The position numbers and the translations under genes were made by a program. The notes under the pieces were generated by a model that saw only the letters and a program-made list of their open reading frames with translations, was not told the origin of the DNA and ran no database searches. A stretch of 64,000 nt of DNA from Bacillus rhizoplanae. GTDB taxonomy: Bacteria > Bacillota > Bacilli > Bacillales > Bacillaceae_G. The stretch spans positions 32,219-96,218 of the forward strand of contig NZ_CAKJTI010000011.1 of NCBI RefSeq assembly GCF_917563915.1, written 5' to 3'. Below, one piece after another: positions 1-64,000 of the stretch (the first letter of the stretch is position 1; the number at the start of each line of letters is the position of its first letter).

Positions 1-1071
1 AAATCCCCATCCGCCAGGAGACAAAGAAGGTGCATGAATATGCCAATCTCCATAAGAAGTATGCTGCTTCTTTAATAAATAACGATTTGCTCGTTCAATC
101 ATCGCATCATCTTCTGACACATTTGCTTCTTGCAGAGCATAACTTAAAAGAGCAGTATCCCACACCGTTGAAGGTGAGTTTTGCAAATGGGCACCATTTT
201 TTGTATTCCATATGTACGACTGTATCCCTGATACAGCTTTCTCAATAATAGGAGAATGTATAGAATGACCGAGAGCAAGGAGAGCGTAAATCATATAAAA
301 AGTAGCGCTCGCATAAGTGTAAAGTGTTCCATTTCCTTCTATACGTTCTAGCATAAAACGTTCCGCTGCTTTATATCCTTTATGATGAAGAGAATATGGA
401 TAAGAAATTAGCTTTTTTCCTTCTGATAAAATTGTTTGGAAAACAGAAGAGCGTTTATAATGAAACCAATTTGATTTATTCGCACCCACTATGTGACTAA
501 GATTAGGAATAATATTTTCTTCTATTACAAATTTCTTATTCATACAAATGAGCGTTGGAACAAAATGAATACGTGCAGAATTACTCACTTCATACATACT
601 AAACGGGGAATGATCCGGTAGAAAGAAAAAAGGCATAGGAAAATAAAACAATGCAGGGTAATTGTATTGCCCATGTAAGGCTAACATAAACTTCGTCATA
701 AAGTGAGCTTTTGTAATGCCACCTTGTTCACGAATAAATTGTTCTGCACGGCGCATCGTACGGTCTTCTTTCTTAAATTGCCTAGAAGCTAACAATGCAG
801 TATACACTTGAATTGTAGCTGAAAGATTTCCATTCAGCTCATCTTCATACAATTTCCATGTCCCTTCATTTGCTTGTAAAGAAATAAGTCTTGTCACAAA
901 TGGCTCTATTTCTTTTTCTCTTCGTAACATACGTAATAATAGAATCATATGACAATCGGTTAATGGGGATCCTTCAAAACAAAAACGCCATGTTCCATCT
1001 CTTTGCTGCATCGTACGTAACGCTGTAATTTGTCTCTCCATCTCCTGTTTTACTTTGTCATACAGCAGCAT
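1..1071 (-). CDS. sqhC: Squalene-hopene/sporulenol cyclase, N-terminal part (cut by window edge)
   Basis: The first 357 codons of a terpene cyclase that turns squalene-type polyprenes into hopanoids or sporulenol at the membrane. The frame is open from the ATG at 1071 to the window edge, and an AGAGGGGGGA ribosome site precedes it. The N-terminus has the MQQRDGTWRFCFEG-type QW repeat and the last visible residues read SPGGWGF, another QW-like repeat. The catalytic DXDD motif would lie beyond the edge, so activity cannot be judged. Family assignment is from recognised repeats; the exact product (hopene or sporulenol) is not decidable here. Confidence 0.85.
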   Translation of the reverse strand, partial: MLLYDKVKQEMERQITALRTMQQRDGTWRFCFEGSPLTDCHMILLLRMLRREKEIEPFVTRLISLQANEGTWKLYEDELNGNLSATIQVYTALLASRQFKKEDRTMRRAEQFIREQGGITKAHFMTKFMLALHGQYNYPALFYFPMPFFFLPDHSPFSMYEVSNSARIHFVPTLICMNKKFVIEENIIPNLSHIVGANKSNWFHYKRSSVFQTILSEGKKLISYPYSLHHKGYKAAERFMLERIEGNGTLYTYASATFYMIYALLALGHSIHSPIIEKAVSGIQSYIWNTKNGAHLQNSPSTVWDTALLSYALQEANVSEDDAMIERANRYLLKKQHTSYGDWHIHAPSLSPGGWGF

Positions 1072-1128
1072 AGATGTCCCCCCTCTTCATTGAATCCATA
1101 TACAATATTCAATAACATACGTAAATAT

Positions 1129-1174
1129 GTGCAAAACAAAAAAGCAAAGTGAAGTTGATTCCTCACTTTGCTTA
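1129..1174 (-). terminator. Rho-independent terminator
   Basis: The arms AAGCAAAGTGA and TCACTTTGCTT pair around a short loop, and on the minus strand the hairpin is followed by TTTTTTGTTTTG. It overlaps the stop codon of the YuiD-like gene and ends that transcript before the cyclase gene. Confidence 0.75.
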
Positions 1175-1597
1175 CGAACAATACCAAATCGCAACAACAA
1201 TTCCTAAAAGCGCCCCTATAACGACTTGATATGGCGTATGACCGACAAGTTCATTCAATTTTTTATACTCCGTTTGTCTCCCATGGAAAAAATCATTTAA
1301 AATTTTCGCTTGTTTACTTACAGCAAGTCTCACTCCAGATGCGTCATACATGACAATAATCGCAAAAATCGTCGCAATAGCAAATACGGAGCTCGTAATT
1401 CCTTCTTCAATCCCGATTGCTATTGCTAATGCTGTGACAGTGGAAGAATGAGAACTCGGCATTCCGCCAGAAGCAAAAAACTGTGCAAAATCAAATTCTC
1501 TCTTTTTTATCAAAGTGATTATAACTTTTGTAAGCTGTGCTAAGAACCAAGCAATCACTGCAGACATTAATGGGTTGTTATGTAAAATTGTTTCCAT
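1172..1597 (-). CDS. Divergent PAP2-family membrane protein (YuiD-like, DUF212)
   Basis: A 141-residue integral membrane protein related to B. subtilis YuiD. It carries the family core GGMPSSHSS near residue 45, a His-containing phosphatase-like motif, followed by hydrophobic helices. These proteins resemble PAP2 acid phosphatases but their substrate is unknown. I place the start at ATG 1597 because GAGGTG lies six bases upstream; a GTG three codons earlier lies inside that ribosome site. It is a single gene with its own terminator. Confidence 0.82.
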   Translation of the reverse strand: METILHNNPLMSAVIAWFLAQLTKVIITLIKKREFDFAQFFASGGMPSSHSSTVTALAIAIGIEEGITSSVFAIATIFAIIVMYDASGVRLAVSKQAKILNDFFHGRQTEYKKLNELVGHTPYQVVIGALLGIVVAIWYCS

Positions 1598-1644
1598 ACT
1601 TCGCACCTCACCGCTTATAATGGAATATCCTTCCTTACTTACAT

Positions 1645-1681
1645 TATAAAGAAAACGGCATACATAATACTATGCCGTTTT
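1645..1681 (-). terminator. Terminator after rarD
   Basis: AAAACGGCATA and TATGCCGTTTT form an 11-bp stem with an 8-base loop, directly at the rarD stop codon. The minus strand continues TTTTCTTTATAATG. Confidence 0.75.
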
Positions 1682-2609
1682 ACGAAACTTTTGCAGATTT
1701 ATTTTTTATAAATTTCGGCTGCTTATTTAACATAAATTTCGTTTTCGCTATCGAAAATGTAAATAATGCAATCCAAATAAAGAAAAATGCTATCATATGA
1801 GTCGCAGTAAAATGTTCATGAAAGACGAAAATTCCTAATACAAGACTGATTGTCGGTGCAATATATTGCAAAAATCCAACCATTGATAACGGAATAAGCT
1901 TTGTACCTTTTGCAAAATATAAAAGTGGTAATGCAGTAACAATACCAGCACCCGCTAAAAGTAACGTCGACGTAATTGAAACTGATCCAAACGAACCAAT
2001 TCCTTGAACACCTAACATTCCTAAATATACAAGAGCAATTGGCATTACAAGCATCGTTTCCATCGTGAGCCCAATCATTGAATCATAATCTAATAATTTC
2101 TTTGATAAACCATATAAACCAAATGTACATGCTAACGAAATCGCAATCCACGGAATGGATCCATAGTGAACTGTTAAAATTGCAACCCCAAATGCCGCTA
2201 ACCCTACGGCAACATATTGCCAAAAATTGAGTTTTTCTTTTAAAACGAGCGTGCCAAGTAAAATACTAACAAGCGGATTAATATAATAACCTAGACTTGC
2301 TTCGATGACATGATTATGATTAACAGCCCATATGTACACAAACCAGTTCCCGCTAATTAATATAGAAGCAGCAGTTAATGACATGAATAATTTAGGACGT
2401 TTAAAAAGTTGCACAAGCTCATTCATAAATTGACCAAAACGTTTGCAAATCAATAAAACAAGTAACATAAAAGCGAATGCCCAAACGATGCGATGAGATA
2501 AAATTTCTTCTGCAGGAACTTCATCTATCAGTTTCCAATAAAGCGGCAGAACTCCCCACATCATATATGCACTTGCCGCATATATAATCCCCTTTTTTTG
2601 CGCTTCCAT
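1680..2609 (-). CDS. rarD: RarD-type EamA family transporter
   Basis: A 309-residue protein with about ten transmembrane helices and two EamA repeats. The opening GIIYAASAYMMWGVLPLYWK is typical of RarD (chloramphenicol-sensitive protein family), a drug/metabolite transporter superfamily member. Substrate is unknown for most members. AGAGGGGAG sits well before the ATG at 2609. It is transcribed alone and ends in its own hairpin terminator. Confidence 0.88.
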   Translation of the reverse strand: MEAQKKGIIYAASAYMMWGVLPLYWKLIDEVPAEEILSHRIVWAFAFMLLVLLICKRFGQFMNELVQLFKRPKLFMSLTAASILISGNWFVYIWAVNHNHVIEASLGYYINPLVSILLGTLVLKEKLNFWQYVAVGLAAFGVAILTVHYGSIPWIAISLACTFGLYGLSKKLLDYDSMIGLTMETMLVMPIALVYLGMLGVQGIGSFGSVSITSTLLLAGAGIVTALPLLYFAKGTKLIPLSMVGFLQYIAPTISLVLGIFVFHEHFTATHMIAFFFIWIALFTFSIAKTKFMLNKQPKFIKNKSAKVS

Positions 2610-2699
2610 TTGACTCCCCTCTTTTCTTTTTCTTCATTATAAAGTGTCCATCTACCTTTTTACAATTTTCCACTACATAACTTTTTCACACGGACCTTT

Positions 2700-2951
2700 C
2701 TATAATATCCAAAAGATATATGTCTCCGCAGCCGCAAGAAATGGAATACCAAACACAAACTTATTTTTATGTGTCTTATGATGAAACATATACATCCCAA
2801 TCCAAGCTCCAATTCCTCCCCCTGCTGCCGCGACTAAAAACAGCGTACTCTCTGGCGTACGCCACTGTTTCTTCTTTGCTTTTCTTTTATCTAGTCCCAT
2901 CATCATAAAAGCGAGAACATTGATAAGTACAAAATAACTCCATTTCAACAT
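2700..2951 (-). CDS. DUF1294 small membrane protein (YsdA-like)
   Basis: An 83-residue membrane protein with the DUF1294 core: GLDKRKAKKKQWRTPE, then AAAGGGIGAWIGMYMFHHKT, then a last hydrophobic helix. Function is unknown. I start at ATG 2951 since AGAGGT lies nine bases before it; a longer frame back to 2975 would run through this ribosome site. A short bcr1 derivative lies upstream. Confidence 0.82.
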   Translation of the reverse strand: MLKWSYFVLINVLAFMMMGLDKRKAKKKQWRTPESTLFLVAAAGGGIGAWIGMYMFHHKTHKNKFVFGIPFLAAAETYIFWIL

Positions 2952-2990
2952 ATTATTAAAACCTCTTTCATACATTTTTTCAATCTATTA

Positions 2991-3043
2991 TTTATCCCGC
3001 ACTAACGGGCAGTAAGACCCCACTGATGGAAGTTTCACTTTAT
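2991..3043 (-). repeat. bcr1 derivative with large internal deletion (53 bp)
   Basis: Both ends of bcr1 are present, each with TTTAT (2991-2995 and 3039-3043), but the centre is gone. The junction AAGACCCCACTGATGG fuses the two CCCCAC stretches that lie ~100 bp apart in full copies, so deletion between short direct repeats is likely. Confidence 0.8.
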
Positions 3044-3112
3044 TATACACTCATTTTATTTTTTAGTTTTATAAATATGTAACAATGATTTTATCTAATC
3101 AAACAAAAAATA

Positions 3113-3142
3113 TTGACTACGATAATTATTTTGTGATATTAT
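3113..3142 (+). promoter_or_regulatory. Probable sigma-A promoter of the CarD gene
   Basis: TTGACT at 3113-3118 and TATTAT at 3137-3142 are separated by 18 bases and lie about 70 bases before the start codon. Confidence 0.6.
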
Positions 3143-3210
3143 AAATAATTTTACTTATCATCTTATATATGATAAACTTAGAAAGGTTACCATATATGGA
3201 GGTGGATTAT

Positions 3211-3687
3211 TTGTTTCAAATTGGCGATAAAATTGTTTATCCAATGCACGGAGCAGGTGTGATTGAAGCCATAGAAGAAAAAGAAATCCTAGGAGAAAAA
3301 CAAAAATATTATGTAATAAGAATACCCATTAGTAATATGGAAGTAATGATTCCGATGAAAAAAATGATACAATCACGTATACGATTAATTGCCGATATGC
3401 TTACATTAGAAAATGTATTACTTATTTTTCAGTACGGCGAATCAGATAATTCACTCTCATGGAAGCAAAGATATACCCAAAACATGGAGAAAATGAAGAC
3501 GGGTGAAATACAAGAAGGTGCTGAAGTAGTTCGCGACTTAATACGTAGGAATAAAGTAAGAGCGCTTAATACAAGTGAAAAACAAATGTTAGACAACGCA
3601 CAAAAAATTTTAATTAGTGAATTGAGTTTAATTAAAGGAATTACTGAAAATCAGGCAATTGATTTGTTAAATACGAAAGTCGGTTAG
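3211..3687 (+). CDS. CarD/CdnL-family transcription regulator
   Basis: A 158-residue protein similar to B. subtilis YdeB and to CarD/CdnL, which bind the RNA polymerase beta subunit and affect open complex stability. The N-terminal Tudor-like RNAP interaction domain begins FQIGDKIVYPMHGAGVIEA and runs to about residue 60; the rest is the helical domain. I choose TTG 3211 as start: GGAGGTGGATTA precedes it and family members begin with MFQIGD. In-frame ATGs at 3169 and 3196 exist, but the second is inside the ribosome site. It has its own promoter and terminator. Confidence 0.85.
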   Translation: MFQIGDKIVYPMHGAGVIEAIEEKEILGEKQKYYVIRIPISNMEVMIPMKKMIQSRIRLIADMLTLENVLLIFQYGESDNSLSWKQRYTQNMEKMKTGEIQEGAEVVRDLIRRNKVRALNTSEKQMLDNAQKILISELSLIKGITENQAIDLLNTKVG

Positions 3688-3750
3688 GTAAAGAACCCCT
3701 TTTAAAACCGTTTTGAACTTGATTTTAAATTATATAAGATACCTAAAACG

Positions 3751-3788
3751 ACAAAATAGCCTAACATCTATTTTGTTTTTTTTTTGCT
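3751..3788 (+). terminator. Terminator after CarD gene
   Basis: ACAAAATAG and CTATTTTGT form a 9-bp stem followed by a run of ten T residues on the plus strand. Confidence 0.85.
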
Positions 3789-3919
3789 TTATGTACCTCA
3801 ATATGATATGATTACAAATACGATTTGATTATAGGAACATTACCCTCTAAGAAAAAATTCTTTTTCCTCTAAATGAATTATTCTCACCACTTTTTATTCC
3901 CATACTTCTAAGTATACGA

Positions 3920-4075
3920 TGAGGTTCATTTATCCAAGCATTGTTTTTGGATATCCCGATTCATACTGGCACGGTCATCGGAGCCGTAAGGACGAAAGAG
4001 AGGTAGGGCTTTCGTTGTTTTGAGGTTTCAAAAACGATAATGAACATTTACTGTTCTTATCTTCCATTTTAACGT
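3920..4075 (+). ncRNA. Candidate structured RNA or leader of decayed csp gene
   Basis: A GC-richer patch inside AT-rich intergenic DNA. It can form ACGAAAG/CTTTCGT around 3991-4017, and two mutually exclusive pairings, CCGAT/ATCGG and ACGG/CCGT, share bases at about 3956-3989. A further hairpin, GATAA-GAACA with TGTTC-TTATC, lies near 4036-4062. I could match it to no riboswitch class by eye. It lies on the coding strand of the csp remnant that follows, so it may be that gene's 5' leader. Confidence 0.35.
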
Positions 4076-4167
4076 AAAAATGATAATAGATTTAAATATA
4101 TGCTTATATTTGCTCGGTTCATATAAATAGGAAACACATCTTTAGGAATATTTTAAAAGTTTTTTAT

Positions 4168-4290
4168 ATGAAAACAATCAGGACAGTAAAATGGTTTAAT
4201 AGCGAAAAAGGATTTGAATGTACGAAAGTAATGTTACAGTAAATTGCATTCAAACAAGTTAACAGAGGTCAAAACCTAAGAATGTTGTAA
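4168..4290 (+). pseudogene. Decayed cold-shock protein gene (Csp family)
   Basis: The first 24 codons read MKTIRTVKWFNSEKGFE, close to the start of CspA-type proteins (KVKWFNAEKGFGF, the RNP1 region), then run into a TAA at 4240. After it, a short frame encodes FKQVNRGQNLR, matching the later GFKxLxEGQ part of Csp. The middle, including RNP2 (VFVHF), is lost. Full-length members are about 66 residues. It is a remnant, not a functional RNA chaperone. Confidence 0.65.
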
Positions 4291-4305
4291 AACTATAAGA
4301 AAACG

Positions 4306-4337
4306 AAAAGAACATGCAACAGTTTGCTGCATGTTCT
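4306..4337 (-). terminator. Terminator of the vWA/tubulin operon
   Basis: AGAACATGCA and TGCATGTTCT form a 10-bp stem with a 9-base loop; the minus strand continues TTTTCGTTTTC. It lies just after the 46-residue ORF. Confidence 0.75.
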
Positions 4338-4340
4338 TTA

Positions 4341-4481
4341 TTATTCTTCTACAGTTTCTCTTTCATCTCCACTGATACATTCATGAATTGATTGACTCTC
4401 TTTCTCCTCCATACAAATCATCGCATGATAAATTTCTGAATATAATCCAAATACTTGGTACACACTTCCAAGAAACGGCAT
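4341..4481 (-). CDS. Small protein, 46 residues, after tubulin-like gene
   Basis: A short ORF, MPFLGSVYQVFGLYSEIYHA then a Cys- and Glu-rich tail ending ERETVEE. The start ATG at 4481 has AGAGGGA six bases upstream. It starts 56 bases after the tubulin-like stop codon on the same strand and ends just before a strong terminator, so it appears to be the third gene of the operon. The first half is amphipathic or weakly hydrophobic and the second half acidic. I recognise no family. Confidence 0.55.
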   Translation of the reverse strand: MPFLGSVYQVFGLYSEIYHAMICMEEKESQSIHECISGDERETVEE

Positions 4482-4537
4482 AAGAATCCCTCTTTTCCAA
4501 ATAATAAATTCCAAAGTTAAGGATTCCCTATCTTTTC

Positions 4538-7500
4538 TTAAACATTCGCATTTGTATCTTCCTCTTCTATTTGAACATTAAGAAGGTGTAACCATTTCTT
4601 ATACGGTGCACTGTTTGGATCTACAAATTCTTTTGCATATGAGCGATTCCATAGTTGCTTTACAAATAAAGTCGCTTCTTTTTTTGCCGCTGCTTCCGCT
4701 CCAGTCCCGTAATAAGCTTTAAAATATTGTTCAATTTCATCAACAAGTAATCGTAATAACTCATCAGATGTTTCTTCTAACGTCGGATCATATTTCGCTT
4801 CCTTATCGTACATCAAGATAACATCTAAGATATTATGAACATGTTCTTTTCGCAGCCATCTTATATCTTGCGCACCTAATACAAATGAATGTGTATATAA
4901 ATGTCCTCCGTGCTGCAATGCTTTTCCCTGTTCTTCTTCAAAACGAGAAATGATATTTTCATATATAAATGGGTTATGAAGCAATGCACGGTGCAATTTA
5001 TACCCTTCATTTGTTACATTTTTCCCCATCGATTGAATAAGAGAACTTCGGCCCACTCCGTTATATTGGTGAACGAACTGACCATCCACAGCAGCAAGAC
5101 TAATCCAACGATATATATATGCATACAATAAAGCACGATTACACTTATCATAATCAAGCTTCGTTTGTGTTACATTTAAATCTGGCATAAAAGCAGGTAA
5201 GTGCCAATACTTATCAAGATGCGGTGTTAAATTCGATTTACGAACGTTTAATTTATTTACGCGGCGATAATAGGATTGAAAGTAATCTCCCTTCTCGTTC
5301 ACATAACCGTTTGCAATATGCCCAGACGATAATTTCGGAAAATCTTGCAGCGACAATCCATAATGCGCACGGTAACATACAATTTCATACGGTGAAAAAG
5401 CTTCATCAACTGTTTCTTTTTCCTGGAACATCTCTTGTAACGTCTCTTCATTTAACTCTTGATGAATAAGCGGATGAATACCCCAATATTGTAATTCACG
5501 ATGATGCGCAACTTTCGGTATAAATGGACTTGCAAGATGCAGCAAATCTTCAATTTTCTCACTTACATACTCTGTCATATCACGCTTTTGAATAGCCGCT
5601 TCTTTTCGCAGTGCTTCAATAATATTTAATTCTAATTTATCTCGGTAGCGATCTTGCAATTCCTGCTCACAATACGTTAAAATATGTTTCCGATAAAAAT
5701 CTTCTACTTTTTGTGATTGTCCTTCCTCTACCTGCGCTCCCCTGCAATATTCACGATATAAACTCATATAAATTTCAGCAGATATCTCTTTTGGCAGCAC
5801 ACCATTGTTTACATGGTGATGAATATCGTTCCACATTTCTTCCTGCATTCGCTCATCTGCTAATACGTATACATTTGTTGGATTTGTTTTTCCCTCAAAT
5901 TCTTTACTACGTTTTTGAATGTCTAATAATAAATTTTCACGAGTTTCTTGTAAATTATCAAAGAAACGCTCCCAATATTGAATCATTTTATCTACAGCCT
6001 GATATAAAGATTGATAAACAAGCTCTAATAACATTTCTTTTCGATATTCATTTAATTTGTGTATATATTGAGTTATAATATCTTGAAATTCTTTTCGAAA
6101 TGTCCGCTGTTCATTGTGAAACATTTTTCCAAACCAATTTTGTTGCTGCGTCAGTTCAACACGTCTAACAGCTGTTACCGTTCCTTCAATATTGCTCACA
6201 TTAAATTTTTTATCATAATTTTGGATAAGACTGCGTTTCTGTTCATTATTTTCATGCAGACGATTCATTTTTTCGGTTAACAATTTACGAATTTCATATA
6301 ACATGTAACGTGCAGCGACAGGATGAACAGGATCTGTTTTCTTTAAAAACCATGTATTCAACTGATATGACTGTCCCTCTGAACCGCTTGGTGTAAATCG
6401 ATCAGTTTCAACCATATCATATATCAATGTAGTTACATGCTCATGTACACGGCTTGGTATCGCATACGCATATAAACGTACAGCGTGGTCCACCCGTGCC
6501 ACTTCACCTTTCATTTGTTCAGTGATTTTCAGCTTTGCAGCTGAAATTTTACACTCTCGCTGCAAGCGATTTAACTCTTCATCTTTTTGTACCGTACGCT
6601 GCACATAATTTTCTACCGCTTCTAAAAATAATTTTGATTTTGATATACCAATTTTTCCGCCTTCTGCTCCTTCGCGCGTTTCATAATACATTTGCTTATA
6701 AAACACATGCGCCTGTTCTGGACGAGTCGCCAAATGTTCTAAATCTTCTAAGAAACTTTTTCCTCGCTCGGGTTTTTCACGCTGCATACCGCGGCGAACG
6801 TCTTGCTCATACCGGCTTTTCTTATCTTGAAAAAGTCGATCTAAATGAAGCCACGATTCATCTAGCCCTTGCACTGCCCATTTTAAAGCGCAGTAACGAA
6901 GAACATTTTCGTATGGATAAATAAGTTTTGCAGCTCCTGCTCCGCAATAACGAGCTTTACCATTTGAATCAGCAAGTTGTTGAATTTGATTATCTTCTTG
7001 CGCAAAATGACTCGTTGACATTGGACTAAATAATTGTAAATAAATTGTATTTGTCATTTGTTCCATATAATCAGACAAACTATGCAAATGGTGACCATGT
7101 AAATTTTCATAATCATATAAGAAGCAATAATTATATGGTAAATGATGCTGCATAATGGTGTGATTTGTGCGTCCGTCTTCATCTACTTGATCCGGACGAT
7201 ATTCTAACTCAATTGTAACGCCCCCGCGACGTGATAATTCTCCTGTAGATCCTAAAGTAATTGCGTGTAATTCTTTTAATGATGCATACCCGTTTGCCTG
7301 CACCGTTTCAAATTCTTTTCCGCTAATTGTGCGTGTTTTGACGAGAACATCAGGAAGTAAAAAAGCACCGCGAATTAAAATGTTGTGATGTTGCAACTTT
7401 TTCCGAAGCATTTCTCGTAAATATAGAGCGATTTGCAAAAACATACCGGAACCTGTGCCACCAGCTAATGACGTAACAATAATAACGCGCACACCGTATT

Positions 7501-7900
7501 CTGTTGTATCACTTGTTACCGGAAAAATCTTCTCAATTTCTTGCCAAAAAGCTGTTAATTTATCTTCCTTCATCGCTGCGCGAAGTGCTAGGCGAGAAAT
7601 AACCCGAAGTTGACCCGCACCTTCTGTTAATGGTTTATCTAGTACAGTCGGGTCAATCGGAAACCAATCTGGAATCGTTGGATCTTCCGCCATATATTCA
7701 CGCGGTGTTTTACTAGAGCTCGTTTGTGTCACAAATTTACGAATATGCTGAAAGTGACTTAACGTATTAATATCTGTATCAAATACGTGCATCGCTACTT
7801 TTTTACGCCGTTCTTTCGGAAGCTTTCGGTAAATATCATGCGTAACCGTACTTCCAATTCCCCCGAGTCCAATTAAAATTGTTGGCACTTGAAAATCCAT
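4538..7900 (-). CDS. Tubulin-like GTPase (Tubulin_2 type), 1120 residues
   Basis: A large FtsZ/tubulin-superfamily protein. Residues 1-20 hold the nucleotide-binding start ILIGLGGIGSTV, and around residue 150 the tubulin signature appears as SLAGGTGSGMF. The GTPase domain covers roughly the first 350 residues. The remaining ~750 residues are Glu/Lys/Gln-rich and mostly helical, with likely coiled coils near 430-480 and 560-690, far longer than FtsZ. Comparative genomics has linked such FtsZ-like families with vWA proteins and proposed membrane remodelling; no role is proven. ATG 7900 has AAGGTGG five bases upstream, so an in-frame GTG at 7909 is rejected. The vWA gene lies upstream across a bcr1. 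Confidence 0.8.
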   Translation of the reverse strand: MDFQVPTILIGLGGIGSTVTHDIYRKLPKERRKKVAMHVFDTDINTLSHFQHIRKFVTQTSSSKTPREYMAEDPTIPDWFPIDPTVLDKPLTEGAGQLRVISRLALRAAMKEDKLTAFWQEIEKIFPVTSDTTEYGVRVIIVTSLAGGTGSGMFLQIALYLREMLRKKLQHHNILIRGAFLLPDVLVKTRTISGKEFETVQANGYASLKELHAITLGSTGELSRRGGVTIELEYRPDQVDEDGRTNHTIMQHHLPYNYCFLYDYENLHGHHLHSLSDYMEQMTNTIYLQLFSPMSTSHFAQEDNQIQQLADSNGKARYCGAGAAKLIYPYENVLRYCALKWAVQGLDESWLHLDRLFQDKKSRYEQDVRRGMQREKPERGKSFLEDLEHLATRPEQAHVFYKQMYYETREGAEGGKIGISKSKLFLEAVENYVQRTVQKDEELNRLQRECKISAAKLKITEQMKGEVARVDHAVRLYAYAIPSRVHEHVTTLIYDMVETDRFTPSGSEGQSYQLNTWFLKKTDPVHPVAARYMLYEIRKLLTEKMNRLHENNEQKRSLIQNYDKKFNVSNIEGTVTAVRRVELTQQQNWFGKMFHNEQRTFRKEFQDIITQYIHKLNEYRKEMLLELVYQSLYQAVDKMIQYWERFFDNLQETRENLLLDIQKRSKEFEGKTNPTNVYVLADERMQEEMWNDIHHHVNNGVLPKEISAEIYMSLYREYCRGAQVEEGQSQKVEDFYRKHILTYCEQELQDRYRDKLELNIIEALRKEAAIQKRDMTEYVSEKIEDLLHLASPFIPKVAHHRELQYWGIHPLIHQELNEETLQEMFQEKETVDEAFSPYEIVCYRAHYGLSLQDFPKLSSGHIANGYVNEKGDYFQSYYRRVNKLNVRKSNLTPHLDKYWHLPAFMPDLNVTQTKLDYDKCNRALLYAYIYRWISLAAVDGQFVHQYNGVGRSSLIQSMGKNVTNEGYKLHRALLHNPFIYENIISRFEEEQGKALQHGGHLYTHSFVLGAQDIRWLRKEHVHNILDVILMYDKEAKYDPTLEETSDELLRLLVDEIEQYFKAYYGTGAEAAAKKEATLFVKQLWNRSYAKEFVDPNSAPYKKWLHLLNVQIEEEDTNANV

Positions 7901-7916
7901 GTGAACCACCTTCCTA

Positions 7917-8077
7917 TTTATCCCGTTATCCCGATATTTGCGGGCAGTAACACCCCCACCTCAAGATTCAGAGAGAAGCGAAGAAAATAGGTGACGGATA
8001 ACTGCCCATAAAAGCCCGATTAGTGAGAGCTTTCCATCATCGGGAGATAACCCCCACTGATGGAAGTTTCACTTTAT
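7917..8077 (-). repeat. bcr1 element between vWA and tubulin-like genes
   Basis: A full-length copy bounded by TTTAT at 7917-7921 and 8073-8077, reading in the orientation whose end is GGAAGTTTCACTTTAT. The right TTTAT contains the TAA stop of the vWA gene. Removing one TTTAT and the insert would leave the stop codon about 17 bases before the tubulin-like ATG. Confidence 0.9.
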
Positions 8078-10176
8078 TCACATTCATATCTATATACTTC
8101 TTTTCCATAGCCGCGATCAATAACAACCATTTCGTTCGGATATAACGTTTTATACTCGCGTCCTGCTTCTTCATCTGTTAGGACCATACCATCAATCACC
8201 ATGCCTGGTACTTGAGAATCTTTCGTAACAAATATAGATTTTGAGCCTTTTTTTGCAATAAACGTAACAGATTGCACTGTTTTCCGCTCCGCTCGAAATG
8301 GAATACCAAAATAATGATTCCACCATTTCGTTCGCAGTGGCTCTGGTTCAGATTTATATAACCAATCTTCCGCAATAGATTGATCCCATTCATAATACAT
8401 AAGCGCTTTCCTATGAAAACGCGGGCGAACTATCCATCCAACAACAAGAATCGTAATAATGAATAAGATTATACTAAATGGTAAAACGAACTGAAAAATG
8501 GTCGCATAACGCTCTAAAAAAGGAACGTCAATAATAGACAACGAAATTTGTTTACTAGCTTTTTGCGATTGTGAATCTCGTAATGTGATGGTAGCTTCTA
8601 TGATGCCAGTATCTGTAAAATTAAACGTGTTGGAGTAATAAGGACGAGGATATACATATATTTGTTTTCTATTTTGCTTTAGTTCATAGTTGATAGATTT
8701 ATGAAATGTAATAGTAGCCGTTTTCAACAATTCCCTTACTTCTGCTTCTGACATTGATTCTTCATTTAGTAGTGGTTGTATAATAAATGGTGCGCTATGC
8801 TCTAAATTTGTTACTTTTTCTTTATAATTCGTTGTAACAACTTTTAATGATAGTTTTGGTTTTGGAACGGATTGAATGTGGAATTCTTTCGTTTGGCGAT
8901 AAAACCCTTTTATATTCATGTGCACATTTCCATGCACCGCGTCTCTCCCTATTTTTGTTTCATAGTAGAAGACTTTTCGTTTCCCATCCCATTGCATCGA
9001 ATGCATTTGATTATTTATTTCTATTTGAGCAGTAAAATATGAAGCATCTACCGGTACATTTGTTGGTTTTGCTTCTATAATTGCTGTTTGATTTTCATAG
9101 ATTTGTTCTGTTTCTTTTTTCGGGTCCTTTCCTTTTTCATATATGGAAACGGTATAATCTAATGCTGGTTCTACTAGTACTTTCATATTTTCCTTTGTCA
9201 CTGCTTGATCAATTTCTACCATATATGTTCCTGGTTCCATTACAGCATTGTTTTTAGGCATAATATGAGTAATTCCACCATATAATCCCATTCCCGCCGG
9301 TGCTTGAATCGAAAATCTCGATTGTAAATTGAGTGATCCTTGTATATTTTGGACACGATACGGTATGTTCTGAGAAGATTGACCAACAAGCGTAATTCGT
9401 TTTAACGGAAATGGTGTTGTAATTTCAATCTTGTTTCCTACTATATTTGTTTTTACCGCTTCTTCTACTGATGAAAATGGATCACGATTCGCTATTAAAG
9501 CAGCAGCTTGGTTGACGCTGTGGATAACACCATCTTCTCCACTTGTGGGGAACACGATTCCATTTATCTGTTGTTTCCAAATAACTTTAAAGACGTTCAT
9601 TTGTGCTTGTTCTTGCGCCCCTAAATTTTCTTCCATTGTAATTAATACTGCATGTAAAGAAATATTTTTTTCTTCCATTTCTTTTTTAAAAGTACTGAGC
9701 GTTTCCGAAATCCTTTTTTTCCCACTATCATCTTGTTTTTCTAGCTCATTAAACGCTCCATCTGTTAGAATAATAAGCCAAAATTCACGATTGGCATTTT
9801 CCTGAGCTTGCCTCTTAATAGATTGGATAGCTGTTTCCACCGATTGAAAAGGTGTGTTAACATGTTCATTCCATTTTTGAATCTTTTCAATTTCCTCTTG
9901 CCGTTTGTTATTTGCTAGAGAAACTGTTATTTCTTGCGATGGATGACTCATTGGTACATAGGAAAACGTATCTTTTTCATCTAACAATGCAATCAAACTT
10001 TGCAATGCATAATTTGCATACTTCCAGCGATCATTATTACGCATACTACCAGAATCATCATACACAAGTGAAACAACACGCTGCCTCGCTTCTTCTCCTT
10101 TCGCTAAACTAGAAAAAGGACAAATACATATGAGTAGTAAAAACAAAATAGATGTGGCTATGATTCGAATATGCAT
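8074..10176 (-). CDS. Membrane-anchored von Willebrand factor A protein, 700 residues
   Basis: Residues 1-25 form a signal peptide ending FSSLAKG. The vWA domain (about 34-235) opens with VSLVYDDSGSM, giving the MIDAS residues D40, S42 and S44, and later has ILTDGAFNE for the second metal-binding Asp. The middle resembles beta-sandwich segments. A single membrane helix near residues 560-590 (FQFVLPFSIILFIITILVV) leaves about 110 residues in the cytosol. The vWA domain would therefore sit outside and the tail inside, where it could meet the tubulin-like protein encoded next. Substrate or partner is unknown. Its stop codon is the TAA within bcr1's terminal repeat. Confidence 0.8.
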   Translation of the reverse strand: MHIRIIATSILFLLLICICPFSSLAKGEEARQRVVSLVYDDSGSMRNNDRWKYANYALQSLIALLDEKDTFSYVPMSHPSQEITVSLANNKRQEEIEKIQKWNEHVNTPFQSVETAIQSIKRQAQENANREFWLIILTDGAFNELEKQDDSGKKRISETLSTFKKEMEEKNISLHAVLITMEENLGAQEQAQMNVFKVIWKQQINGIVFPTSGEDGVIHSVNQAAALIANRDPFSSVEEAVKTNIVGNKIEITTPFPLKRITLVGQSSQNIPYRVQNIQGSLNLQSRFSIQAPAGMGLYGGITHIMPKNNAVMEPGTYMVEIDQAVTKENMKVLVEPALDYTVSIYEKGKDPKKETEQIYENQTAIIEAKPTNVPVDASYFTAQIEINNQMHSMQWDGKRKVFYYETKIGRDAVHGNVHMNIKGFYRQTKEFHIQSVPKPKLSLKVVTTNYKEKVTNLEHSAPFIIQPLLNEESMSEAEVRELLKTATITFHKSINYELKQNRKQIYVYPRPYYSNTFNFTDTGIIEATITLRDSQSQKASKQISLSIIDVPFLERYATIFQFVLPFSIILFIITILVVGWIVRPRFHRKALMYYEWDQSIAEDWLYKSEPEPLRTKWWNHYFGIPFRAERKTVQSVTFIAKKGSKSIFVTKDSQVPGMVIDGMVLTDEEAGREYKTLYPNEMVVIDRGYGKEVYRYECE

Positions 10177-10179
10177 GTT

Positions 10180-10545
10180 GAAGCTTCGCCACCTTTGTAG
10201 ACAAATTCCTATGTTTAAACTTATGAGAAGAAATACAAGATATGACTTGTATTTCGAAAAACGAATGAGAGTATAATATTATTATGTAAACTATTATTTA
10301 ATAAAAAACTGCTCATTTGCAGTTTTTTATTTTCTTCTAACTTTCATCACAATTTGCTTTCTCACCCAATATTTTTGCCACTTCTCATTAAAGTACATTT
10401 CAACTTCCTATGCCCTATATATCCGGTTTTAATTATATTCGTTTCTATAGAGTAATGAAAAACTGACATTTATACTTTAGAGTTTGTATGTAATAGTAAT
10501 AACCAAAGCTCCGCTCTATAATTTATTGTAGTTTACATAATTAAA
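10180..10545. other. Intergenic region with one hairpin
   Basis: This gap holds AAAAACTGC-TCATTT-GCAGTTTTT at about 10302-10331, which looks like a bidirectional terminator. I see no ORF or recognisable RNA. Upstream promoter elements of the vWA operon should lie between 10177 and 10300 but none is clear enough to name. Confidence 0.5.
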
Positions 10546-11583
10546 TTATTTTAACTTTAGTATATTTTTTAGATTTTCATAAGATATCGCCTCTAATTTT
10601 CTTTTTCCTCTACCTTCTATCGTTTCTGCCATACATAAAGCATTCCAAATCGCCTCTTCTACGGCTTCAATTGTCATTGCAAATAAATGAGAAATTTCTT
10701 TCCCATCTTCACGCAAAAAGTGATACTGTAATGATTCTGTAGTCGGCGTATGAGAAATACGATGTGCTGTTGAAAAGGCAATCACAATATCCCCGCTCCC
10801 ATGCGCTCCGTAAGAACCCGCCTTTGCAAGTCCAAAAGTTGCTCGCTTTGCTATGCGATGTAATTGTCTATCACTTAACGGCGCATCGGTTGCTATAACA
10901 ATCATGATAGAGCCATCTGGCAAAGTTTCTTCGTTCTCTTTTTGAATATATAAATCTTCTTTTCTCCCAAAATTCGTAACAACTAGAACCCCCACTGTAT
11001 ACGTATCTTTTGTAAAAGTTATTATGCGTGAGCTTGTACCAATTCCGCCTTTATATCCAAAACACGCCATTCCCGTACCAGCTCCCACACATCCTTCTTC
11101 CACTGGGCCATTCTTTGCGTTTGTAATGGCCTCAATTGCATGCTGGGACCTTACATAAAGCGTTCGAATGTCATGTAAGTATCCATCATTACATTCTCCA
11201 ACAACAATGTTTACAGTTCCAGTTGTATCACCAATTTCCTCATTCCGCTCTAGCATATATCGTAATGTCCCTTCTAATACCGGAGCAACTGCAAATGTAT
11301 TGGACAGCATAATCGGACTTTCAAGTACACCAAGTTCTTGTATTTGGATGGTTCCAATCGTTTTTCCAAAGCCATTAATAATATAAGAACTAGCGAATAC
11401 TTTTTCACGAAACATATTTCCATCATGCGGTAAAATCACCGTGACACCAGTACGAATATGCATTTCTTCCTTCAAAGTAACATGCCCTACTAAGACACCT
11501 TCTACATCAGTAATGGCATTCCATTTTCCAACATCATATCTTCCAACTTTGATTCCTAATTCACGTAACCGTACTCGCTTCAT
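10546..11583 (-). CDS. P1-family peptidase (DmpA/BapA-like aminopeptidase)
   Basis: A 345-residue Ntn-type hydrolase of the L-aminopeptidase D-esterase (DmpA) family. Members cleave themselves at a Gly-Ser bond so that the new N-terminal Ser acts as nucleophile; here that pair is most likely G224-S225 in LPDGSIMIVIATDAPL. Other conserved parts are NAITDVEGVLVGH near residue 22, GAGTGM near 168 and GGIGTSSR near 179. It has no signal peptide and so is probably cytosolic. Natural substrates are uncertain. It lies downstream of a 111-residue gene, with a terminator between them. Confidence 0.88.
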   Translation of the reverse strand: MKRVRLRELGIKVGRYDVGKWNAITDVEGVLVGHVTLKEEMHIRTGVTVILPHDGNMFREKVFASSYIINGFGKTIGTIQIQELGVLESPIMLSNTFAVAPVLEGTLRYMLERNEEIGDTTGTVNIVVGECNDGYLHDIRTLYVRSQHAIEAITNAKNGPVEEGCVGAGTGMACFGYKGGIGTSSRIITFTKDTYTVGVLVVTNFGRKEDLYIQKENEETLPDGSIMIVIATDAPLSDRQLHRIAKRATFGLAKAGSYGAHGSGDIVIAFSTAHRISHTPTTESLQYHFLREDGKEISHLFAMTIEAVEEAIWNALCMAETIEGRGKRKLEAISYENLKNILKLK

Positions 11584-11625
11584 ACTTTCACCTTTTTCTT
11601 AATTTTCTATCTTTTATTATAACAA

Positions 11626-11656
11626 AAATGAGAGTGCTATCTGTATGCACTCTCAT
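11626..11656 (-). terminator. Terminator between the 111-residue gene and P1 peptidase
   Basis: ATGAGAGTGC and GCACTCTCAT make a 10-bp stem with a 9-base loop; the minus strand continues TTTTGTTATAATAAAAG. The stem overlaps the stop codon of the upstream gene. Confidence 0.75.
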
Positions 11657-11988
11657 TGTTTTACGTATATTTCTACAACTGGATTTTCTTTGTGATCAGC
11701 ATGAAGACGAATGTTACTTTCTTTTACATTATAGATATCCGCCAATAGTAATACTGTTAATATGTTAGGAAATTTGCTATCTGTGCCATATTTTCGTTCA
11801 AGTGCTTCCTTATATTCGAACGCAAGATCTCCTTGGATATATGTATACACTTCAAATCCATCTTGTAAATCACAGACAATACTATCAATAATATCTGCTC
11901 CAACTTGACGTGTCATTTCTTTTCGTAGTGCATCTGTCAATGCATCCCATGATATTTCGTACGTTTGAAATGTATCTGAATGATTCAT
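11653..11988 (-). CDS. Hypothetical protein, 111 residues
   Basis: A soluble acidic protein starting MNHSDTFQTYEISWDALTDA, with no signal peptide, membrane helix or motif I recognise. The ATG at 11988 has AAGGAG eight bases upstream, which makes it a convincing gene. It lies before a terminator and the P1 peptidase, so co-transcription beyond read-through is unlikely. A degenerate bcr1 end lies in its upstream region. Confidence 0.65.
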   Translation of the reverse strand: MNHSDTFQTYEISWDALTDALRKEMTRQVGADIIDSIVCDLQDGFEVYTYIQGDLAFEYKEALERKYGTDSKFPNILTVLLLADIYNVKESNIRLHADHKENPVVEIYVKQ

Positions 11989-12002
11989 TTTTTTCGCTCC
12001 TT

Positions 12003-12030
12003 TTTATCTCACTCTAACAGGGAGTAGGAT
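12003..12030 (-). repeat. Degenerate bcr1 left end
   Basis: TTTATCTCACTCTAACAGGG followed by AGTAGGA resembles the bcr1 left end TTTATCCCGCATTAACGGG with several substitutions. No right end is visible nearby. Confidence 0.4.
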
Positions 12031-12165
12031 TTTTCATTACTAGAAAACAGTCCTTCCCTATCATTCCCGTTTTTCACCGCAATTATGATGGCATAGACAA
12101 ACGTACAAGCCACTCTTGTCCCTTTATCATATCGTAATATTGGAAAGAGAAAGGAGCGAAATTAT

Positions 12166-12543
12166 ATGTATTCTCATCAGCATTATCATACATGTCGGCG
12201 ATATTATGGGCGAGTCGTACGTATTGAAGATTATGAAGGCAATATCCATATTGGAAAAATTGTTGATATAACGGATGAATCGGTATGGATTGAACCCGTT
12301 CATCGCAAGCGATTTGACCACGGGTTTGGCTATGGTGGCGGTGGCGGCTGTGATTTCTGCGGTGGTTTAGGTGAATGTAACAATTGTGGATTTGGATTTG
12401 ATGGACGTAGATCTGGTAGATCTGGTAGATGTGATAGATGTGGATTTGATGAATGTAGATGTGGATTTGGTGGATTTGGGGCCGTTGAACTTGGTTTTGG
12501 ATTTATTTTCGGTATTGCATTAGCTGCTTTATTTTTCATTTAA
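12166..12543 (+). CDS. Gly/Cys-rich protein with N-terminal SH3-like start and C-terminal helix
   Basis: A 125-residue protein of unknown family. Residues 1-50 contain YYGRVVRIEDYEGNIHIGKI, which could form a small beta-barrel. Residues 50-100 are Gly-rich with CDFCGGLGECNNCGF and CDRCGFDECRCGF, i.e. four CxxC pairs or near-pairs that could bind zinc. Residues 105-125 are hydrophobic (FGFIFGIALAALFFI), likely a membrane tail. AAAGGAG precedes the ATG. The composition recalls spore-surface or membrane-anchored DnaJ-type zinc fingers, but I assign no function. Confidence 0.6.
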   Translation: MYSHQHYHTCRRYYGRVVRIEDYEGNIHIGKIVDITDESVWIEPVHRKRFDHGFGYGGGGGCDFCGGLGECNNCGFGFDGRRSGRSGRCDRCGFDECRCGFGGFGAVELGFGFIFGIALAALFFI

Positions 12544-12573
12544 AAAAAGCCAACATATTGTTGGCTTTTTTTA
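12543..12573 (+). terminator. Terminator after the Gly/Cys-rich gene
   Basis: AAAAAAGCCAACA and TGTTGGCTTTTTT form a 13-bp stem with a 3-base loop, so it may work in both directions. Confidence 0.85.
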
Positions 12574-12586
12574 ATAAATTTACGGG

Positions 12587-12622
12587 GAATGAAGTTCACC
12601 ATTAATCAAAGTTTCACTTTAT
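12587..12622 (-). repeat. bcr1 right-end fragment overlapping a stop codon
   Basis: The end reads CAAAGTTTCACTTTAT, matching the bcr1 right end GGAAGTTTCACTTTAT. The final TTTAT at 12618-12622 contains the TAA stop of the methyltransferase gene. The rest is eroded. Confidence 0.6.
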
Positions 12623-13338
12623 TTTTGACAAATAAAAATTCGGTGCCCTAATATATGCTTGTATTGATGTGAAATATGTTCATGCGCAATCCATGCATTA
12701 TACAAATCTTGTGAAATAATATCCGATATATCCCACTCTGGTTCTTCTACATGTGCAGAAATCGTTGCTGCAATGGTTCCGCCTCCAAGTACACGTACTG
12801 TTGTAAAATTTGCTTGTTTAAAGAGTACAATCCATTCTTGCGCTGTTAACAGCTGCTCCATTCCATATAAAGTTAATATATTTTTTTCCTCATGCAATGG
12901 TAAGTGTTGCTCGATTACCAATTCAATAACAAGCAGCATCCCATTACATTGTAATACACGATAACATTCATCTATCGATTTCCTTTTATTTGTAAATGCA
13001 AGAACGGACTCTCCTAATACAATATGAAACATTTCATCACGAAACGGTAGTGCCTCTACACTCCCTGCAATGAGCTCAATATTTACTCCATCCTTATACC
13101 ATCTTTTCTTTGCTTTTTCAATCATCGTTTCATTTATTTCAACTGCACTTACAATAGAGCCATACTGTTTTGCAATATAGGAAGCTGTCCTGCCTGTTCC
13201 ACAACCAATCTCTAATAATTTTGTATGCTGTCCTAATGAAAGCTGCGCTAACAATTGCTTTGTTAACGTAAAACCTCCCGGATGTGCACTGCCAATACCA
13301 AACGCTGCTAGGAAATCTAAATAAGAATATTGTTTCAT
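12619..13338 (-). CDS. Class I SAM-dependent methyltransferase
   Basis: A 239-residue Rossmann-fold methyltransferase. Motif I is LLEIGCGTGRTA (residues ~41-52), followed by AVEINETMIEKAKKR (motif post I), EALPFRDEMFHIVLGESVLAF (motif II/III) and the UbiE-like ECYRVLQCNGMLLVIELV. The methyl acceptor is unknown. I use ATG 13338 because AAGGAG lies six bases before it; an ATG two codons earlier directly abuts the ribosome site. It is a single gene and its stop lies in a bcr1 fragment. Confidence 0.85.
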   Translation of the reverse strand: MKQYSYLDFLAAFGIGSAHPGGFTLTKQLLAQLSLGQHTKLLEIGCGTGRTASYIAKQYGSIVSAVEINETMIEKAKKRWYKDGVNIELIAGSVEALPFRDEMFHIVLGESVLAFTNKRKSIDECYRVLQCNGMLLVIELVIEQHLPLHEEKNILTLYGMEQLLTAQEWIVLFKQANFTTVRVLGGGTIAATISAHVEEPEWDISDIISQDLYNAWIAHEHISHQYKHILGHRIFICQK

Positions 13339-13350
13339 ATCCATCTCCTT

Positions 13351-13415
13351 CTATCTCACATTTAACGGGCATATTCAGAAAAACAAAGGATATAGATAGA
13401 AGATTTCTGCCCGGA
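13351..13415 (-). repeat. Degenerate bcr1-like sequence
   Basis: TATCTCACATTTAACGGGCA resembles the bcr1 left end and TTTCTGCCCGGAAAAAC the internal CTGCCCGTAAAAGC. It is too diverged to place the ends. Confidence 0.3.
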
Positions 13416-13444
13416 AAAACTTAATTAGTAGGATTGACTATCAT

Positions 13445-13478
13445 AAATGACAACATTCATTAATGATAGTTGTCATTT
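13445..13478. promoter_or_regulatory. 10-bp inverted repeat upstream of methyltransferase gene
   Basis: AAATGACAAC and GTTGTCATTT are perfect arms around 14 bases. It lies between the oppA terminator and the methyltransferase start, where a repressor operator would be expected. No regulator is assigned. Confidence 0.4.
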
Positions 13479-13528
13479 ATTGTAGTACTGCATATGTATT
13501 CATTACACTTCAAAATGTGCACATAGAG

Positions 13529-13558
13529 AAAGAGGATACGTTACCGCATCCTCTTTTT
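13529..13558 (-). terminator. Terminator after oppA
   Basis: AAAGAGGAT and ATCCTCTTT make a 9-bp stem just past the oppA stop codon. The minus-strand T tract after it is short. Confidence 0.6.
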
Positions 13559-13564
13559 AAATAA

Positions 13565-15271
13565 TTATTTATCTTCTTTTTCAGTGATATATGTCCACTT
13601 GTAGCTGAAATCACCACCAACATTATGCTTAATAATGTTGTGTACAGTTGGACGTTGTAAGTAAGAAGTTCCACGTTGGTACAGCGGTGCAATTGCAGCA
13701 TCATCAAGTAACATCTTCTCAGCTTTCGCAAGTTGTTCCCAACGAGTTTTCTCTTGTGTTAATAATTCTGTTTTACCTTTTTTAACAATGTCATCGTACT
13801 CTTTATTTGAGTAACTCATTTGGTTATGAGAGTTTGTTGTTTCAAACATATCGATGTATGTCATTGGATCTGCATAGTCAGGACCCCAACCAGCGTAAGA
13901 GATATCAAAGTCTTGATCTGTTTCTAGTTTTAGTTTTTGCTTAAATGGTTGATTTTTCAAGTTAATTTTTAAGCCTGGTAAGTTTTTCTCTAATTGCTCT
14001 TTTAAGTACTCACCAATTTTCTTCGCATTATCAGTATCGTAGTTTAATAATTCAAGTGTTACTTCGTCTTTACCTAACTCTTTCTTCGCTTCATCCCAAA
14101 GTTTTTTCGCTTCTTTCGGATCATATGATACAGATTTTACATCTCCATTGATTTTACGGAAATCTTTATCATCTGGACCTTTTACGAAGTCAGCTGGTAC
14201 AAGATAGTCAGCTGGTTTAGAACCATCATTTAAGATTACATTCGCCAACGCTTGCTTATCGTATGCTTTTGCGATTGCTTGACGAAGTTTCTCATTTTTA
14301 AGCGGCGTGTCTTGTTGTTTCAGACGTTTTTCGTTTAATCGTAAGAAGAATGTAGATGGCTCTAAATAGGTTCCAAATTCATCTTTCTTCGATTTATATT
14401 TATCAACATATTCAGCACTTAAAGCAACGCGATCAGCTTCGCCGCTTTCATATAAGTTAACACGAGTAGATAATTCTTTTACAACGTTAAAGTTGATTTC
14501 GTCTAACTTAACTGTGTTCTTGTCCCAATATTGATCATTTTTCTTCAGCTTCCAACCTTGCTCGTGTTTCCACTCTGTCATAGCGAATGGACCATTGTAT
14601 ACTAGAGTGTCTGCTTCTAAACCGTATTTATCGCCTTTTTCTTTTACAACCTTTTCATTTAACGGATAGAAAGAACCGAATGTTGTTAATTCAATAAAAT
14701 ATGGCACTGGGTTGTCTAATTGCACTTCTAATGTATTGTCATCAACAGCTTTTACACCTAAAGAATCAACTGGTGCTTTGCCTTCGTTGATTGCCTGTGC
14801 ATTTTTCACATCATACATAATAAATGCGTATTCAGCAGCTGTTTTTGGATCTAATAAACGTTGCCATGCAAATACGAAATCTTTCGCTGTTACAGGATCG
14901 CCATTTGACCATTTCGCATCTTTGCGAAGCTTAAACGTATATGTTTTGCCATCATCGCTCTTTTTATACGATTCCGCCATACCTGGAGTTGGTTTTTGGT
15001 CTTTATCCAGGCGATATAATCCTTCCATTACGTTATTTAAAGCAAGGAAAGACACTGCATCTGTTGCTTTAGAAGAGTCCATAGACGGAATCTCTTGCGT
15101 TTCTAGTAAGTTTAACACTTGTTTTGATGCTAACTTACCTTCTGTTTTTTTCTCTTCATTTTTTGGCTCTGTGCTTGCTTTTTTGTCCCCCGACCCTGAA
15201 CATGCTGTTAAAGCCACGCTCATTGCCAACACTGGCGCTACTACAGCTGAGATTTTTTTAATCTTTTTCAT
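13565..15271 (-). CDS. oppA: Oligopeptide ABC transporter substrate-binding lipoprotein
   Basis: A 568-residue SBP family 5 protein. The signal peptide ends in the lipobox LTAC with the lipidated Cys at residue 24, so it is anchored to the outer face of the membrane. The family core appears as VMEGLYRLDKDQKPTPGMAE and KDFVFAWQRLLDPKT. It captures peptides for an Opp permease that is not encoded here, so it is an orphan binding protein of the kind B. cereus carries in several copies. AGGGAGGG precedes the ATG. A CodY-like box lies 74-88 bases upstream of the start. Confidence 0.9.
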   Translation of the reverse strand: MKKIKKISAVVAPVLAMSVALTACSGSGDKKASTEPKNEEKKTEGKLASKQVLNLLETQEIPSMDSSKATDAVSFLALNNVMEGLYRLDKDQKPTPGMAESYKKSDDGKTYTFKLRKDAKWSNGDPVTAKDFVFAWQRLLDPKTAAEYAFIMYDVKNAQAINEGKAPVDSLGVKAVDDNTLEVQLDNPVPYFIELTTFGSFYPLNEKVVKEKGDKYGLEADTLVYNGPFAMTEWKHEQGWKLKKNDQYWDKNTVKLDEINFNVVKELSTRVNLYESGEADRVALSAEYVDKYKSKKDEFGTYLEPSTFFLRLNEKRLKQQDTPLKNEKLRQAIAKAYDKQALANVILNDGSKPADYLVPADFVKGPDDKDFRKINGDVKSVSYDPKEAKKLWDEAKKELGKDEVTLELLNYDTDNAKKIGEYLKEQLEKNLPGLKINLKNQPFKQKLKLETDQDFDISYAGWGPDYADPMTYIDMFETTNSHNQMSYSNKEYDDIVKKGKTELLTQEKTRWEQLAKAEKMLLDDAAIAPLYQRGTSYLQRPTVHNIIKHNVGGDFSYKWTYITEKEDK

Positions 15272-15322
15272 TTTGTACCCTCCCTAATTTTATGTACGAT
15301 ACTACTTGTGAGAAACTTTTTT

Positions 15323-15359
15323 TGATAACTTTATGTTTCTATATAGTTATCAGAAAATT
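15323..15359 (-). promoter_or_regulatory. Inverted repeat and CodY-like box upstream of oppA
   Basis: TGATAACT (15323-15330) and AGTTATCA (15345-15352) are inverted arms. The right arm extends into AGTTATCAGAAAATT (15345-15359), which matches the CodY consensus AATTTTCWGAAAATT at 13 of 15 positions. CodY commonly represses peptide uptake genes when branched-chain amino acids and GTP are plentiful. Confidence 0.45.
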
Positions 15360-16057
15360 TCTATTAATTAATATTCTACTAATTTTTTTGATTTTGTAAA
15401 GTGTTATTATTAAAAAAATTTAAAAAATTATTTTATTACAGTAATATTTATAATCATTCTGTAAAATAACTCAAGAAAAAAGACATCCCTTTACTATGTG
15501 GATGCTTAAATCCTTTTATTTATTACTATTTATTACTATTTTTCCAAAAAAACATATAAAACAATCATTTACAATATATTGCATTCTTATACATATCCTC
15601 TTTATGATTCTTTCATTTTATTCTCTTGTATTTCCAGCAAAACTTTCTCATGTTTTGTCTGACAATTTTATTTTTACTCTTCGTAACAATAGCAACACTC
15701 TTATTATTTCTTACACTATATAATTACGGACTTCTAACATAAAGTGAAACTTCCATCAGTGGAGGTTTTCTTCATCCCCCACTGATGGTTAGTTGAACCA
15801 ATCGGGCTTTTACGGGATAAAGCGATCGATACTAACCAAAAACGCTAATCCTTTTTACAAAATAACTTCCAGTGTGGAAAATCCATCGCCATTAACTGTT
15901 ACTGCATCCTTTCATTATTCTTTATTAAAATTTTGACTTTGTTAAAGAACATTATTGATTTTTCTTATTGAACAAACGGAGCAGGATAGTTAGAAGAAGG
16001 ATTAGGGCATTAAGTATGGAATAAATTTCTTAAATAACAAATAAAGGAGCGTATATA
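15360..16057. other. AT-rich intergenic region
   Basis: Apart from the bcr1 derivative at 15739-15821 I see nothing supported here. A plus-strand frame at 15496-15723 lacks a ribosome site and is low-complexity hydrophobic, so I do not call it a gene. Confidence 0.5.
15739..15821 (+). repeat. bcr1 derivative, 83 bp, right part deleted
   Basis: It starts ATAAAGTGAAACTTCC and ends TTTTACGGGATAAA. The CGGG of the internal TTACGGGCAG is joined to the CGGG of the terminal GCGGGATAAA, again a deletion between short direct repeats. Both ATAAA ends remain. Confidence 0.85.
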
Positions 16058-16546
16058 ATGCATAAAAACGAATATGAATGGGTCAAACAAACTCGAGCCG
16101 TACTTCTTGACTTTTGTAGAGAACTAGAACCAAATGACTTTACTCGCCAAATGGGGTTCGGTTGGCAAAGCGTGCGAGACACACTGGTACACATAGCAGA
16201 CTGTTATAATGCTTGGCTTGGCTCATTTGTTTTATTAAAAACGAAGAAACCACTCACTTCAAAGGAAGACCTGAAACAACTCGGTTTGAACGAAATAAAA
16301 GTACGCTTTGAACATATAGATTCTCTTGTAAATGAGGTATTTGAAGTACTTGCCCATCACATGAATGAGCCGATTCAGAGGGAGATTCCTTGGAGAGAAG
16401 AAGGAGAAACGTTATCAATTACACCTGGTAAATTGCTAACGCATGCAATCACTCACGAATTCCATCACAAGGGACAGATTTCAGCTATGATACGCCAGAT
16501 GGGGTATGAACCTCCAAACACAGATGTGTTAGGAACTAGTGATTAG
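16058..16546 (+). CDS. DinB-family metalloprotein
   Basis: A 162-residue four-helix DinB/YfiT-like protein. The three metal-ligand His positions fit VHIADCYNAW (about residue 47) and HEFHHKGQ (about residue 132). Family members bind Ni/Zn and some are thiol-dependent transferases (bacillithiol S-transferase fold), but the substrate here is unknown. AAAGGAG precedes the ATG. It is a single gene followed by a hairpin terminator about 65 bases on. Confidence 0.85.
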   Translation: MHKNEYEWVKQTRAVLLDFCRELEPNDFTRQMGFGWQSVRDTLVHIADCYNAWLGSFVLLKTKKPLTSKEDLKQLGLNEIKVRFEHIDSLVNEVFEVLAHHMNEPIQREIPWREEGETLSITPGKLLTHAITHEFHHKGQISAMIRQMGYEPPNTDVLGTSD

Positions 16547-16610
16547 GGAGAATACGTGTGGTGCTTCATTTGTTGAAAACAGAAAGTAAAAAGCATGGCA
16601 CCAACATATG

Positions 16611-16638
16611 TGAGGCTGTTTTTAAGCAGCCTTTTTTG
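16611..16638 (+). terminator. Terminator after dinB-like gene
   Basis: AGGCTG and CAGCCT pair around TTTTTAAG-type loop sequence and are followed by TTTTTTG on the plus strand. Confidence 0.65.
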
Positions 16639-16828
16639 TTTGTAATACAACAGAGAGCGAATTCATTCGTCCCTCCCAGCGAATCTGAAAGGTAATTTGA
16701 GGAACCAGAAGATGCAGTGTTTTTAGTTCTTCACATACGAAAAAGTTGATGAATCCGTCTATTTCTTTTTGTACCAAATCAATACTAAAGTTTAACAGAG
16801 CTAAAATTTTAACAATAACATATTTTAT
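16622..16828 (-). pseudogene. C-terminal remnant of an unrecognised gene
   Basis: A 68-codon frame without a start codon, containing SIDLVQKEIDGFINFFV and VPQITFQIRWEGR and ending LQTKKAA before TAA. The composition is protein-like, but no ribosome site or start exists. It reads against the dinB-like gene. I cannot name the parent family. Confidence 0.3.
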
Positions 16829-16904
16829 TTATCAGAAATAAATATTACTATTTTTAAAATACATAAATCATTACAATAATAACTGATTCCAGAAAAAAAC
16901 AAAC

Positions 16905-16940
16905 AACCTTACCCTAATTGAATATCGTGGTAAGGTTGCT
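16905..16940 (-). terminator. Terminator of the ABC-2 exporter operon
   Basis: AACCTTACC and GGTAAGGTT form a 9-bp stem; the minus strand continues GTTTGTTTTTTT. It lies about 115 bases after the permease stop. Confidence 0.7.
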
Positions 16941-17056
16941 TAAATACTGTTTCATAATATTTACCTAAAAGGGCTGATACTAGTCCACCACATCAGATGA
17001 ACTCTTTTTACTATCTACCTAAAAAAGCCAATTCACCTCTTCTTTTTATTAGATCA

Positions 17057-17863
17057 TCATAAAGGCAAATCTCTTCTCTTAAAAACAAGAACAGAAATTA
17101 TAAAAAGAATAATCGCTACTATAAGTAAACCAATACTTGTCGGCCATATATTATAGGTTCCATCAACAATTTCTTGTGGGCGATACAGGCTAAATATAGA
17201 TAAATTTCTCATCCATTCCAATTTATCACTCAATTTCCCTAACATATCCAATCCATAAAACAATACTGTTATACCTGTAGAAATACTTAATGCTTTCTTT
17301 TCATCATCAAATAAACAGGAAAAGAAAAATGAATATGCACAAATAACAAGAAATACAAGTCCGCCAAGAAAATTGAGTTTAAAAAATAATACTTTATCAA
17401 GGGATACTTTTTCAATTAGCCATTCTGCCCCAACTAAACCGCCAAGATAAGTAGCCATAACGATCGTAAATAACCCTATGATTAAGACAGATGCTTGTGT
17501 CAAAATTACCTTTGTACGCGAAACAGATGTAGATAATAAATAAGCCATTGATCCTCTATCAACTAGATAAGCAACTAGTTTTGTCGATGCTAAAATACTA
17601 TACACCATCAACAACAAAACAAAGATCAAACCATAATATTCTCCGGCTAAAAAATCATTCAATTGTTCAATCCCTTTTTCAAATCCCACTGCTTTTAATA
17701 CCCCTTGAGGCATCGCTTTCAGTATTTCATCTAATCCCTTTACAGATGAGAATGATGGAAAGATCCAAATTAGTAACCATAAATAAAGAACTGAACCAAT
17801 AGCATAGTTCAAAATCATTTTGGCATTCGCTTTTAAACTAGCAACAAATAACGCTTTACTCAT
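17057..17863 (-). CDS. ABC-2 type transporter permease subunit
   Basis: A 268-residue membrane protein with about six helices, beginning [20 protein letters not shown] and ending in a hydrophobic helix plus FKRRDLPL. The N-terminal amphipathic start and large first loop fit ABC-2 exporters of the NatB/YhgE-like group. Its ATG overlaps the ATPase stop by four bases, so the two are translationally coupled. The substrate is unknown; a divergent TetR gene suggests a drug or toxic compound. Confidence 0.85.
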   Translation of the reverse strand: MSKALFVASLKANAKMILNYAIGSVLYLWLLIWIFPSFSSVKGLDEILKAMPQGVLKAVGFEKGIEQLNDFLAGEYYGLIFVLLLMVYSILASTKLVAYLVDRGSMAYLLSTSVSRTKVILTQASVLIIGLFTIVMATYLGGLVGAEWLIEKVSLDKVLFFKLNFLGGLVFLVICAYSFFFSCLFDDEKKALSISTGITVLFYGLDMLGKLSDKLEWMRNLSIFSLYRPQEIVDGTYNIWPTSIGLLIVAIILFIISVLVFKRRDLPL

Positions 17864-18750
17864 AACCGATTTGCTCCTTCCTCATCATAGTAATGCATAA
17901 AGATATTTTCTAAATCCATTGTTCTCATCTGAAAACCAATTACATCGTGCTGCGCTAATGTTTGAAGAAGTTGATTATAATTTCCCTGTACAATAATCGA
18001 AGCTGTATTCCCTTGCACGCTATCAATTTGTAGTGCCGTTTTCTTTAATGCTTGCAATTGTTCTTGTGAGGATACTGTCACATCAATAACTTGCCGTTGT
18101 TTTGCTCTCAAATCATGAATATTTTCTACTGTGAGTAACTTTCCATCTTTAATAATCCCTACACGATCACATGTCCGTTCAATTTCTGTAAAAATATGAG
18201 ACGACATAAAAATTGTTTTTCCTCTTTGTTTTTCTTCTAATATAAGATCAACAAATAACTGCTGCATAAGCGGATCTAAACCTGAAGTCGGTTCATCTAA
18301 AATGAGCACTTCCGGATCGTGCATAAAGGCTGCTACAATCCCTACTTTTTGCTTCATCCCTTTAGACATTTTTCGAATGGGCGTTTTCACATCAAACTGA
18401 AAGCGCTCAATTAATTCATCACGTCGACTATTACTTTTCATACCACGCATTCCTTGCATAAGTTGCAAAAATCCCAATCCATTCATGCCTTCTATAAAAG
18501 AAATCTCTCCTGGTAAATATCCAACCCTTTTTTGAATATCAGCCGCATCCTTCCAGCAATCCAATCCGAACATTGTCGCTGTTCCAGAAGTAGGTTGTAT
18601 AAATCCCATTAAATTACGAATTGTTGTTGATTTCCCTGCTCCGTTTGGTCCTAAATAACCAAATACTTCGCCTTCTTTTACTTGAAATGAAACATCAAAT
18701 AAGCCTTTCCCGTTTGAAAATTTTTTCGTGACATTTTGAACGATTAACAT
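17860..18750 (-). CDS. ABC exporter ATP-binding protein
   Basis: A 296-residue ATPase with Walker [10 protein letters not shown] (about residue 34), signature [10 protein letters not shown] (about 132), Walker [14 protein letters not shown] (about 151) and the switch His in SSHIF. The C-terminal ~75 residues match the CcmA/DrrA-type extension. It drives the downstream permease. The promoter region is shared with a divergent TetR gene and holds two inverted repeats. Confidence 0.9.
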
Positions 18751-18764
18751 TATCCCACCTCATT

Positions 18765-18868
18765 TTTTGAAATATTATACATTTTATATTTCAAAATTAT
18801 TATACTCCTCTGTTATAAGAGAATCAATATTTTTTGAAATTTATTAAAGCCCATATTTCAAAAATATT
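18765..18868. promoter_or_regulatory. Two related inverted repeats between ABC operon and tetR
   Basis: The first is TTTTGAAATA (18765-18774) with TATTTCAAAA (18787-18796) around 12 bases. The second is AATATTTTTTGAAAT (18826-18840) with ATTTCAAAAATATT (18855-18868). Both share the core TTTTGAAAT/ATTTCAAAA, so they look like two operators of the divergently encoded TetR protein. Confidence 0.55.
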
Positions 18869-18913
18869 GTTTCCTTTCTTATCATCTTGTATATTTAAGT
18901 GGAGGTGATTCAT

Positions 18914-19504
18914 ATGAACGGTTTTGAAAAGGTGAAAAAGAAGAAAAAGCAGGCTATTAAAGCAGCTGCATTAGAATTGTTTTCTAAAAATGGATATAAA
19001 GATGTAAAAATAGAAGATATTGCAAAACAAGCAAACGTTTCACAAGTTACAATATATAATCATTTCGGAAGTAAAGATGCTTTATTTCGCGAACTCATTC
19101 AAGAGTTTACCATTCAAGAGGTTCATTATTATGAAGAACTATTAACGAGCGACTTATCTTTTCAGGAAAAAATACATCGTATTATGACTCGAAAATTACA
19201 AAGTGTGAACCGTTTACATCCTGAAATGATTGAACAAGCAATGCAAACAGATGAAGAATTGCGTAATTTTCTATTTACATATCAAAAAGATAAAGCGCTT
19301 CCCCTTTTTCTTCACTTTATAGAAGAAGCACAGCAGAAAAAAGAAATTAACCCCAATCTTTCAAAAGATATGATTTTGTTATATATCAATACGTTTTCTA
19401 AAATGAGTGATCAATTCGTTGCACACTTAGTTGGTGAACATCGTGAACAACAAACAAAAGAAATCCTCACAATGTTTTTCTATGGACTTTCTAATCCAAA
19501 CTAA
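18914..19504 (+). CDS. TetR/AcrR-family regulator
   Basis: A 196-residue repressor. Its N-terminal helix-turn-helix covers AALELFSKNGYKDVKIEDIA and SQVTIYNHFGSKDALFREL (about residues 17-60); the C-terminal ligand domain is variable. ATG 18914 follows GGAGGTGATTCAT; an in-frame GTG at 18899 is within the ribosome site region. It diverges from the ABC-2 exporter operon and probably represses it and itself through the repeats between them. Confidence 0.88.
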   Translation: MNGFEKVKKKKKQAIKAAALELFSKNGYKDVKIEDIAKQANVSQVTIYNHFGSKDALFRELIQEFTIQEVHYYEELLTSDLSFQEKIHRIMTRKLQSVNRLHPEMIEQAMQTDEELRNFLFTYQKDKALPLFLHFIEEAQQKKEINPNLSKDMILLYINTFSKMSDQFVAHLVGEHREQQTKEILTMFFYGLSNPN

Positions 19505-19534
19505 AAAAACCCGGCCTCTGCCGGGTTTTTTTCA
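19503..19534. terminator. Bidirectional terminator
   Basis: AAAAAACCCGGC and GCCGGGTTTTTT pair around CTCT, serving the convergent tetR and substrate-binding protein genes. Confidence 0.9.
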
Positions 19535-20722
19535 TTATTTACTTACTTCTCCGTCTTGTGTCCCTGGATATTTCGCACCCTCATACTTATAAATATAAAC
19601 TTTAGCAAATTTGTTATCACCTTTATCATCAAAAGCTACTTTCGTAATAACGCCATCATATTCTTTTATAGCACGAACTGCATCGCGTACTTGTTCACGT
19701 GTTGGATATTTACCATCATTTTTCTTAATGGCATCTTTAATTCCTTGTAAAATAACACCAGCTGAGTCATATCCATATGCAGAGTATGCCTCCACATCTT
19801 TTTTGAACTTCTCTTTATATTCTGTCACAAATGCTTTCCCTTTCTCTGTTTCTGTTGGTGCTGTCGCTACTGTTGTATAATACGTATCTTTTAATCCATC
19901 TTTTGCAACTTCTGCCATTGTTGGAGAATCGATACCGTCACCGCCCATAATTGGTGCTGTAACCCCTTTTTCACGTGCTTGTTTTACTAAAACGGATCCT
20001 TCTGAATACATACCACCAAAATAAACAAGATCTGGCTTTTTCGCGACAACTTGGTTTAACACACCACTAAAATCTTTCTCACCAACTGTAATCCCCTCAT
20101 AACCGACAATTTTTGCTCCTAGCTTTTCTGCTTCTTTTTTAAATGCATCAGCTAACCCTGTACCGTAAGCTGTTTTATCTTGAATTACAAAAATATTTTT
20201 TGCCTTTACTGTTTCAAGCGCATATTTCGCTGCCGCCGGACCTTGGAAATCATCTCTTGCAACAAGGCGTGCAACAGTCTTTAATCCACGTTCTGTTAAT
20301 TCAACTGCCGTACTCGATGGCGATACCATAACAAGACTTGCTTTCTCATATGTTTCAGAAGCGGCAATAGATACACCTGACATTAAATGTCCTACAACGC
20401 CCAATACTTCTTTATCAGCTGCGACAGACTGAGCATTAGCAACCCCTTTTTTCGGGTCACCTTGATCATCTTGCGGAACAAATTGCAATTCAAAACCTAG
20501 TTTTTTAAACTCTTCTTTTTGTTTATCTACTGCAAGCTGCGTTCCAAGCTTAATGGCTTCTCCAAAAGCAGCTGATCCACCAGAAAGAGGGGATTCAGAA
20601 GCAATTTTAATTACTTTACTTTCCTTAGTTTCAGTTTTAGTAGAAGCTGAATTCGCATTACATCCCGCCATCATTCCTGCTAATAAAACACCTGATAACA
20701 AAAGCGATATCTTTTTCTTCAC
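19535..20722 (-). CDS. Branched-chain amino acid ABC transporter substrate-binding lipoprotein (second copy)
   Basis: A 395-residue periplasmic-binding-fold lipoprotein with lipobox MAGC, Cys at residue 21. It contains VIKIASESPLSGGSAAFGEA and GVVGHLMSGVSIAASE, typical LivJ/LivK features. It is clearly paralogous to the livJ product at 26099-27307 (shared DDQGDPKKGVANAQ/DDQADPKKGVANAQ and AYGYDSAGVILQG-type stretches), but stands alone. It probably feeds the nearby LivHMGF permease with a different ligand. An AT-rich inverted repeat, TAATATTTT/AAAATATTA, lies about 25 bases upstream. Confidence 0.88.
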   Translation of the reverse strand: MKKKISLLLSGVLLAGMMAGCNANSASTKTETKESKVIKIASESPLSGGSAAFGEAIKLGTQLAVDKQKEEFKKLGFELQFVPQDDQGDPKKGVANAQSVAADKEVLGVVGHLMSGVSIAASETYEKASLVMVSPSSTAVELTERGLKTVARLVARDDFQGPAAAKYALETVKAKNIFVIQDKTAYGTGLADAFKKEAEKLGAKIVGYEGITVGEKDFSGVLNQVVAKKPDLVYFGGMYSEGSVLVKQAREKGVTAPIMGGDGIDSPTMAEVAKDGLKDTYYTTVATAPTETEKGKAFVTEYKEKFKKDVEAYSAYGYDSAGVILQGIKDAIKKNDGKYPTREQVRDAVRAIKEYDGVITKVAFDDKGDNKFAKVYIYKYEGAKYPGTQDGEVSK

Positions 20723-20846
20723 AGTACTCCCCCTAAATTTATAATATTTTTAATATTTAAAATATTAATCTATACATAAAGGTTGTACAATAAAAATCGT
20801 TAGCGTTTTCTCGTAAAATTCCGACATGATTTGCTAACATACAAAA

Positions 20847-20870
20847 AGAGTCAGCGCATGCACTGACTCT
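20847..20870 (-). terminator. Terminator after Gfo/Idh oxidoreductase gene
   Basis: AGAGTCA and TGACTCT form a 7-bp stem that overlaps the stop region; the minus strand continues CTTTTTGTATG. Confidence 0.6.
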
Positions 20871-21897
20871 ACCATTTTACTATAATTCCTTGCTGACTAC
20901 TTTGTAAACAAGCTGTAATAACACGAATCACATTTAGGGCTTCCTCAGCAGTAACAGGTGGCATTTCTTGTTTCATTATTGCATCTCGGACACCTTTATA
21001 ATAGTTCTCATAGCACCCTATTTCTGTTGGAACACGAATTTCTTGTTCCTCTGTGGAAAGAATAGCATACATATACATAGCATCTTCTCCATAGCCTACA
21101 TCACCAGGTTTCTTACCAGTCTTTAATTGCTCCTCTTGGGAATCCATTCCATGTTTAACAATCGAGCCTTTTTCACCGTGAATGCTAAAATGAGGACCTG
21201 CATATTTAACGTGACTACTGCTATGAAGAATAACACGCATTTCTTCATAATGAAGAATAATATGAAAGTAATCATCTATTTGCGACCCTGGGCGCTGATT
21301 GATAACATCTGCATAAACTGCTTCCGGCATACCAAATAGATGTAACGCTTGATCAATAAGATGTGAGCCTAAATCAAATAACATCCCTGATCCTGGTAAT
21401 TTATGTTCACGCCAGCGATCGCGAACATGCGGACGAAATCTATCAAAATGAGCTTCATACGTATAAACTTTACCAATTTTATCATCTTGTAATAGTTTTT
21501 GAATCGTTCTGAAATCGTTATCCAAGCGGCGGTTATGATATACACTTAACACAACACCATACTGCTTCGCTAGCGCTATTAACTCTTCCCCTTCTTCAAC
21601 AGTAACAACAAAAGGCTTTTCAACAACAACATGTTTACCGTGAAGAATTGCTTTTTTTGCATATCCAAAGTGCGTTGTATTAGGAGATGTAATAATGATA
21701 AGATCTATGTTCTCTTGCATAACAAGCTCATCGATTGTTGTCACAACTTCTACATGTGGAAATGATGCTTTTACTTTCTCTTCTTGTGAAGAAACAACCG
21801 CACGAATTTCGTAGTCTTCAATTGTTTGTAGTAGTGGAATATGGAAGGTTGTACTAGAAAAGCCGTAACCTACAATACCAACACCTATTTTGTTCAT
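20869..21897 (-). CDS. Gfo/Idh/MocA-family oxidoreductase
   Basis: A 342-residue NAD(P)-dependent dehydrogenase. The Rossmann start is VGIVGYGFSS and the family's EKP motif appears as VVVEKPF at about residue 93. Later DLGSHLIDQALHLFG carries the conserved DxGxHxxD catalytic segment. It resembles YvaA/YrbE-type inositol or sugar dehydrogenases, but the substrate cannot be read from sequence. GGGAGGGG precedes the ATG. It stands between two amino acid transport units without obvious link to them. Confidence 0.87.
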   Translation of the reverse strand: MNKIGVGIVGYGFSSTTFHIPLLQTIEDYEIRAVVSSQEEKVKASFPHVEVVTTIDELVMQENIDLIIITSPNTTHFGYAKKAILHGKHVVVEKPFVVTVEEGEELIALAKQYGVVLSVYHNRRLDNDFRTIQKLLQDDKIGKVYTYEAHFDRFRPHVRDRWREHKLPGSGMLFDLGSHLIDQALHLFGMPEAVYADVINQRPGSQIDDYFHIILHYEEMRVILHSSSHVKYAGPHFSIHGEKGSIVKHGMDSQEEQLKTGKKPGDVGYGEDAMYMYAILSTEEQEIRVPTEIGCYENYYKGVRDAIMKQEMPPVTAEEALNVIRVITACLQSSQQGIIVKW

Positions 21898-22024
21898 AAA
21901 ACCCCTCCCAATTATGTATAGAATATGATGAACTTTTATTATATCAACTTATCTTTTTTCTACATAATATTTTGCTTTTTTATACATTACTCTTTAGTAA
22001 TAACGGTAACATAGATTAACATAA

Positions 22025-22052
22025 CAAAGAGCCACCCTACTTAGGGTAGCCC
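22025..22052 (-). terminator. Terminator of the liv operon
   Basis: GGCTACCCT and AGGGTGGCT pair around AAGT, a few bases after livF; the minus strand continues CTTTGTTATG. Confidence 0.75.
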
Positions 22053-22057
22053 TCATA

Positions 22058-22759
22058 TTATGCTAAATACGCTTCTTTCACAAATTCATTATGCATCAAT
22101 GATTTTCCTTCTCCTACCATTTTAATTTCCCCTGTCTGAATCACATATCCACGATGTGCAATTTGCAACGCTTGATACGCATTTTGTTCAACAAGTAGAA
22201 TCGTCATTCCTTCTTTATTAAGCTCTGAAATAATTTCAAAGATTTGCTCAACAATAATTGGCGCTAGTCCCATTGAAGGTTCATCTAACATAAGTATATG
22301 AGGCTGGCTCATGAGCGCACGTCCAATTGCAAGCATTTGCTGTTCACCACCACTCATCGTACCGCCCTTTTGTTCTAGCCGTTCTTTTAACTTTGGAAAA
22401 TAGTGAAAGGTACGTTCCATCCGTTCCTTCACTATTCTTTTATCCTTTACTGAAAATGCTCCCATCTCTAGGTTCTCTTTTACTGTTAGACGTGAAAAAA
22501 TACGTCTCCCCTCTGGTACATGAGCGATTCCAGATAAAGCTGTTACGTGCGGGGATTGTTTCGTAATTTGTTTCCCCTCAAATGAAATTTCTCCTGACTT
22601 CGGTATAACAAGACCACTAATCGTCTTTAATGTCGTTGATTTTCCAGCTCCATTGCATCCAATAAGCGTTACAATTTCGCCTTTTCCTACAGAAATATTA
22701 ATTTCTTTTAACGCGTGAATGCCGCCATAATACGCATTTATATTTGTAAGCTCTAGCAA
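22058..22759 (-). CDS. livF: Branched-chain amino acid ABC transporter ATPase LivF
   Basis: A 233-residue ATPase with Walker A GCNGAGKST, signature MSGGEQQMLAIGRAL and Walker B ILMLDEPSMGLAP, the last typical of LivF. I start at TTG 22759: AAGGAGG lies eight bases upstream and family members begin LELTNINAYYGG. A longer open frame extends to 22846 only because it runs into the bcr1 copy, so I reject it. It is the last gene of the liv operon; a bcr1 separates it from livG. Confidence 0.92.
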   Translation of the reverse strand: MLELTNINAYYGGIHALKEINISVGKGEIVTLIGCNGAGKSTTLKTISGLVIPKSGEISFEGKQITKQSPHVTALSGIAHVPEGRRIFSRLTVKENLEMGAFSVKDKRIVKERMERTFHYFPKLKERLEQKGGTMSGGEQQMLAIGRALMSQPHILMLDEPSMGLAPIIVEQIFEIISELNKEGMTILLVEQNAYQALQIAHRGYVIQTGEIKMVGEGKSLMHNEFVKEAYLA

Positions 22760-22812
22760 AATACTTCCCTCCTTTTTATTTTTTTCAAGCGATTTCGTAG
22801 CATGCTCTTTGC

Positions 22813-22957
22813 TTTGTCCCGCATTAACGGGCAGTAAGACCCCCACCTCAAGATTCAGAGAAAATCAAAGAAGATAGGCGTCCGTAAAAGCCCGATTGGT
22901 TCAACTAACCATCAGTGGGGGATGAAGAAAACCCCACTGATGGAAGTTTCACTTTAT
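22813..22957 (-). repeat. bcr1 element between livG and livF
   Basis: Bounded by TTTGT (mutated TTTAT, 22813-22817) and TTTAT (22953-22957). It is nearly full length, lacking part of the centre. Right after it, CCCGCATTA matches the first nine bases of another bcr1, so a tandem copy was once present; that remnant contains the livG stop codon. Confidence 0.9.
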
Positions 22958-22963
22958 CCCGCA

Positions 22964-23740
22964 TTACTTCTCTAACACTGCGCTTTTCCCTAAATACGCT
23001 TCAATAACTTTTGGATTGTTACGAATATCTTCCGGTCTTCCTTCTGCAATTTTTTCACCATGATCTAGCACAATGATATGCTCAGATATCTCCATGACAA
23101 GTTTCATATCGTGTTCAATTAATACAATTGTTACGTCCAGCTCTTCACGCATACGATAAATAAGTGCTGTTAACTCCTTCGTTTCCTTTGGATTCATCCC
23201 AGCTGCTGGCTCATCCAATAATAATACTTGCGGTTTTGCCGCGAGCGCCCTAGCAATTTCAAGGCGCCTCTGTGCCCCGTACGATAAATTTTGCGCTTCT
23301 TCATTTAACAAATGAGCTAACCCAACATATTCTAAAAGCTCATACGCTTTTTGCTGCGCTTGTTCTTCTTCTCTCTTTACTCCTGGCAAATGTAACAAAA
23401 TTCCCAAAAGATTACTTTTCAAATGATTGTGAAGTCCTACCATCACATTTTCAAGTACCGTCATATTTTTAAAAAGACGAATATTTTGAAACGTACGAGC
23501 AATACCATGCTTTGAAATATCATGCGGCTTCAAACCAGTTATCTTTTTTTCACCAAGTAGAATGTCCCCTTCATCTGGCTTATACACACCTGTTACCATA
23601 TTAAAGAACGTCGTTTTCCCTGCTCCGTTCGGTCCAATTACAGCTGTAATCGATCCTTTTTTTACTTTCATATCAACACTTTTCACTGCAACAAGCCCGT
23701 CAAACCGTTTTGTAATATTTCGAACTGTTAAAATCATCAT
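22964..23740 (-). CDS. livG: Branched-chain amino acid ABC transporter ATPase LivG
   Basis: A 258-residue ATPase with Walker A GPNGAGKTT, signature LSYGAQRRLEIARAL, Walker B VLLLDEPAAGMNP and a LivG-type C-terminus (IVLDHGEKIAEGRPEDIRNN). It couples ATP hydrolysis to branched-chain amino acid or amide uptake with LivF, LivH and LivM. I use ATG 23740, preceded by AGGGGTGAGA; it begins ten bases after the livM stop. The stop codon lies in a truncated bcr1 end. Confidence 0.92.
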   Translation of the reverse strand: MMILTVRNITKRFDGLVAVKSVDMKVKKGSITAVIGPNGAGKTTFFNMVTGVYKPDEGDILLGEKKITGLKPHDISKHGIARTFQNIRLFKNMTVLENVMVGLHNHLKSNLLGILLHLPGVKREEEQAQQKAYELLEYVGLAHLLNEEAQNLSYGAQRRLEIARALAAKPQVLLLDEPAAGMNPKETKELTALIYRMREELDVTIVLIEHDMKLVMEISEHIIVLDHGEKIAEGRPEDIRNNPKVIEAYLGKSAVLEK

Positions 23741-23750
23741 ATTCTCACCC

Positions 23751-25034
23751 CTAGGCTTCAAATACGTTCTCTTTTTGTGTTTGCGATTCGATTTGTTCTA
23801 TCCTACCTTTTTTCAGCTGCTCTTCATTAAATTTCCGACTTTTTGCAGGTATGAGTCCTTGCGGGCGATACAAAGCAAATAAGATTAAAATTCCCCCAAA
23901 GATGAAGCGCTGCATCTTTGCTGGAGAAAGTGCATCTGGGATCGCAATCGTTCCACTTAAGTTCAATTGATTTAGCCAGTTTGTTAATTCAGTAAGTACT
24001 TGTAAATTTAAAATCGTCATAACTGCTGCCCCTAAAATAACTCCTGGCACACTCCCCATACCACCAAGTAATACCATAACAAGAATCGTAATCGACTCTA
24101 GTAACGTAAAACTTGTTGGATCGACGAAAGTTTGTTTTGCTGCAAAGACAACACCCATCATTCCAGAAAATGAAGCACCAATTGCAAACGCTAGCAGCTT
24201 TGTTTTCACAAGCGGAATTCCCATCGCTTGAGCGGCAATTTCATTTTCACGAACTGCCTTCCACGAGCGGCCTATTTTCGAAAACTCTAACCGTTTTACA
24301 ATAAAGATTACGAGTAGTAAAATACCAAGTACAATGTAGTACACTTGACTTGATTGCAAAAATGTAAATCCAAATAAAGAAGGTGGTTTTACAGAAGATA
24401 AACCCATTGCACCGTTTGTAATATTGATTGGTTTATCTAAATTATTAAAAATAATACGAATAATCTCCCCAAATCCAAGTGTCACAATCGCTAAATAATC
24501 GCCTTTCACACGTAAAACCGGGATACCAAGTAAGACTCCAAATACCGCTGCAATAAAACCGCCTAGTAAAATAAAAATCCAAAAGCTTTCTCCTGACAAT
24601 GGATATTGACCAAATGGCATAAAGTTATTTGCTTGAGCTGTTGCAAAAATACCGTATGTGTAAGCTCCTATTGCAAAAAAAGCGACAAATCCTAAATCTA
24701 GTAATCCCGCAAAGCCGACAACAATATTTAATCCTAGCGCCATTGCTATATAAATCCCAACTAATGTCGACACTTCCATATAAGACTGATAGGCTGGCCC
24801 GCCGCTTGCTGTGGATGGAAGCAATATGACTAATACAAATAACCCTATCAACCATTTCCATTTACCGTGCAAATTTGTGTAATACAATAATAAAAGAGAC
24901 AATAATAATAGTAAAAATGCCGTTACTGACTTTTGTGCAAAATATATACTTGCAGCCGTTATACCAATGTAAAGGACTAATAATATAAGTTGCAGCTTCG
25001 TATTTTCCCTTATCATTTCTAACCATTTTGTCAT
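23751..25034 (-). CDS. livM: Branched-chain amino acid ABC transporter permease LivM
   Basis: A 427-residue permease with about ten helices. The family core [22 protein letters not shown]-like segment is present as [19 protein letters not shown], and the EAA-like region [19 protein letters not shown] follows. The first ~90 residues form an extra hydrophobic N-terminal region, usual for Bacillus LivM. ATG 25034 follows GTAGGTG. It lies nine bases after livH. Confidence 0.92.
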   Translation of the reverse strand: [427 protein letters not shown]

Positions 25035-25043
25035 TATGATCAC

Positions 25044-26030
25044 CTACACTTTCTCGGCAACTGCTTTGCCGAAAATGCCTTCTGGTTTAAAAATTAAAAC
25101 GAGAATTAAAATTCCAAAAGCAAATACATCCTTATATTCAGCTCCCAATATTCCAGAAGATAAAATGGATAAATTTGTAGCCGCGAACATTTCTAGAAGT
25201 CCAAGCAATATACCGCCAACCATTGCACCTCGAATATTACCAATTCCACCTAAAACAGCTGCTGTAAAAGCTTTTAACCCTAAAATAAAGCCAATGTACG
25301 GATCTATTGTTCCATATTGTACAGCAAACAGTACACCTGTTGCTCCGCCAAGTGCGGAACCAATAAAAAACGTAAGGGAAATCACCTTATTCACATTTAC
25401 TGACATTAATGATGCAGTATCACGATCTTGCGCAACAGCACGCATCGCCATTCCCCACTTTGTTTTATTGACGAAAAAGTCTAAAGAGAGCATCATAATA
25501 ACCGCAAGAACGAGTAGAATAAGTGAGGATGTTTTAAGTTGAGCGTTATTAAAAGAAGACATAATTGCCGAAGTCTGTACTGTAATTTGATCATTGAATA
25601 AGGTAGGACCTGTTATGATGTAATTTCCTTTTTTTAATTCAGCAATAAAACGAACGATATCTTGCAGCAGAAAAGAAACACCAATTGCTGTGATTAACGT
25701 AATAAGTTTCGGTGCTTTTCGAAGTGGTCGATACGCAACCCTCTCAATCCCCATCCCAAGAAAACCTGTTATAAGAGATGTTGCAACTAAAACAAGTAAC
25801 AATGCTAGCAGAGCTGGCATAACCGTCAGCCAACCAAATCCCATAAAAACAAGAAAAATTGTTGTGCCAATGAAAGCACCTGTCATAAAAATTTCTCCAT
25901 GAGCAAAATTGATAAGTTCTAATATCCCATATACCATCGTATATCCTAACGCAATAACTGCGTACACTGCACCAAGTGTTAATCCATCAATTAGCACTTG
26001 AGGAAGTGTATGCATTATTTCACCGAACAT
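25044..26030 (-). CDS. livH: Branched-chain amino acid ABC transporter permease LivH
   Basis: A 328-residue permease with eight or so helices, opening LIDGLTLGAVYAVIALGYTMVYG and containing INFAHGEIFMTGAF, hallmarks of LivH. It pairs with LivM to form the channel. GGGGAGG lies before the ATG. It is preceded by livJ and a hairpin that should reduce its expression relative to livJ. Confidence 0.92.
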   Translation of the reverse strand: MFGEIMHTLPQVLIDGLTLGAVYAVIALGYTMVYGILELINFAHGEIFMTGAFIGTTIFLVFMGFGWLTVMPALLALLLVLVATSLITGFLGMGIERVAYRPLRKAPKLITLITAIGVSFLLQDIVRFIAELKKGNYIITGPTLFNDQITVQTSAIMSSFNNAQLKTSSLILLVLAVIMMLSLDFFVNKTKWGMAMRAVAQDRDTASLMSVNVNKVISLTFFIGSALGGATGVLFAVQYGTIDPYIGFILGLKAFTAAVLGGIGNIRGAMVGGILLGLLEMFAATNLSILSSGILGAEYKDVFAFGILILVLIFKPEGIFGKAVAEKV

Positions 26031-26056
26031 AGAAATTCCTCCCCTTTTATTTTTCT

Positions 26057-26091
26057 CTAAAAAAGGTACGGAACATAAGCACCCGTACCCA
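26057..26091 (-). terminator. Intra-operon hairpin between livJ and livH
   Basis: GGTACGG and CCGTACC form a stem followed on the minus strand by TTTTTT. It sits in the 68-base gap, so partial termination would give more binding protein than permease. Confidence 0.7.
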
Positions 26092-26098
26092 TATCACC

Positions 26099-27307
26099 TT
26101 ACTTTTTCTCTACTTCTCCTTCTTGTCTTCCTGGATATTTTTGCTCTGCAAATTTATAAATATATACTTTTGCAAATTTATTATCACCCTTGCTATCAAA
26201 CCCTACGTTTGTTACCGCTCCTTCAAAATTATTTGTTTTCCGAACAGTATCGCGTACTTGTTCTCGAGTTGGCATTTTGTTGTTATTTGCTTTAATCGCA
26301 TCTTCCACTCCTTGCAGGAGTACACCCGCAGCATCATACCCATAAGCCGAATATCCTTCTACCTCTTTATTAAATTTGCTCTTATAATCATCCGCAAATT
26401 CCTTTCCTTTTTCCGTTGTTTTCGGGTCAGCAGCGATAGAAGTGTAATACGTGTTCTCAATAGAGTTACCTGCAATTTCTACCATCGTTGCTGAATCCAT
26501 ACCATCACCGCCCATAAACGGGATTGTAAGGCCTTTTTCACGTGCTTGCTTCACTAACAGTCCACCTTCTGCATATAGACCACCAAAGTAAATTAAATCA
26601 GGGTTTTTCGCGAGTACTTTATTTAACACACCGTTAAAATCTTTTTCTCCGACCGTAATAGATTCATAACCTGCAATTGTTCCACCTAATTTTTCAACTT
26701 CTGTTTTAAATGCTTTAGCTAAACCTGTTCCATAAGCTGTTTTATCATCAATAATAAAAACGTTTTTTGCCTTCAGTGTTTTCAATGCAAACTCTGCCCC
26801 GGCAGGGCCTTGAAAATCATCTCTTGTACATATACGATTTACTACTTTCAAATTACGATCCGTTACTTCAATAGCAGTATTTGTAGGTGATACCATAACA
26901 ACATTGTTTTTCTCATACACTTCAGAAGATGGAATTGCAACTCCTGAATTCATATGTCCAACGACACCAAGTATTTCTTTATCCGCACCAATAATCTGTG
27001 CGTTCGCAACACCTTTTTTCGGATCAGCTTGATCATCATATGGCACAAATTTTAGTTCGTATCCTAATTTTTTAAACTCTTCTTTTTGTTCTTCTATTTT
27101 CAGTTGTGCACCAAGTTTAATTGCTTCCCCTTGCGTTGCAGAACCACCAGAGAGCGGTGATTGAGTCGCAATTTTTATGACCTTTCCACCCCCACCTCCC
27201 GTACTTGCTGTATCAGCATTACCATTTGTTTTATCACTGCATCCTGCTAATAAACCAAACACACACACTGCAGAAAGAACAAAAGCAAAATTTTTCTTTT
27301 TTATCAC
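26099..27307 (-). CDS. livJ: Branched-chain amino acid ABC transporter substrate-binding lipoprotein
   Basis: A 402-residue lipoprotein with lipobox LAGC, Cys at residue 23, followed by VIKIATQSPLSGGSATQGEA. It is the first gene of the livJHMGF operon and delivers substrate to LivHM. The start is a GTG at 27307 with GGGGG seven bases upstream. A perfect 41-bp palindrome lies 17 bases before the start. It is a close paralogue of the protein encoded at 19535-20722. Confidence 0.92.
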   Translation of the reverse strand: MIKKKNFAFVLSAVCVFGLLAGCSDKTNGNADTASTGGGGGKVIKIATQSPLSGGSATQGEAIKLGAQLKIEEQKEEFKKLGYELKFVPYDDQADPKKGVANAQIIGADKEILGVVGHMNSGVAIPSSEVYEKNNVVMVSPTNTAIEVTDRNLKVVNRICTRDDFQGPAGAEFALKTLKAKNVFIIDDKTAYGTGLAKAFKTEVEKLGGTIAGYESITVGEKDFNGVLNKVLAKNPDLIYFGGLYAEGGLLVKQAREKGLTIPFMGGDGMDSATMVEIAGNSIENTYYTSIAADPKTTEKGKEFADDYKSKFNKEVEGYSAYGYDAAGVLLQGVEDAIKANNNKMPTREQVRDTVRKTNNFEGAVTNVGFDSKGDNKFAKVYIYKFAEQKYPGRQEGEVEKK

Positions 27308-27323
27308 CCATATACCCCCATTT

Positions 27324-27364
27324 TATTATTTAACTAAATATTTTAAATATTTAGTTAAATAATA
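27324..27364. promoter_or_regulatory. Perfect 41-bp palindrome upstream of livJ
   Basis: Twenty-base arms TATTATTTAACTAAATATTT and its exact complement flank a single central T at 27344. It lies just before the livJ ribosome site. It could be a repressor operator or a 5' UTR hairpin; there is no T tract suiting termination of an upstream gene in this direction. Confidence 0.55.
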
Positions 27365-27414
27365 ATGGAAGTGTTTTATTTGTACAACTACTATTCTTCA
27401 GACAAATTTAGACA

Positions 27415-27449
27415 AAAACGCCCGACTCATATAATGAGTCGGGCGTTTT
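27415..27449 (-). terminator. Terminator after parC
   Basis: AAAACGCCCGACTCAT and ATGAGTCGGGCGTTTT form a 16-bp stem with a 3-base loop, immediately past the parC stop. Confidence 0.9.
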
Positions 27450-27450
27450 C

Positions 27451-29874
27451 TTACTGTTCTTTTTTCTGCGGCCACGTTTCCACAACAAGACCAACATCAC
27501 TTACATCTATTAATAAACTTCCGTTACTGTAACGATCTTTATTACGAAGTGTATTCGGATCAATTTCTTCTATTATTTGCTTTTCTGTTCGCATACAAAC
27601 AACTTCATCTGCTCGAACAACTTCTACACCGACGATACGGTATGGATTCTTTTTCAATTCTTTAAAGATAACGAGTCCTCGTTTTGCTCTCGTCGATTTT
27701 TCAATTTCTGTTGCTTTTAATCGTTTTACTGCGCCTCGTTGCGTAACGAGAACGAGCTGATCTTTCGCAGAATTGATAGGAAGACCGCATACAACGTAGT
27801 CATCTTCCTTCACATTCATTCCTTTTACACCAGCTGCCCGCACGCCAACTGGACTCACTTCTTCTTCATTGAAAACAAGTGCATATGCACCATGCGTTGC
27901 AAGAAGAATATCTTGCGTTCCATCTGTAACAAAAACATCGACGACTTCATCATCTTTCTTTAAATTAGTCGCGACAAAAGCACGTGAATAACGCTGCACT
28001 TTATATTGACTTAATTCTGTTTTCTTAATCATTCCATTTCTAGTCACAAACGTAATAAATCGCTTCTCTTCTTCAAAATTCGGAACAACAGTTGCAAAGA
28101 CGAGTGTTTCATCTCGGTCAAGTGAAACAATATTCGCAACATGCTGACCTAGATCTTTCCAACGAATATCTGGCATTTCGTATACTGGAAGATAAATATA
28201 GTTTCCTTTACTTGTAAATAAAAGAATTGTCGCGGTTGTATTTGTATCGAAGCGTTCGAGTAAGATGTCGCCCTCTTTCATACCGAAGTCTTTTCCGTTC
28301 GATGCATTATGTGAGCGCCAACCAGTTCGCTTTACATATCCTTCTTTCGTTACAGTAACGATGACATCTTCATGTGGAATCATCACTTCCACATCAATTT
28401 TAATTTCTTCAATCTCTTCTTCAATTACAGCACGACGATTATCACTATACGTTTTCTTTACTCTCTTTAAGTCCGATTTAATCACTTGAAGAAGTCTTTT
28501 TTCACTTTGTAAAATCGCTTGTAATTCTGTAATTTTCGTTTGTAGCTCTTCGGCCTCTTTTTCTAATGCTGTAATATCTGTATTTGTTAAACGGTACAAT
28601 TGCAGTGATACAATTGCTTCTGATTGTGCTTCTGTAAAGGAGAATCTTGCACATAAATTATTTTTCGCATCACGTTTATCTTTAGAAGCACGAATTGTTT
28701 CAATGACTTTATCTAAGATTGATAAAGCTTTCATCAAACCTTCCACGATATGCTGACGATTTTCCGCTTTTCGCAATTCATATTGCGAACGACGTGTTAC
28801 AACTTCTTTTTGATGCCCAATATATGCATCTAAAATCTTTGGTAATGTCATTAATGTAGGGCGGCGATTATGAATTGCTACCATATTGAAGTTATATGGT
28901 ATTTGTAAATCTGTATTTTTATATAAATAATTTAAAATACCTTCTGCATTTGCATCTTTTTTCAATTCGACAACAATACGAAGACCTGTACGATCCGTTT
29001 CATCACGAACTTCAGCAATTCCATCTAATTTTTTATCTAAACGTAGCTCATCCATTTTCTTTACAAGATTTGCTTTGTTTACTTCGTAAGGAATTTCTGT
29101 AATTATGATTTGCTGCTTCCCACCACGAATCGTCTCAACTTCCGCTTTTCCGCGGATGATAATTTTTCCTTTTCCTGTTTCATATGCCTTCTTAATCCCA
29201 TCAAGCCCTTGGATAATCCCCCCTGTCGGGAAGTCCGGCCCTTTAATCAGCGTTAATAAATCGTCTACAGTACTGTTTGGTTTATCAATTCGCAGCATTG
29301 TTGCATCGATAACTTCTCCAAGATGATGTGGTGGAATTTCTGTTGCATAACCAGCTGAAATTCCCGTAGATCCGTTCACTAAAAGATTTGGAAACATAGC
29401 TGGTAATACAACTGGCTCTTCACTTGTATCATCAAAGTTTGAAACAAATTCCACTGTTTCTTTATCAATGTCACGTAATAACTCAGAAGCAATTGGTGAT
29501 AAACGAGCCTCTGTATAACGCATCGCCGCTGCCGGATCACCATCGACACTACCATTATTTCCATGCATTTCAACTAATACATTTCGTACTTTCCAATCTT
29601 GACTTAAACGTACCATCGCTTCATACACGGACGAATCACCATGCGGATGATAGTTACCAATTACGTTACCAACTGTTTTGGCAGACTTACGAAACGGCTT
29701 ATCATTTATATTTCCTTCTACATACATAGAATATAAAATACGACGTTGTACTGGTTTTAAACCGTCGCGTGCATCTGGAAGCGCACGGTCTTGAATAATA
29801 TATTTACTATAACGTGCAAAGCGGTCACCAAGCACATCTTCAAGCGGGAGGTCATGAAACTTCTCTGCTTGCAT
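27451..29874 (-). CDS. parC: DNA topoisomerase IV subunit A
   Basis: An 807-residue type IIA topoisomerase subunit that cuts and rejoins DNA to decatenate chromosomes. The active-site Tyr is Y120 in [12 protein letters not shown]. The quinolone-resistance region [11 protein letters not shown] shows S81 and E85, the usual sensitive-state residues. A coiled-coil tower follows near 430-490 and the C-terminal beta-pinwheel repeats begin at about residue 495. GGAGGTG precedes the ATG, which lies one base after the parE stop. The pair forms an operon ending at a strong terminator. Confidence 0.96.
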
Positions 29875-29875
29875 G

Positions 29876-31840
29876 TTATTCCACCTCCGTTGCTATAATC
29901 ATTTCATTTTCTAAAATATTTCCTTCTTCTTGCATACCAAATTGAACATTGCGCTCAATCCATTTACGGCGCGGTTCTACTTTATCCCCCATCAATGTAG
30001 CAACCCGACGATCTGCTCGTGAAGCATCATCAATTTTAACGCGAATTAACGTGCGCGTCTCTGGGTTCATCGTTGTTTCCCATAATTGGTCCGCATTCAT
30101 TTCACCAAGACCCTTATAACGCTGTAGAATATAACCTTTTCCGACCTTTTTCGTGACACCATCAAGCTCTTCATCAGACCAAGCGTATTCAATGACTTCA
30201 CTTTTCCCCTTTCCTTTACTCACTTTATATAAAGGAGGAAGTGCAATAAATACTTTACCTGCCTCAATTAGCGGCTTCATATAACGATAGAAAAATGTCA
30301 ATAGCAGTACTTGAATATGCGCACCATCTGTATCGGCATCCGTCATAATAACAATTTTGTCATAATTGATATCTTCAACCGAAAATTCCGCTCCAACACC
30401 GCCACCAATTGCATAAATAATCGTGTTAATTTCTTCATTTTTAAAAATGTCAGCAAGCTTTGCCTTTTCTGTATTAATAACTTTACCACGCAGTGGAAGA
30501 ACAGCCTGGAAGCGACGATCACGGCCTTGCTTTGCAGAACCGCCTGCAGAATCACCCTCTACTAAATATAGCTCGTTCTTTTGTGGATTACGTGATTGCG
30601 CTGGTGTCAGCTTTCCGCTCAATGTTCCTTCTGAACGTTTTTTCTTTTTGCCGCTGCGCGCTTCTTCACGCGCCTTTCGTGCTGCTTCGCGAGCTTGCGC
30701 TGCTTTAATTGCTTTTTTCACAAGAAGCGTTGCCACATCTGGATTTTCTTCTAAAAAATACGCTAAATGCTCTGATACAACAGCATCAACAGATGAACGC
30801 CCTTCACTTGTTCCAAGCTTGCCTTTCGTTTGTCCTTCAAACTGAAGCAATTCTTCTGGGACACGAATGGAAACAATTGCAGCTAATCCTTCACGAATAT
30901 CCGTTCCTTCTAAGTTTTTATCTTTCTCTTTTAACAAAGAAACTTTGCGCGCGTACTCGTTAAATACGCGTGTCATTGCTGTTTTAAATCCAGCTTCGTG
31001 CGTACCGCCATCTTTCGTACGCACATTATTAACAAAGGAAAGAATGTTCTCAGAATACCCATCGTTAAATTGAAAAGCTAATTCTGCTTCAATTCCGTTT
31101 TGCTCTCCAGTAAAATATACAACTGGGTGTAAAGAGTCTTTCTCTTCATTTAAATATGAAACAAACGCTTCAATTCCCGTTTCATAATGAAAAACATCTT
31201 CCAAATCGTTACGTTTATCCTGAAGTACAATTTTCATACCTTTTAATAAAAATGCTGATTCACGTAATCTCTCGCATAACGTTTCATAGTTATAATTCGT
31301 TGTGCTAAAAATTGTTCGATCTGGTTTAAAATGAATTGTTGTCCCTGTATCTTTCGCTTTTCCAATTTTCTCAAGCGTTGTAACTGGAACACCGCCATTT
31401 TCAAAGCGTTGTTCATATACGTAACCATCTCGTTTAATTGTAACAATAAGCCATTCAGACAGTGCGTTTACAACTGAGGCACCAACACCGTGCAAACCAC
31501 CGCTCGTTTTATAACCGCCTTGTCCAAATTTACCGCCAGCATGAAGTACAGTTAAAATAACTTCTGGCGTTGGTTTTCCAAGCTTATGCATTCCTGTCGG
31601 CATACCGCGCCCTTTATCTACTACACTTATACTATTATCTTTATGTATTATAACTTTTATTTCATCGCCAAATCCCGCTAACGCTTCATCAACGGAGTTA
31701 TCTACGATCTCATATACTAAATGATGCAATCCGCGGCTATCCGTACTCCCGATATACATACCCGGGCGTTTCCGAACGGCTTCAAGACCCTCTAGCACTT
31801 GAATTGCATTTTCATCATATTGAAACTGACGCTTAGCCAA
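29876..31840 (-). CDS. parE: DNA topoisomerase IV subunit B
   Basis: A 654-residue GHKL ATPase subunit. It has [12 protein letters not shown] (N box), KGRGMPTG and [15 protein letters not shown] (ATP lid), then the TOPRIM parts [19 protein letters not shown] and [12 protein letters not shown] choose TTG 31840 since family proteins begin [17 protein letters not shown] and GAAAGGGG lies eight bases upstream. A frame back to 31876 would add 12 residues without a ribosome site. It forms the active enzyme with ParC, encoded next. Confidence 0.95.
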
Positions 31841-31954
31841 ACTCCTTGCCCCTTTCCTACCCAAAAATAAGAACATATGTTTTCTATTATAGAATAACGC
31901 TTTTTACTCACTTTTGGCAAGTTACGTTATTTCTTTTATATACTATTTTCATAA

Positions 31955-31981
31955 GAAAAATCCTTGCTTGTCACAAGGATT
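31955..31981 (-). terminator. Terminator after small membrane protein gene
   Basis: AATCCTTG and CAAGGATT form an 8-bp stem, with TTTTTCTTATG following on the minus strand. It separates the small gene from parE. Confidence 0.7.
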
Positions 31982-32049
31982 CCTCTACGCTACTATTTCA
32001 GAAAAGTAATCGTTTGTCAACGAAACATGGATATGTATTCCAAAAACAA

Positions 32050-32163
32050 CTACATACTCCACCATTTTATAATCAACAAAATGATAATAATCCAAAATGG
32101 AGTGACAAGCAACAATCCCCAAAAACAACCTTTGAAAAACTTCATGATGAACACCTCGTCCAT
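32050..32163 (-). CDS. Small single-pass membrane protein, 37 residues
   Basis: It reads MDEVFIMKFFKGCFWGLLLV followed by TPFWIIIILLIIKWWSM. The hydrophobic stretch fits one membrane helix with a basic N-side. GGGAGGAG precedes ATG 32163, and GAGGTG precedes an internal ATG at 32145, so a 31-residue form is also possible. A terminator follows it. No family recognised. Confidence 0.5.
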   Translation of the reverse strand: MDEVFIMKFFKGCFWGLLLVTPFWIIIILLIIKWWSM

Positions 32164-32211
32164 CTGCTCCTCCCTAATGAATAGGAGCTCAATACACTTC
32201 ACAAATACAAT

Positions 32212-32362
32212 CTATCCCACTATTCTTGAGCAGTATCCTCCTCAAAATCCAGAGCGAAGCGAGGAAGATAGGCGGGGAATAACTCCCCGTAAAAGTCCGA
32301 TTGGTGAGGGCTTTCCATCATTGGGAAGCGAACCGCCCCTAATGATGGAAGTTTCACTTTAC
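32212..32362 (-). repeat. bcr1 element, diverged full-length copy
   Basis: It begins TCTATCCCACTATTC and ends GGAAGTTTCACTTTAC, with the internal CGTAAAAGTCCGATTGG. The terminal TTTAC (32358-32362) contains the TAA stop of yneT. Confidence 0.8.
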
Positions 32363-32772
32363 CTTGTCATTGCATGTTCAACTTTAATGCAACGATCCAT
32401 AATGACAGTATAGCCTTTTTCTTTCAAAAAACGATACGTTTCTTCGTCTTGTATACCTAATTGTGCCCAAAATATATCCGCTTCAATCTTAGCAAACTCT
32501 TTGGCAACATCCATTAAAAACTCAGAACGACGGAATACATTGACGATATCAACATGCTCTTTTATTTCAGCCAATGATTTTACCGCTTTTTCTCCTAATA
32601 CTTCACTAACCTTTGGATTAACAGGAATAATACGGTACCCTGCATCTTGCATCGCTTTTGACACCATGTAAGAAGTACGATCTGGATTATCAGATAATCC
32701 GACAACTGCAATAGTCTTACTATTCTTTAAAATCTCTCCAATTTCCGCACGAGTTGGATTTTCAATTGTCAT
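32359..32772 (-). CDS. yneT: CoA-binding domain protein YneT
   Basis: A 137-residue Rossmann-fold CoA-binding protein: IAVVGLSDNPDRTSYMVSKA (residues ~20-39) and GYRIIPVNP, then FRRSEFLMDV. Its B. subtilis counterpart lies beside parE too. The biochemical role is unknown. GGAGGG precedes the ATG. Its TAA stop is supplied by the end of a bcr1 element, and the HtrA gene upstream ends in its own terminator. Confidence 0.88.
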   Translation of the reverse strand: MTIENPTRAEIGEILKNSKTIAVVGLSDNPDRTSYMVSKAMQDAGYRIIPVNPKVSEVLGEKAVKSLAEIKEHVDIVNVFRRSEFLMDVAKEFAKIEADIFWAQLGIQDEETYRFLKEKGYTVIMDRCIKVEHAMTR

Positions 32773-32808
32773 ATGTAATCCCTCCTGTTAATTTAGTATA
32801 GCCGATAA

Positions 32809-32843
32809 AGAAAGTCTCTTTCAACATGAAAGAGACTTTCTTT
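32809..32843 (-). terminator. Terminator after htrA-like gene
   Basis: AAAGTCTCTTTCA and TGAAAGAGACTTT form a 13-bp stem with a 3-base loop; both sides are T/A-rich. Confidence 0.85.
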
Positions 32844-32844
32844 A

Positions 32845-34053
32845 TTAATTCGTTCCACTTTTATCAGCTAATGTTACTGTTTTCTTGATTTTCTCACCAT
32901 TTCGATATGCTGTCACTTCTATTTTATCGCCAACTTTTTTCTTCTCGTATAAATATTTACGGAATTCAACTGCATTATCTATTTTTTGGTCATCCAAGCC
33001 AACAACAACATCATATTGCTGCAATCCTGCTTTTTCTGCCGGTGATGCTGGATCAACTTGTCTTAACAGAACTCCATTTGTTACATCTTTTGGTAATTTA
33101 AATTGTAATAATGCATAACTTGGGATTTCATCAAGACTCATTACTTGAACACCCATAACAGGTCGTTTTACCTCACCATATTTTTCAAGAGAGTCAAGTA
33201 CTGGTTTTGCTACATTAATTGGAATCGCAAAGCCAATTCCTTCTACTTCTTGCTGTGCAATTTTACTAGAGTTAATACCGATTACTTCACCATTTTGATT
33301 GAATAGTGCACCACCGCTATTCCCTGGGTTAATCGCAGCATCCGTTTGAATAACTTGTGCTTGCCAATCAGCACGGTTGTCCCCGTTAATATCAACTGGG
33401 ATTTCACGATTTTTGCTACTGATAATACCTTCTGTTACACTTCCATCGAAGCCAAGCGGATTACCAATTGCAATCGCAGGTTCTCCCGCACGAATTTTAT
33501 CTGAATCTCCAAGAGTTGCAACTTTATTAATATTCTTTCCATCAATCTCAACGACAGCTAAATCTAACCATGGATCTTTTCCTACTAACCTTGCGTCAAC
33601 CTTCGTTCCATCACTTAACTTCACTTCTAATTTATTTGCACCCTCTACAACGTGGTTATTCGTTACAATAAGTGCTTTATCTCCAACTTTTTTATAAATA
33701 ACACCTGATCCTGAACCAGCTTCAGCTTCTTGTCCGTTCGCTTGAGGCGAAAATGGATCTACATTTTTTTGGAAATTAATTACACCTACAACTACATCTT
33801 TTGCTCCTTCAACCATACCTGCAAGGTCTGTTTCACCCTTTGCTTTATTAGAAACTGGAATCGCCGTTCCCTCTACTTTTGATTGTGAAACCGCGCTGTT
33901 ATTTATCCAAGGCATATACGGTACTGCAAAACTAATCGTAACTGCACCAATAACAGCACCGACAACTCCTGTAAAAAAGTATCCTTTTTTGCTGCGTGAT
34001 TTTACTGTTTCTGTATAGGCTTCATTCATCTCTTTTTGATCGTAGTATCCCAT
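32845..34053 (-). CDS. htrA: HtrA/DegP-family membrane serine protease
   Basis: A 402-residue envelope quality-control protease. A cytosolic N-terminus of ~23 residues precedes one membrane helix (about 24-44). The trypsin-like triad is H134 (TNNHVV), D164 (PWLDLAVV) and S246 (NPGNSGGAL). A PDZ domain covers about residues 300-395. Paralogues in Bacillus degrade misfolded secreted proteins. It has its own promoter; the response regulator gene lies 173 bases upstream on the same strand, so regulation by that protein is possible. Confidence 0.9.
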   Translation of the reverse strand: MGYYDQKEMNEAYTETVKSRSKKGYFFTGVVGAVIGAVTISFAVPYMPWINNSAVSQSKVEGTAIPVSNKAKGETDLAGMVEGAKDVVVGVINFQKNVDPFSPQANGQEAEAGSGSGVIYKKVGDKALIVTNNHVVEGANKLEVKLSDGTKVDARLVGKDPWLDLAVVEIDGKNINKVATLGDSDKIRAGEPAIAIGNPLGFDGSVTEGIISSKNREIPVDINGDNRADWQAQVIQTDAAINPGNSGGALFNQNGEVIGINSSKIAQQEVEGIGFAIPINVAKPVLDSLEKYGEVKRPVMGVQVMSLDEIPSYALLQFKLPKDVTNGVLLRQVDPASPAEKAGLQQYDVVVGLDDQKIDNAVEFRKYLYEKKKVGDKIEVTAYRNGEKIKKTVTLADKSGTN

Positions 34054-34144
34054 ATTCTACTTATCCCCTCTCTGCTTAAATCGTATTTTTAGTATAATCA
34101 CGGTTTGTGTTCTTTCTGTGAACTTATCGTGAAATCCAAACAAA

Positions 34145-34173
34145 AAAATACTATTTTATTTCATAATTGTCAA
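34145..34173 (-). promoter_or_regulatory. Probable promoter of htrA
   Basis: On the minus strand TTGACA (34168-34173) and TATTTT (34145-34150) are 17 bases apart, about 90 bases before the htrA start. Confidence 0.6.
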
Positions 34174-34226
34174 GTACAGAAAAATTGTACATATAATTAT
34201 AAAGATGTATAAATAGGCACAAATAT

Positions 34227-34904
34227 TTACTCTTCGAACTTGTATCCTACACGAATAACTGTACCAATATGTGTTGCTTTATCTCCTAATTTATTACGAA
34301 GTTTCTTAATATGAGTATCTACTGTACGATCATCTCCGAAGTAATCATACCCCCAAAGTTGATCTAATAAATGTTGACGGGATAATACAATCCCTTTATT
34401 CTCCATTAAATAAACAAGTAGCTCAAATTCTTTATGCGTTAATATAATCTCTTCATCGTCTACCATTACAGTACGCGACAAACGATTCACATCGATACCT
34501 GCCAGGGAAAGTGTATTCTCTTCAGCCTGACCTAACGCACCGTCCGCACGTTTTAATAATGTTTTGGCACGTGCAACTAAAATTTTCGGACTAAACGGTT
34601 TTGTTACATATTCGTCTGCTCCTAATTCAAAACCAAGTAAAGTATCATCCTCATCAGAACGAGCTGTTAACATAATGATTGGTACCGCTGATTCTTTTCT
34701 TACACGTCTACATACAGACCAGCCGTCAATTTCTGGTAACATAATATCTAATATAATTAAATCCACTGTATGCTCAGCAAAACGTTCTAATGCTTGCTTT
34801 CCATCTTCAGCTTCAATCACTTCAAAGCCCTCATTACGAAAATAATTGCTAACAATTTCTCGTAATCTTCTTTCATCTTCAACAAGTAAAACTGTTTTAT
34901 TCAA
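34227..34904 (-). CDS. OmpR/PhoB-family response regulator (orphan here)
   Basis: A 225-residue regulator. The receiver has the acidic pair E9/D10, phosphorylation site D53 (LIILDIMLP), T80 and K102 (VTKPFSP). The winged-helix domain (about 128-225) includes LTHKEFELLVYLMENKG and DDRTVDTHIKKLRNKLGD. The start is a TTG at 34904 with AAAAGGA upstream. It begins only 15 bases after nrdG and no sensor kinase gene is in the window, so it looks like an orphan regulator read with the anaerobic reductase genes. Confidence 0.88.
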   Translation of the reverse strand: MNKTVLLVEDERRLREIVSNYFRNEGFEVIEAEDGKQALERFAEHTVDLIILDIMLPEIDGWSVCRRVRKESAVPIIMLTARSDEDDTLLGFELGADEYVTKPFSPKILVARAKTLLKRADGALGQAEENTLSLAGIDVNRLSRTVMVDDEEIILTHKEFELLVYLMENKGIVLSRQHLLDQLWGYDYFGDDRTVDTHIKKLRNKLGDKATHIGTVIRVGYKFEE

Positions 34905-34919
34905 TTCTATCCCGTCCTT

Positions 34920-35372
34920 TTACTCCTTCAATCGAATAATACGTTGATTTGAACTTCCGCGAAACGGTAGTGTAAGATTTCGTTTCTCTAGCTCAAACCT
35001 TCCATCTACTAATACATCTGCATACTGTAACAATTCTATCATATCATTATTTCGTGAATTTTGTATCTCCTCTAATGTATAACCTGTATAAATCCATAAA
35101 TTTTTTTTCATTTTTTTCACCGCTTTTGCTATTACTTTTACTTCAGTAGCTTGAAAAAATGGATCTCCACCAGAAAATGTTACATCCGTAAGGGGATTTT
35201 TTTCAATCTCTTTTATTATTTCCTCTTTTGTCATCTCAGTTCCATTACAAATATTCCAAGACTGTGGATTATGACAGCCAAAACAACGATGCGGACAGCC
35301 TGCAAAAAATACGACTGTCCGCAATCCTTCTCCATCTACTACACTATCATGAATGATATTCATTACTCTCAT
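34920..35372 (-). CDS. nrdG: Anaerobic ribonucleotide reductase activating protein (radical SAM)
   Basis: A 150-residue radical SAM enzyme that installs the glycyl radical on NrdD. The 4Fe-4S motif C26-x3-C30-x2-C33 appears in FAGCPHRCFGCHNP, and TFSGGDPFFQ is the SAM-binding GGE-like motif. The start codon overlaps the nrdD stop (ATGA), so the two are translationally coupled. It is needed only without oxygen. Confidence 0.93.
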   Translation of the reverse strand: MRVMNIIHDSVVDGEGLRTVVFFAGCPHRCFGCHNPQSWNICNGTEMTKEEIIKEIEKNPLTDVTFSGGDPFFQATEVKVIAKAVKKMKKNLWIYTGYTLEEIQNSRNNDMIELLQYADVLVDGRFELEKRNLTLPFRGSSNQRIIRLKE

Positions 35373-37237
35373 TTATGTTTCACCCGATCCGCTTCTTCAC
35401 TACGCTTCGCACTGTTCCACTTTGACATATCTCCTACAAGGTATCCTGTAATGCGGCGAATTCTTTCCAAATCACGTTCATTTTCATTCCCACAGCTTGG
35501 ACATTCATTTTCAATCATCCCATTATAGCCGCAACATTTACAGCGATCTACCGGGTGATTAATGGATCCATATCCTACGCCATATTGTGCCATTGCCTGT
35601 ACAATTTGCTGTAATGCTTTTTGATTATGAACAGCCGCTCCATCCAATTCAATATACGTAATATGTCCACCATTACAAAGTTCATGAAACGGTCCTTCTA
35701 AACGAATTTTATCAATTGCTTGAATGGAGTAATAAACCGGAATATGGAATGAATTTGTATAATAATTATGATCTGTTACACCTGTAATCGTTCCAAATTC
35801 GGCTCGATCTTTTTTAATAAATTTCCCTGATAACCCTTCGGCAGGAGTTGCAATTAATGAAAAATTCAACTGATGTTTTTCCGTTGCTTGATCCATCTTC
35901 TTTCTCATACATTCAATAATTTCATATCCGAGTTTCCATGATTTTTCGTCTTCCCCATGATGTTTTCCCGTTAAAGCAACTAAACATTCTGCAAGGCCAA
36001 TAAAACCAATACTTAATGTACCGTGTTTTAAAATTTCAGCAACAGAATCTTCAGGTTGAAGTTTTTCACCACCGCGCCATACTCCTTGTGAATATAAGAA
36101 TCGGAAATCTCTTGCCTTTTTCGTTGATTGATAAGAGAATCTTTCCAATAATTGACGAATCCCAAGGTCAACATAGTAATTTAAAGCTTCAAAAAATGCT
36201 TCTTTTGATCCACTCATACACGCTAATTTCACTAAGTTAATAGATGTAAACGATAAATTCCCTCTTCCGATCGCTGCTTCTTCCCCATGAATATTAGACA
36301 TAACACGAGTACGACACCCCATATAACACACTTCACTTTCAGGACGACCATCATAATGCATAGCATTAAATGAGGCATCTAAAAATGAGAAGTTGGGAAA
36401 CAGGCGTTTTGCTGTCGTTTCTAATGCTAGTTCAAATAAATCATAATTCGGATCTTTTTCTTCAAAATTCACACCTTTTTTTAATTTAAATATTTGGATA
36501 GGAAAAATGGGCGTTTCTCCTTTTCCTAATCCAGCTTGCGTCGCTCGTAACAATTGTTTAATTAATAATCTTCCTTCTTTTGATGTATCCGTTCCGTAAT
36601 TAATTGAAATAAACGGAACTTGTCCACCGCCCCTGCTATGCATGCTATTCGAATTATGAATAAATGCTTCACATGCTTGATACGTATCATTTTCTGTTTC
36701 TTTCCACGCAAACTCTTCTACTTGCTTAACTGTTAATGGATATGTTGCTAAACGTTTTTTATTTCTTTCAAACGTTTTTCTCACATACGGTGCTAAATCT
36801 ATATCAAACAGCGCAAATGATTGACCACCATGCTGCATATTTTGATTCGCTTGAAAAATAATCGAAGAAAGTGCCAACGCACTTTTAATATCTTGCGGCT
36901 GTCGCATATATCCGTGACCTGTATGAAACCCATTTTCAAGCATTTGAGCTAGTGGAATTTGCGAACAAGTTGTCGTACCTGTTGCATAAAAATCTAAATC
37001 ATGCGGATATAAAATATTTTGATTAATTGCTTTTTTCACTTCTTCAGAAAGTAATTGTTCGACCGCGTAATACTTTGCACTCTCAGATGCAAATTTCCCC
37101 ATCACTCCCATCGGAGATCGACCGTCAACATTCGCATTTTCTTGCATTAAATCTTGTTCATTTGCATAAACAATTTTCGTAAAAATATCCTTTAGATTCT
37201 CTTCATATTCATTGTTCTTTTCCATTAATTGTTTCAT
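35369..37237 (-). CDS. nrdD: Anaerobic ribonucleoside-triphosphate reductase
   Basis: A 622-residue class III ribonucleotide reductase that makes dNTPs in the absence of oxygen. The C-terminal RRITGYLVGD holds the radical glycine (about G598), and CKCCGY...CPSCGN just before it is the zinc site. Unlike many NrdD proteins it lacks a long N-terminal ATP-cone. GGGGGT lies seven bases before the ATG. A half-matching FNR-like sequence, TGTGAAATTTTTTCAAA, lies near 37325, but it is too weak to call. Confidence 0.93.
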   Translation of the reverse strand: MKQLMEKNNEYEENLKDIFTKIVYANEQDLMQENANVDGRSPMGVMGKFASESAKYYAVEQLLSEEVKKAINQNILYPHDLDFYATGTTTCSQIPLAQMLENGFHTGHGYMRQPQDIKSALALSSIIFQANQNMQHGGQSFALFDIDLAPYVRKTFERNKKRLATYPLTVKQVEEFAWKETENDTYQACEAFIHNSNSMHSRGGGQVPFISINYGTDTSKEGRLLIKQLLRATQAGLGKGETPIFPIQIFKLKKGVNFEEKDPNYDLFELALETTAKRLFPNFSFLDASFNAMHYDGRPESEVCYMGCRTRVMSNIHGEEAAIGRGNLSFTSINLVKLACMSGSKEAFFEALNYYVDLGIRQLLERFSYQSTKKARDFRFLYSQGVWRGGEKLQPEDSVAEILKHGTLSIGFIGLAECLVALTGKHHGEDEKSWKLGYEIIECMRKKMDQATEKHQLNFSLIATPAEGLSGKFIKKDRAEFGTITGVTDHNYYTNSFHIPVYYSIQAIDKIRLEGPFHELCNGGHITYIELDGAAVHNQKALQQIVQAMAQYGVGYGSINHPVDRCKCCGYNGMIENECPSCGNENERDLERIRRITGYLVGDMSKWNSAKRSEEADRVKHK

Positions 37238-37359
37238 TTCTTAACCCCCAACAACATCTTGTTCATTTACTATCAAAATGATACAACATATAGTAAGGGC
37301 GGATATGTGAAAAATGTAACATTCTGTGAAATTTTTTCAAACATTCATAGAACCTTTTG

Positions 37360-37457
37360 TTTATCCCTCAACTTATGAATAAGTAAGAGCTTCATTAGTG
37401 AATGCTTTCTATCAGTGAGAAATGAGAAACCCGCCACTCATAGAAATTTCACTTTAT
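37360..37457 (-). repeat. Degenerate bcr1 copy in tandem
   Basis: It begins TTTATCCCTCAACTTAT and ends CATAGAAATTTCACTTTAT. Its final TTTAT is the first TTTAT of the next, well-preserved copy. Confidence 0.6.
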
Positions 37458-37603
37458 CCTGCATTAACGGGCAGTAATACCTCCACCTCAAGATTGAGAG
37501 AAGCGAAGAAGATAGGTGGGGGACAACTGCCCGTAAAAGCCCGATTGGTTCAACTAACCATCAGTGGAGATGAAGCCCCCCACTGATGGAAGTTTCACTT
37601 TAT
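37453..37603 (-). repeat. bcr1 element, full-length copy
   Basis: Bounded by TTTAT at 37453-37457 and 37599-37603, with all internal segments (ACGGGCAGTAATACC, CTGCCCGTAAAAGCCCGATT, ACCATCAGTGG). It lies between the divergent nrdD and plsY genes. Confidence 0.92.
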
Positions 37604-37700
37604 AAAAAAGAAATGTGATCTTTACAAATGTATGGTACAATATACGGGAAAAACTCTTTTTACCCTTTATCAACACATTTGAATAAAGGAGACTGAACTT

Positions 37701-38303
37701 ATGCTTACATATCTTTTATTGATCGTTGCCTATTTGCTTGGCTCGATTCCATTTGCACTTGTCGTTGGAAAGATTGGTTATGGAATCGATATTCGCGAGC
37801 ATGGTAGCGGAAATTTAGGAGGAACGAATACATTTCGTACATTAGGGAAAAAAGCGGGTTTCATTGTTACAATTGCTGATATTCTAAAAGGAACATTAGC
37901 TACAGCTCTACCGATAATTTTCGGTTTACATATCCATCCGCTATGGTTCGGATTAGCTGCAGTACTTGGTCATGTATACCCAATCTTCGCAAAGTTCCGC
38001 GGAGGAAAAGCAGTTGCTACTTCTGCTGGCGTACTATTATGCTACGCTCCAATTACCTTTGTGGTACTAGCCGTTATCTTTTTCACCCTACTATTTACGA
38101 CGAGATACGTTTCACTTTCTTCTATGTTAACAGCTGTCGTCGCTGTTATTGCAGCAATTATAAACGGGAATAAAATCTTCATTGTTGCGATGTGTTTATT
38201 AGCTGGTATGGTTATTTATCGACATCGTGCAAATATTGGACGAATTATAAATAAAACAGAACCAAAAGCAAATTTAACAAAGAAACAACAGAAACAAAAG
38301 TAA
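37701..38303 (+). CDS. plsY: Acyl-phosphate:glycerol-3-phosphate acyltransferase
   Basis: A 200-residue five-helix membrane enzyme that transfers an acyl group from acyl-phosphate to glycerol-3-phosphate, the first step of phospholipid synthesis. It shows the three PlsY motifs: [11 protein letters not shown] (about 37-47), [21 protein letters not shown] (about 93-113, split here as one conserved block) and the later HRANIGRI. The basic C-terminal tail ends KKQQKQK. AAAGGAGAC precedes the ATG. In B. subtilis plsY is next to parE; here they are ~6 kb apart. Confidence 0.93.
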
Positions 38304-38318
38304 GATTGTAACCCACAT

Positions 38319-38372
38319 AACGCAAAAAGAAAACGCAAAGCATATAAATGGCGTCTTTTTGCGTTATTTTTT
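38319..38372 (+). terminator. Terminator after plsY
   Basis: AACGCAAAAAGA and TCTTTTTGCGTT form a 12-bp stem around 20 or so bases, followed by ATTTTTTAT. Confidence 0.7.
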
Positions 38373-38411
38373 ATACTAAAAGAAAAAGTGATTATGTTGG
38401 AGGAACACTAG

Positions 38412-38702
38412 ATGAATATTTCAGTATCAAAAGAAGCAGTAAGCTGGTATAAAAACGAGCTTGGTTTACAAACAGGCGATGCCCTTCGCTTTTTCGTACA
38501 ATATGGTGGATGTAGCACTGTTCAAAAAGGTCTTTCATTAGGAATTCGTAAAGATAATCCAGCTACTCCTGCTGTACAAATTCAGGAAGATGGCATTACT
38601 TTCTTTATTGAAGGCGATGATGAATGGTTCTTTGACGGACATGATTTATCTATTACATTCAGTAATGATGATGATTTCCCGCAATTTCATTATGAAAAAT
38701 AA
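38412..38702 (+). CDS. yneR: HesB/IscA-like family protein YneR
   Basis: A 96-residue protein of the HesB-like family, beginning MNISVSKEAVSWYKNELGLQ with FFVQYGGCSTVQKG in the middle. Only one conserved Cys is seen, so it lacks the full three-Cys Fe-S scaffold set of IscA. Function is unproven. TTGGAGGAA precedes the ATG. It ends in a shared terminator with the convergent thioesterase gene. Confidence 0.85.
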   Translation: MNISVSKEAVSWYKNELGLQTGDALRFFVQYGGCSTVQKGLSLGIRKDNPATPAVQIQEDGITFFIEGDDEWFFDGHDLSITFSNDDDFPQFHYEK

Positions 38703-38727
38703 AAAACGTGGCCTAGGCCACGTTTTT
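38700..38727. terminator. Bidirectional terminator
   Basis: AAAAACGTGGCC and GGCCACGTTTTTT pair around TA, between the convergent yneR and yneP genes. Confidence 0.9.
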
Positions 38728-38730
38728 TCA

Positions 38731-39147
38731 TTATTTTTGAATCTTCTCGTATGTCTCATACCACTCTGGGTACAATTTTTTAAACGATACCGGACGAAAA
38801 CCTTCTTTTTTTGCACAAATATTTGTTGTAGACGCTGTAATACAACGTTCGCCGTTTCCATTATAAATTTCATAGCCGTACACAACGCGTAGTGGACTCA
38901 CAGACTCCACCCATGTTTTCACAATTGCTTTTTCTCCATAACGCATTGCTTTTCGATATGTAATTTGCAAATCAAGTACAGGAGATACAATCCCATCATT
39001 CTCCATTTCAACATATGAAAACCCTAAATCTTGAATTAATTTCGTACGTCCAAGTTCTAGCCATACTAAATAATTTGCATGGTACACGACACCCATTTGG
39101 TCTGTCTCTGCATAACGGATGTCAATTTCTTGTTCTGCTACAAACAT
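38731..39147 (-). CDS. yneP: Acyl-CoA thioesterase, hot-dog fold (YneP/YbgC type)
   Basis: A 138-residue 4-hydroxybenzoyl-CoA-type thioesterase. The conserved start IDIRYAETDQMGVVYHANYLVW holds the catalytic Asp (D in ETDQMG) and the following YHANY. It hydrolyses an acyl-CoA thioester, with substrate unknown; some Bacillus relatives have been discussed for menaquinone synthesis (DHNA-CoA). AAGGAGAC precedes the ATG. It is a single gene. Confidence 0.88.
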   Translation of the reverse strand: MFVAEQEIDIRYAETDQMGVVYHANYLVWLELGRTKLIQDLGFSYVEMENDGIVSPVLDLQITYRKAMRYGEKAIVKTWVESVSPLRVVYGYEIYNGNGERCITASTTNICAKKEGFRPVSFKKLYPEWYETYEKIQK

Positions 39148-39256
39148 AGTTTTGTCTCCTTCTCGCTTGCGTTTCTTTCTACACCTTTAATCATAATACA
39201 GAGAAACTGAAAATAAAATAGAAGCGGCGGATCTTTTTCCTTAAAGGAGTGAGCAT

Positions 39257-40546
39257 ATGCTACAAATTATAACTGTACAAAGCGGTGATAATGTATATAA
39301 ATTAGCACAGAAGTACGGAACCACACCAGAAACAATTGTAAAAGATAATGGATTAAATCCAGCTCAAACACTCGTCATCGGGCAAGCATTAATCGTGAAT
39401 ACGGAAGGAAATACTTATTATGTACAGCCTGGCGATAGCTTATATAAGATTGCCTTAACTTACAATGTACCTCTCGCCAGTTTAGCAAAAGTGAATCATT
39501 TATCATTAAAATCCGCACTCCAAGTCGGACAGCAGCTATATGTACCAAAAGGGACAAAAAAAATCATTGAATCCATTGCCTACTTACAGCCATCTACAAT
39601 TCCGATTAAAGAAAGCTTAATTACTTCCACCAAAGCTATCAATCCATATTTAACCTACTTGGCCTACTTTAGCTTTGAGGCAAAGCGTGACGGAACACTA
39701 AAAGAACCTACACAAGTATCTGAAATCGTCACAATTGCAAAGCAAGGGCAAACCATTCCGATGCTCGTTATTACAAATCTTGAAAATGGAAGTTTCAGCC
39801 CTGAATTAGCAAGCATTTTTTTACGCAATGAGACAATTCAAAATACGCTCATTACAAATATTTTACAAACAGCACAAAAATATGGAATGCGTGACATTCA
39901 TTTTGATTTTGAGAACCTTGCACCAGGAGACCGCGAAGTATATAATCAATTTTTACGCAAAGTAAAAACACGTCTACCAAAAGGATATACGCTCAGTACA
40001 ACTCTCCCGCCAAAAACAAGTTCAACTCAAAAAGGTGCAGCTGCAGCTCAGGACTATAAGGCACAAGGTGAAATTGTCGATTTCGTTGTCATTATGACAT
40101 ACGACTGGGGATGGCAAGGTGGACCGCCCCTTGCAGTTTCTCCAATTGGCCCTGTCAAACAAGTCATTCAATACGCAAAATCGCAAATGCCGCCGCGTAA
40201 AATTATGATGGGACAAAACTTATACGGATTTAATTGGATTCTTCCATTCAAAGAAGGAAATCCTCCTGCAAAAGCAGTTAGCTCTGTTGCTGCTGTTGCG
40301 CTTGCCCGGAAATATAATGTGCCAATTCAATACGATTTCACTTCACAGGCTCCGCATTTCAAGTATTACGATGAAAACGGAGTACAACATGAAGTATGGT
40401 TTGAAGATGCTAGGTCAGTTCAAAGTAAGTTTAATTTAATAAAAGAACAAGGAATACGTGGTATCAGTTATTGGAAAATCGGATTACCATTCCCGCAAAA
40501 TTGGCGTCTCCTTACTGAAAATTTTTCCATCACAAAAAAAGGCTGA
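39257..40546 (+). CDS. sleL: Spore cortex-lytic glycosidase SleL/YaaH family
   Basis: A 429-residue enzyme with two LysM domains (about 3-47 and 53-98, the second starting TYYVQPGDSLYKIA) and a GH18 domain (about 110-425). The GH18 catalytic motif reads DIHFDFEN, giving D213, D217 and the acid E219. SleL acts as an N-acetylglucosaminidase on cortex fragments in germination. No signal peptide is present, as usual for this family. AAAGGAG precedes the ATG. It could instead be its paralogue YaaH; length and sequence fit SleL better. Confidence 0.88.
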   Translation: MLQIITVQSGDNVYKLAQKYGTTPETIVKDNGLNPAQTLVIGQALIVNTEGNTYYVQPGDSLYKIALTYNVPLASLAKVNHLSLKSALQVGQQLYVPKGTKKIIESIAYLQPSTIPIKESLITSTKAINPYLTYLAYFSFEAKRDGTLKEPTQVSEIVTIAKQGQTIPMLVITNLENGSFSPELASIFLRNETIQNTLITNILQTAQKYGMRDIHFDFENLAPGDREVYNQFLRKVKTRLPKGYTLSTTLPPKTSSTQKGAAAAQDYKAQGEIVDFVVIMTYDWGWQGGPPLAVSPIGPVKQVIQYAKSQMPPRKIMMGQNLYGFNWILPFKEGNPPAKAVSSVAAVALARKYNVPIQYDFTSQAPHFKYYDENGVQHEVWFEDARSVQSKFNLIKEQGIRGISYWKIGLPFPQNWRLLTENFSITKKG

Positions 40547-40560
40547 CAATTGTCAGCCTT
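40539..40560. terminator. Bidirectional terminator between sleL and tlp
   Basis: AAGGCTGACA and TGTCAGCCTT form a palindrome with AT at the centre, flanked by A and T runs. Confidence 0.8.
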
Positions 40561-40563
40561 CTC

Positions 40564-40791
40564 TTACTTATTACGATATGCAGCTTCCTCTTTAATTTCT
40601 TTTCGCATTCCTTCAATACTTTCCATGCGGCGCTCATTTTTCGCTTCGATTGCTGCGCGGTCTTTCTCATTAGAAAATTCCGTAGCTTCCCTTGCTTCGT
40701 TCATGTTTTCAATTGTGTTATATACCGCCTCTTGCAATTTCTCAACGTTATCACTACGATCATCTGGATTTGCTTTGTATTGTTCTGGCAT
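40564..40791 (-). CDS. tlp: Small acid-soluble spore protein Tlp
   Basis: A 75-residue spore protein, close to B. subtilis Tlp: [20 protein letters not shown] near the start and [17 protein letters not shown] later. It is made in the forespore. I start at ATG 40791, which has AAAGGAGG upstream and begins [12 protein letters not shown]; the open frame further back is not coding. It follows sspN on the same strand, with a hairpin between them. Confidence 0.93.
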
Positions 40792-40865
40792 TCTGTCTTC
40801 CTCCTTTATTGAAAATACATACAACATTAGTTTGTAAAAAATGTCTTTAATTATGTATACAAAAA

Positions 40866-40890
40866 AGAAGGAGAATGCTTCCATTCTCCC
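40866..40890 (-). terminator. Hairpin between sspN and tlp
   Basis: GGAGAATG and CATTCTCC pair around CTTC; the minus strand continues TTCTTTTTTGTATAC. It should end most sspN transcripts or act as an attenuator before tlp. Confidence 0.7.
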
Positions 40891-40895
40891 TCTCT

Positions 40896-41030
40896 TTAAC
40901 CGTTATCCACAATCGGTTGTTTCCCTGATTTGTCTTGCATTTGTTTCCCTTTATTTCCGCCAGCTGCTCTCGATTGTGTTCCAATATGGTCTGGAGCAAA
41001 ATCTTGTGGATGTTTCTTTGGATTACCCAT
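40896..41030 (-). CDS. sspN: Acid-soluble spore protein N
   Basis: A 44-residue spore protein: [20 protein letters not shown] then [18 protein letters not shown] and a PIVDNG end. This fits SspN, which in Bacillus precedes tlp. AAGGAGGCG lies before the ATG at 41030. It is expected to be forespore (sigma-G) expressed. A hairpin ending at the ribosome site lies just upstream. Confidence 0.9.
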
Positions 41031-41041
41031 AATATCGCCTC

Positions 41042-41070
41042 CTTACAACTAGTATCATACTAGCTGTAAG
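41042..41070 (-). repeat. Inverted repeat abutting the sspN ribosome binding site
   Basis: On the plus strand CTTACA-A-CTAGTAT pairs with ATACTAG-C-TGTAAG, with one mismatch. On the minus strand the 3' arm ends TTGTAAG, sharing AAG with the sspN Shine-Dalgarno AAGGAGG. It could be the fbpB terminator or affect sspN translation. Confidence 0.5.
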
Positions 41071-41072
41071 AA

Positions 41073-41216
41073 TTATTCAGCCTGCTTGAAAATACGCGTT
41101 TCATATCGCTTTTCTAATTTTTCTTCAATTCGTTCTATCGCATCACGATCACTAAGTAATTGCCGTTTATTTTCCATCACAAGTTCTTCAAACGATTTCC
41201 GTCTATTTCTTCTCAT
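41073..41216 (-). CDS. fbpB: FbpB-family small basic protein
   Basis: A 47-residue basic protein reading MRRNRRKSFEELVMENKRQL then SDRDAIERIEEKLEKRYE. This matches the FbpB family; in B. subtilis FbpB is Fur-regulated and works with the FsrA small RNA in iron sparing. AAAGGGTG precedes the ATG. I see no clear Fur box upstream, so iron control is not shown here. Confidence 0.75.
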   Translation of the reverse strand: MRRNRRKSFEELVMENKRQLLSDRDAIERIEEKLEKRYETRIFKQAE

Positions 41217-41329
41217 ACTGTTCACCCTTTCTCTTTCGTGTTACTAGTATGAACAGTTAAAAAACTCCCTAATCAGATTTATGAGAAAATTTTATTTTTT
41301 AGCATAGTTAATCCATTTAACTACAATAC

Positions 41330-41378
41330 AAACTTCCGCAAGTGTGGAATGCCCACACTTGCGGAAGTTTCACTTTAT
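41330..41378 (-). repeat. Long perfect hairpin with bcr1-type end
   Basis: AAACTTCCGCAAGTGTGG and CCACACTTGCGGAAGTTT form an 18-bp stem with a five-base loop, followed by CACTTTAT. The outer bases equal the bcr1 end (GGAAGTTTCACTTTAT) and the TTTAT at 41374-41378 contains the exonuclease stop codon. It may be a bcr1 remnant turned into a terminator. Confidence 0.6.
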
Positions 41379-42265
41379 AAGTGCTGCAAAGTTTGCACTC
41401 CCTCCTCATACGCGGCAATAATGAGGACTTCAAAAGCAATCAAATCCTCAGGCTGATCAATGATGATTCTTGTAACACCCAATTCACTTTTCGTAGCAGG
41501 TTCACATGTAACAGTTGGATACACAGCTACTATTTCCTCTTGTTCTTTATTCGTTAATACGTATTTTTTTCTTCCCTTTAGCTTAATTCTTACAAATGAA
41601 TAAAGTGCTTTGATATCTAGATAATTACCGACACAAACATGACGAATAACCGTTGTATCTTTATTATGCTTTTCCAATATTTCTTTTACGATCTCATAGG
41701 CTCTTTCTTCTTCCTTTGTTAGACTTTGAGAAATCACCTTCTTCTCTTTTCCGTTCTTCTCTTCTACACATTTTTGATATACGGCCGCACAAGTGAAACA
41801 ATCATCTAATGCATTGTGAGAGCGTACTTGAATATGTAAAAATCGTTTCAGTGTTTCTAATTTATGGTTTGGTACATGTTTTATATATCGTTTTGCTAAA
41901 CTAAGTGTATCCAACACTATATTTTTAGGTGTACCGAGTCCTAATCGTTCCATATTACTCTTTAAAAACCTCATATCAAAAGAAGCATTATGAGCAATGA
42001 TCGTATCTTCTCCAATAAATGCAATAAATTCTGGTAATACAATATCAATTATCGGCGCGTTTGCCACATCAAAATTTCGAATACCTGTTAACATCGTAAT
42101 GCGGCTCGGAATCATCTTTTCTGGATTCACATACGAAACAAATTGATCGGTACATATATGATTTCGATACCGAATTGCAGCCATTTGAATAATATTATCT
42201 TGATAAGGATTGAATCCTGTTGTTTCAAAATCGATTACAACATAATTACCTGTGAAATTCCCCAT
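41375..42265 (-). CDS. DnaQ-like 3'-5' exonuclease
   Basis: A 296-residue DEDDh exonuclease. Exo I is VIDFETTGFNP, Exo II is IIAHNASFDMRFL and Exo III is VRSHNALDDCFTCA, with the catalytic His. The domain ends near residue 170; the remaining ~120 residues, including LKGRKKYVLTNKEQEEIV, are of unknown role and may bind DNA. It resembles DnaQ/PolC proofreading domains. AAGGAGAAG precedes the ATG. Its stop lies in a bcr1-like end. Confidence 0.87.
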   Translation of the reverse strand: MGNFTGNYVVIDFETTGFNPYQDNIIQMAAIRYRNHICTDQFVSYVNPEKMIPSRITMLTGIRNFDVANAPIIDIVLPEFIAFIGEDTIIAHNASFDMRFLKSNMERLGLGTPKNIVLDTLSLAKRYIKHVPNHKLETLKRFLHIQVRSHNALDDCFTCAAVYQKCVEEKNGKEKKVISQSLTKEEERAYEIVKEILEKHNKDTTVIRHVCVGNYLDIKALYSFVRIKLKGRKKYVLTNKEQEEIVAVYPTVTCEPATKSELGVTRIIIDQPEDLIAFEVLIIAAYEEGVQTLQHL

Positions 42266-42335
42266 AATCTTCTCCTTAGCTTTTTATTTATATTATAACT
42301 TAACATAATGAAAGAAACTTAATTGGCCTTTAAAT

Positions 42336-42373
42336 AGAAAATAGGAATGGCACATATACCATTCCTATTTTCG
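42336..42373 (-). terminator. Terminator now separated from yneN by bcr1
   Basis: GAAAATAGGAATGG and CCATTCCTATTTTC form a 14-bp stem with an 8-base loop. It lies just beyond the bcr1 copy that follows yneN and was probably its original terminator. Confidence 0.8.
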
Positions 42374-42376
42374 TCT

Positions 42377-42472
42377 TTTATCCCGCTATTCGCGGGCAGT
42401 AAGACCCCCACCTCGAGATTCAGAGAAAATCGAAGAAGATGAAAACCCCTACTGATGAAAGTTTCACTTTAT
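42377..42472 (-). repeat. bcr1 derivative, 96 bp, centre deleted
   Basis: Left end TTTATCCCGCTATTCGCGGG (42377 on) and right end GAAAGTTTCACTTTAT are joined after CGAAGAAGAT. The terminal TTTAT at 42468-42472 contains the yneN stop codon. Confidence 0.88.
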
Positions 42473-43044
42473 TTTAATTTCGCGACTCTTTTCTCCATTT
42501 CCTTCACCGTCATCGGTCCGATAAATTTATCCTGGATAACTCCTTTTGTATCAATAAAATATGATGTTGGAATTGTAATGACTTTATAAGTAGTCGTTAC
42601 TTTTATATCTGTATCAAGAAGAATCGGAAAAGTAAGCCCTTTCTCTTCTGCAAATTTCCGTACTTTCTCTTTTCCTTCAGCCCCTTCTGACACTGTATAA
42701 TTCACCGCTAATACTTCTACATCTTTCTGATACTTATTATAAAATGCCTGTATATCTGGCATTTCTTTCTGACATGGACCACACCACGTTGCCCAAAAAT
42801 TCAAAATAACCTTCTTACCTTTTAAATCAGAAAGCTTCACCTTTGTACCATCAAGCTTGGACAATTCAAAATCAGGCGCTATTTTTCCAATTTCAATACC
42901 ATTTTGTGCAATTGCTTCTTTTACATCCTCTGTACTTTGCTTTTGGTTGTCTGTTACTTGTACTTTCTCTTTTCCAAACTGCTCATAAATTGCATAACCA
43001 GCTAAACATAATAACACAACAACAATCGATATTTTTCGCCACAT
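42469..43044 (-). CDS. yneN: Membrane-anchored thiol-disulfide oxidoreductase (ResA/YneN type)
   Basis: A 191-residue protein with an N-terminal membrane anchor (ISIVVVLLCLAGYAIYEQF) and an external TlpA-like thioredoxin domain. The active site is FWATWCGPCQKEMP, with the cis-Pro loop in VITIPTSYFID. It reduces or exchanges disulfides outside the cell; partners are unknown. I use ATG 43044 because AAGGAA lies eight bases upstream, whereas an ATG three codons earlier abuts it. Its stop codon is in a bcr1 end. Confidence 0.9.
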   Translation of the reverse strand: MWRKISIVVVLLCLAGYAIYEQFGKEKVQVTDNQKQSTEDVKEAIAQNGIEIGKIAPDFELSKLDGTKVKLSDLKGKKVILNFWATWCGPCQKEMPDIQAFYNKYQKDVEVLAVNYTVSEGAEGKEKVRKFAEEKGLTFPILLDTDIKVTTTYKVITIPTSYFIDTKGVIQDKFIGPMTVKEMEKRVAKLK

Positions 43045-43083
43045 ATGCACCATTCCTTATATTTTATCTTTGTCTCCATGGTT

Positions 43084-43109
43084 CTCACTGATGAAAGCTT
43101 TTACTTTAT
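43084..43109 (-). repeat. bcr1 right-end fragment
   Basis: CTCACTGATGAAAGCTTTTACTTTAT differs from the bcr1 end at a few positions only; no left end is visible. Confidence 0.5.
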
Positions 43110-43289
43110 TTTAGCTTATACGGACAAAGATGGAAATATTCTCTATGGAAAAGAAAGTATATTATACAAAAAAATTAAGATTACAATCCTTACAATAAGA
43201 AAGAGCAGATGTTTTCTAATTCTACTCAATCAAATACCGCACTTCATTACATACGAATACTTATTTCTAAAACAATGTCATACATATTA

Positions 43290-43444
43290 ATAAAGTGAAA
43301 CTTCCATCAGTGGGGGTTTTTTCATCCCCCACTGATGGTTAGTTGAACCAATCGGGCTTTTACGGGCAGTTATTCCCCACCTATCTTCTTCGCTTTTCTC
43401 TGAATCTTGAGGTGGGGGCTTACTGCCCGTTAATGCGGGATAAA
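43290..43444 (+). repeat. bcr1 element, best-preserved full copy (155 bp)
   Basis: Bounded by ATAAA at 43290-43294 and 43440-43444. It starts ATAAAGTGAAACTTCCATCA and ends GTTAATGCGGGATAAA, with strong internal pairings: CATCAGTGGGGG with CCCCCACTGATG, CGGGCAGT with ACTGCCCG and CCCCACCT with AGGTGGGG. It can fold as a long branched hairpin. Confidence 0.95.
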
Positions 43445-43470
43445 TCTAGAAAGTATGAGGAGTGAACCAT

Positions 43471-43809
43471 ATGGAAGAGCATCCAATTGCTAAAGAATTA
43501 CGAATGATAAGGGTATGTCTCGTTATACTCATCATCGTTACATTATTCTCAGGTGGAGTGAAAATGATTAAGCCTTCTTCAAACCATCAAGACGTTCCAC
43601 CTACAAATAACGAAGTATGTGACAAAAACAATATGACACAAATTAGAGACAATACATTCGTAGTTAGAAACACCGACCCTAAAAGCGGCGGTTACAATAC
43701 CGTTAAAATTTTTACATACAACCCACAAACAAACAAAATAACCCAAGTAAAAGAATTCAACTTTGAAAACTCCTTCACATATGTATATCTATTAAATCAA
43801 AGTGAATAG
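43471..43809 (+). CDS. Hypothetical membrane-anchored protein, 112 residues
   Basis: An N-terminal helix (RVCLVILIIVTLFSGGV, about 12-28) is followed by a polar outer domain of ~80 residues containing DNTFVVRNTDP and VKIFTYNPQTNKITQ. I recognise no family. GAGGAG lies eight bases before ATG 43471; a GTG three codons earlier is inside this region. A full bcr1 lies just upstream and a strong terminator just downstream. Confidence 0.65.
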   Translation: MEEHPIAKELRMIRVCLVILIIVTLFSGGVKMIKPSSNHQDVPPTNNEVCDKNNMTQIRDNTFVVRNTDPKSGGYNTVKIFTYNPQTNKITQVKEFNFENSFTYVYLLNQSE

Positions 43810-43814
43810 AAGTA

Positions 43815-43849
43815 TAAAAAAAAGAGATCGAGTAAGGATCTCTTTTTTT
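43815..43849 (+). terminator. Terminator
   Basis: AAAAAAAGAGATC and GATCTCTTTTTTT form a 13-bp stem around GAGTAAG. Confidence 0.85.
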
Positions 43850-43880
43850 AAAGACGTAAATCTAAGATAAACATTACAAG

Positions 43881-44057
43881 CTACGACTCACTTACATCCT
43901 TCCCAATGAAATGAGCACCAACTAAAATAAAAACAACAGATAGCGTCCAGCCAATAATCCCTGAATAAGGAAGGATACCTTTCAATAAAAAACTACTTAG
44001 TGCCGCACTGCTGCTCAGCAATAAACAGCTCACACCAATTTTTCTGTTTCTCGACAT
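43881..44057 (-). CDS. Small two-helix membrane protein, 58 residues
   Basis: It reads MSRNRKIGVSCLLLSSSAAL and later GWTLSVVFILVGAHFIGKDV, two likely membrane helices joined by LKGILPYSG. GAGGGAGAAAG precedes the ATG. No family recognised. Confidence 0.6.
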   Translation of the reverse strand: MSRNRKIGVSCLLLSSSAALSSFLLKGILPYSGIIGWTLSVVFILVGAHFIGKDVSES

Positions 44058-44239
44058 GCCGCTTTCTCCCTCTCCCGTTTATGAATTATATAATTGCCTT
44101 TATCCCTTTTAAAGCAAATTCTATAATCTATCAAAAAACAGCTTCGTTTTACGCGAATTCACCGCAAAGCTTTTCTAATGTTGTTTTCCATCACGGAAAC
44201 GAGTATCTATAAAAGTGAACATAGCCTACTTATAACTCA

Positions 44240-44668
44240 TTAATGATTCATATATGATAAAACAATGTTTCCAATCCATACGAAAACAATTAGCCAAATG
44301 ATAATGATAAGAAATCCTGTTATCCAATTCTTAGGTTTATTCACAAGTGATTTTTCCTCTATTTCCCTTTTACAATCCTCTAATACTTCTTCAGGGATAA
44401 GCCTTAACGCCAAGTAAACGCCTAAAGGAACAAGAATGAGATCGTCAAGATACCCTAAGATTGGAATAAAATCTGGAATTAGATCAATAGGACTGAAAGC
44501 ATAAGCAACAACAAGCATTGTAAATAACTTAGCATACCAAGGAACCCTTTCATCTTGATATGCCAAATACAGCACAAGAAGTTGTTTCTTTAAATTTTTA
44601 GCCCATTTTTTCATTTTTTGTATAATTGATAGCCCTTTTTCTTTTTGTACTCGTTTATTTTGATTCAA
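44240..44668 (-). CDS. YkvA-family (DUF1232) membrane protein
   Basis: A 142-residue protein with the DUF1232 core AYAFSPIDLIPDFIPILGYL and DDLILVPLGVYLALRLIP, then a C-terminal membrane helix (FLIIIIWLIVFVWIG). Function is unknown. I prefer TTG 44668, which has GAGGAG five bases upstream, over the ATG at 44689, which has no ribosome site. It is a single gene. Confidence 0.82.
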   Translation of the reverse strand: MNQNKRVQKEKGLSIIQKMKKWAKNLKKQLLVLYLAYQDERVPWYAKLFTMLVVAYAFSPIDLIPDFIPILGYLDDLILVPLGVYLALRLIPEEVLEDCKREIEEKSLVNKPKNWITGFLIIIIWLIVFVWIGNIVLSYMNH

Positions 44669-44699
44669 AATATCTCCTCTTCTTTTCATTTTTTTGTAG

Positions 44700-45185
44700 T
44701 TTTCTATTCTCTGAGAAGGAATAATATTAGAGATAACATGTTACCTCTTCAAGTGAAATAATATCATATATATATTTTATCTATATGTTTCGTTTATCTC
44801 AATTAAACTTAAACGATTGTAGCTTTGAAATAAAGTCACAATGTTTATAAAAAAGAGGTGATGAAATACGTTATCACACACTTTTTATCAAACTTAATTC
44901 AAAAGCTACAGTAGATTCTAACAAAAGGATAAAAAGTGTACCGTACACTTTTAGGAAATGTTTGTGGTAATCATTTTGGCAATTATTTTTGGTAACATTG
45001 TAATCCTTTGAATTTAAGCATCTTAATAATGATTGAATTAGTTACAAAAATTATGGTTTTTGGTAAATATCTATTAAAATGATTGCTTGAATCATGCGGA
45101 ATTGAATGGGCTGTTACATTTTCTGTAAGTTACTTTGCACTTCACGGTACGATTGCTCCTTCTACCCCTAATTGATTGATTATGC
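44700..45185. other. Intergenic region with palindrome and gene debris
   Basis: AAAAGTGTAC and GTACACTTTT form a near-perfect palindrome at 44933-44953. After it, short plus-strand frames (MFVVIILAIIFGNIVIL, MIELVTKIMVFGKYLLK, then ESCGIEWAVTFSVSYFA ending TPN) are broken by stops and look like one decayed membrane protein. I cannot name it. Confidence 0.3.
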
Positions 45186-45190
45186 GAAAG

Positions 45191-45235
45191 AAAAGCTCGC
45201 TTCTTATTAAAAAAAGCTAAGAAGTGAGCTTTTTT
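45191..45235. terminator. Terminator after tetR (45272-45880)
   Basis: AAAAGCTC(G)CTTCTTA and TAAGAAG(T)GAGCTTTT pair with one mismatch; T runs flank both sides. Confidence 0.7.
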
Positions 45236-45271
45236 GTTTACTACTGATAATGTGTAGATAAGTTATCGTTA

Positions 45272-45880
45272 TTAATTTTTTTTATTAGGTTCTTGGATTT
45301 GAAGCAGTTCAACAAAAACAATTAGCATGTCCTGTATTTGAATTCGATTGTCTACAAAATGTTGCAAATTAAATCCATTAAAAAGAGCCATTCCTGCTGT
45401 TGCTAAAGTTCTAGCATTTAATGGACTCCCGATTATACCTTTGTCCTTCATTTTCTGAAAAAAATGTGTAAGGAATGATCTCCATTCCTCCATCTGGAGA
45501 ATAAGCATTTCTTTTATTTGAGGTAATTCATTAGAAATCATACATCCTTGGAGAAGCATAGGAGAAGACCCTTTTTCATAAGCCTCATTCACCAAACGCA
45601 TAGAATATTCTTTAAATTTATTTAGCAAATCACAATCTTTTTGGGCAAGAACTTCCTTTAAATCCTCAAAATAAAAATCAATACCTTCTTTTATCAGTTT
45701 CAACAAAAACTCCTCTTTATTGGAAAAATGAGCATAAAAACCACCTTTAGAATAACCCGCATGTTTCACAATCTGATCAATGCTTGTACTAGAATAGCCT
45801 TGTTTAGAAAACAATTTAATTCCTGATTGCATTAATTTGTTGATGGTGTTTTCTGATTGTTTCTGATGATAATTTACCAT
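45272..45880 (-). CDS. TetR/AcrR-family regulator
   Basis: A 202-residue repressor. The N-terminal helix-turn-helix is LFSKQGYSSTSIDQIVKHAG and YSKGGFYAHFSNKEEFLLKL. The C-terminal domain resembles the YcdC/TetR_C groups. ATG 45880 follows AAAGGAGAGG; the longer frame to 45943 has no ribosome site. It diverges from a secreted protein gene; a palindrome lies between the starts and is its likely operator. Confidence 0.88.
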   Translation of the reverse strand: MVNYHQKQSENTINKLMQSGIKLFSKQGYSSTSIDQIVKHAGYSKGGFYAHFSNKEEFLLKLIKEGIDFYFEDLKEVLAQKDCDLLNKFKEYSMRLVNEAYEKGSSPMLLQGCMISNELPQIKEMLILQMEEWRSFLTHFFQKMKDKGIIGSPLNARTLATAGMALFNGFNLQHFVDNRIQIQDMLIVFVELLQIQEPNKKN

Positions 45881-45957
45881 AGCAACCTCTCCTTTTTTAA
45901 AGAAAACTGAATATTCCATTAATATTAACACATTCCTCATCATATAATAAATTAATT

Positions 45958-45977
45958 AATACCGACTAGTTGGTATT
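45958..45977. promoter_or_regulatory. TetR-type operator palindrome
   Basis: AATACCGACTAGTTGGTATT is a 20-bp palindrome with one mismatched pair. ACCGACTAGT-like sequences are typical TetR-family sites. It lies 78 bases from the tetR start and 50 from the secreted protein start. Confidence 0.65.
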
Positions 45978-46026
45978 ATGTGCAGAATAATATTTTTCAA
46001 GTCAAAATGGGAGAGGAGGAATGATC

Positions 46027-46428
46027 ATGAAAAAGTTTAAAATGAGTGTCGTGGCATTGGTAGCTGCGTTGTTGGTACCTTCTTCTACATTTGCAAACAC
46101 CATAGACCCTTTGGGTGCTGGGGAATGGGATTACTTAGGAGAAGAAACTCTTTATTCTAATGGTGCTGAAAGTCATGTGTATGCCTCTGGTGGTGGAGAT
46201 TATAAGATTTGTCGGGATCCTTACGTGGGTCCAGCTGGTGAGTTAAAAGTTGAATTATGGGAGTACGATCCTGATAGTTATAATGATTATGTAGGAACAA
46301 GATATATAGCACGAGGCAAATGTGGGGTTTTCACAAATATTGGTCGCTTTGTTGATGGAGGAAATCAAGCGGAATTTTTTGCGAAATCAAGGTCTAGCAG
46401 TACGATGCGTTTAATCTTTTTTGATTAA
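46027..46428 (+). CDS. Secreted protein of unknown function, 133 residues
   Basis: A signal peptide (KMSVVALVAALLVPSSTFAN, cleavage after TFA) precedes a ~108-residue mature domain with GAGEWDYLGEETLYSNGAES and a pair of Cys (KICRD and RGKCGVF) that could form a disulfide. It resembles small exported Bacillus proteins, but I name no family. ATG 46027 has AGGAGG seven bases upstream; an ATG two codons earlier is too close to it. It is probably controlled by the divergent TetR protein. Confidence 0.75.
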   Translation: MKKFKMSVVALVAALLVPSSTFANTIDPLGAGEWDYLGEETLYSNGAESHVYASGGGDYKICRDPYVGPAGELKVELWEYDPDSYNDYVGTRYIARGKCGVFTNIGRFVDGGNQAEFFAKSRSSSTMRLIFFD

Positions 46429-46429
46429 T

Positions 46430-46861
46430 TCACTAACCGAATGAAAAAAAGGACCTGGGATTGATTCGTAAAGGCTAAAATGAAGGATGGTAAAGATCGA
46501 GCTGATAGGTTGCAGGGTAAAGCATCGTTTTAAAAGTATTTTTGGTCTTTTGATGATAAATTTTTTCTACTAGTTGAGTGGAATGAATAGGGTTACGATG
46601 TTTATAAAAAAGATGCGACGTTTTGATGTTTTTAAAGAACTCTAAGTGAGTTTTAATCAAACTTTTTTATAAAACGGAATGTTCATTCAAAAAGATAAGA
46701 ATCCATTTTGATCAAAGTTTTTTTCAAAATGGATTCTTTTTTGTGCCGTAGAATATGGGGTTTCTGAACGTTTTTGATTAAACTTTATTTTAAAGATACA
46801 ACGATCGGTTTCTAGAATTGGGAATGTCATTGAAATTTTCCTTTATTCTGTTTTTCATTTA
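46430..46861. other. Intergenic region with hairpin
   Basis: AAGAATCCATTTTGA and TCAAAATGGATTCTT (46697-46742) form a 15-bp stem followed by TTTTTG, a strong terminator far from any gene. Between 46470 and 46640 stop-interrupted plus-strand frames such as KMKDGKDRADRLQGK suggest a decayed gene. Nothing else is supported. Confidence 0.4.
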
Positions 46862-47365
46862 TTATAGTAAATGCAATGCCATTATAATATTATCTGCATA
46901 TTGTCCGTTCTCAAATTTAATATGCTTTTTCTCTCTACCTTCTTCTTTGAAACCTATTTTTTCATATACTTTTATCGCTCGTTTATTTGTTGATAAAACA
47001 CCTAAACAAATTTTTTCTATGCCATCTTGTGTTTTTGCCCAATCTACTAATTGTAAAAGCATTTTTGTTCCTACACCTTGATTGCGATAATCATCAAAAA
47101 TCCCCATTCCAAATGAGCCAGTATGATTTAAGCGCTTCATTGTGTTTCTGTTAAATGTTAAAAAACCGACAATACGTCCACTCTCTTCCGCAACGAATGT
47201 TACACCGCCCTGCTGACTATTTGTAATTGTTTTCTTTCGCTGCATTTCAGTATCTACATGAAATTCTTCACTTGTAGGAATGAAAAACTCCTTTTGAGAG
47301 ATAATGCTTTTTCGAATAAATAAAATGCCCTCTGCGTCTTTTTCTGTTGCCTCTCTTATGAACAA
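46862..47365 (-). CDS. GNAT-family N-acetyltransferase
   Basis: A 167-residue acetyl-CoA-dependent transferase. MFIREATEKDAEGILFIRK is the usual GNAT opening, and FDDYRNQGVGTKMLLQLV is motif A with the acetyl-CoA loop (R/Q-x-x-G-x-G). NKRAIKVYEKIGFKEEGR is motif B. It resembles RimI/PhnO-like amine acetyltransferases; the acceptor is unknown. The start is a TTG with GGAGGG six bases upstream. Confidence 0.87.
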   Translation of the reverse strand: MFIREATEKDAEGILFIRKSIISQKEFFIPTSEEFHVDTEMQRKKTITNSQQGGVTFVAEESGRIVGFLTFNRNTMKRLNHTGSFGMGIFDDYRNQGVGTKMLLQLVDWAKTQDGIEKICLGVLSTNKRAIKVYEKIGFKEEGREKKHIKFENGQYADNIIMALHLL

Positions 47366-47514
47366 TCCAATCCCTCCAATACATTTTATCTACATGTTCA
47401 ATTTAGCTTTTTTGTATTTCTCTGTACCTTTGCTGTATTAAACTCTTTGGAATGTATTCATTTTAGACAACAACTCTTGTAAATCATCAATTAAATCTAA
47501 TTATATAAAAAATA

Positions 47515-47554
47515 AAAGGTAATAGATATAATACATAAATAATATCTATTACCC
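47515..47554 (-). terminator. Terminator-like hairpin after the SH3-like remnant
   Basis: AAAGGTAATAGATAT and ATATCTATTACCCTTT pair with one bulge; the minus strand continues TTTTATTTTTTATAT. Confidence 0.65.
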
Positions 47555-47583
47555 TTTTAATCTTGTTATCAGTTTTAATATCT

Positions 47584-47709
47584 TTAGTACCACTTCTCCC
47601 ATTTTTCTGGTCCAGTGTATTTTTCACCTACAATGAATAACTGTCCCTTCACTAAAGTAATAGGATTAGGATAATTCGTTCTATACCTATGTATGACTAA
47701 ATAATCCAA
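47584..47709 (-). pseudogene. Truncated SH3-like domain protein
   Basis: A 41-codon frame from TTG 47709, with AGAGGGG upstream, encoding DYLVIHRYRTNYPNPITLVK then GQLFIVGEKYTGPEKWEKWY before TAA. It matches the first half of small bacterial SH3-like proteins (YPNPI...VGEKYTGPExWxxWYYC), which run on for another 30 or more residues. The C-terminal half is missing, so the barrel cannot close. Confidence 0.55.
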
Positions 47710-47786
47710 TATTCATCCCCTCTTTCTTATTTCTAAGACGCTGCATAAAAAGAAGCAAATTGTATCCACAGTTAATTCAAGAATCA

Positions 47787-48353
47787 TTATTTTGACTCTT
47801 TCACTTTCACAGGCATACTTCCAATCACATTCGCTCCATTTTTTAAAGTTATTTTTACATTTCCTGCTTCTTTAAACGTATAAGGAGACAACTCATAAAT
47901 TTCTTTTATTTTAAATTTCTGATTCAAGTCTTGTATAGATTCAGCCGTAAGCAAAGACATTTTAGGTTCCCAAACTTCTTCTTTTCCAGATGGATACGTG
48001 ATGAGCATTCGAACATCTGCTGGGTGAATATCTTTCCAAAGTATTATATACATTTGCGTTTCTTGCCCTTTTTTAATCAATGTATCCGAATAATACCCTA
48101 ACTCTCCAATGTTTCCAAAAACAGTATATTTCTCACTATTTACTGTAATATCAATATACGGGAGTTTATATGTCATTTTATGATATATTCCGTAAGCTGT
48201 ACAAAAGATAGAAATAATCGTAAGTCCTAGAAGAAATTTTTTTAGTTGCTTCCCTTGAAAACTTACCATCATAACTGAATTTGGAGCGAATTTTTCTGCT
48301 AATAAAAAAACAAGGATCACAATTAAAATTCCAATCCCAATAAAAATATACAT
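47787..48353 (-). CDS. Hypothetical two-helix membrane protein, 188 residues
   Basis: Helix one is MYIFIGIGILIVILVFLL, then a polar loop and helix two (FLLGLTIISIFCTAYGIY, about residues 38-56), leaving ~130 residues outside with YIDITVNSEKYTVFGNIGEL and an end like a beta-sandwich (VKITLKNGANVIGSMPVKV). No family recognised. ATG 48353 follows GGGAGGG; the frame back to 48470 lacks a start signal. Confidence 0.7.
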   Translation of the reverse strand: MYIFIGIGILIVILVFLLAEKFAPNSVMMVSFQGKQLKKFLLGLTIISIFCTAYGIYHKMTYKLPYIDITVNSEKYTVFGNIGELGYYSDTLIKKGQETQMYIILWKDIHPADVRMLITYPSGKEEVWEPKMSLLTAESIQDLNQKFKIKEIYELSPYTFKEAGNVKITLKNGANVIGSMPVKVKESK

Positions 48354-48605
48354 ACAATTCCCTCCCGCTCGATATATGTAAATTGCACCTCTTATAACGC
48401 TTTTTCTCACCGCTCCCTCGTTTTCCTTCCTTATCACAATGAAAAAAATTTTGAAAGTGAAGAAACTCACTCTTCTACAGCGATAAATATTACTTACAAG
48501 ATGTTTTCTCTAAAATAATATGTATATGAGGGGTCTTATAAAATTAGAAAAGAACAGGCCGTTTATTTTCGAAAAAGATAAACATAATAAATTTTTATCC
48601 ATGTA

Positions 48606-48638
48606 AAAATGGAGCCGTAATACGTACAGCTCCATTTT
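48606..48638 (-). terminator. Terminator after alcohol dehydrogenase-like gene
   Basis: AAAATGGAGC and GCTCCATTTT form a 10-bp stem, with TTACATGG-type sequence and T-rich DNA following on the minus strand. Confidence 0.7.
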
Positions 48639-48663
48639 CCATATACAATATTCGTTTATATTT

Positions 48664-49683
48664 TTAAAATGTTTCTAATACGATTTTCCCAACCGTACTT
48701 CCTGTTTCAATCATCGCATGCGCTTTTCTAATATTAGCAGCGTGAATTGGCGATAATGTCTTGTTTAATGTTGTCTTAATAATATTTTGCTCAAGCAATT
48801 CACTCACTTGATTTAATAAAAGATGTTGGTTAATCATATCTTCTGTTTCGTACATAGGTCGTGTAAACATGAATTCCCAAACAAATGTAGCACTTTTACT
48901 TTTTAATAAACCTAATGCTAATGGTTTCTCATTTTCTACAATAGAACAAATCCCGCCTTGTGGTTTGATTACTTCTGCCATACCGTTCCAATGTTGATCT
49001 GTATTATTTAAGCAAAAAATGTAATCAACTTCTGCTATTTCAATCTGTGACAATTGTTCTTTAAATGATTTATGGTGATTGATCACATAATCAGCACCTA
49101 AGTTTTCTACCCAATCTTTCGTTTCAGTTCGAGAGGCTGTTGTAATGACATTAAGACCCGCCCATTTCGCTAATTGTATCGCAATAGATCCTACACCACC
49201 TGCGCCGCCAATGATTAAAATATTTTTGGATTTATTCTTTTCCTTATTATTAAAATCAATTGCTAAACGTTCAAACATTCCTTCCCACGCTGTAATAGCT
49301 GTTAAAGGTATAGCAGCTGATTGTGCGTGAGTTAAATTTTTCGGTTTTGTTCCAACAATTCTTTCATCTACTACATGATATTCACTGTATGTACCAGGTC
49401 TTGTAATACTCCCTGCATAGAAAACTTCATCACCCGGTTGAAATAATGTACAATCTTCGCCAACTTCTACAACAACACCACTAGCATCCCATCCAAGTAT
49501 TTTCGGCTCTTCTTCTTTCTTATCTTTTGGCGCTCGAACTTTTGTATCAACGGGATTAACAGAAATGGCATGGATTTTAACGAGTAAGTCCCTTCCTTTC
49601 GGCATAGGTCTTGGTAATTCAATATCAATCAAACTGTTCTCATTTTCGATTGGTAAATATTCTAATAAACCAATTGCTTTCAT
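48664..49683 (-). CDS. MDR-family alcohol dehydrogenase/quinone reductase
   Basis: A 339-residue medium-chain dehydrogenase, similar to YogA-type zinc-binding alcohol dehydrogenase family proteins. The catalytic domain holds KIHAISVNPVDTKVR and GWDASGVVVEVG, and the NADPH site reads IIGGAGGVGSIAIQLAK. The Cys/His zinc ligands of true alcohol dehydrogenases are not evident, so quinone reduction is more likely. ATG 49683 follows GGAGGAAATGAAC. It diverges from an HxlR regulator that probably senses its substrate. Confidence 0.87.
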   Translation of the reverse strand: MKAIGLLEYLPIENENSLIDIELPRPMPKGRDLLVKIHAISVNPVDTKVRAPKDKKEEEPKILGWDASGVVVEVGEDCTLFQPGDEVFYAGSITRPGTYSEYHVVDERIVGTKPKNLTHAQSAAIPLTAITAWEGMFERLAIDFNNKEKNKSKNILIIGGAGGVGSIAIQLAKWAGLNVITTASRTETKDWVENLGADYVINHHKSFKEQLSQIEIAEVDYIFCLNNTDQHWNGMAEVIKPQGGICSIVENEKPLALGLLKSKSATFVWEFMFTRPMYETEDMINQHLLLNQVSELLEQNIIKTTLNKTLSPIHAANIRKAHAMIETGSTVGKIVLETF

Positions 49684-49825
49684 GTTCATTTCCTCCACTT
49701 CATAAAATCTGTCTTCCCTTTCAATTATAGATAACTAAATTAAATTATGTAAGAAGGCACATTCATGTAGTATAGTATCATTAGTGTTACCATCAATATA
49801 AATATTACTATGGAGTGCTATATTT

Positions 49826-50182
49826 ATGAGGAATAGAAAAAGCGGTTATGGTTGCCAGGAGGGTTGTCCTGTTGAAATAACACTAGATGTTATCGGCGGA
49901 AAATGGAAAGGTGTTATTTTGTATCATCTATTAGATGAAAAAAAGCGTTTCAATGAGTTGCGAAGGCTCATTCCCGGCATTACACAGCGAATGTTATCTT
50001 TACAATTAAGCGAACTAGAAAACGACGGAATTGTACATAGAAAAGTTTACCCAGAGGTTCCCCCTAAAGTAGAGTATTCTTTAACTGATTTCGGAAGAAC
50101 GCTAGAGCCGATTATTGTTCAAATGAGGAATTGGGGAAAAATGTACAAATCTAGATTAGTGGAAAAATCAGAAACACTATAA
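49826..50182 (+). CDS. HxlR-family transcription regulator
   Basis: A 118-residue winged helix protein: [20 protein letters not shown], then [20 protein letters not shown] and [16 protein letters not shown]. Two N-terminal Cys, C10 and C14, are placed where redox- and quinone-sensing relatives carry a reactive Cys. It diverges from a quinone reductase-like gene, the usual arrangement for such sensors. I see no convincing operator in the 142-base gap. Confidence 0.88.
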
Positions 50183-50281
50183 TAATAACTGTTTAATCCA
50201 CATGTTTTCTTGCAATAACATAATAATTTTTTAGCACATACAAGCTATGAGTTATATTAAGTCACAATGCAAGATTAAATG

Positions 50282-50317
50282 AAAATAGGAAGCTAAATTA
50301 TGTCAGCTTCCTATTTT
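50282..50317 (+). terminator. Terminator downstream of hxlR-type gene
   Basis: AAAATAGGAAGCT and AGCTTCCTATTTT make a 13-bp stem with a 10-base loop, followed by TTGATG. Confidence 0.75.
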
Positions 50318-50410
50318 TGATGTAAAATAAATAACTTTGTGACAGTTGTCTAGTAACAATAATTACGTATACTCATAACACGAACCGAGCACATAAATAT
50401 CCCCTATCAC

Positions 50411-51082
50411 TTAAACTCTTTGAAGTATATTAACTATAGATAACAACTCTTGTAAATCATCGATTACATGTTCATCTGTAAACGGATTTCCCCAAAACGC
50501 ATCCTTTTTCCATATTGCATGCATTCCTACATTTCGAGCTCCTATTACATCATTCTCTGGATGATCGCCTACATACACACTTTCTTCAGGAGTAACACCT
50601 AATCTACCTAAAGCTCTTAGGAAGATTTCAGCTTGTGGTTTTTTAAGCCCCTCTTGCTCTGACACTAATATGACATCCATATACTTATCAATCCCTAGAG
50701 CACGAATATTCAGTAGCTGGAATTCAGTGAATCCATTTGTGATTATGCCTAATGATATTCCTCTATTTTTAAGCTCTTGTAATACGTGCCCCATGTTAGA
50801 AAAAGGAGTACAGTGATGTTGAAAGTTGTTTATGTAATCCTCTAATAACTGCTCCCAAGTTAAACTAGAAATAGAATATTCTCGAAGTAATTGCTCATAT
50901 ACTTTGTCTTTCCAAACATAGCCCTTATTATCTAATTCAATAAATCGATTTACATATTGCTCTTCAGACACATCTTTTAGCTCATCGATATATCTCTTAT
51001 ATTGATCTTTAATAAAAAGTTTAAGAGAACGATCTCTATCTAATAGAGTTCCATCTAAATCGAAAATAACAGCTTTAACCAT
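50411..51082 (-). CDS. HAD-superfamily hydrolase
   Basis: A 223-residue phosphatase-like protein. Motif I is VIFDLDGTLLD (nucleophile D8), motif II GIITNGFT, motif III KKPQAEIF and motif IV YVGDHPENDVIGA. The cap is C1-type, as in YjjG-type nucleotidases or epoxide hydrolase-like HADs. The substrate is unknown. AGGAG precedes the ATG. It starts 29 bases after the GrpB-family gene, so the two form an operon. Confidence 0.88.
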   Translation of the reverse strand: MVKAVIFDLDGTLLDRDRSLKLFIKDQYKRYIDELKDVSEEQYVNRFIELDNKGYVWKDKVYEQLLREYSISSLTWEQLLEDYINNFQHHCTPFSNMGHVLQELKNRGISLGIITNGFTEFQLLNIRALGIDKYMDVILVSEQEGLKKPQAEIFLRALGRLGVTPEESVYVGDHPENDVIGARNVGMHAIWKKDAFWGNPFTDEHVIDDLQELLSIVNILQRV

Positions 51083-51111
51083 TCTTTCTCCTCCCCTTAC
51101 TTAAGCGCCTG

Positions 51112-51657
51112 TTACGCATCTGATTTTGGAGGAATCCAACCAATATTTTGACTCCATTTATCCGCTTTTCTTAAAATCTCCCAAATCAGAAAATCTTTTG
51201 CTTCTGTGTACCTGTGTCGGTCATTTTCGTACTCTTTCGCTAGTTTATATTTTAAGTCTTCATATCGTTTACAGTCTTCTGGATGATTGCGCATATAGTC
51301 TCTAAATAAGAGCGCAAGTTGCTCAGGCCAACTCCCTTCACGTCGCACATGTATATGTGTTCTCCTATTGCCAGAAGCTTCACGGAAATAACGTTTAGAA
51401 CGATCTAAATTATCTGCTCGATAAATAAATCCTAAACTTTCTAGAGGTTCCCTAAAAGAATCCAATAATTCTAAGGTTTTTACAGAAATTTGCACATCAA
51501 TAATTGGTTTTGCCGCTAAACCCGGTATCGATGTAGAACCAATATGGTCAATTCTTATCGCAACGTCCCCTAAAGCAGTTCTTAACGAATCACCTAGATT
51601 TTGAAACTCTCTTGGCCACTCACTTTTATAAGGTACTACAATAATTTTATCTGACAT
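51112..51657 (-). CDS. GrpB-family (UPF0157) protein
   Basis: A 181-residue protein with the GrpB core IRIDHIGSTSIPGLAAKPII and DVQISVKTLE, a nucleotidyltransferase-like fold. Members include fused dephospho-CoA kinase partners, but free-standing copies lack a known function. GGGGAGG precedes the ATG. It is the first gene of a two-gene unit with the HAD hydrolase. Confidence 0.87.
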   Translation of the reverse strand: MSDKIIVVPYKSEWPREFQNLGDSLRTALGDVAIRIDHIGSTSIPGLAAKPIIDVQISVKTLELLDSFREPLESLGFIYRADNLDRSKRYFREASGNRRTHIHVRREGSWPEQLALLFRDYMRNHPEDCKRYEDLKYKLAKEYENDRHRYTEAKDFLIWEILRKADKWSQNIGWIPPKSDA

Positions 51658-51862
51658 TCAAATTCCTCCCCAAATCCGCCTTACACTCTAAATCATATCA
51701 AGTTCTTATTATGTATCCCCTATTACACATCAATATCTTACTATAGATAATCCTAATGATATGAATTTCACAGGAGTAAAAAATACATTTCTATCATACC
51801 TAAAGGATTTTAACTGTAAATTGAAGTATGGAAATATGTATACTATTGAAGGAGGCAGGAGA

Positions 51863-52165
51863 ATGGAGATTAATTGGATACAATTGTTGTTTTGGCCTTT
51901 TATGATTGCCTCCATTATTTTTTCACTGTTTGGAATATATTTTAGAAAATCCAGCCCTTTGATGATTTCTGCAGTACTCATTATACCTTTATCACTCTAT
52001 TTGGTCGGATCTCCCCTATTTTCTGTGTGGGGACTCATTTTACCTTTTCTTTATGTGGGTGCAGCACAATCAATAAAAAAACAAAAAGTTTGGTTATCAA
52101 TCTTGTTTTCCATACCTGTTTATTTCTTAATTGGATGGCTTGGGTATACAGTACTAACTCAGTAA
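51863..52165 (+). CDS. Hypothetical three-helix membrane protein, 100 residues
   Basis: Three hydrophobic segments: LLFWPFMIASIIFSLFGIYF, PLMISAVLIIPLSLYLVG and WLSILFSIPVYFLIGWLGY. GAAGGAGG lies before ATG 51863; a longer frame back to 51761 has no such signal. Its 3' end overlaps the convergent phosphatase gene by seven bases. No family recognised. Confidence 0.7.
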   Translation: MEINWIQLLFWPFMIASIIFSLFGIYFRKSSPLMISAVLIIPLSLYLVGSPLFSVWGLILPFLYVGAAQSIKKQKVWLSILFSIPVYFLIGWLGYTVLTQ

Positions 52166-52710
52166 GTATTTACACCACGAGTCATATTGAAATTATATAC
52201 TTTATATTCTCCATTATCGGATGAAAACCTTAAAATATTGCCGTCTTCTGGCATACCTTCAAAATAAGCGCCAATACAACCAGTTGTACATCTATGACCA
52301 GATAGTAAAATGTTTAATTCTCTTTTGCTGTATTCAACTTCAAGTTCATGCATGAAGCCAAAAACTCTTTTCATGTAACTGTTGATTTCTTCAACACCAT
52401 TATAAACACTAGAATCAGGAACGACTCCAACCATTTTTACTTCGCCTTTTTTTAATCCATCAGCTTCTCCTAAATCAAAAACATCAAGCCTTGCATCAGT
52501 TATTGCTTTTATACCCGTTGCTATCTCTGCTGTTTGAATAGCTCTTACTTGTGGAGAAGAAAATACATAATCAAATTTTACATTTTGAAGTTTGTCTCTT
52601 AAACATTCGGCTTGCTCTATACCATATTCATTTAATGGAAAACCTAATCTCCCTTGCAGTCTTCCTTCTTTGTTCAAATCTGTTCGCCCGTGTCTAATCA
52701 CATAAATCAT
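52159..52710 (-). CDS. Histidine phosphatase family protein
   Basis: A 183-residue phosphoglycerate mutase-like phosphatase. IYVIRHGRTDLNKEGRLQGR carries the phospho-accepting His and its Arg, VFSSPQVRAIQTAE the second Arg, and LLSGHRCTTGC the second catalytic His. The substrate is unknown. GGGGAGGG precedes the ATG. It is convergent with, and overlaps, a small membrane protein gene. Confidence 0.88.
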   Translation of the reverse strand: MIYVIRHGRTDLNKEGRLQGRLGFPLNEYGIEQAECLRDKLQNVKFDYVFSSPQVRAIQTAEIATGIKAITDARLDVFDLGEADGLKKGEVKMVGVVPDSSVYNGVEEINSYMKRVFGFMHELEVEYSKRELNILLSGHRCTTGCIGAYFEGMPEDGNILRFSSDNGEYKVYNFNMTRGVNTY

Positions 52711-53003
52711 TGCTGCACCCTCCCCGTTACTTGAGAAATTTTTATTCTCCCAAATTTGATAATTACTCTTGCCTGTTTTTCAAACGCTCCATGATACGAA
52801 GTCAAATAGAACTATCACTTTTATGCACTTAACATTCAGAATTTTATTGCTTTTAATCAGATAATCACATATGATTTTTTTCTGTTCAGCGACTACTATG
52901 ACATCCTATTTCATTTTTTCCTAATTACGATTTTATGTACTAGTTTGTTTTTTAATTTTAATGCCTTTACTATTAAATTCAGTACTCGATAGTTGAATAA
53001 CTG
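52711..53003. other. Intergenic region, nothing recognised
   Basis: AT-rich sequence without an ORF, strong hairpin or repeat that I can support. Confidence 0.4.
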
Positions 53004-53267
53004 TTACCCCATAAGATGAGATAAAAAATATCGAAAACCATAAGCACCTAAAGAACTAATACCTGTAACTAAAACTGCAACTGCTAAATATGGATTATAG
53101 CCAGATTGTTTTCTCGAACGATATAAATAAAGAATAGATAGACATAAACTAATGATAAAAAAAACCATCCATACAGAGTTGGGAGCAAAAACTTCGAAAT
53201 TAGTAAAACAAATTACTATATAGCAAATATTCACCAAGAGCAATAGCACTAAGATAAATTTCTTCAA
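53004..53267 (-). CDS. Hypothetical three-helix membrane protein, 87 residues
   Basis: It begins MKKFILVLLLLVNICYIVIC, continues with APNSVWMVFFIISLCLSILY and ends with LAVAVLVTGISSLGAYGF. The start is a TTG at 53267 with GGAAGGTG eight bases upstream. The first helix could be a signal anchor. No family recognised. Confidence 0.65.
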   Translation of the reverse strand: MKKFILVLLLLVNICYIVICFTNFEVFAPNSVWMVFFIISLCLSILYLYRSRKQSGYNPYLAVAVLVTGISSLGAYGFRYFLSHLMG

Positions 53268-53488
53268 AATTACACCTTCCTTTTACCAGGTTAACCAACC
53301 GAATTTTGGCATACAAAGAAATGAATGTAAGTTGATTTGAATAGAAAATTTTACAGTCTCTTTTTATTCAATATAAATTCTCTTATTACCTTTTAAGCTA
53401 TATAAAAAGTATTATCAAAACTCTCACACCATGATAAGCAGATCCTAATGAAAAGTTCCAATTAATCCTTCACCTACATATTTTCGAA

Positions 53489-53668
53489 TTATCTCTTCGA
53501 ATGGAACAATTTACTTATCTTCTTTTTCTTTCCTTTGATAAGTTGATAAGTAGGGACTTTTTCTGCTTTTAATGCTTTTCTTACTGTATTTCTTGAGGCA
53601 TTTAATAATTTGGTAATAGATCGAATAGAATGTCCTTCTTGTTTTAGTGCTCGAATGGGTGCCCCCTT
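53489..53668 (-). pseudogene. IS21-family transposase (IstA) N-terminal remnant
   Basis: The frame encodes IRALKQEGHSIRSITKLLNA then SRNTVRKALKAEKVPTY and a Lys-rich end before TAA. This is the N-terminal helix-turn-helix of IS21-type IstA transposases. The start region and the ~350 downstream residues, including the DDE domain, are missing, so it is inactive. Confidence 0.7.
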
Positions 53669-53725
53669 GCTTAAACTCCTCTCATTTCGTTATGAGAGAA
53701 TTATATTTTTTATTTTAGGGATGGG

Positions 53726-53763
53726 TCACTTTTCGATGCGAAAAGTGGGTCAGTTTTCATTGT
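53726..53763. repeat. IS21-type terminal repeats
   Basis: GGGTCACTTTTCGATGCGAA and then GTGGGTCAGTTTTCATTG repeat the TGGGTCAnTTTTC motif typical of IS21 family ends. They mark the left edge of the island. Confidence 0.55.
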
Positions 53764-53819
53764 AAATCTACACAGTATGTCCAAGTTTGTTAGATTCCTT
53801 GCACCAGACCTAAAAAGTA

Positions 53820-53847
53820 TTGAATAATTCTTTATATTCAGTATAAT
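53820..53847 (+). promoter_or_regulatory. Promoter in left inverted repeat
   Basis: TTGAAT (53820-53825) and TATAAT (53842-53847) are 16 bases apart, pointing into the island toward the first amidohydrolase gene. The same pair occurs in the right copy. Confidence 0.6.
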
Positions 53848-54002
53848 TAACTTGTAACTATAATAACGTTTTTAGTTACTATGGGTATACCACTTGATTT
53901 CTAATAGAAGATTCCCCGTAAATCAAGTAGTAGCAAAAATTTTTGTACATTTTTGCATTCGGTATCCCCCACAAAAATGTTTCTTTCAAATAAACAGGAA
54001 GA
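53820..54002 (+). repeat. Left copy of the island's ~182-bp inverted repeat (promoter-leader module)
   Basis: It is about 90% identical to the reverse complement of 63540-63721. It contains a promoter, a partly decayed repeat CTTGTAACTA/TAGTTACTAT, the repeat CTTGATTT-N19-AAATCAAG at 53893-53927 and a tail ending AAATAAACAGGAAGA. The copy lies upstream of the first amidohydrolase gene, the right copy upstream of the FAD oxidase gene. Confidence 0.88.
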
Positions 54003-54170
54003 GCAATTTGCCTATTATCACAAATATGATCGATGAGAAACTAGAGGACGCTCAAGAACAATACACCAATCTATTAGACATAATAATTTAAATATTGGCA
54101 TGAGTTGTGCAACAGTAATGTTGTGCAATGATAATAATGCAACTTTCCAAGAAAATAAGGGGGTTTAAGA

Positions 54171-55772
54171 ATGCCAGACATCGTATTTCTTCATGGCGAG
54201 GTTATTACGGTAGACGAACAGAATCGAATAGTAGAAGCGATTGCGGTAAAAAGGAACCGGATTATCGCCGTCGGTACCTCAGAGGAGATTAAGCGTCTTA
54301 TCAGTCCGCAGACAACGGTAATTGATTTGAAAGGGAAAACCCTCTTGCCGGGATTTATCGATTCACATTTGCACATTTCCTCGTATGGCATAGACAAGCT
54401 GGGGGTAAGCTGCAAAGCTACACATATTCATTCCCTGCAGGATATTTTTCAGGATTTACGTAAAAAAGCGTCCGGGCTCCCGGCAGAAAAATGGGTGCGG
54501 GCTTGGGGCTTCAATGAGACCAAAATCGCGGAACAGCGGTATCCGACTAGAGAAGAATTGGATCAGATTTCAATGGAGCACCCGATTATCATTATACGCG
54601 CGTGCAACCATATTTCGGTGGTCAATTCAAAAGCACTGGAAATCCTCGGTATTCACAAGGATACGCCCGATCCTAAAGGAGGGATGATTGAACACAGCGC
54701 CGAGGGAGAGCTTACAGGTCGTTTAATTGAAACAGCTCATTTCCAAATTTCCAATAAAGTAACCTATTCCGAAGAAGAAACAGCCCAAGCCTTGGCGTTA
54801 GCGTCTGCCGATTTTGTAGCGGCTGGGATTACCAGTATCCATGATGCAGGTTGCAATGACTCCGAGGGGTTTCGAGCGATGCATGAGGCGGTTCGTCAAG
54901 GCTTGGTCAAAGTGCGCATTTATGCGATGGTCTGCGCATTAGACAATCCCGAATTATTTTTGGAAAGCATGATTAACGCTGGAATGGTAACAGGCCTAGG
55001 GAATGACAGGTTTAAAATCGGACCGGCAAAGCTGTTCACGGATGGCAGCAGCAGCGGGCCGACCATTGCTACCCGTAAGCCGTATACAAGTAACCCAGAG
55101 GATTACGGTATTTTGTACTATACACAGGAAGAACTAAACCGACAATTAGTAGAGGCTCATAAAAAAGGATTCCAGATTACAGCCCATGCACAGGGAGATC
55201 GTGCAATTGAAATGGTATTGAATTGTATAGAGGCCGCCCTGAAGGAATATCCTCGCCCAAATGCCCGACCACGTATTGAACATGCAGGGATTTCAGAACC
55301 GGATCTAATTGAACGGATGAAACAGCTTGGTGTCATCCCGATACCTAACCCTGCTTTCTTCTATGAATATGGAAATGGATACGTCCATAACTACGGAGAT
55401 CGGGTGAATCAAATGTATCCACTTCGTGACTTTTTTAAAAATAACATCATTGCAGCAGCGGGCTCCGATAGCCCAGTGACCGATTATCGTCCGCTATTCG
55501 GAATTCAAGCGGCGGTGAACCGGAAGAGCAAGCAGGGACAGGAGATTGGAAACGATCAAACTGTTTCCGTAACAGAAGCGATCCGGGCTTACACATGGAA
55601 CGGAGCTTACGCGAGCTTTGACGAACAATACAAAGGGAGCATCGAAGTTGGAAAACTGGCCGATCTAGTGATCCTGGACGGAAGCATTTTGCAAGCTGCC
55701 CCTGCCGATATCGCTGATCTTCCTGTTCACATGACAATCATTGATGGAGAGATCGTCTATCAAGCTGGATAG
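54171..55772 (+). CDS. YtcJ-type amidohydrolase (Amidohydro_3), GC-rich
   Basis: A 533-residue metal-dependent hydrolase. The metal-binding HxH is in GFIDSHLHIS (about residues 63-72); later ligands fit ITAHAQGDRA, PRIEHAGIS and AAAGSDSPV, and the end has the family's GSIEVGKLADLVILD. It cleaves a C-N bond of an amide or cyclic amide; substrate unknown. Codon use is more GC-rich than its neighbours (many CGG, GGC, CCG), which suggests separate acquisition. GGGGG lies eight or so bases before the ATG. It is read from the left inverted-repeat promoter. Confidence 0.85.
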   Translation: MPDIVFLHGEVITVDEQNRIVEAIAVKRNRIIAVGTSEEIKRLISPQTTVIDLKGKTLLPGFIDSHLHISSYGIDKLGVSCKATHIHSLQDIFQDLRKKASGLPAEKWVRAWGFNETKIAEQRYPTREELDQISMEHPIIIIRACNHISVVNSKALEILGIHKDTPDPKGGMIEHSAEGELTGRLIETAHFQISNKVTYSEEETAQALALASADFVAAGITSIHDAGCNDSEGFRAMHEAVRQGLVKVRIYAMVCALDNPELFLESMINAGMVTGLGNDRFKIGPAKLFTDGSSSGPTIATRKPYTSNPEDYGILYYTQEELNRQLVEAHKKGFQITAHAQGDRAIEMVLNCIEAALKEYPRPNARPRIEHAGISEPDLIERMKQLGVIPIPNPAFFYEYGNGYVHNYGDRVNQMYPLRDFFKNNIIAAAGSDSPVTDYRPLFGIQAAVNRKSKQGQEIGNDQTVSVTEAIRAYTWNGAYASFDEQYKGSIEVGKLADLVILDGSILQAAPADIADLPVHMTIIDGEIVYQAG

Positions 55773-56548
55773 TCCTAAGGCAATGAAGCATTAGGCGTAA
55801 AAGTAAATGTTTATCTTGTTCGATCGATAGGTGATCGGACAGGGTAAACATTTTTATCTGTCTCTGGTGAACCAAGTATCTTTATACTGTACTCATCGAT
55901 GTATCGTTTGTTCAGGAGATATATCCAACTATCATGAAAATGCAAGCAAACAACCGGGTGCCAGAATTGAAAGGTTGAATCAAAACAGCTACCGCGGGAC
56001 CTTTGCCCGGATAGCTGTTTTGATTTAGTGGTGAAGAATGTGTCGGTCGAGGGGGATTCCAGTTCAGAATTGTTTTTATACGCCCTATTGATGTAATGCG
56101 GAATCTCCCATTTGCACGTGAGACCTTTCGGGAACGTGACCGACGTGCTGTGTTTGATCAGATTGACAGTATATCGAACCGTGACGTGTACCTACGAAGA
56201 TGATGTGATTAACCTCGCATACTCGAACGATATGCAATGCCAAATTGGTTCAAAAAAGGATCTTACGTTATGGATTAAAAATACTTGAGATAGTCGAGTT
56301 AAGTGCCTTTTCGGACAGGGAGTAGTAGTGTATTATGGAAGATATGTACCTTTCCGTTTTTAATTGGGAGTTTGATTGCTTCCATCCTGCTAAAAAGAAA
56401 GGTGTTATGTGTCAATAAGGGAATTGTCCCAACAGAAAATATGGCACAGACACAGACAAAGGTTAAAAATAATTTTCAAGGTGCGAAAGTTAAGTAACTT
56501 AGTTTAGATAACATTTTCAACAAATTTCTAATTTAAGGAGTACTAGGA
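55773..56548. other. Intergenic debris between amidohydrolase and tetR
   Basis: AATCAAAACAGCTA and TAGCTGTTTTGATT (55978-56026) form a strong GC-looped hairpin, a likely terminator ~200 bases after the amidohydrolase. After 56040 stop-broken frames such as EDDVINLAYSNDMQCQ and, near 56310, FGQGVVVYYGRYVPF frameshifted to LIGSLIASILLKRK look like decayed genes, the last perhaps of a membrane transporter. None is identifiable. Confidence 0.4.
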
Positions 56549-57103
56549 ATGAGGGAACGCATTATAAGAGCTTTTAATGAAGAGATTCATGATAAAGGCA
56601 TGAAGTTCACAATGGATGATTTAGCAAACCGTATTGGTGTAAACAAACGATACCTTTATCAACATTTTTCTTCGAAAGCTGAAATTTTGGAGTTAATCAT
56701 TGATCAATCGTTATCGGAATTCGATGAAAAAACAGAACAGATTATGAATAATACATCTTTAAGCCTGATTGAAAAAATCAGACAGATTTGTACTGTGTTG
56801 CCCAATTTTGAGTTTTACGACTTCAAAGTGTTGGAACAAATGAAGCGCTATTACCCGGAGCAATGGACAAAAGTGAATGACGCTTTGAGCGAATGGGAAG
56901 CTCTGCGTTTATTACTCGAAGAAGGTATACAGCAAGGTGAACTCATTGAAATCAATACAACACTTGCTGTAAAGCTGATTATAGATGCTACAAATTCAAT
57001 CTTTGATCAACGTTTTTACATGGAAAATAATATTACCTTACCGGAAGCACTCTCTTCTATTGTAGACGTATTATTGTTCGGCTTAGTCAAAAATAAATCA
57101 TAA
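56549..57103 (+). CDS. TetR/AcrR-family regulator of the island
   Basis: A 184-residue repressor with the helix-turn-helix MKFTMDDLANRIGVNKRYLY and QHFSSKAEILELIID (about residues 18-52). The C-terminal domain is helical with YYPEQWTKVNDAL, seen in several TetR proteins. AAGGAG precedes the ATG. It is the only regulator within the island, so it may act on the paired inverted-repeat promoters. It is convergent with the second amidohydrolase gene. Confidence 0.87.
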   Translation: MRERIIRAFNEEIHDKGMKFTMDDLANRIGVNKRYLYQHFSSKAEILELIIDQSLSEFDEKTEQIMNNTSLSLIEKIRQICTVLPNFEFYDFKVLEQMKRYYPEQWTKVNDALSEWEALRLLLEEGIQQGELIEINTTLAVKLIIDATNSIFDQRFYMENNITLPEALSSIVDVLLFGLVKNKS

Positions 57104-57116
57104 TAATGGTCTAATA

Positions 57117-57152
57117 AAAAAATGAAAGGAACATATATTCCTTTCGTTTTTT
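57117..57152. terminator. Bidirectional terminator
   Basis: AAAAAAATGAAAGGAA and TTCCTTTCGTTTTTT pair with one mismatch around CATATA, between convergent genes. Confidence 0.8.
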
Positions 57153-57156
57153 ATCT

Positions 57157-58806
57157 TTATATGGGAACCTTCTTACATCCTGCATCTTGAAAAACGATAG
57201 CTCCATCAACCATAGTTAAGACTACTCGAACGTCTCGTATTTCTTCAACTGGGATTTCGAAGAGGTTTCTGTTTAATACAACAAGATCTGCCAGTTTTCC
57301 CACTTCAAGTGTGCCCAATTCCTTTTCTCTGAATGATCCATAGGCAGGGGATAACGTATAATCTTTCAAGACTTCGGATAGTGACAGACGCTCCTGCGGA
57401 TTCCATCCTTCTGTCGGTGATCCATCATATCCAATTCTTGTTAGTGCACGATAAATGCCTAGCATCGGATTTAATTGCACAATTGGATAATCAGTACCAA
57501 AAGCCAACATTGCACCTGAATCCTTTAACGTTTTCATTGCAAAAACAAAGGGCTCACGTTCTTTTCCAATACGTGAAACATAAGTTATCCGTTGCTCCTT
57601 ACCAAGACCCAAATGTTCTGGTTGCATTGATGCGATCACTCCAAGCTTTTGGAAACGAGCGATTTCATCCGAATGAATAACCTCCACATGTTCCACACAA
57701 TGCCTAGCATCTCGCTTACCATTCTTTTTCTGGGCTTCCTCAAAAGCATCCAAAGCTAGGCGAATCGCACCGTCACCAATTGCATGAAGGCGGATTTGAA
57801 AGCCTTCTCGATCAGCCTCTACTATCCATTTTTTAATCGCATCTGGCGAAACAGCTGTTTCACCAAAGTTTTCTGTTTTATCTGAATATGATTCAACTAA
57901 AAACGCGGTATAGCCGGTTATTACTCCATCAACAAACTGTTTCAACCCCGAGACTCGAAGCTTGTCTGATGCATAAGTATCACGCAATTGTTTCGCACGT
58001 TCTATATCATCATTTAAAGGAGGTGAAAGATGAATCCGCGCAGTTAATTCTCCGTTTTTATCCAGATCACTAAACAATTCAAAATCCTGTAATTTTTCCA
58101 TAGCAGGCGATCCATACAAATCGTTAACTGAAGTCACACCCAGTGCAGCCGCCTGTCCGAGAAATCCTTTCATCATTCTCATACGGCGTTCCCTTGAAAA
58201 ATTGAATGCATGATTCGACACGAGTGCAATCGCTGTCTCATACAAAATACCCATTGGTTCTCCGTTTTCATCTTTTGCAATAATCCCGTGGGGCGGATTA
58301 TCTGTATTTCGATTAATACTTGCAATCTCAAGCGCTTTGCTATTTACCCAGGCATAATGCCCTTCCATATGAAAGAGAATAACAGGACGTTCTGGGAGTA
58401 CGCGATCGAGTGCAGCACGATTTGGAAGCTGCTTGTTGTCCCAATTGCTTTGATCCCAAGAAAAACCAATAATCCATGAATCTTCTGGTCTTGAATCGGC
58501 AAAATTGGCTACCATTTTTATCGCTTCTTCTTCTGAGTGTGCATCGGCTAGAAAAACACTGTCTTCTGCAAGACTTCCTCCAAGTATATGCAAGTGAAAA
58601 TCATGAAAGCCAGCCATAATAAGTCGATCGGAATAATGATATACTTTCGTGTCTGGTCCAATAAACGGATTCATTTCTATTTCGGAACCAATGGCTGCAA
58701 TCTTATTATTAATAATGGCGATATAAGCAGGGATGGGCTTATCCGCAAGACCTGTAAAAACAGCATTACTTGAGATAACGATATCAGCTTTTTGATTTAT
58801 ATTCAT
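57157..58806 (-). CDS. YtcJ-type amidohydrolase (second copy)
   Basis: A 549-residue metal-dependent hydrolase. HxH lies in GFHDFHLHILGG (about 67-78); further ligands fit IRLHAIGDGAI, CVEHVEVIHSDE and AFGTDYPIVQLNP, with GTLEVGKLADLVVLN at the end. It shares domain order with the product of 54171-55772 but is clearly diverged and AT-rich like its neighbours, so it is not a recent duplicate. ATG 58806 has GGAGGT eight bases upstream. It is the last of the leftward gene set. Confidence 0.86.
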   Translation of the reverse strand: MNINQKADIVISSNAVFTGLADKPIPAYIAIINNKIAAIGSEIEMNPFIGPDTKVYHYSDRLIMAGFHDFHLHILGGSLAEDSVFLADAHSEEEAIKMVANFADSRPEDSWIIGFSWDQSNWDNKQLPNRAALDRVLPERPVILFHMEGHYAWVNSKALEIASINRNTDNPPHGIIAKDENGEPMGILYETAIALVSNHAFNFSRERRMRMMKGFLGQAAALGVTSVNDLYGSPAMEKLQDFELFSDLDKNGELTARIHLSPPLNDDIERAKQLRDTYASDKLRVSGLKQFVDGVITGYTAFLVESYSDKTENFGETAVSPDAIKKWIVEADREGFQIRLHAIGDGAIRLALDAFEEAQKKNGKRDARHCVEHVEVIHSDEIARFQKLGVIASMQPEHLGLGKEQRITYVSRIGKEREPFVFAMKTLKDSGAMLAFGTDYPIVQLNPMLGIYRALTRIGYDGSPTEGWNPQERLSLSEVLKDYTLSPAYGSFREKELGTLEVGKLADLVVLNRNLFEIPVEEIRDVRVVLTMVDGAIVFQDAGCKKVPI

Positions 58807-58971
58807 TTGCAAACACCTCCAATATGTTTAAATATTCTGAATTTTATTTGCGTAAAGTAAGTAGCAATTGAATATGACGCAAGATTGGATAACGGCGCTG
58901 TGTACCGAAAACCACAAATATTTAGGCAAAGTATACGGCTGTGATAATCATATGCCACTCCTAAGTTCACA

Positions 58972-59262
58972 TTATTTCAAATTGATCTCATGGTTCATTT
59001 TATAATTCTTTTTCAAAAATTCCGGGCAGTCCCATTCACAAACAAGATCTTTAGCCAAAGAAACGACCCAGTCCTTTGTAATATGATACTTTTCTCCATC
59101 TACAGTAATAAACACTTCACCGTCTGTCACATAAAAAACTTCCTGCTCTTCTACGTGCCAAGTTCCTTTACTAGGTTCGCCTATCCATGGCTCCCAAGTG
59201 TCTACACTTAATCTTTGTGCTTCTTCAGCTGTAATTTTTTTCGCAAAAAACATTCTCATCAT
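58972..59262 (-). CDS. Cupin-domain protein (EutQ/DUF861 type)
   Basis: A 96-residue single cupin. EEQEVFYVTDGEVFITVDGE and DWVVSLAKDLVCEWDCPEFL correspond to the two cupin motifs, although the usual HxH metal ligands are reduced, so it may not bind metal. Relatives serve in ethanolamine use or as ureidoglycine-type enzymes. Several in-frame ATGs (59262, 59259, 59253) share one AAAGAGAG site, so the start is uncertain by three residues. It lies behind the MATE gene. Confidence 0.75.
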   Translation of the reverse strand: MMRMFFAKKITAEEAQRLSVDTWEPWIGEPSKGTWHVEEQEVFYVTDGEVFITVDGEKYHITKDWVVSLAKDLVCEWDCPEFLKKNYKMNHEINLK

Positions 59263-59310
59263 CTCTCTTTCTTGTAAATAATTTTAAAAGATTAATTGAT
59301 ATCAGTATGC

Positions 59311-60717
59311 TTACGTTACTTTTGGTTCCTTTAAACGTTTCAACTCTTTTCGAAGAAAATAAATCGCAATAAGAACACCTGGAATTTCAGCAGCTGGAGC
59401 GGAATACCAAATACCATCAACTCCCCAATATTTTGGGAAAATAAACATGAACGGGAATGAAAAAAACAACATTTTGCTAACATTAATAAACGTTGCGGAC
59501 CAGTTTTTCTCTTGTGATTCGAAATAACCGGAGATCAGCAAACTAACGGCATTTAATGTAAACATGCAATTAAATACAATTGTCGTCCAGATTCCGAGTT
59601 TCTGTAAATCTGGATTGCCTCCAGAGAAAAATGACATAATTGGATTTGCAAAAATAATTAGTAAAGCTGTCGCAAGCAAAAAGAAGGCAACCGTAAAAAT
59701 AAGTCCAATCTTAATTGCTTGTTTAACACGATCAAGATTGCCCGCACCGTAATTATAACTAATAATCGGTTGAAGTCCCGTCATCCCACCGAGCGCCGCT
59801 AAGGCGAGCAGATTTGTAATGTAACCGTTTTGAACCGTGAAAGCGGCAACGTGCAGCCCGCCACCGTAGCTTTGCAGTAAGTTATTAAAGAAAATAATAG
59901 AAAAAAACATCATGAGCTGACTCGAAAAAGATGCAAAGCCTGTCCAAGCCACTTCACCAATTGTCTTGAGATTAATCATCATATCTTTTATTTTTGGCTT
60001 AAGCTTTGTTTTACCGAACCAAAAATAAAAGATGAGTAAAACAGGGATCGATTGTGCAATTGTATTCGCCCACGAGGAACCCATCAGCCCCATGTCATAT
60101 TTCGTTATCATAATCCATTCTGCAATTCCGGCAACAACCGCTGCAACTAACCAACTGTTCATTGATAATATAGGTTTTTCATCGATATTGGTTAAAATAC
60201 TTAGTACAACCGCCAATATCGTTATTGGCAATGAAATCCACAATAGTCGGCTGTATTTCACCGCATATGGAAGTGAATCCTGACTTGCTCCGAATAAAGT
60301 CATGATTTCATTTTCAAAGACCAATCCAAGTACAGCTAGCAAAATGGAGACGAAAAGAGTAAACCATAAAGTTTGTCCCATAGTACTCCTAGCTTCTTCG
60401 ATTTTCCCTTCTCCAAGCCGAAGTGAAATGACCGCTCCGGCTCCTATACCAAAAAGAACGCCAAGCATACGGGTAATAACCGTGACCGTAAATCCAATTC
60501 CGATCCCTTCGATTTCTAGCTCCTGAAAGCCGCTGACGAAATAGCCATCGACAACCGCTACCACTCCAAGAATCGCATTCGCCATAATTCCTGCCAAAGC
60601 AAACCGTAAATATAGTAAAGGAATACTTTTGGTTCCCAGTGCTGAATCATTTACTGGCTTATTCATCATTTCTGCTTTTTCTTTCTTCGATGAGGGACGG
60701 TTTCCTGCTATTTCCAT
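59311..60717 (-). CDS. MATE-family efflux transporter
   Basis: A 468-residue membrane protein with 12 helices in two halves. ALGGMTGLQPIISYNYGAGN near residue 300 is the family-typical segment, and MLGVLFGIGAGAVISLRLGE matches it in the first half. MATE proteins expel organic cations using Na+ or H+ gradients. Here it may export an amine or its product. AGGAGG lies eight bases before ATG 60717; an ATG two codons earlier is too close. It is read with the ALDH and FAD oxidase genes upstream. Confidence 0.88.
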   Translation of the reverse strand: MEIAGNRPSSKKEKAEMMNKPVNDSALGTKSIPLLYLRFALAGIMANAILGVVAVVDGYFVSGFQELEIEGIGIGFTVTVITRMLGVLFGIGAGAVISLRLGEGKIEEARSTMGQTLWFTLFVSILLAVLGLVFENEIMTLFGASQDSLPYAVKYSRLLWISLPITILAVVLSILTNIDEKPILSMNSWLVAAVVAGIAEWIMITKYDMGLMGSSWANTIAQSIPVLLIFYFWFGKTKLKPKIKDMMINLKTIGEVAWTGFASFSSQLMMFFSIIFFNNLLQSYGGGLHVAAFTVQNGYITNLLALAALGGMTGLQPIISYNYGAGNLDRVKQAIKIGLIFTVAFFLLATALLIIFANPIMSFFSGGNPDLQKLGIWTTIVFNCMFTLNAVSLLISGYFESQEKNWSATFINVSKMLFFSFPFMFIFPKYWGVDGIWYSAPAAEIPGVLIAIYFLRKELKRLKEPKVT

Positions 60718-60762
60718 ACTCATACCCTCCTAAAAATAGTTTATACAGCAAGTTCAGCCAAA

Positions 60763-62235
60763 TTAATTTGCATACCAACCTACAGGCTTAGCATGCTGGT
60801 GAATATTGATTTGCTTCATTTCCATAAAGTGCTCCAGTCCAACAGTACCTAAGGCTCTTCCGATTCCACTTTGCTTATATCCCCCCCAAGGCCCTTCAAC
60901 ATAAGCGAGGTGATAACTATTAATCCAAGTAATTCCCGCGCGCAATTTACTAATGACACGTTTTGCTCGATCCACGTCTTCAGTAAATACAGCACCAGCT
61001 AAGCCATAAATGGAATCATTAGCTTTTTGGATTGCATCTTCCTCATCTTTAAATTTCTGTACAACAAGGACTGGACCAAAAATCTCTTCCTTAACAATAC
61101 GCATATTCGTGTTTACATCAGCAAAGATCGTTGGTGCAATAAAAAATCCTCGATCAAGTCCATTTTCTGTTAAGCGCTTACCACCACAAACTAATTTTGC
61201 CCCTTCTTCGATTCCACTCTTGATGTAATGTAAAACGTCATTCATATGAGCCTCGTTTGTGAGCGCTCCCATTTCAATGTTCTCGCTTTCCCCGTTGCCA
61301 ACTACAATCTTGCTTGCACGCTCAGCCAATCTTTCAACAAATTTATCGTAAATTGTCTCTTGTACAAGCAGACGGGATGCAGCTGAACAAACTTGCCCAG
61401 CATTGTGGAAAATACCGAACATCGCATTCTCGACAGCAGTTTCAAAATCTACATCGTCGAACACAATAAGCGGAGATTTACCTCCCAGTTCAAGTGTAAT
61501 TTTTTTCATATTTCCCGCAGCTGCGCGCATAATGCTTTGGCCTGTTTTTGTTCCGCCGGTAAAAGCAATCTTATCAACATCATGGCTCTCGGCAAGCTCA
61601 TTCCCAACTTTTGATCCAGGTCCCAATACCAAGTTTGCCACTCCGGCCGGAAGCCCGACTTCCTCCATAATTTCAAATAATTTGAATACGCTTACAGGAG
61701 TGACCTCTGCAGGCTTAATTACAATTGTATTTCCGGCAGCGAGTGCAGGAGCAATTTGCCAAACCGCTAACATAAGCGGGAAGTTCCAAGGTACAATAAG
61801 TCCACAAACACCAATCGGTTCATGAATAATAATTGTTTCCGAAGAATCAGCACGAGTGTAAGATTCTTTTTTCATGCCTTTGATCAAGTCAGCATAATAG
61901 CGGAAGCATTGAATCGACACCGGAATATCCACATAAGTTGTTGCACGAATAACCTTACCGTTATTTGCAGTTTCCAAACGTGCAATTTCATCCGCCTTTT
62001 CTTCAAGACGATCTGCAATCTTATAGAGATATTCAGCTCTTTCATCAGCCGATAAATCCGACCAAATCCCGCTGTCAAACGCTTTGCGAGCCGCCTTGAT
62101 TGCCGCCTTTGCATCGTCTTCTGATCCATCAGCAGACGATGCAATCACCTCTCTAGTTGCAGGATTAATAACGTTTCTTCTAGCACCGGATAACGCTTCT
62201 ACCCATTTCCCATCAATAAACATGTTAATTTTCAC
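60763..62235 (-). CDS. NAD(P)-dependent aldehyde dehydrogenase
   Basis: A 490-residue ALDH of the betaine/aminobutyraldehyde dehydrogenase group. It has PWNFPLMLAVWQIAPALAAG, FTGGTKTGQSI, the catalytic Glu in LELGGKSP and Cys in HNAGQVCSAASR. It would oxidise the aldehyde made by the FAD oxidase encoded 13 bases upstream. The start is a GTG at 62235 with AAAGGAG eight bases upstream. Closest function by context: PuuC-like oxidation of an amino-aldehyde, which is inference. Confidence 0.9.
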   Translation of the reverse strand: MKINMFIDGKWVEALSGARRNVINPATREVIASSADGSEDDAKAAIKAARKAFDSGIWSDLSADERAEYLYKIADRLEEKADEIARLETANNGKVIRATTYVDIPVSIQCFRYYADLIKGMKKESYTRADSSETIIIHEPIGVCGLIVPWNFPLMLAVWQIAPALAAGNTIVIKPAEVTPVSVFKLFEIMEEVGLPAGVANLVLGPGSKVGNELAESHDVDKIAFTGGTKTGQSIMRAAAGNMKKITLELGGKSPLIVFDDVDFETAVENAMFGIFHNAGQVCSAASRLLVQETIYDKFVERLAERASKIVVGNGESENIEMGALTNEAHMNDVLHYIKSGIEEGAKLVCGGKRLTENGLDRGFFIAPTIFADVNTNMRIVKEEIFGPVLVVQKFKDEEDAIQKANDSIYGLAGAVFTEDVDRAKRVISKLRAGITWINSYHLAYVEGPWGGYKQSGIGRALGTVGLEHFMEMKQINIHQHAKPVGWYAN

Positions 62236-62248
62236 AATCAACTCTCCT

Positions 62249-63526
62249 TTACGCAAAAATATCAACCAGTTTAAAACCAATATGCGCTAGATTTACAAGC
62301 ATCGTTTTCTGATTATGGAACGGGAATGATTTTAGGCGTTCCTTTTCAAATCGATATCCACCTGCACTCCCCGTAACGATCCATTGTGCCAATAACTTTC
62401 CGAACAGTGTCGAGAGAGAAGCGCCGTGGCCCGTATAACCTGTTGCGAAATATGCGCCTTCTTTAGATCTGCCGATAACCGGAAATGTATCAATTGTAAC
62501 CCCGATAAATCCACCCCAACGGTATTCAATTTTGCTTCCTGCCAGTTTCGGCATCAAGTTTACCATCGCATCGTAAACTTTTTGATACACGCCATCATCT
62601 AAGTTTGGACGAATATCGCCACCGCCAAATACGATTCGATTATCTGGTGTGCGACGGAAATAGTAAAGGAAACTACTCGTATCAAAAACCATGCGATCTT
62701 TAGGAATGACAACATTCAACAATGACTCTGGAAGCTGTTCAGTTGCAATAATACGTGCCGAAATTGGCAGTACGCCTTTGTTTAGTTCACTCATGATTTT
62801 TCCAGAGTAACCATCTGTCGCCACAATAATGTCTTTCGCAATAACAGAACCTTTTTCTGTTTCAACTTTCACACTATTTTGACCGTACTCGATGGATAAT
62901 GCTTTAGAATGCTCAAAGATTCTTGCACCGATCGATTTAGCTGCTTCTCCCAAACCAATTGCATAATTCAGTGGCTGGAACGAGTAACTCGAGTCGTCGA
63001 CTAAGCAACCATAATAAACTGGGGAATCGATCTCTTGATGCAATTGACTTCGATCAAGCACTCTTGATTCGTACCCGAAATTTTTGTTTAAATATTCGCT
63101 TTCAAGTTTCAATTCTTCAAAATGTTTGGCTTTGTAAGCCGCTACAATGTGACCCGTATTTCTAAAGTCGCAGTTGATTTGATGTTCGTCAATAATGTTT
63201 TTTACCAGTTCAATACTAAACAAGGAGAGATCGTTTAGCTGTCTAGCCTCGTCGGGACCATACTTTTTGGCAAGCTGCTGCATCGTTGGCTTATAGCCTG
63301 GCAATACCATCCCACCGTTACGACCGCTGGCGCCGTATCCGATCGTTTCTTGCTCTAGGACAATGACATTCTTTCCTAATTTTCGCAAATGATAAGCAGA
63401 GGAAAGACCTGTGAAACCAGCGCCAATAACGACAACATCTGCCTCTTCATTTCCTTCTAGAGTTTTTCCTTTCTCATAGCTGTTTGCAGTCGCTGTCCAT
63501 AGAGAAAGTGTATTCATTTGATTCAT
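62249..63526 (-). CDS. FAD-dependent amine oxidoreductase (DAO/OrdL/PuuB type)
   Basis: A 425-residue flavoprotein. The dinucleotide fold starts VVVIGAGFTGLSSAYHLRK, then YGASGRNGGMV, and the end has FATGYTGHGASLSTLFGKLL, all typical of the glycine/gamma-glutamylputrescine oxidase family. It probably oxidises a primary or secondary amine to an aldehyde plus ammonia and H2O2. ATG 63526 follows GAAGGAAG; the open frame back to 63598 lies inside the inverted repeat. It heads the leftward operon of the island. Confidence 0.88.
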   Translation of the reverse strand: MNQMNTLSLWTATANSYEKGKTLEGNEEADVVVIGAGFTGLSSAYHLRKLGKNVIVLEQETIGYGASGRNGGMVLPGYKPTMQQLAKKYGPDEARQLNDLSLFSIELVKNIIDEHQINCDFRNTGHIVAAYKAKHFEELKLESEYLNKNFGYESRVLDRSQLHQEIDSPVYYGCLVDDSSYSFQPLNYAIGLGEAAKSIGARIFEHSKALSIEYGQNSVKVETEKGSVIAKDIIVATDGYSGKIMSELNKGVLPISARIIATEQLPESLLNVVIPKDRMVFDTSSFLYYFRRTPDNRIVFGGGDIRPNLDDGVYQKVYDAMVNLMPKLAGSKIEYRWGGFIGVTIDTFPVIGRSKEGAYFATGYTGHGASLSTLFGKLLAQWIVTGSAGGYRFEKERLKSFPFHNQKTMLVNLAHIGFKLVDIFA

Positions 63527-63539
63527 CTTATCACTTCCT

Positions 63540-63721
63540 TCTTCCTGTTTATTTGAAAGAAACATTTTAGTAGGGATACCGAATGCAAAGGTGTACAAAA
63601 TTTTTTTCTACTACTTGATTTACGGGGAATCTTCTATTAGAAATCAAGCGGTATAACCCTTGTAACTAAAAACGTTATTATAGTTACAAGTTAATTATAC
63701 TGAATATAATGAATTATTCAA
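63540..63721 (-). repeat. Right copy of the island's inverted repeat (promoter-leader module)
   Basis: Reverse complement of 53820-54002 at about 90%. It keeps two intact internal repeats: CTTGTAACTA-N12-TAGTTACAAG at 63659-63690 and CTTGATTT-N19-AAATCAAG at 63614-63648. It forms the promoter and leader of the FAD oxidase operon. Confidence 0.88.
63694..63721 (-). promoter_or_regulatory. Promoter in right inverted repeat
   Basis: On the minus strand TTGAAT (63716-63721) and TATAAT (63694-63699) are 16 bases apart. The 32-bp palindrome that follows overlaps the expected transcription start, a position suited to a repressor site. Confidence 0.6.
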
Positions 63722-63874
63722 CATTTTTTTGTGACAAGATAGTATGGCTAAGGGTTCTGGTGCAAAAATAAAATAAAAGAGAATAAAACGCATATATTCC
63801 TAATGGAATCCTATCTTATGCTGCAAGTCCACACAATTGATGGATGAATTCTTTCTGATTTTGGACAGACTGGT

Positions 63875-64000
63875 TGGACTTATCCCCGTCAAGTAGACAA
63901 CTGTAAAAAAGACTATGCAGCCATCGAAATTCGATATTCGATCGGAGCTCGATGATTGAGTCGTTTTTGGAATCGTTTGTAGTTATAATGATAGATGTAT
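63875..64000 (-). mobile_element. IS3-family insertion sequence, one end (runs past window)
   Basis: TGGACTTATCCCCGTCAAGT then AGACA at 63875-63899 looks like an IS3-type terminal repeat. The transposase C-terminus follows on the minus strand. The element continues past 64000, so its length and intactness are unknown. Confidence 0.65.
63913..64000 (-). CDS. IS3-family transposase OrfB, C-terminal end (cut by window edge)
   Basis: The visible 28 residues read YHYNYKRFQKRLNHRAPIEYR and end ISMAA before TAG. The pattern YxxxRxxxxLxxxxPxEYR is the C-terminus of IS3-type OrfB integrase-like transposases. The catalytic DDE residues lie beyond the edge. It would insert at DNA breaks made by the OrfAB protein. 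Confidence 0.75.
   Translation of the reverse strand, partial: YIYHYNYKRFQKRLNHRAPIEYRISMAA

Follow-up and report, generated by a model that had tools for sequence, protein, structure and literature searches.

Two inward-facing copies of one module flank a catabolic gene cluster in the window (the whole stretch of 64,000 nucleotides of Bacillus rhizoplanae DNA analysed here), and the sequence comparisons argue that each copy is most probably a duplicated sigma-A promoter and TetR operator, with its leader, controlled by the TetR protein encoded between the copies. Although this kind of control is ordinary, the history of promoter copying and swapping is unusual. A single catabolic operon stands under three unrelated controls in Bacillota (TetR, MerR-type and sigma-54 activator), an apparent intermediate form is preserved in genome G086, and the comparison yields a testable operator rule for the TetR subfamily. 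The island, with both copies facing inward, recurs in Bacillus sp. MUM 116 (locus L001), and both copies face inward in G086 as well. The features are as follows, with the evidence in brackets.

53812..54002, plus strand: left module copy, comprising promoter, operator, leader and orphan FAD ribosome-binding region (93% identity to right copy; L001 orthologue; promoter/operator half before tetR in G086)
53820..53847, plus strand: left sigma-A type promoter TTGAAT-16-TATAAT (consensus scan; aligned in all six copies, single-base changes in some)
53854..53879, plus strand: left putative TetR operator GTAACTATAATAACGTTTTTAGTTAC (0-mismatch palindrome; core and spacing recur upstream of related tetR genes)
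53893..53927, plus strand: left leader hairpin CTTGATTT-N19-AAATCAAG (sequence, folding, alignment; 5' side mostly missing from the G086 tetR copy)
54095..54112, plus strand: sigma-54-like promoter TTGGCATGAGTTGTGCAA of amidohydrolase 1 (sequence; identical bases upstream of this gene in L001 and L009)
54171..55772, plus strand: amidohydrolase 1, Amidohydro_3 (domain match)
55806..55852, plus strand: hairpin resembling an intrinsic terminator, downstream of amidohydrolase 1 and upstream of tetR (consensus scan)
56549..57103, plus strand: TetR family regulator, putative repressor of both module promoters (domain match, comparison with relatives)
57157..58812, minus strand: amidohydrolase 2 (domain match)
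58972..59262, minus strand: cupin, EutQ-like (domain match)
59311..60723, minus strand: MATE transporter (domain match)
60763..62235, minus strand: aldehyde dehydrogenase (domain match)
62249..63526, minus strand: FAD-dependent oxidase-like protein, DAO (domain match)
63540..63729, minus strand: right module copy, upstream of the FAD oxidase operon (93% identity to left copy; orthologues in L001 and G086)
63614..63648, minus strand: right leader hairpin (sequence, folding, alignment)
63662..63687, minus strand: right putative TetR operator (0-mismatch palindrome; core and spacing as upstream of related tetR genes)
63694..63721, minus strand: right sigma-A type promoter TTGAAT-16-TATAAT (consensus scan; aligned in all six copies, single-base changes in some)

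The module repeat is the longest among the five inverted repeats listed. The initial annotation had described inward-facing copies about 90% identical over some 182 bp; alignment of 53812-54002 with the reverse complement of 63540-63729 gives 93% over about 190 bp (with gaps, 92.7% over 191 columns or 93.1% of 189 aligned bases; in the ungapped arms, 53812-53968 and 63573-63729, likewise 93%). The promoter elements that it reported in each copy are present at 53820-53847 and 63721-63694, and its leader repeat at 53893-53927 and 63614-63648. It was also right that neither copy holds a coding start, as the ATG codons of FAD (63526) and amidohydrolase 1 (54171) both lie outside, and that the operons differ in base composition, with a G+C content of 47.0% in amidohydrolase 1 against 41.6% in FAD and 39.6% in MATE (dehydrogenase, 42.4%; window, 36.2%). 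The right copy ends in the ribosome-binding region of FAD, a region that also precedes FAD in L004 and L009, both of which are without the module. In the left copy this same region forms the 3' part, with no FAD gene behind it, which suggests that the left copy was duplicated from the FAD side. A separate observation, set aside as unexplained, is that TTGCACCAGA is common to the outer flanks of both window copies; the right-side repeat is absent in L001.

Taken alone, the promoter consensus occurs at chance level (9 matches against 8.9 expected from shuffles in 53700-57300, and 2 against 1.9 in 63400-64000), so that support for TTGAAT-16-TATAAT comes from its conservation in other genomes. The palindrome GTAACTA-N12-TAGTTAC, which would be located at about the expected transcription start, has no mismatches in either copy. 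Thus, the earlier proposal that the left palindrome is decayed, and that control of the two copies may differ for this reason, is unsupported. The three further outer palindrome pairs of the initial annotation form together in only one of the six known copies in the alignment, the right copy of the window.

The window TetR carries a TetR_N domain (PF00440, 41.8 bits against a cut-off of 24), and the TetR proteins of the L001 and G086 clusters are 88-90% identical to it; this regulator is encoded in the cluster in all three clusters known to bear the module. When loci of 12 more distant relatives (TetR 37-62% identical and not independent of each other) were searched within 100 bp upstream of tetR, AACTA-N12-TAGTT was found at 9/10 or better in 11, against a dinucleotide-shuffle mean of 0.11 and maximum of 2, and the best operator-like sites lay at -39 to -57. 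The exception, L045 (TetR 37% identical), has a best site of only 8/10, a score common by chance (single-base shuffles of a 3.5-kb locus give 1.7-4.6 such sites). A second site lies downstream of tetR in eight of the 12 relatives, which a simple repressor model does not explain. In the three module-linked TetR proteins the recognition segment VNKRYxYQHF goes with the half-site GTAACTA, and in the 12 relatives [IV]SK[RK]TxYxxF goes with AAAC[TC][AT]; the DNA-recognition residues and the operator half-site are therefore a candidate pair of matched changes. The idea of a single regulator, the TetR at 56549, having come to govern two operons is strengthened by the recurrence of the operator motif before its relatives and by the presence of this TetR in all three module clusters. 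The history differs from that of the initial annotation: with the left copy of G086 standing before tetR, amidohydrolase 1 probably acquired the tetR promoter.

The probable mechanism would involve RNA polymerase using TTGAAT-16-TATAAT of each module, and a TetR dimer that blocks both promoters by binding GTAACTA-N12-TAGTTAC over the transcription start. TetR would be released by an inducer, for which an amine acted on by the products of the oxidase/MATE operon is one candidate. In the simplest of the known forms, that of G086, one copy would serve autoregulation before tetR and the other would control the oxidase-dehydrogenase-MATE-cupin operon. The left copy of G086 directly precedes tetR, so the left copy was probably the promoter of tetR before amidohydrolase 1 came between them. 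In Bacillus sp. MUM 116, as in the window, tetR is separated from the left copy by amidohydrolase 1, which has its own sigma-54-like promoter and, through this position, could have been placed under the repressor. TTGGCATGAGTTGTGCAA is called sigma-54-like for its resemblance to the sigma-54 consensus; in L009 the same bases follow a sigma-54 activator gene. While the operator of G086 directly precedes tetR, in the window amidohydrolase 1 and the terminator-like hairpin intervene, putting 2.5 kb between the left copy and its tetR, so that autoregulation may have been lost there. The scan that gave this hairpin found 6 terminator-like sites in 53700-57300 against 2.8 expected.

Three module-bearing genomes are known (those of the window, L001 and G086). 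Wide dispersal of the module apart from these genes, considered in the initial annotation as evidence against its view, was not found: among 397 genomes of the order, BLAST (E 1e-4) placed the module in two, at four places all within the island, and a covariance model returned the same two genomes and three places, all known copies. A plasmid search with an E limit of 10 gave 34 records, all of them weak matches with less than 80% coverage, and searches of 200 and 39 genomes gave none, a weak result as no positive genome was in these sets. Equally weak is the absence of exact matches to a 35-mer in viral contigs and a 20-mer in genome contigs, the L001 and G086 copies differing in the 20-mer. 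The strict pattern GTAACTA-N12-TRGTTAC, searched in 30 genomes with the reversed pattern as control, occurred in two, G001 and G086, which are the two other genomes known to bear the module, at five sites: the four modules and one inside a gene read by eye as pheT. That the other 28 genomes lack it counts for little, because the backwards control occurred in eight of the 30 (G001 and G086 included) and TetR was searched in only part of those 28. No description of the module was found among the titles and abstract beginnings searched, a scope that does not establish its absence from print.

The cluster itself has moved between genomes. FAD is 92-93% identical in L001, G086 and L009, while the topoisomerase B subunit (ParE by eye) is 85, 83 and 59% identical, respectively. 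For the FAD protein no viral relatives were found, and its plasmid relatives (1483 records) are all under 60%.

A further-reaching possibility, which we regard as doubtful, is that tetR and its paired promoter-operators form a portable cassette attached to more than one operon lineage, replacing the MerR-type or sigma-54 control that heads the same oxidase operon elsewhere, and that gene conversion keeps the inverted copies of one genome alike, their operators changing together. It is suggested by incongruence of the FAD tree, by sites shared within genomes, and by a left module more diverged from its orthologue than the adjoining sequence. The FAD gene tree rejects the TetR-headed copies as one clade (p-AU 0.0007), whereas the longer FAD-ALDH-MATE alignment does not (p 0.065), both tests having been run after the first tree was seen. 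The longer tree is without L004, where no dehydrogenase match was found; G191 and G305 are in the FAD tree only, and L010 (25% identical) was excluded from later comparisons. Among variable sites of the module copies, four are shared within a genome, none by position and two crosswise. Between the window and L001 the left module is 86.8% identical, against 95.0% for amidohydrolase 1 and 92.8% for the adjoining spacer (Fisher p 0.08 for module against spacer).

A structured leader RNA is possible, and the module might be mainly such a leader, either a riboswitch or an RNA that binds a protein, whose duplication lets one ligand act on both operons, with TetR secondary; we consider this unlikely. 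The left leader folds better than its shuffles (z -3.09), 98% of 105 cells pair in the five full copies, from which the structure itself was defined, and four changes in leader pairs are to G-U. However, there are no compensatory, two-sided changes, two of the 105 cells are unpaired, the shuffle control does not discriminate, and the right leader reaches a z of only -1.91. The three Rfam matches listed for 50000-64000 are all below the gathering score, and the consensus scan found no terminator-like site in either leader. The G086 tetR copy, which was not used for the RNA model or the pair counts because part of its leader is missing, is without the 5' side of the hairpin and most of the 3' half.

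The initial annotation had alternatively suggested terminal repeats of a composite mobile unit; that the repeats are the ends of such a transposon-like unit, moved by an enzyme recognising them, we find quite improbable. Homology does end near the outer module edges, at 53773 and 63744 against L001 and at 53809 and 63730 against G086, with no match to L001 or L033 beyond (E 1e-3; the window extends just 256 bases past 63744 on the right); remnants of transposases occur beyond each of the two copies, and the cluster is more alike than its hosts. On the other hand, none of seven genes scanned between the copies encodes a transposase, nor does any of the five island genes that fill the G086 interval. 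The longest words common to both ends are of only 6, 8 and 9 bases, the two longer ones AT-rich, with no convincing target-site duplication, and the related operons of L002 and L009, without the module, are likewise cut off at gene edges. A third strong copy was not found in G001, where the match next in rank has an E of 0.006 over 27 bases. Between the two copies of G086, the promoter (30/36) and operator (27/33) are conserved, but little else of the FAD copy persists in the tetR copy, so that the inner part is not what is conserved.

That the copies resemble each other through a chance duplication of no regulatory significance is very improbable: the left module does fall below its flanks in identity to L001, but the pair recurs in three genomes and three contexts, and promoter and operator are its best-kept part in G086.

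The preferred reading, of paired promoter-operators under one TetR, resembles autoregulated TetR-family repressors with an efflux or catabolic target operon, of the TetR/TetA and QacR type: judged from sequence, there is a TetR_N protein, a palindromic operator by a sigma-A promoter, and a regulator clustered with a transporter. Unlike in those systems, there are two 190-bp promoter-leader copies, convergent rather than divergent, and the left copy of the window faces an amidohydrolase with its own sigma-54-like promoter. Also similar are the Bacillota TetR-MATE pairs L039-L044, with TetR 56-62% identical, an AACTA-N12-TAGTT-like operator and a MATE gene nearby; however, their operators closely flank tetR and have the half-site AAAC instead of GTAAC, and the 3.5-kb loci contain no oxidase or dehydrogenase match at 1e-3 and a MATE only 23-26% identical to that of the window. 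Horizontal regulatory transfer, in which one operon has unrelated, switched intergenic regions across strains, is described in a published report (PMC5890482). The oxidase operon is similar in having unrelated upstream regions, partly at odds with the phylogeny of FAD, and differs in that the change spans genera, the regulator gene lies in the cluster, and a second copy of the region stands in the same cluster.

The two copies of the promoter-leader module are about 190 bp long, lie in inverted orientation and share 93% identity. Their G+C content is 27%, that of the adjoining genes 34-47% and that of the window 36.2%. Between them lie genes for amidohydrolase 1, TetR, amidohydrolase 2, a cupin, a MATE transporter, an aldehyde dehydrogenase and an FAD oxidase; the top NCBIfam models of the last two are betaine aldehyde dehydrogenase and pipecolate oxidase, both scoring under the model's cut-off.

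53480-53700, transposase remnant outside the left module (HTH/IstA-like, named by eye)
53812-54002, + strand, left module copy
54171-55772, amidohydrolase 1
56549-57103, tetR
62249-63526, - strand, FAD oxidase gene (FAD)
63540-63729, - strand, right module copy
63880-64000, transposase remnant outside the right module (rve_2 integrase-core end)

Outside both copies, TTGCACCAGA occurs inverted at 53799-53808 and 63756-63765, the right-hand one without counterpart in the Bacillus sp. MUM 116 locus (L001).

In a single scan with the FAD oxidase, nine of the 10 loci obtained were 83-93% identical and the tenth 25%. L001 carries the same island with both modules facing inward; at the protein level amidohydrolase 1 and TetR are 94% and 88% identical to those of the window, and the match to amidohydrolase 2 is limited to its last part. 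Its aldehyde dehydrogenase gene (L001:11378-12846) looks broken, because two overlapping pieces match in different frames. Ahead of FAD, six of the eight other close loci (L002, L003, L005-L008) have a GTGGAGT..ACTCCAC-type palindrome, with one mismatch in L008, and what reads by eye as the beginning of a MerR-like gene in divergent orientation (the full gene for L002). The comparable regulator of L004 has a Pfam match to MerR, and a cupin-like gene precedes FAD there; 56063-56185, in the window's amidohydrolase 1/tetR gap, is 76% identical to that gene and is, by its sequence, a gene relic. In the Aneurinibacillus locus L009 the order is a PAS/sigma-54 activator gene, a sigma-54-like promoter, amidohydrolase 1, FAD, dehydrogenase, MATE and cupin. 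No TetR match at 1e-10 was present in stretches L002-L010; a relative at 60% occurs elsewhere in the genome of L009.

Among 397 genomes of the order, BLAST (E 1e-4) found the module in two, G001 (MUM 116) and G086, with two copies apiece. FAD (E 1e-150) was found in four, these carriers and G191 and G305, both with a MerR-type upstream region. In G086 the right copy precedes FAD-dehydrogenase-MATE-cupin. The left copy there retains the promoter and operator with only a small part of the leader, and tetR comes next; the locus stretch examined (L033) has no amidohydrolase match. Given this position, and the 87% match that persists between the tetR leaders of G086 and of the window (56300-56374), the promoter in the left copy most likely served tetR originally, with amidohydrolase 1 later placed behind it.

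The left copy ends in the FAD ribosome-binding region, also found ahead of FAD in L004 and L009, which suggests that it was derived by copying from the FAD side. Among these four copies, two in the window and two in L001, two-state sites grouped copies of the same genome four times, left with left never and crosswise twice. Between orthologues of the window and L001, identity is 86.8% for the left module, 92.8% for the spacer (p 0.08 for the difference) and 95.0% for the adjoining gene; for the right module and FAD the values are 85.8% and 91.2%. The two copies inside L001 are just 84.7% alike. On these figures, gene conversion between copies may have occurred in the window's lineage.

TetR relatives were sought in the families of G086 (E 1e-25), G001 (E 1e-50) and G006, the genome of L009 (E 1e-50), and occurred in 8/24, 2/193 and 3/11 genomes. 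Twelve loci were compared, module-linked TetRs being excluded; six have a match to the window's MATE nearby. In all twelve, the top AACTA-N12-TAGTT match near tetR lay at -39 to -57, with at least 9/10 positions agreeing in 11 and 8/10 in L045. Within 100 bp upstream of tetR, 9/10 was reached in 11 of the 12 loci (dinucleotide shuffles: mean 0.11, maximum 2), and within 100 bp downstream in eight (mean 0.09, maximum 1). A TetR segment, VNKRYxYQHF in module-type proteins and [IV]SK[RK]TxYxxF in the 12 relatives, varies in step with the half-site. By comparison, assignment of the candidate TetR operator is strong. In L039-L044, L049 and L051 a second operator-like site directly follows tetR, its asymmetric interior reversed relative to the upstream site, an arrangement that would allow the sites to pair as inverted repeats or the repressor to bridge them. 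The exact pattern GTAACTA-N12-TRGTTAC, scanned in 30 genomes, occurred three times in G001 (two modules and one site within an apparent pheT), twice in G086 (both modules) and in none of the other 28. Because the backwards control was present in 8/30, the scan mainly shows few further targets in G001 and G086.

A structured leader RNA is possible but unproven. The proposed pairings comprise the operator arms, a hairpin CTTGATTT-N19-AAATCAAG and an outer ATACCG/CGGTAT stem; across five copies 98% of cells are paired, with no two-sided changes. The leader had no Rfam match at gathering score, and its covariance model (E 0.01) recovered three of the four known copies in other genomes and nothing besides. 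The tetR copy of G086 lacks most of the structure.

Homology ends at 53773 and 63744 with L001, and at 53809 and 63730 with G086; beyond these limits there was no match to either at E 1e-3. The cluster, judged from sequence comparison, has moved horizontally, since FAD identity of 92-93% exceeds that of a topoisomerase B subunit of the window (read by eye as ParE), whose best matches in G001, G086 and G006 are 85, 83 and 59% identical. The heads, the regions upstream of the oxidase operon, may have been swapped. A single TetR-headed clade was rejected by the FAD gene (p-AU 0.0007), the 4.2-kb alignment giving p 0.065, in topology tests run after a first tree had been inspected. In that first tree L001 stood beside MerR-headed loci; in the FAD-gene tree (p-AU 0.0007 set) it fell outside the starred group of the window, G086, L004, L005 and L009, and in the 4.2-kb tree its position was unresolved among the window, G086, L005 and L009. 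A MITE-like dispersed repeat of ~75-160 bp lies in the window at 7926-8077, 15739-15812, 22812-22957, 37452-37605 and 43290-43444, and its relatives flank the FAD cluster of L004 on both sides (9410-9476, 14690-14852).

We read the module contexts as an informative evolutionary series, and the module pair itself as what would be a duplicated TetR-controlled promoter of the ordinary kind.
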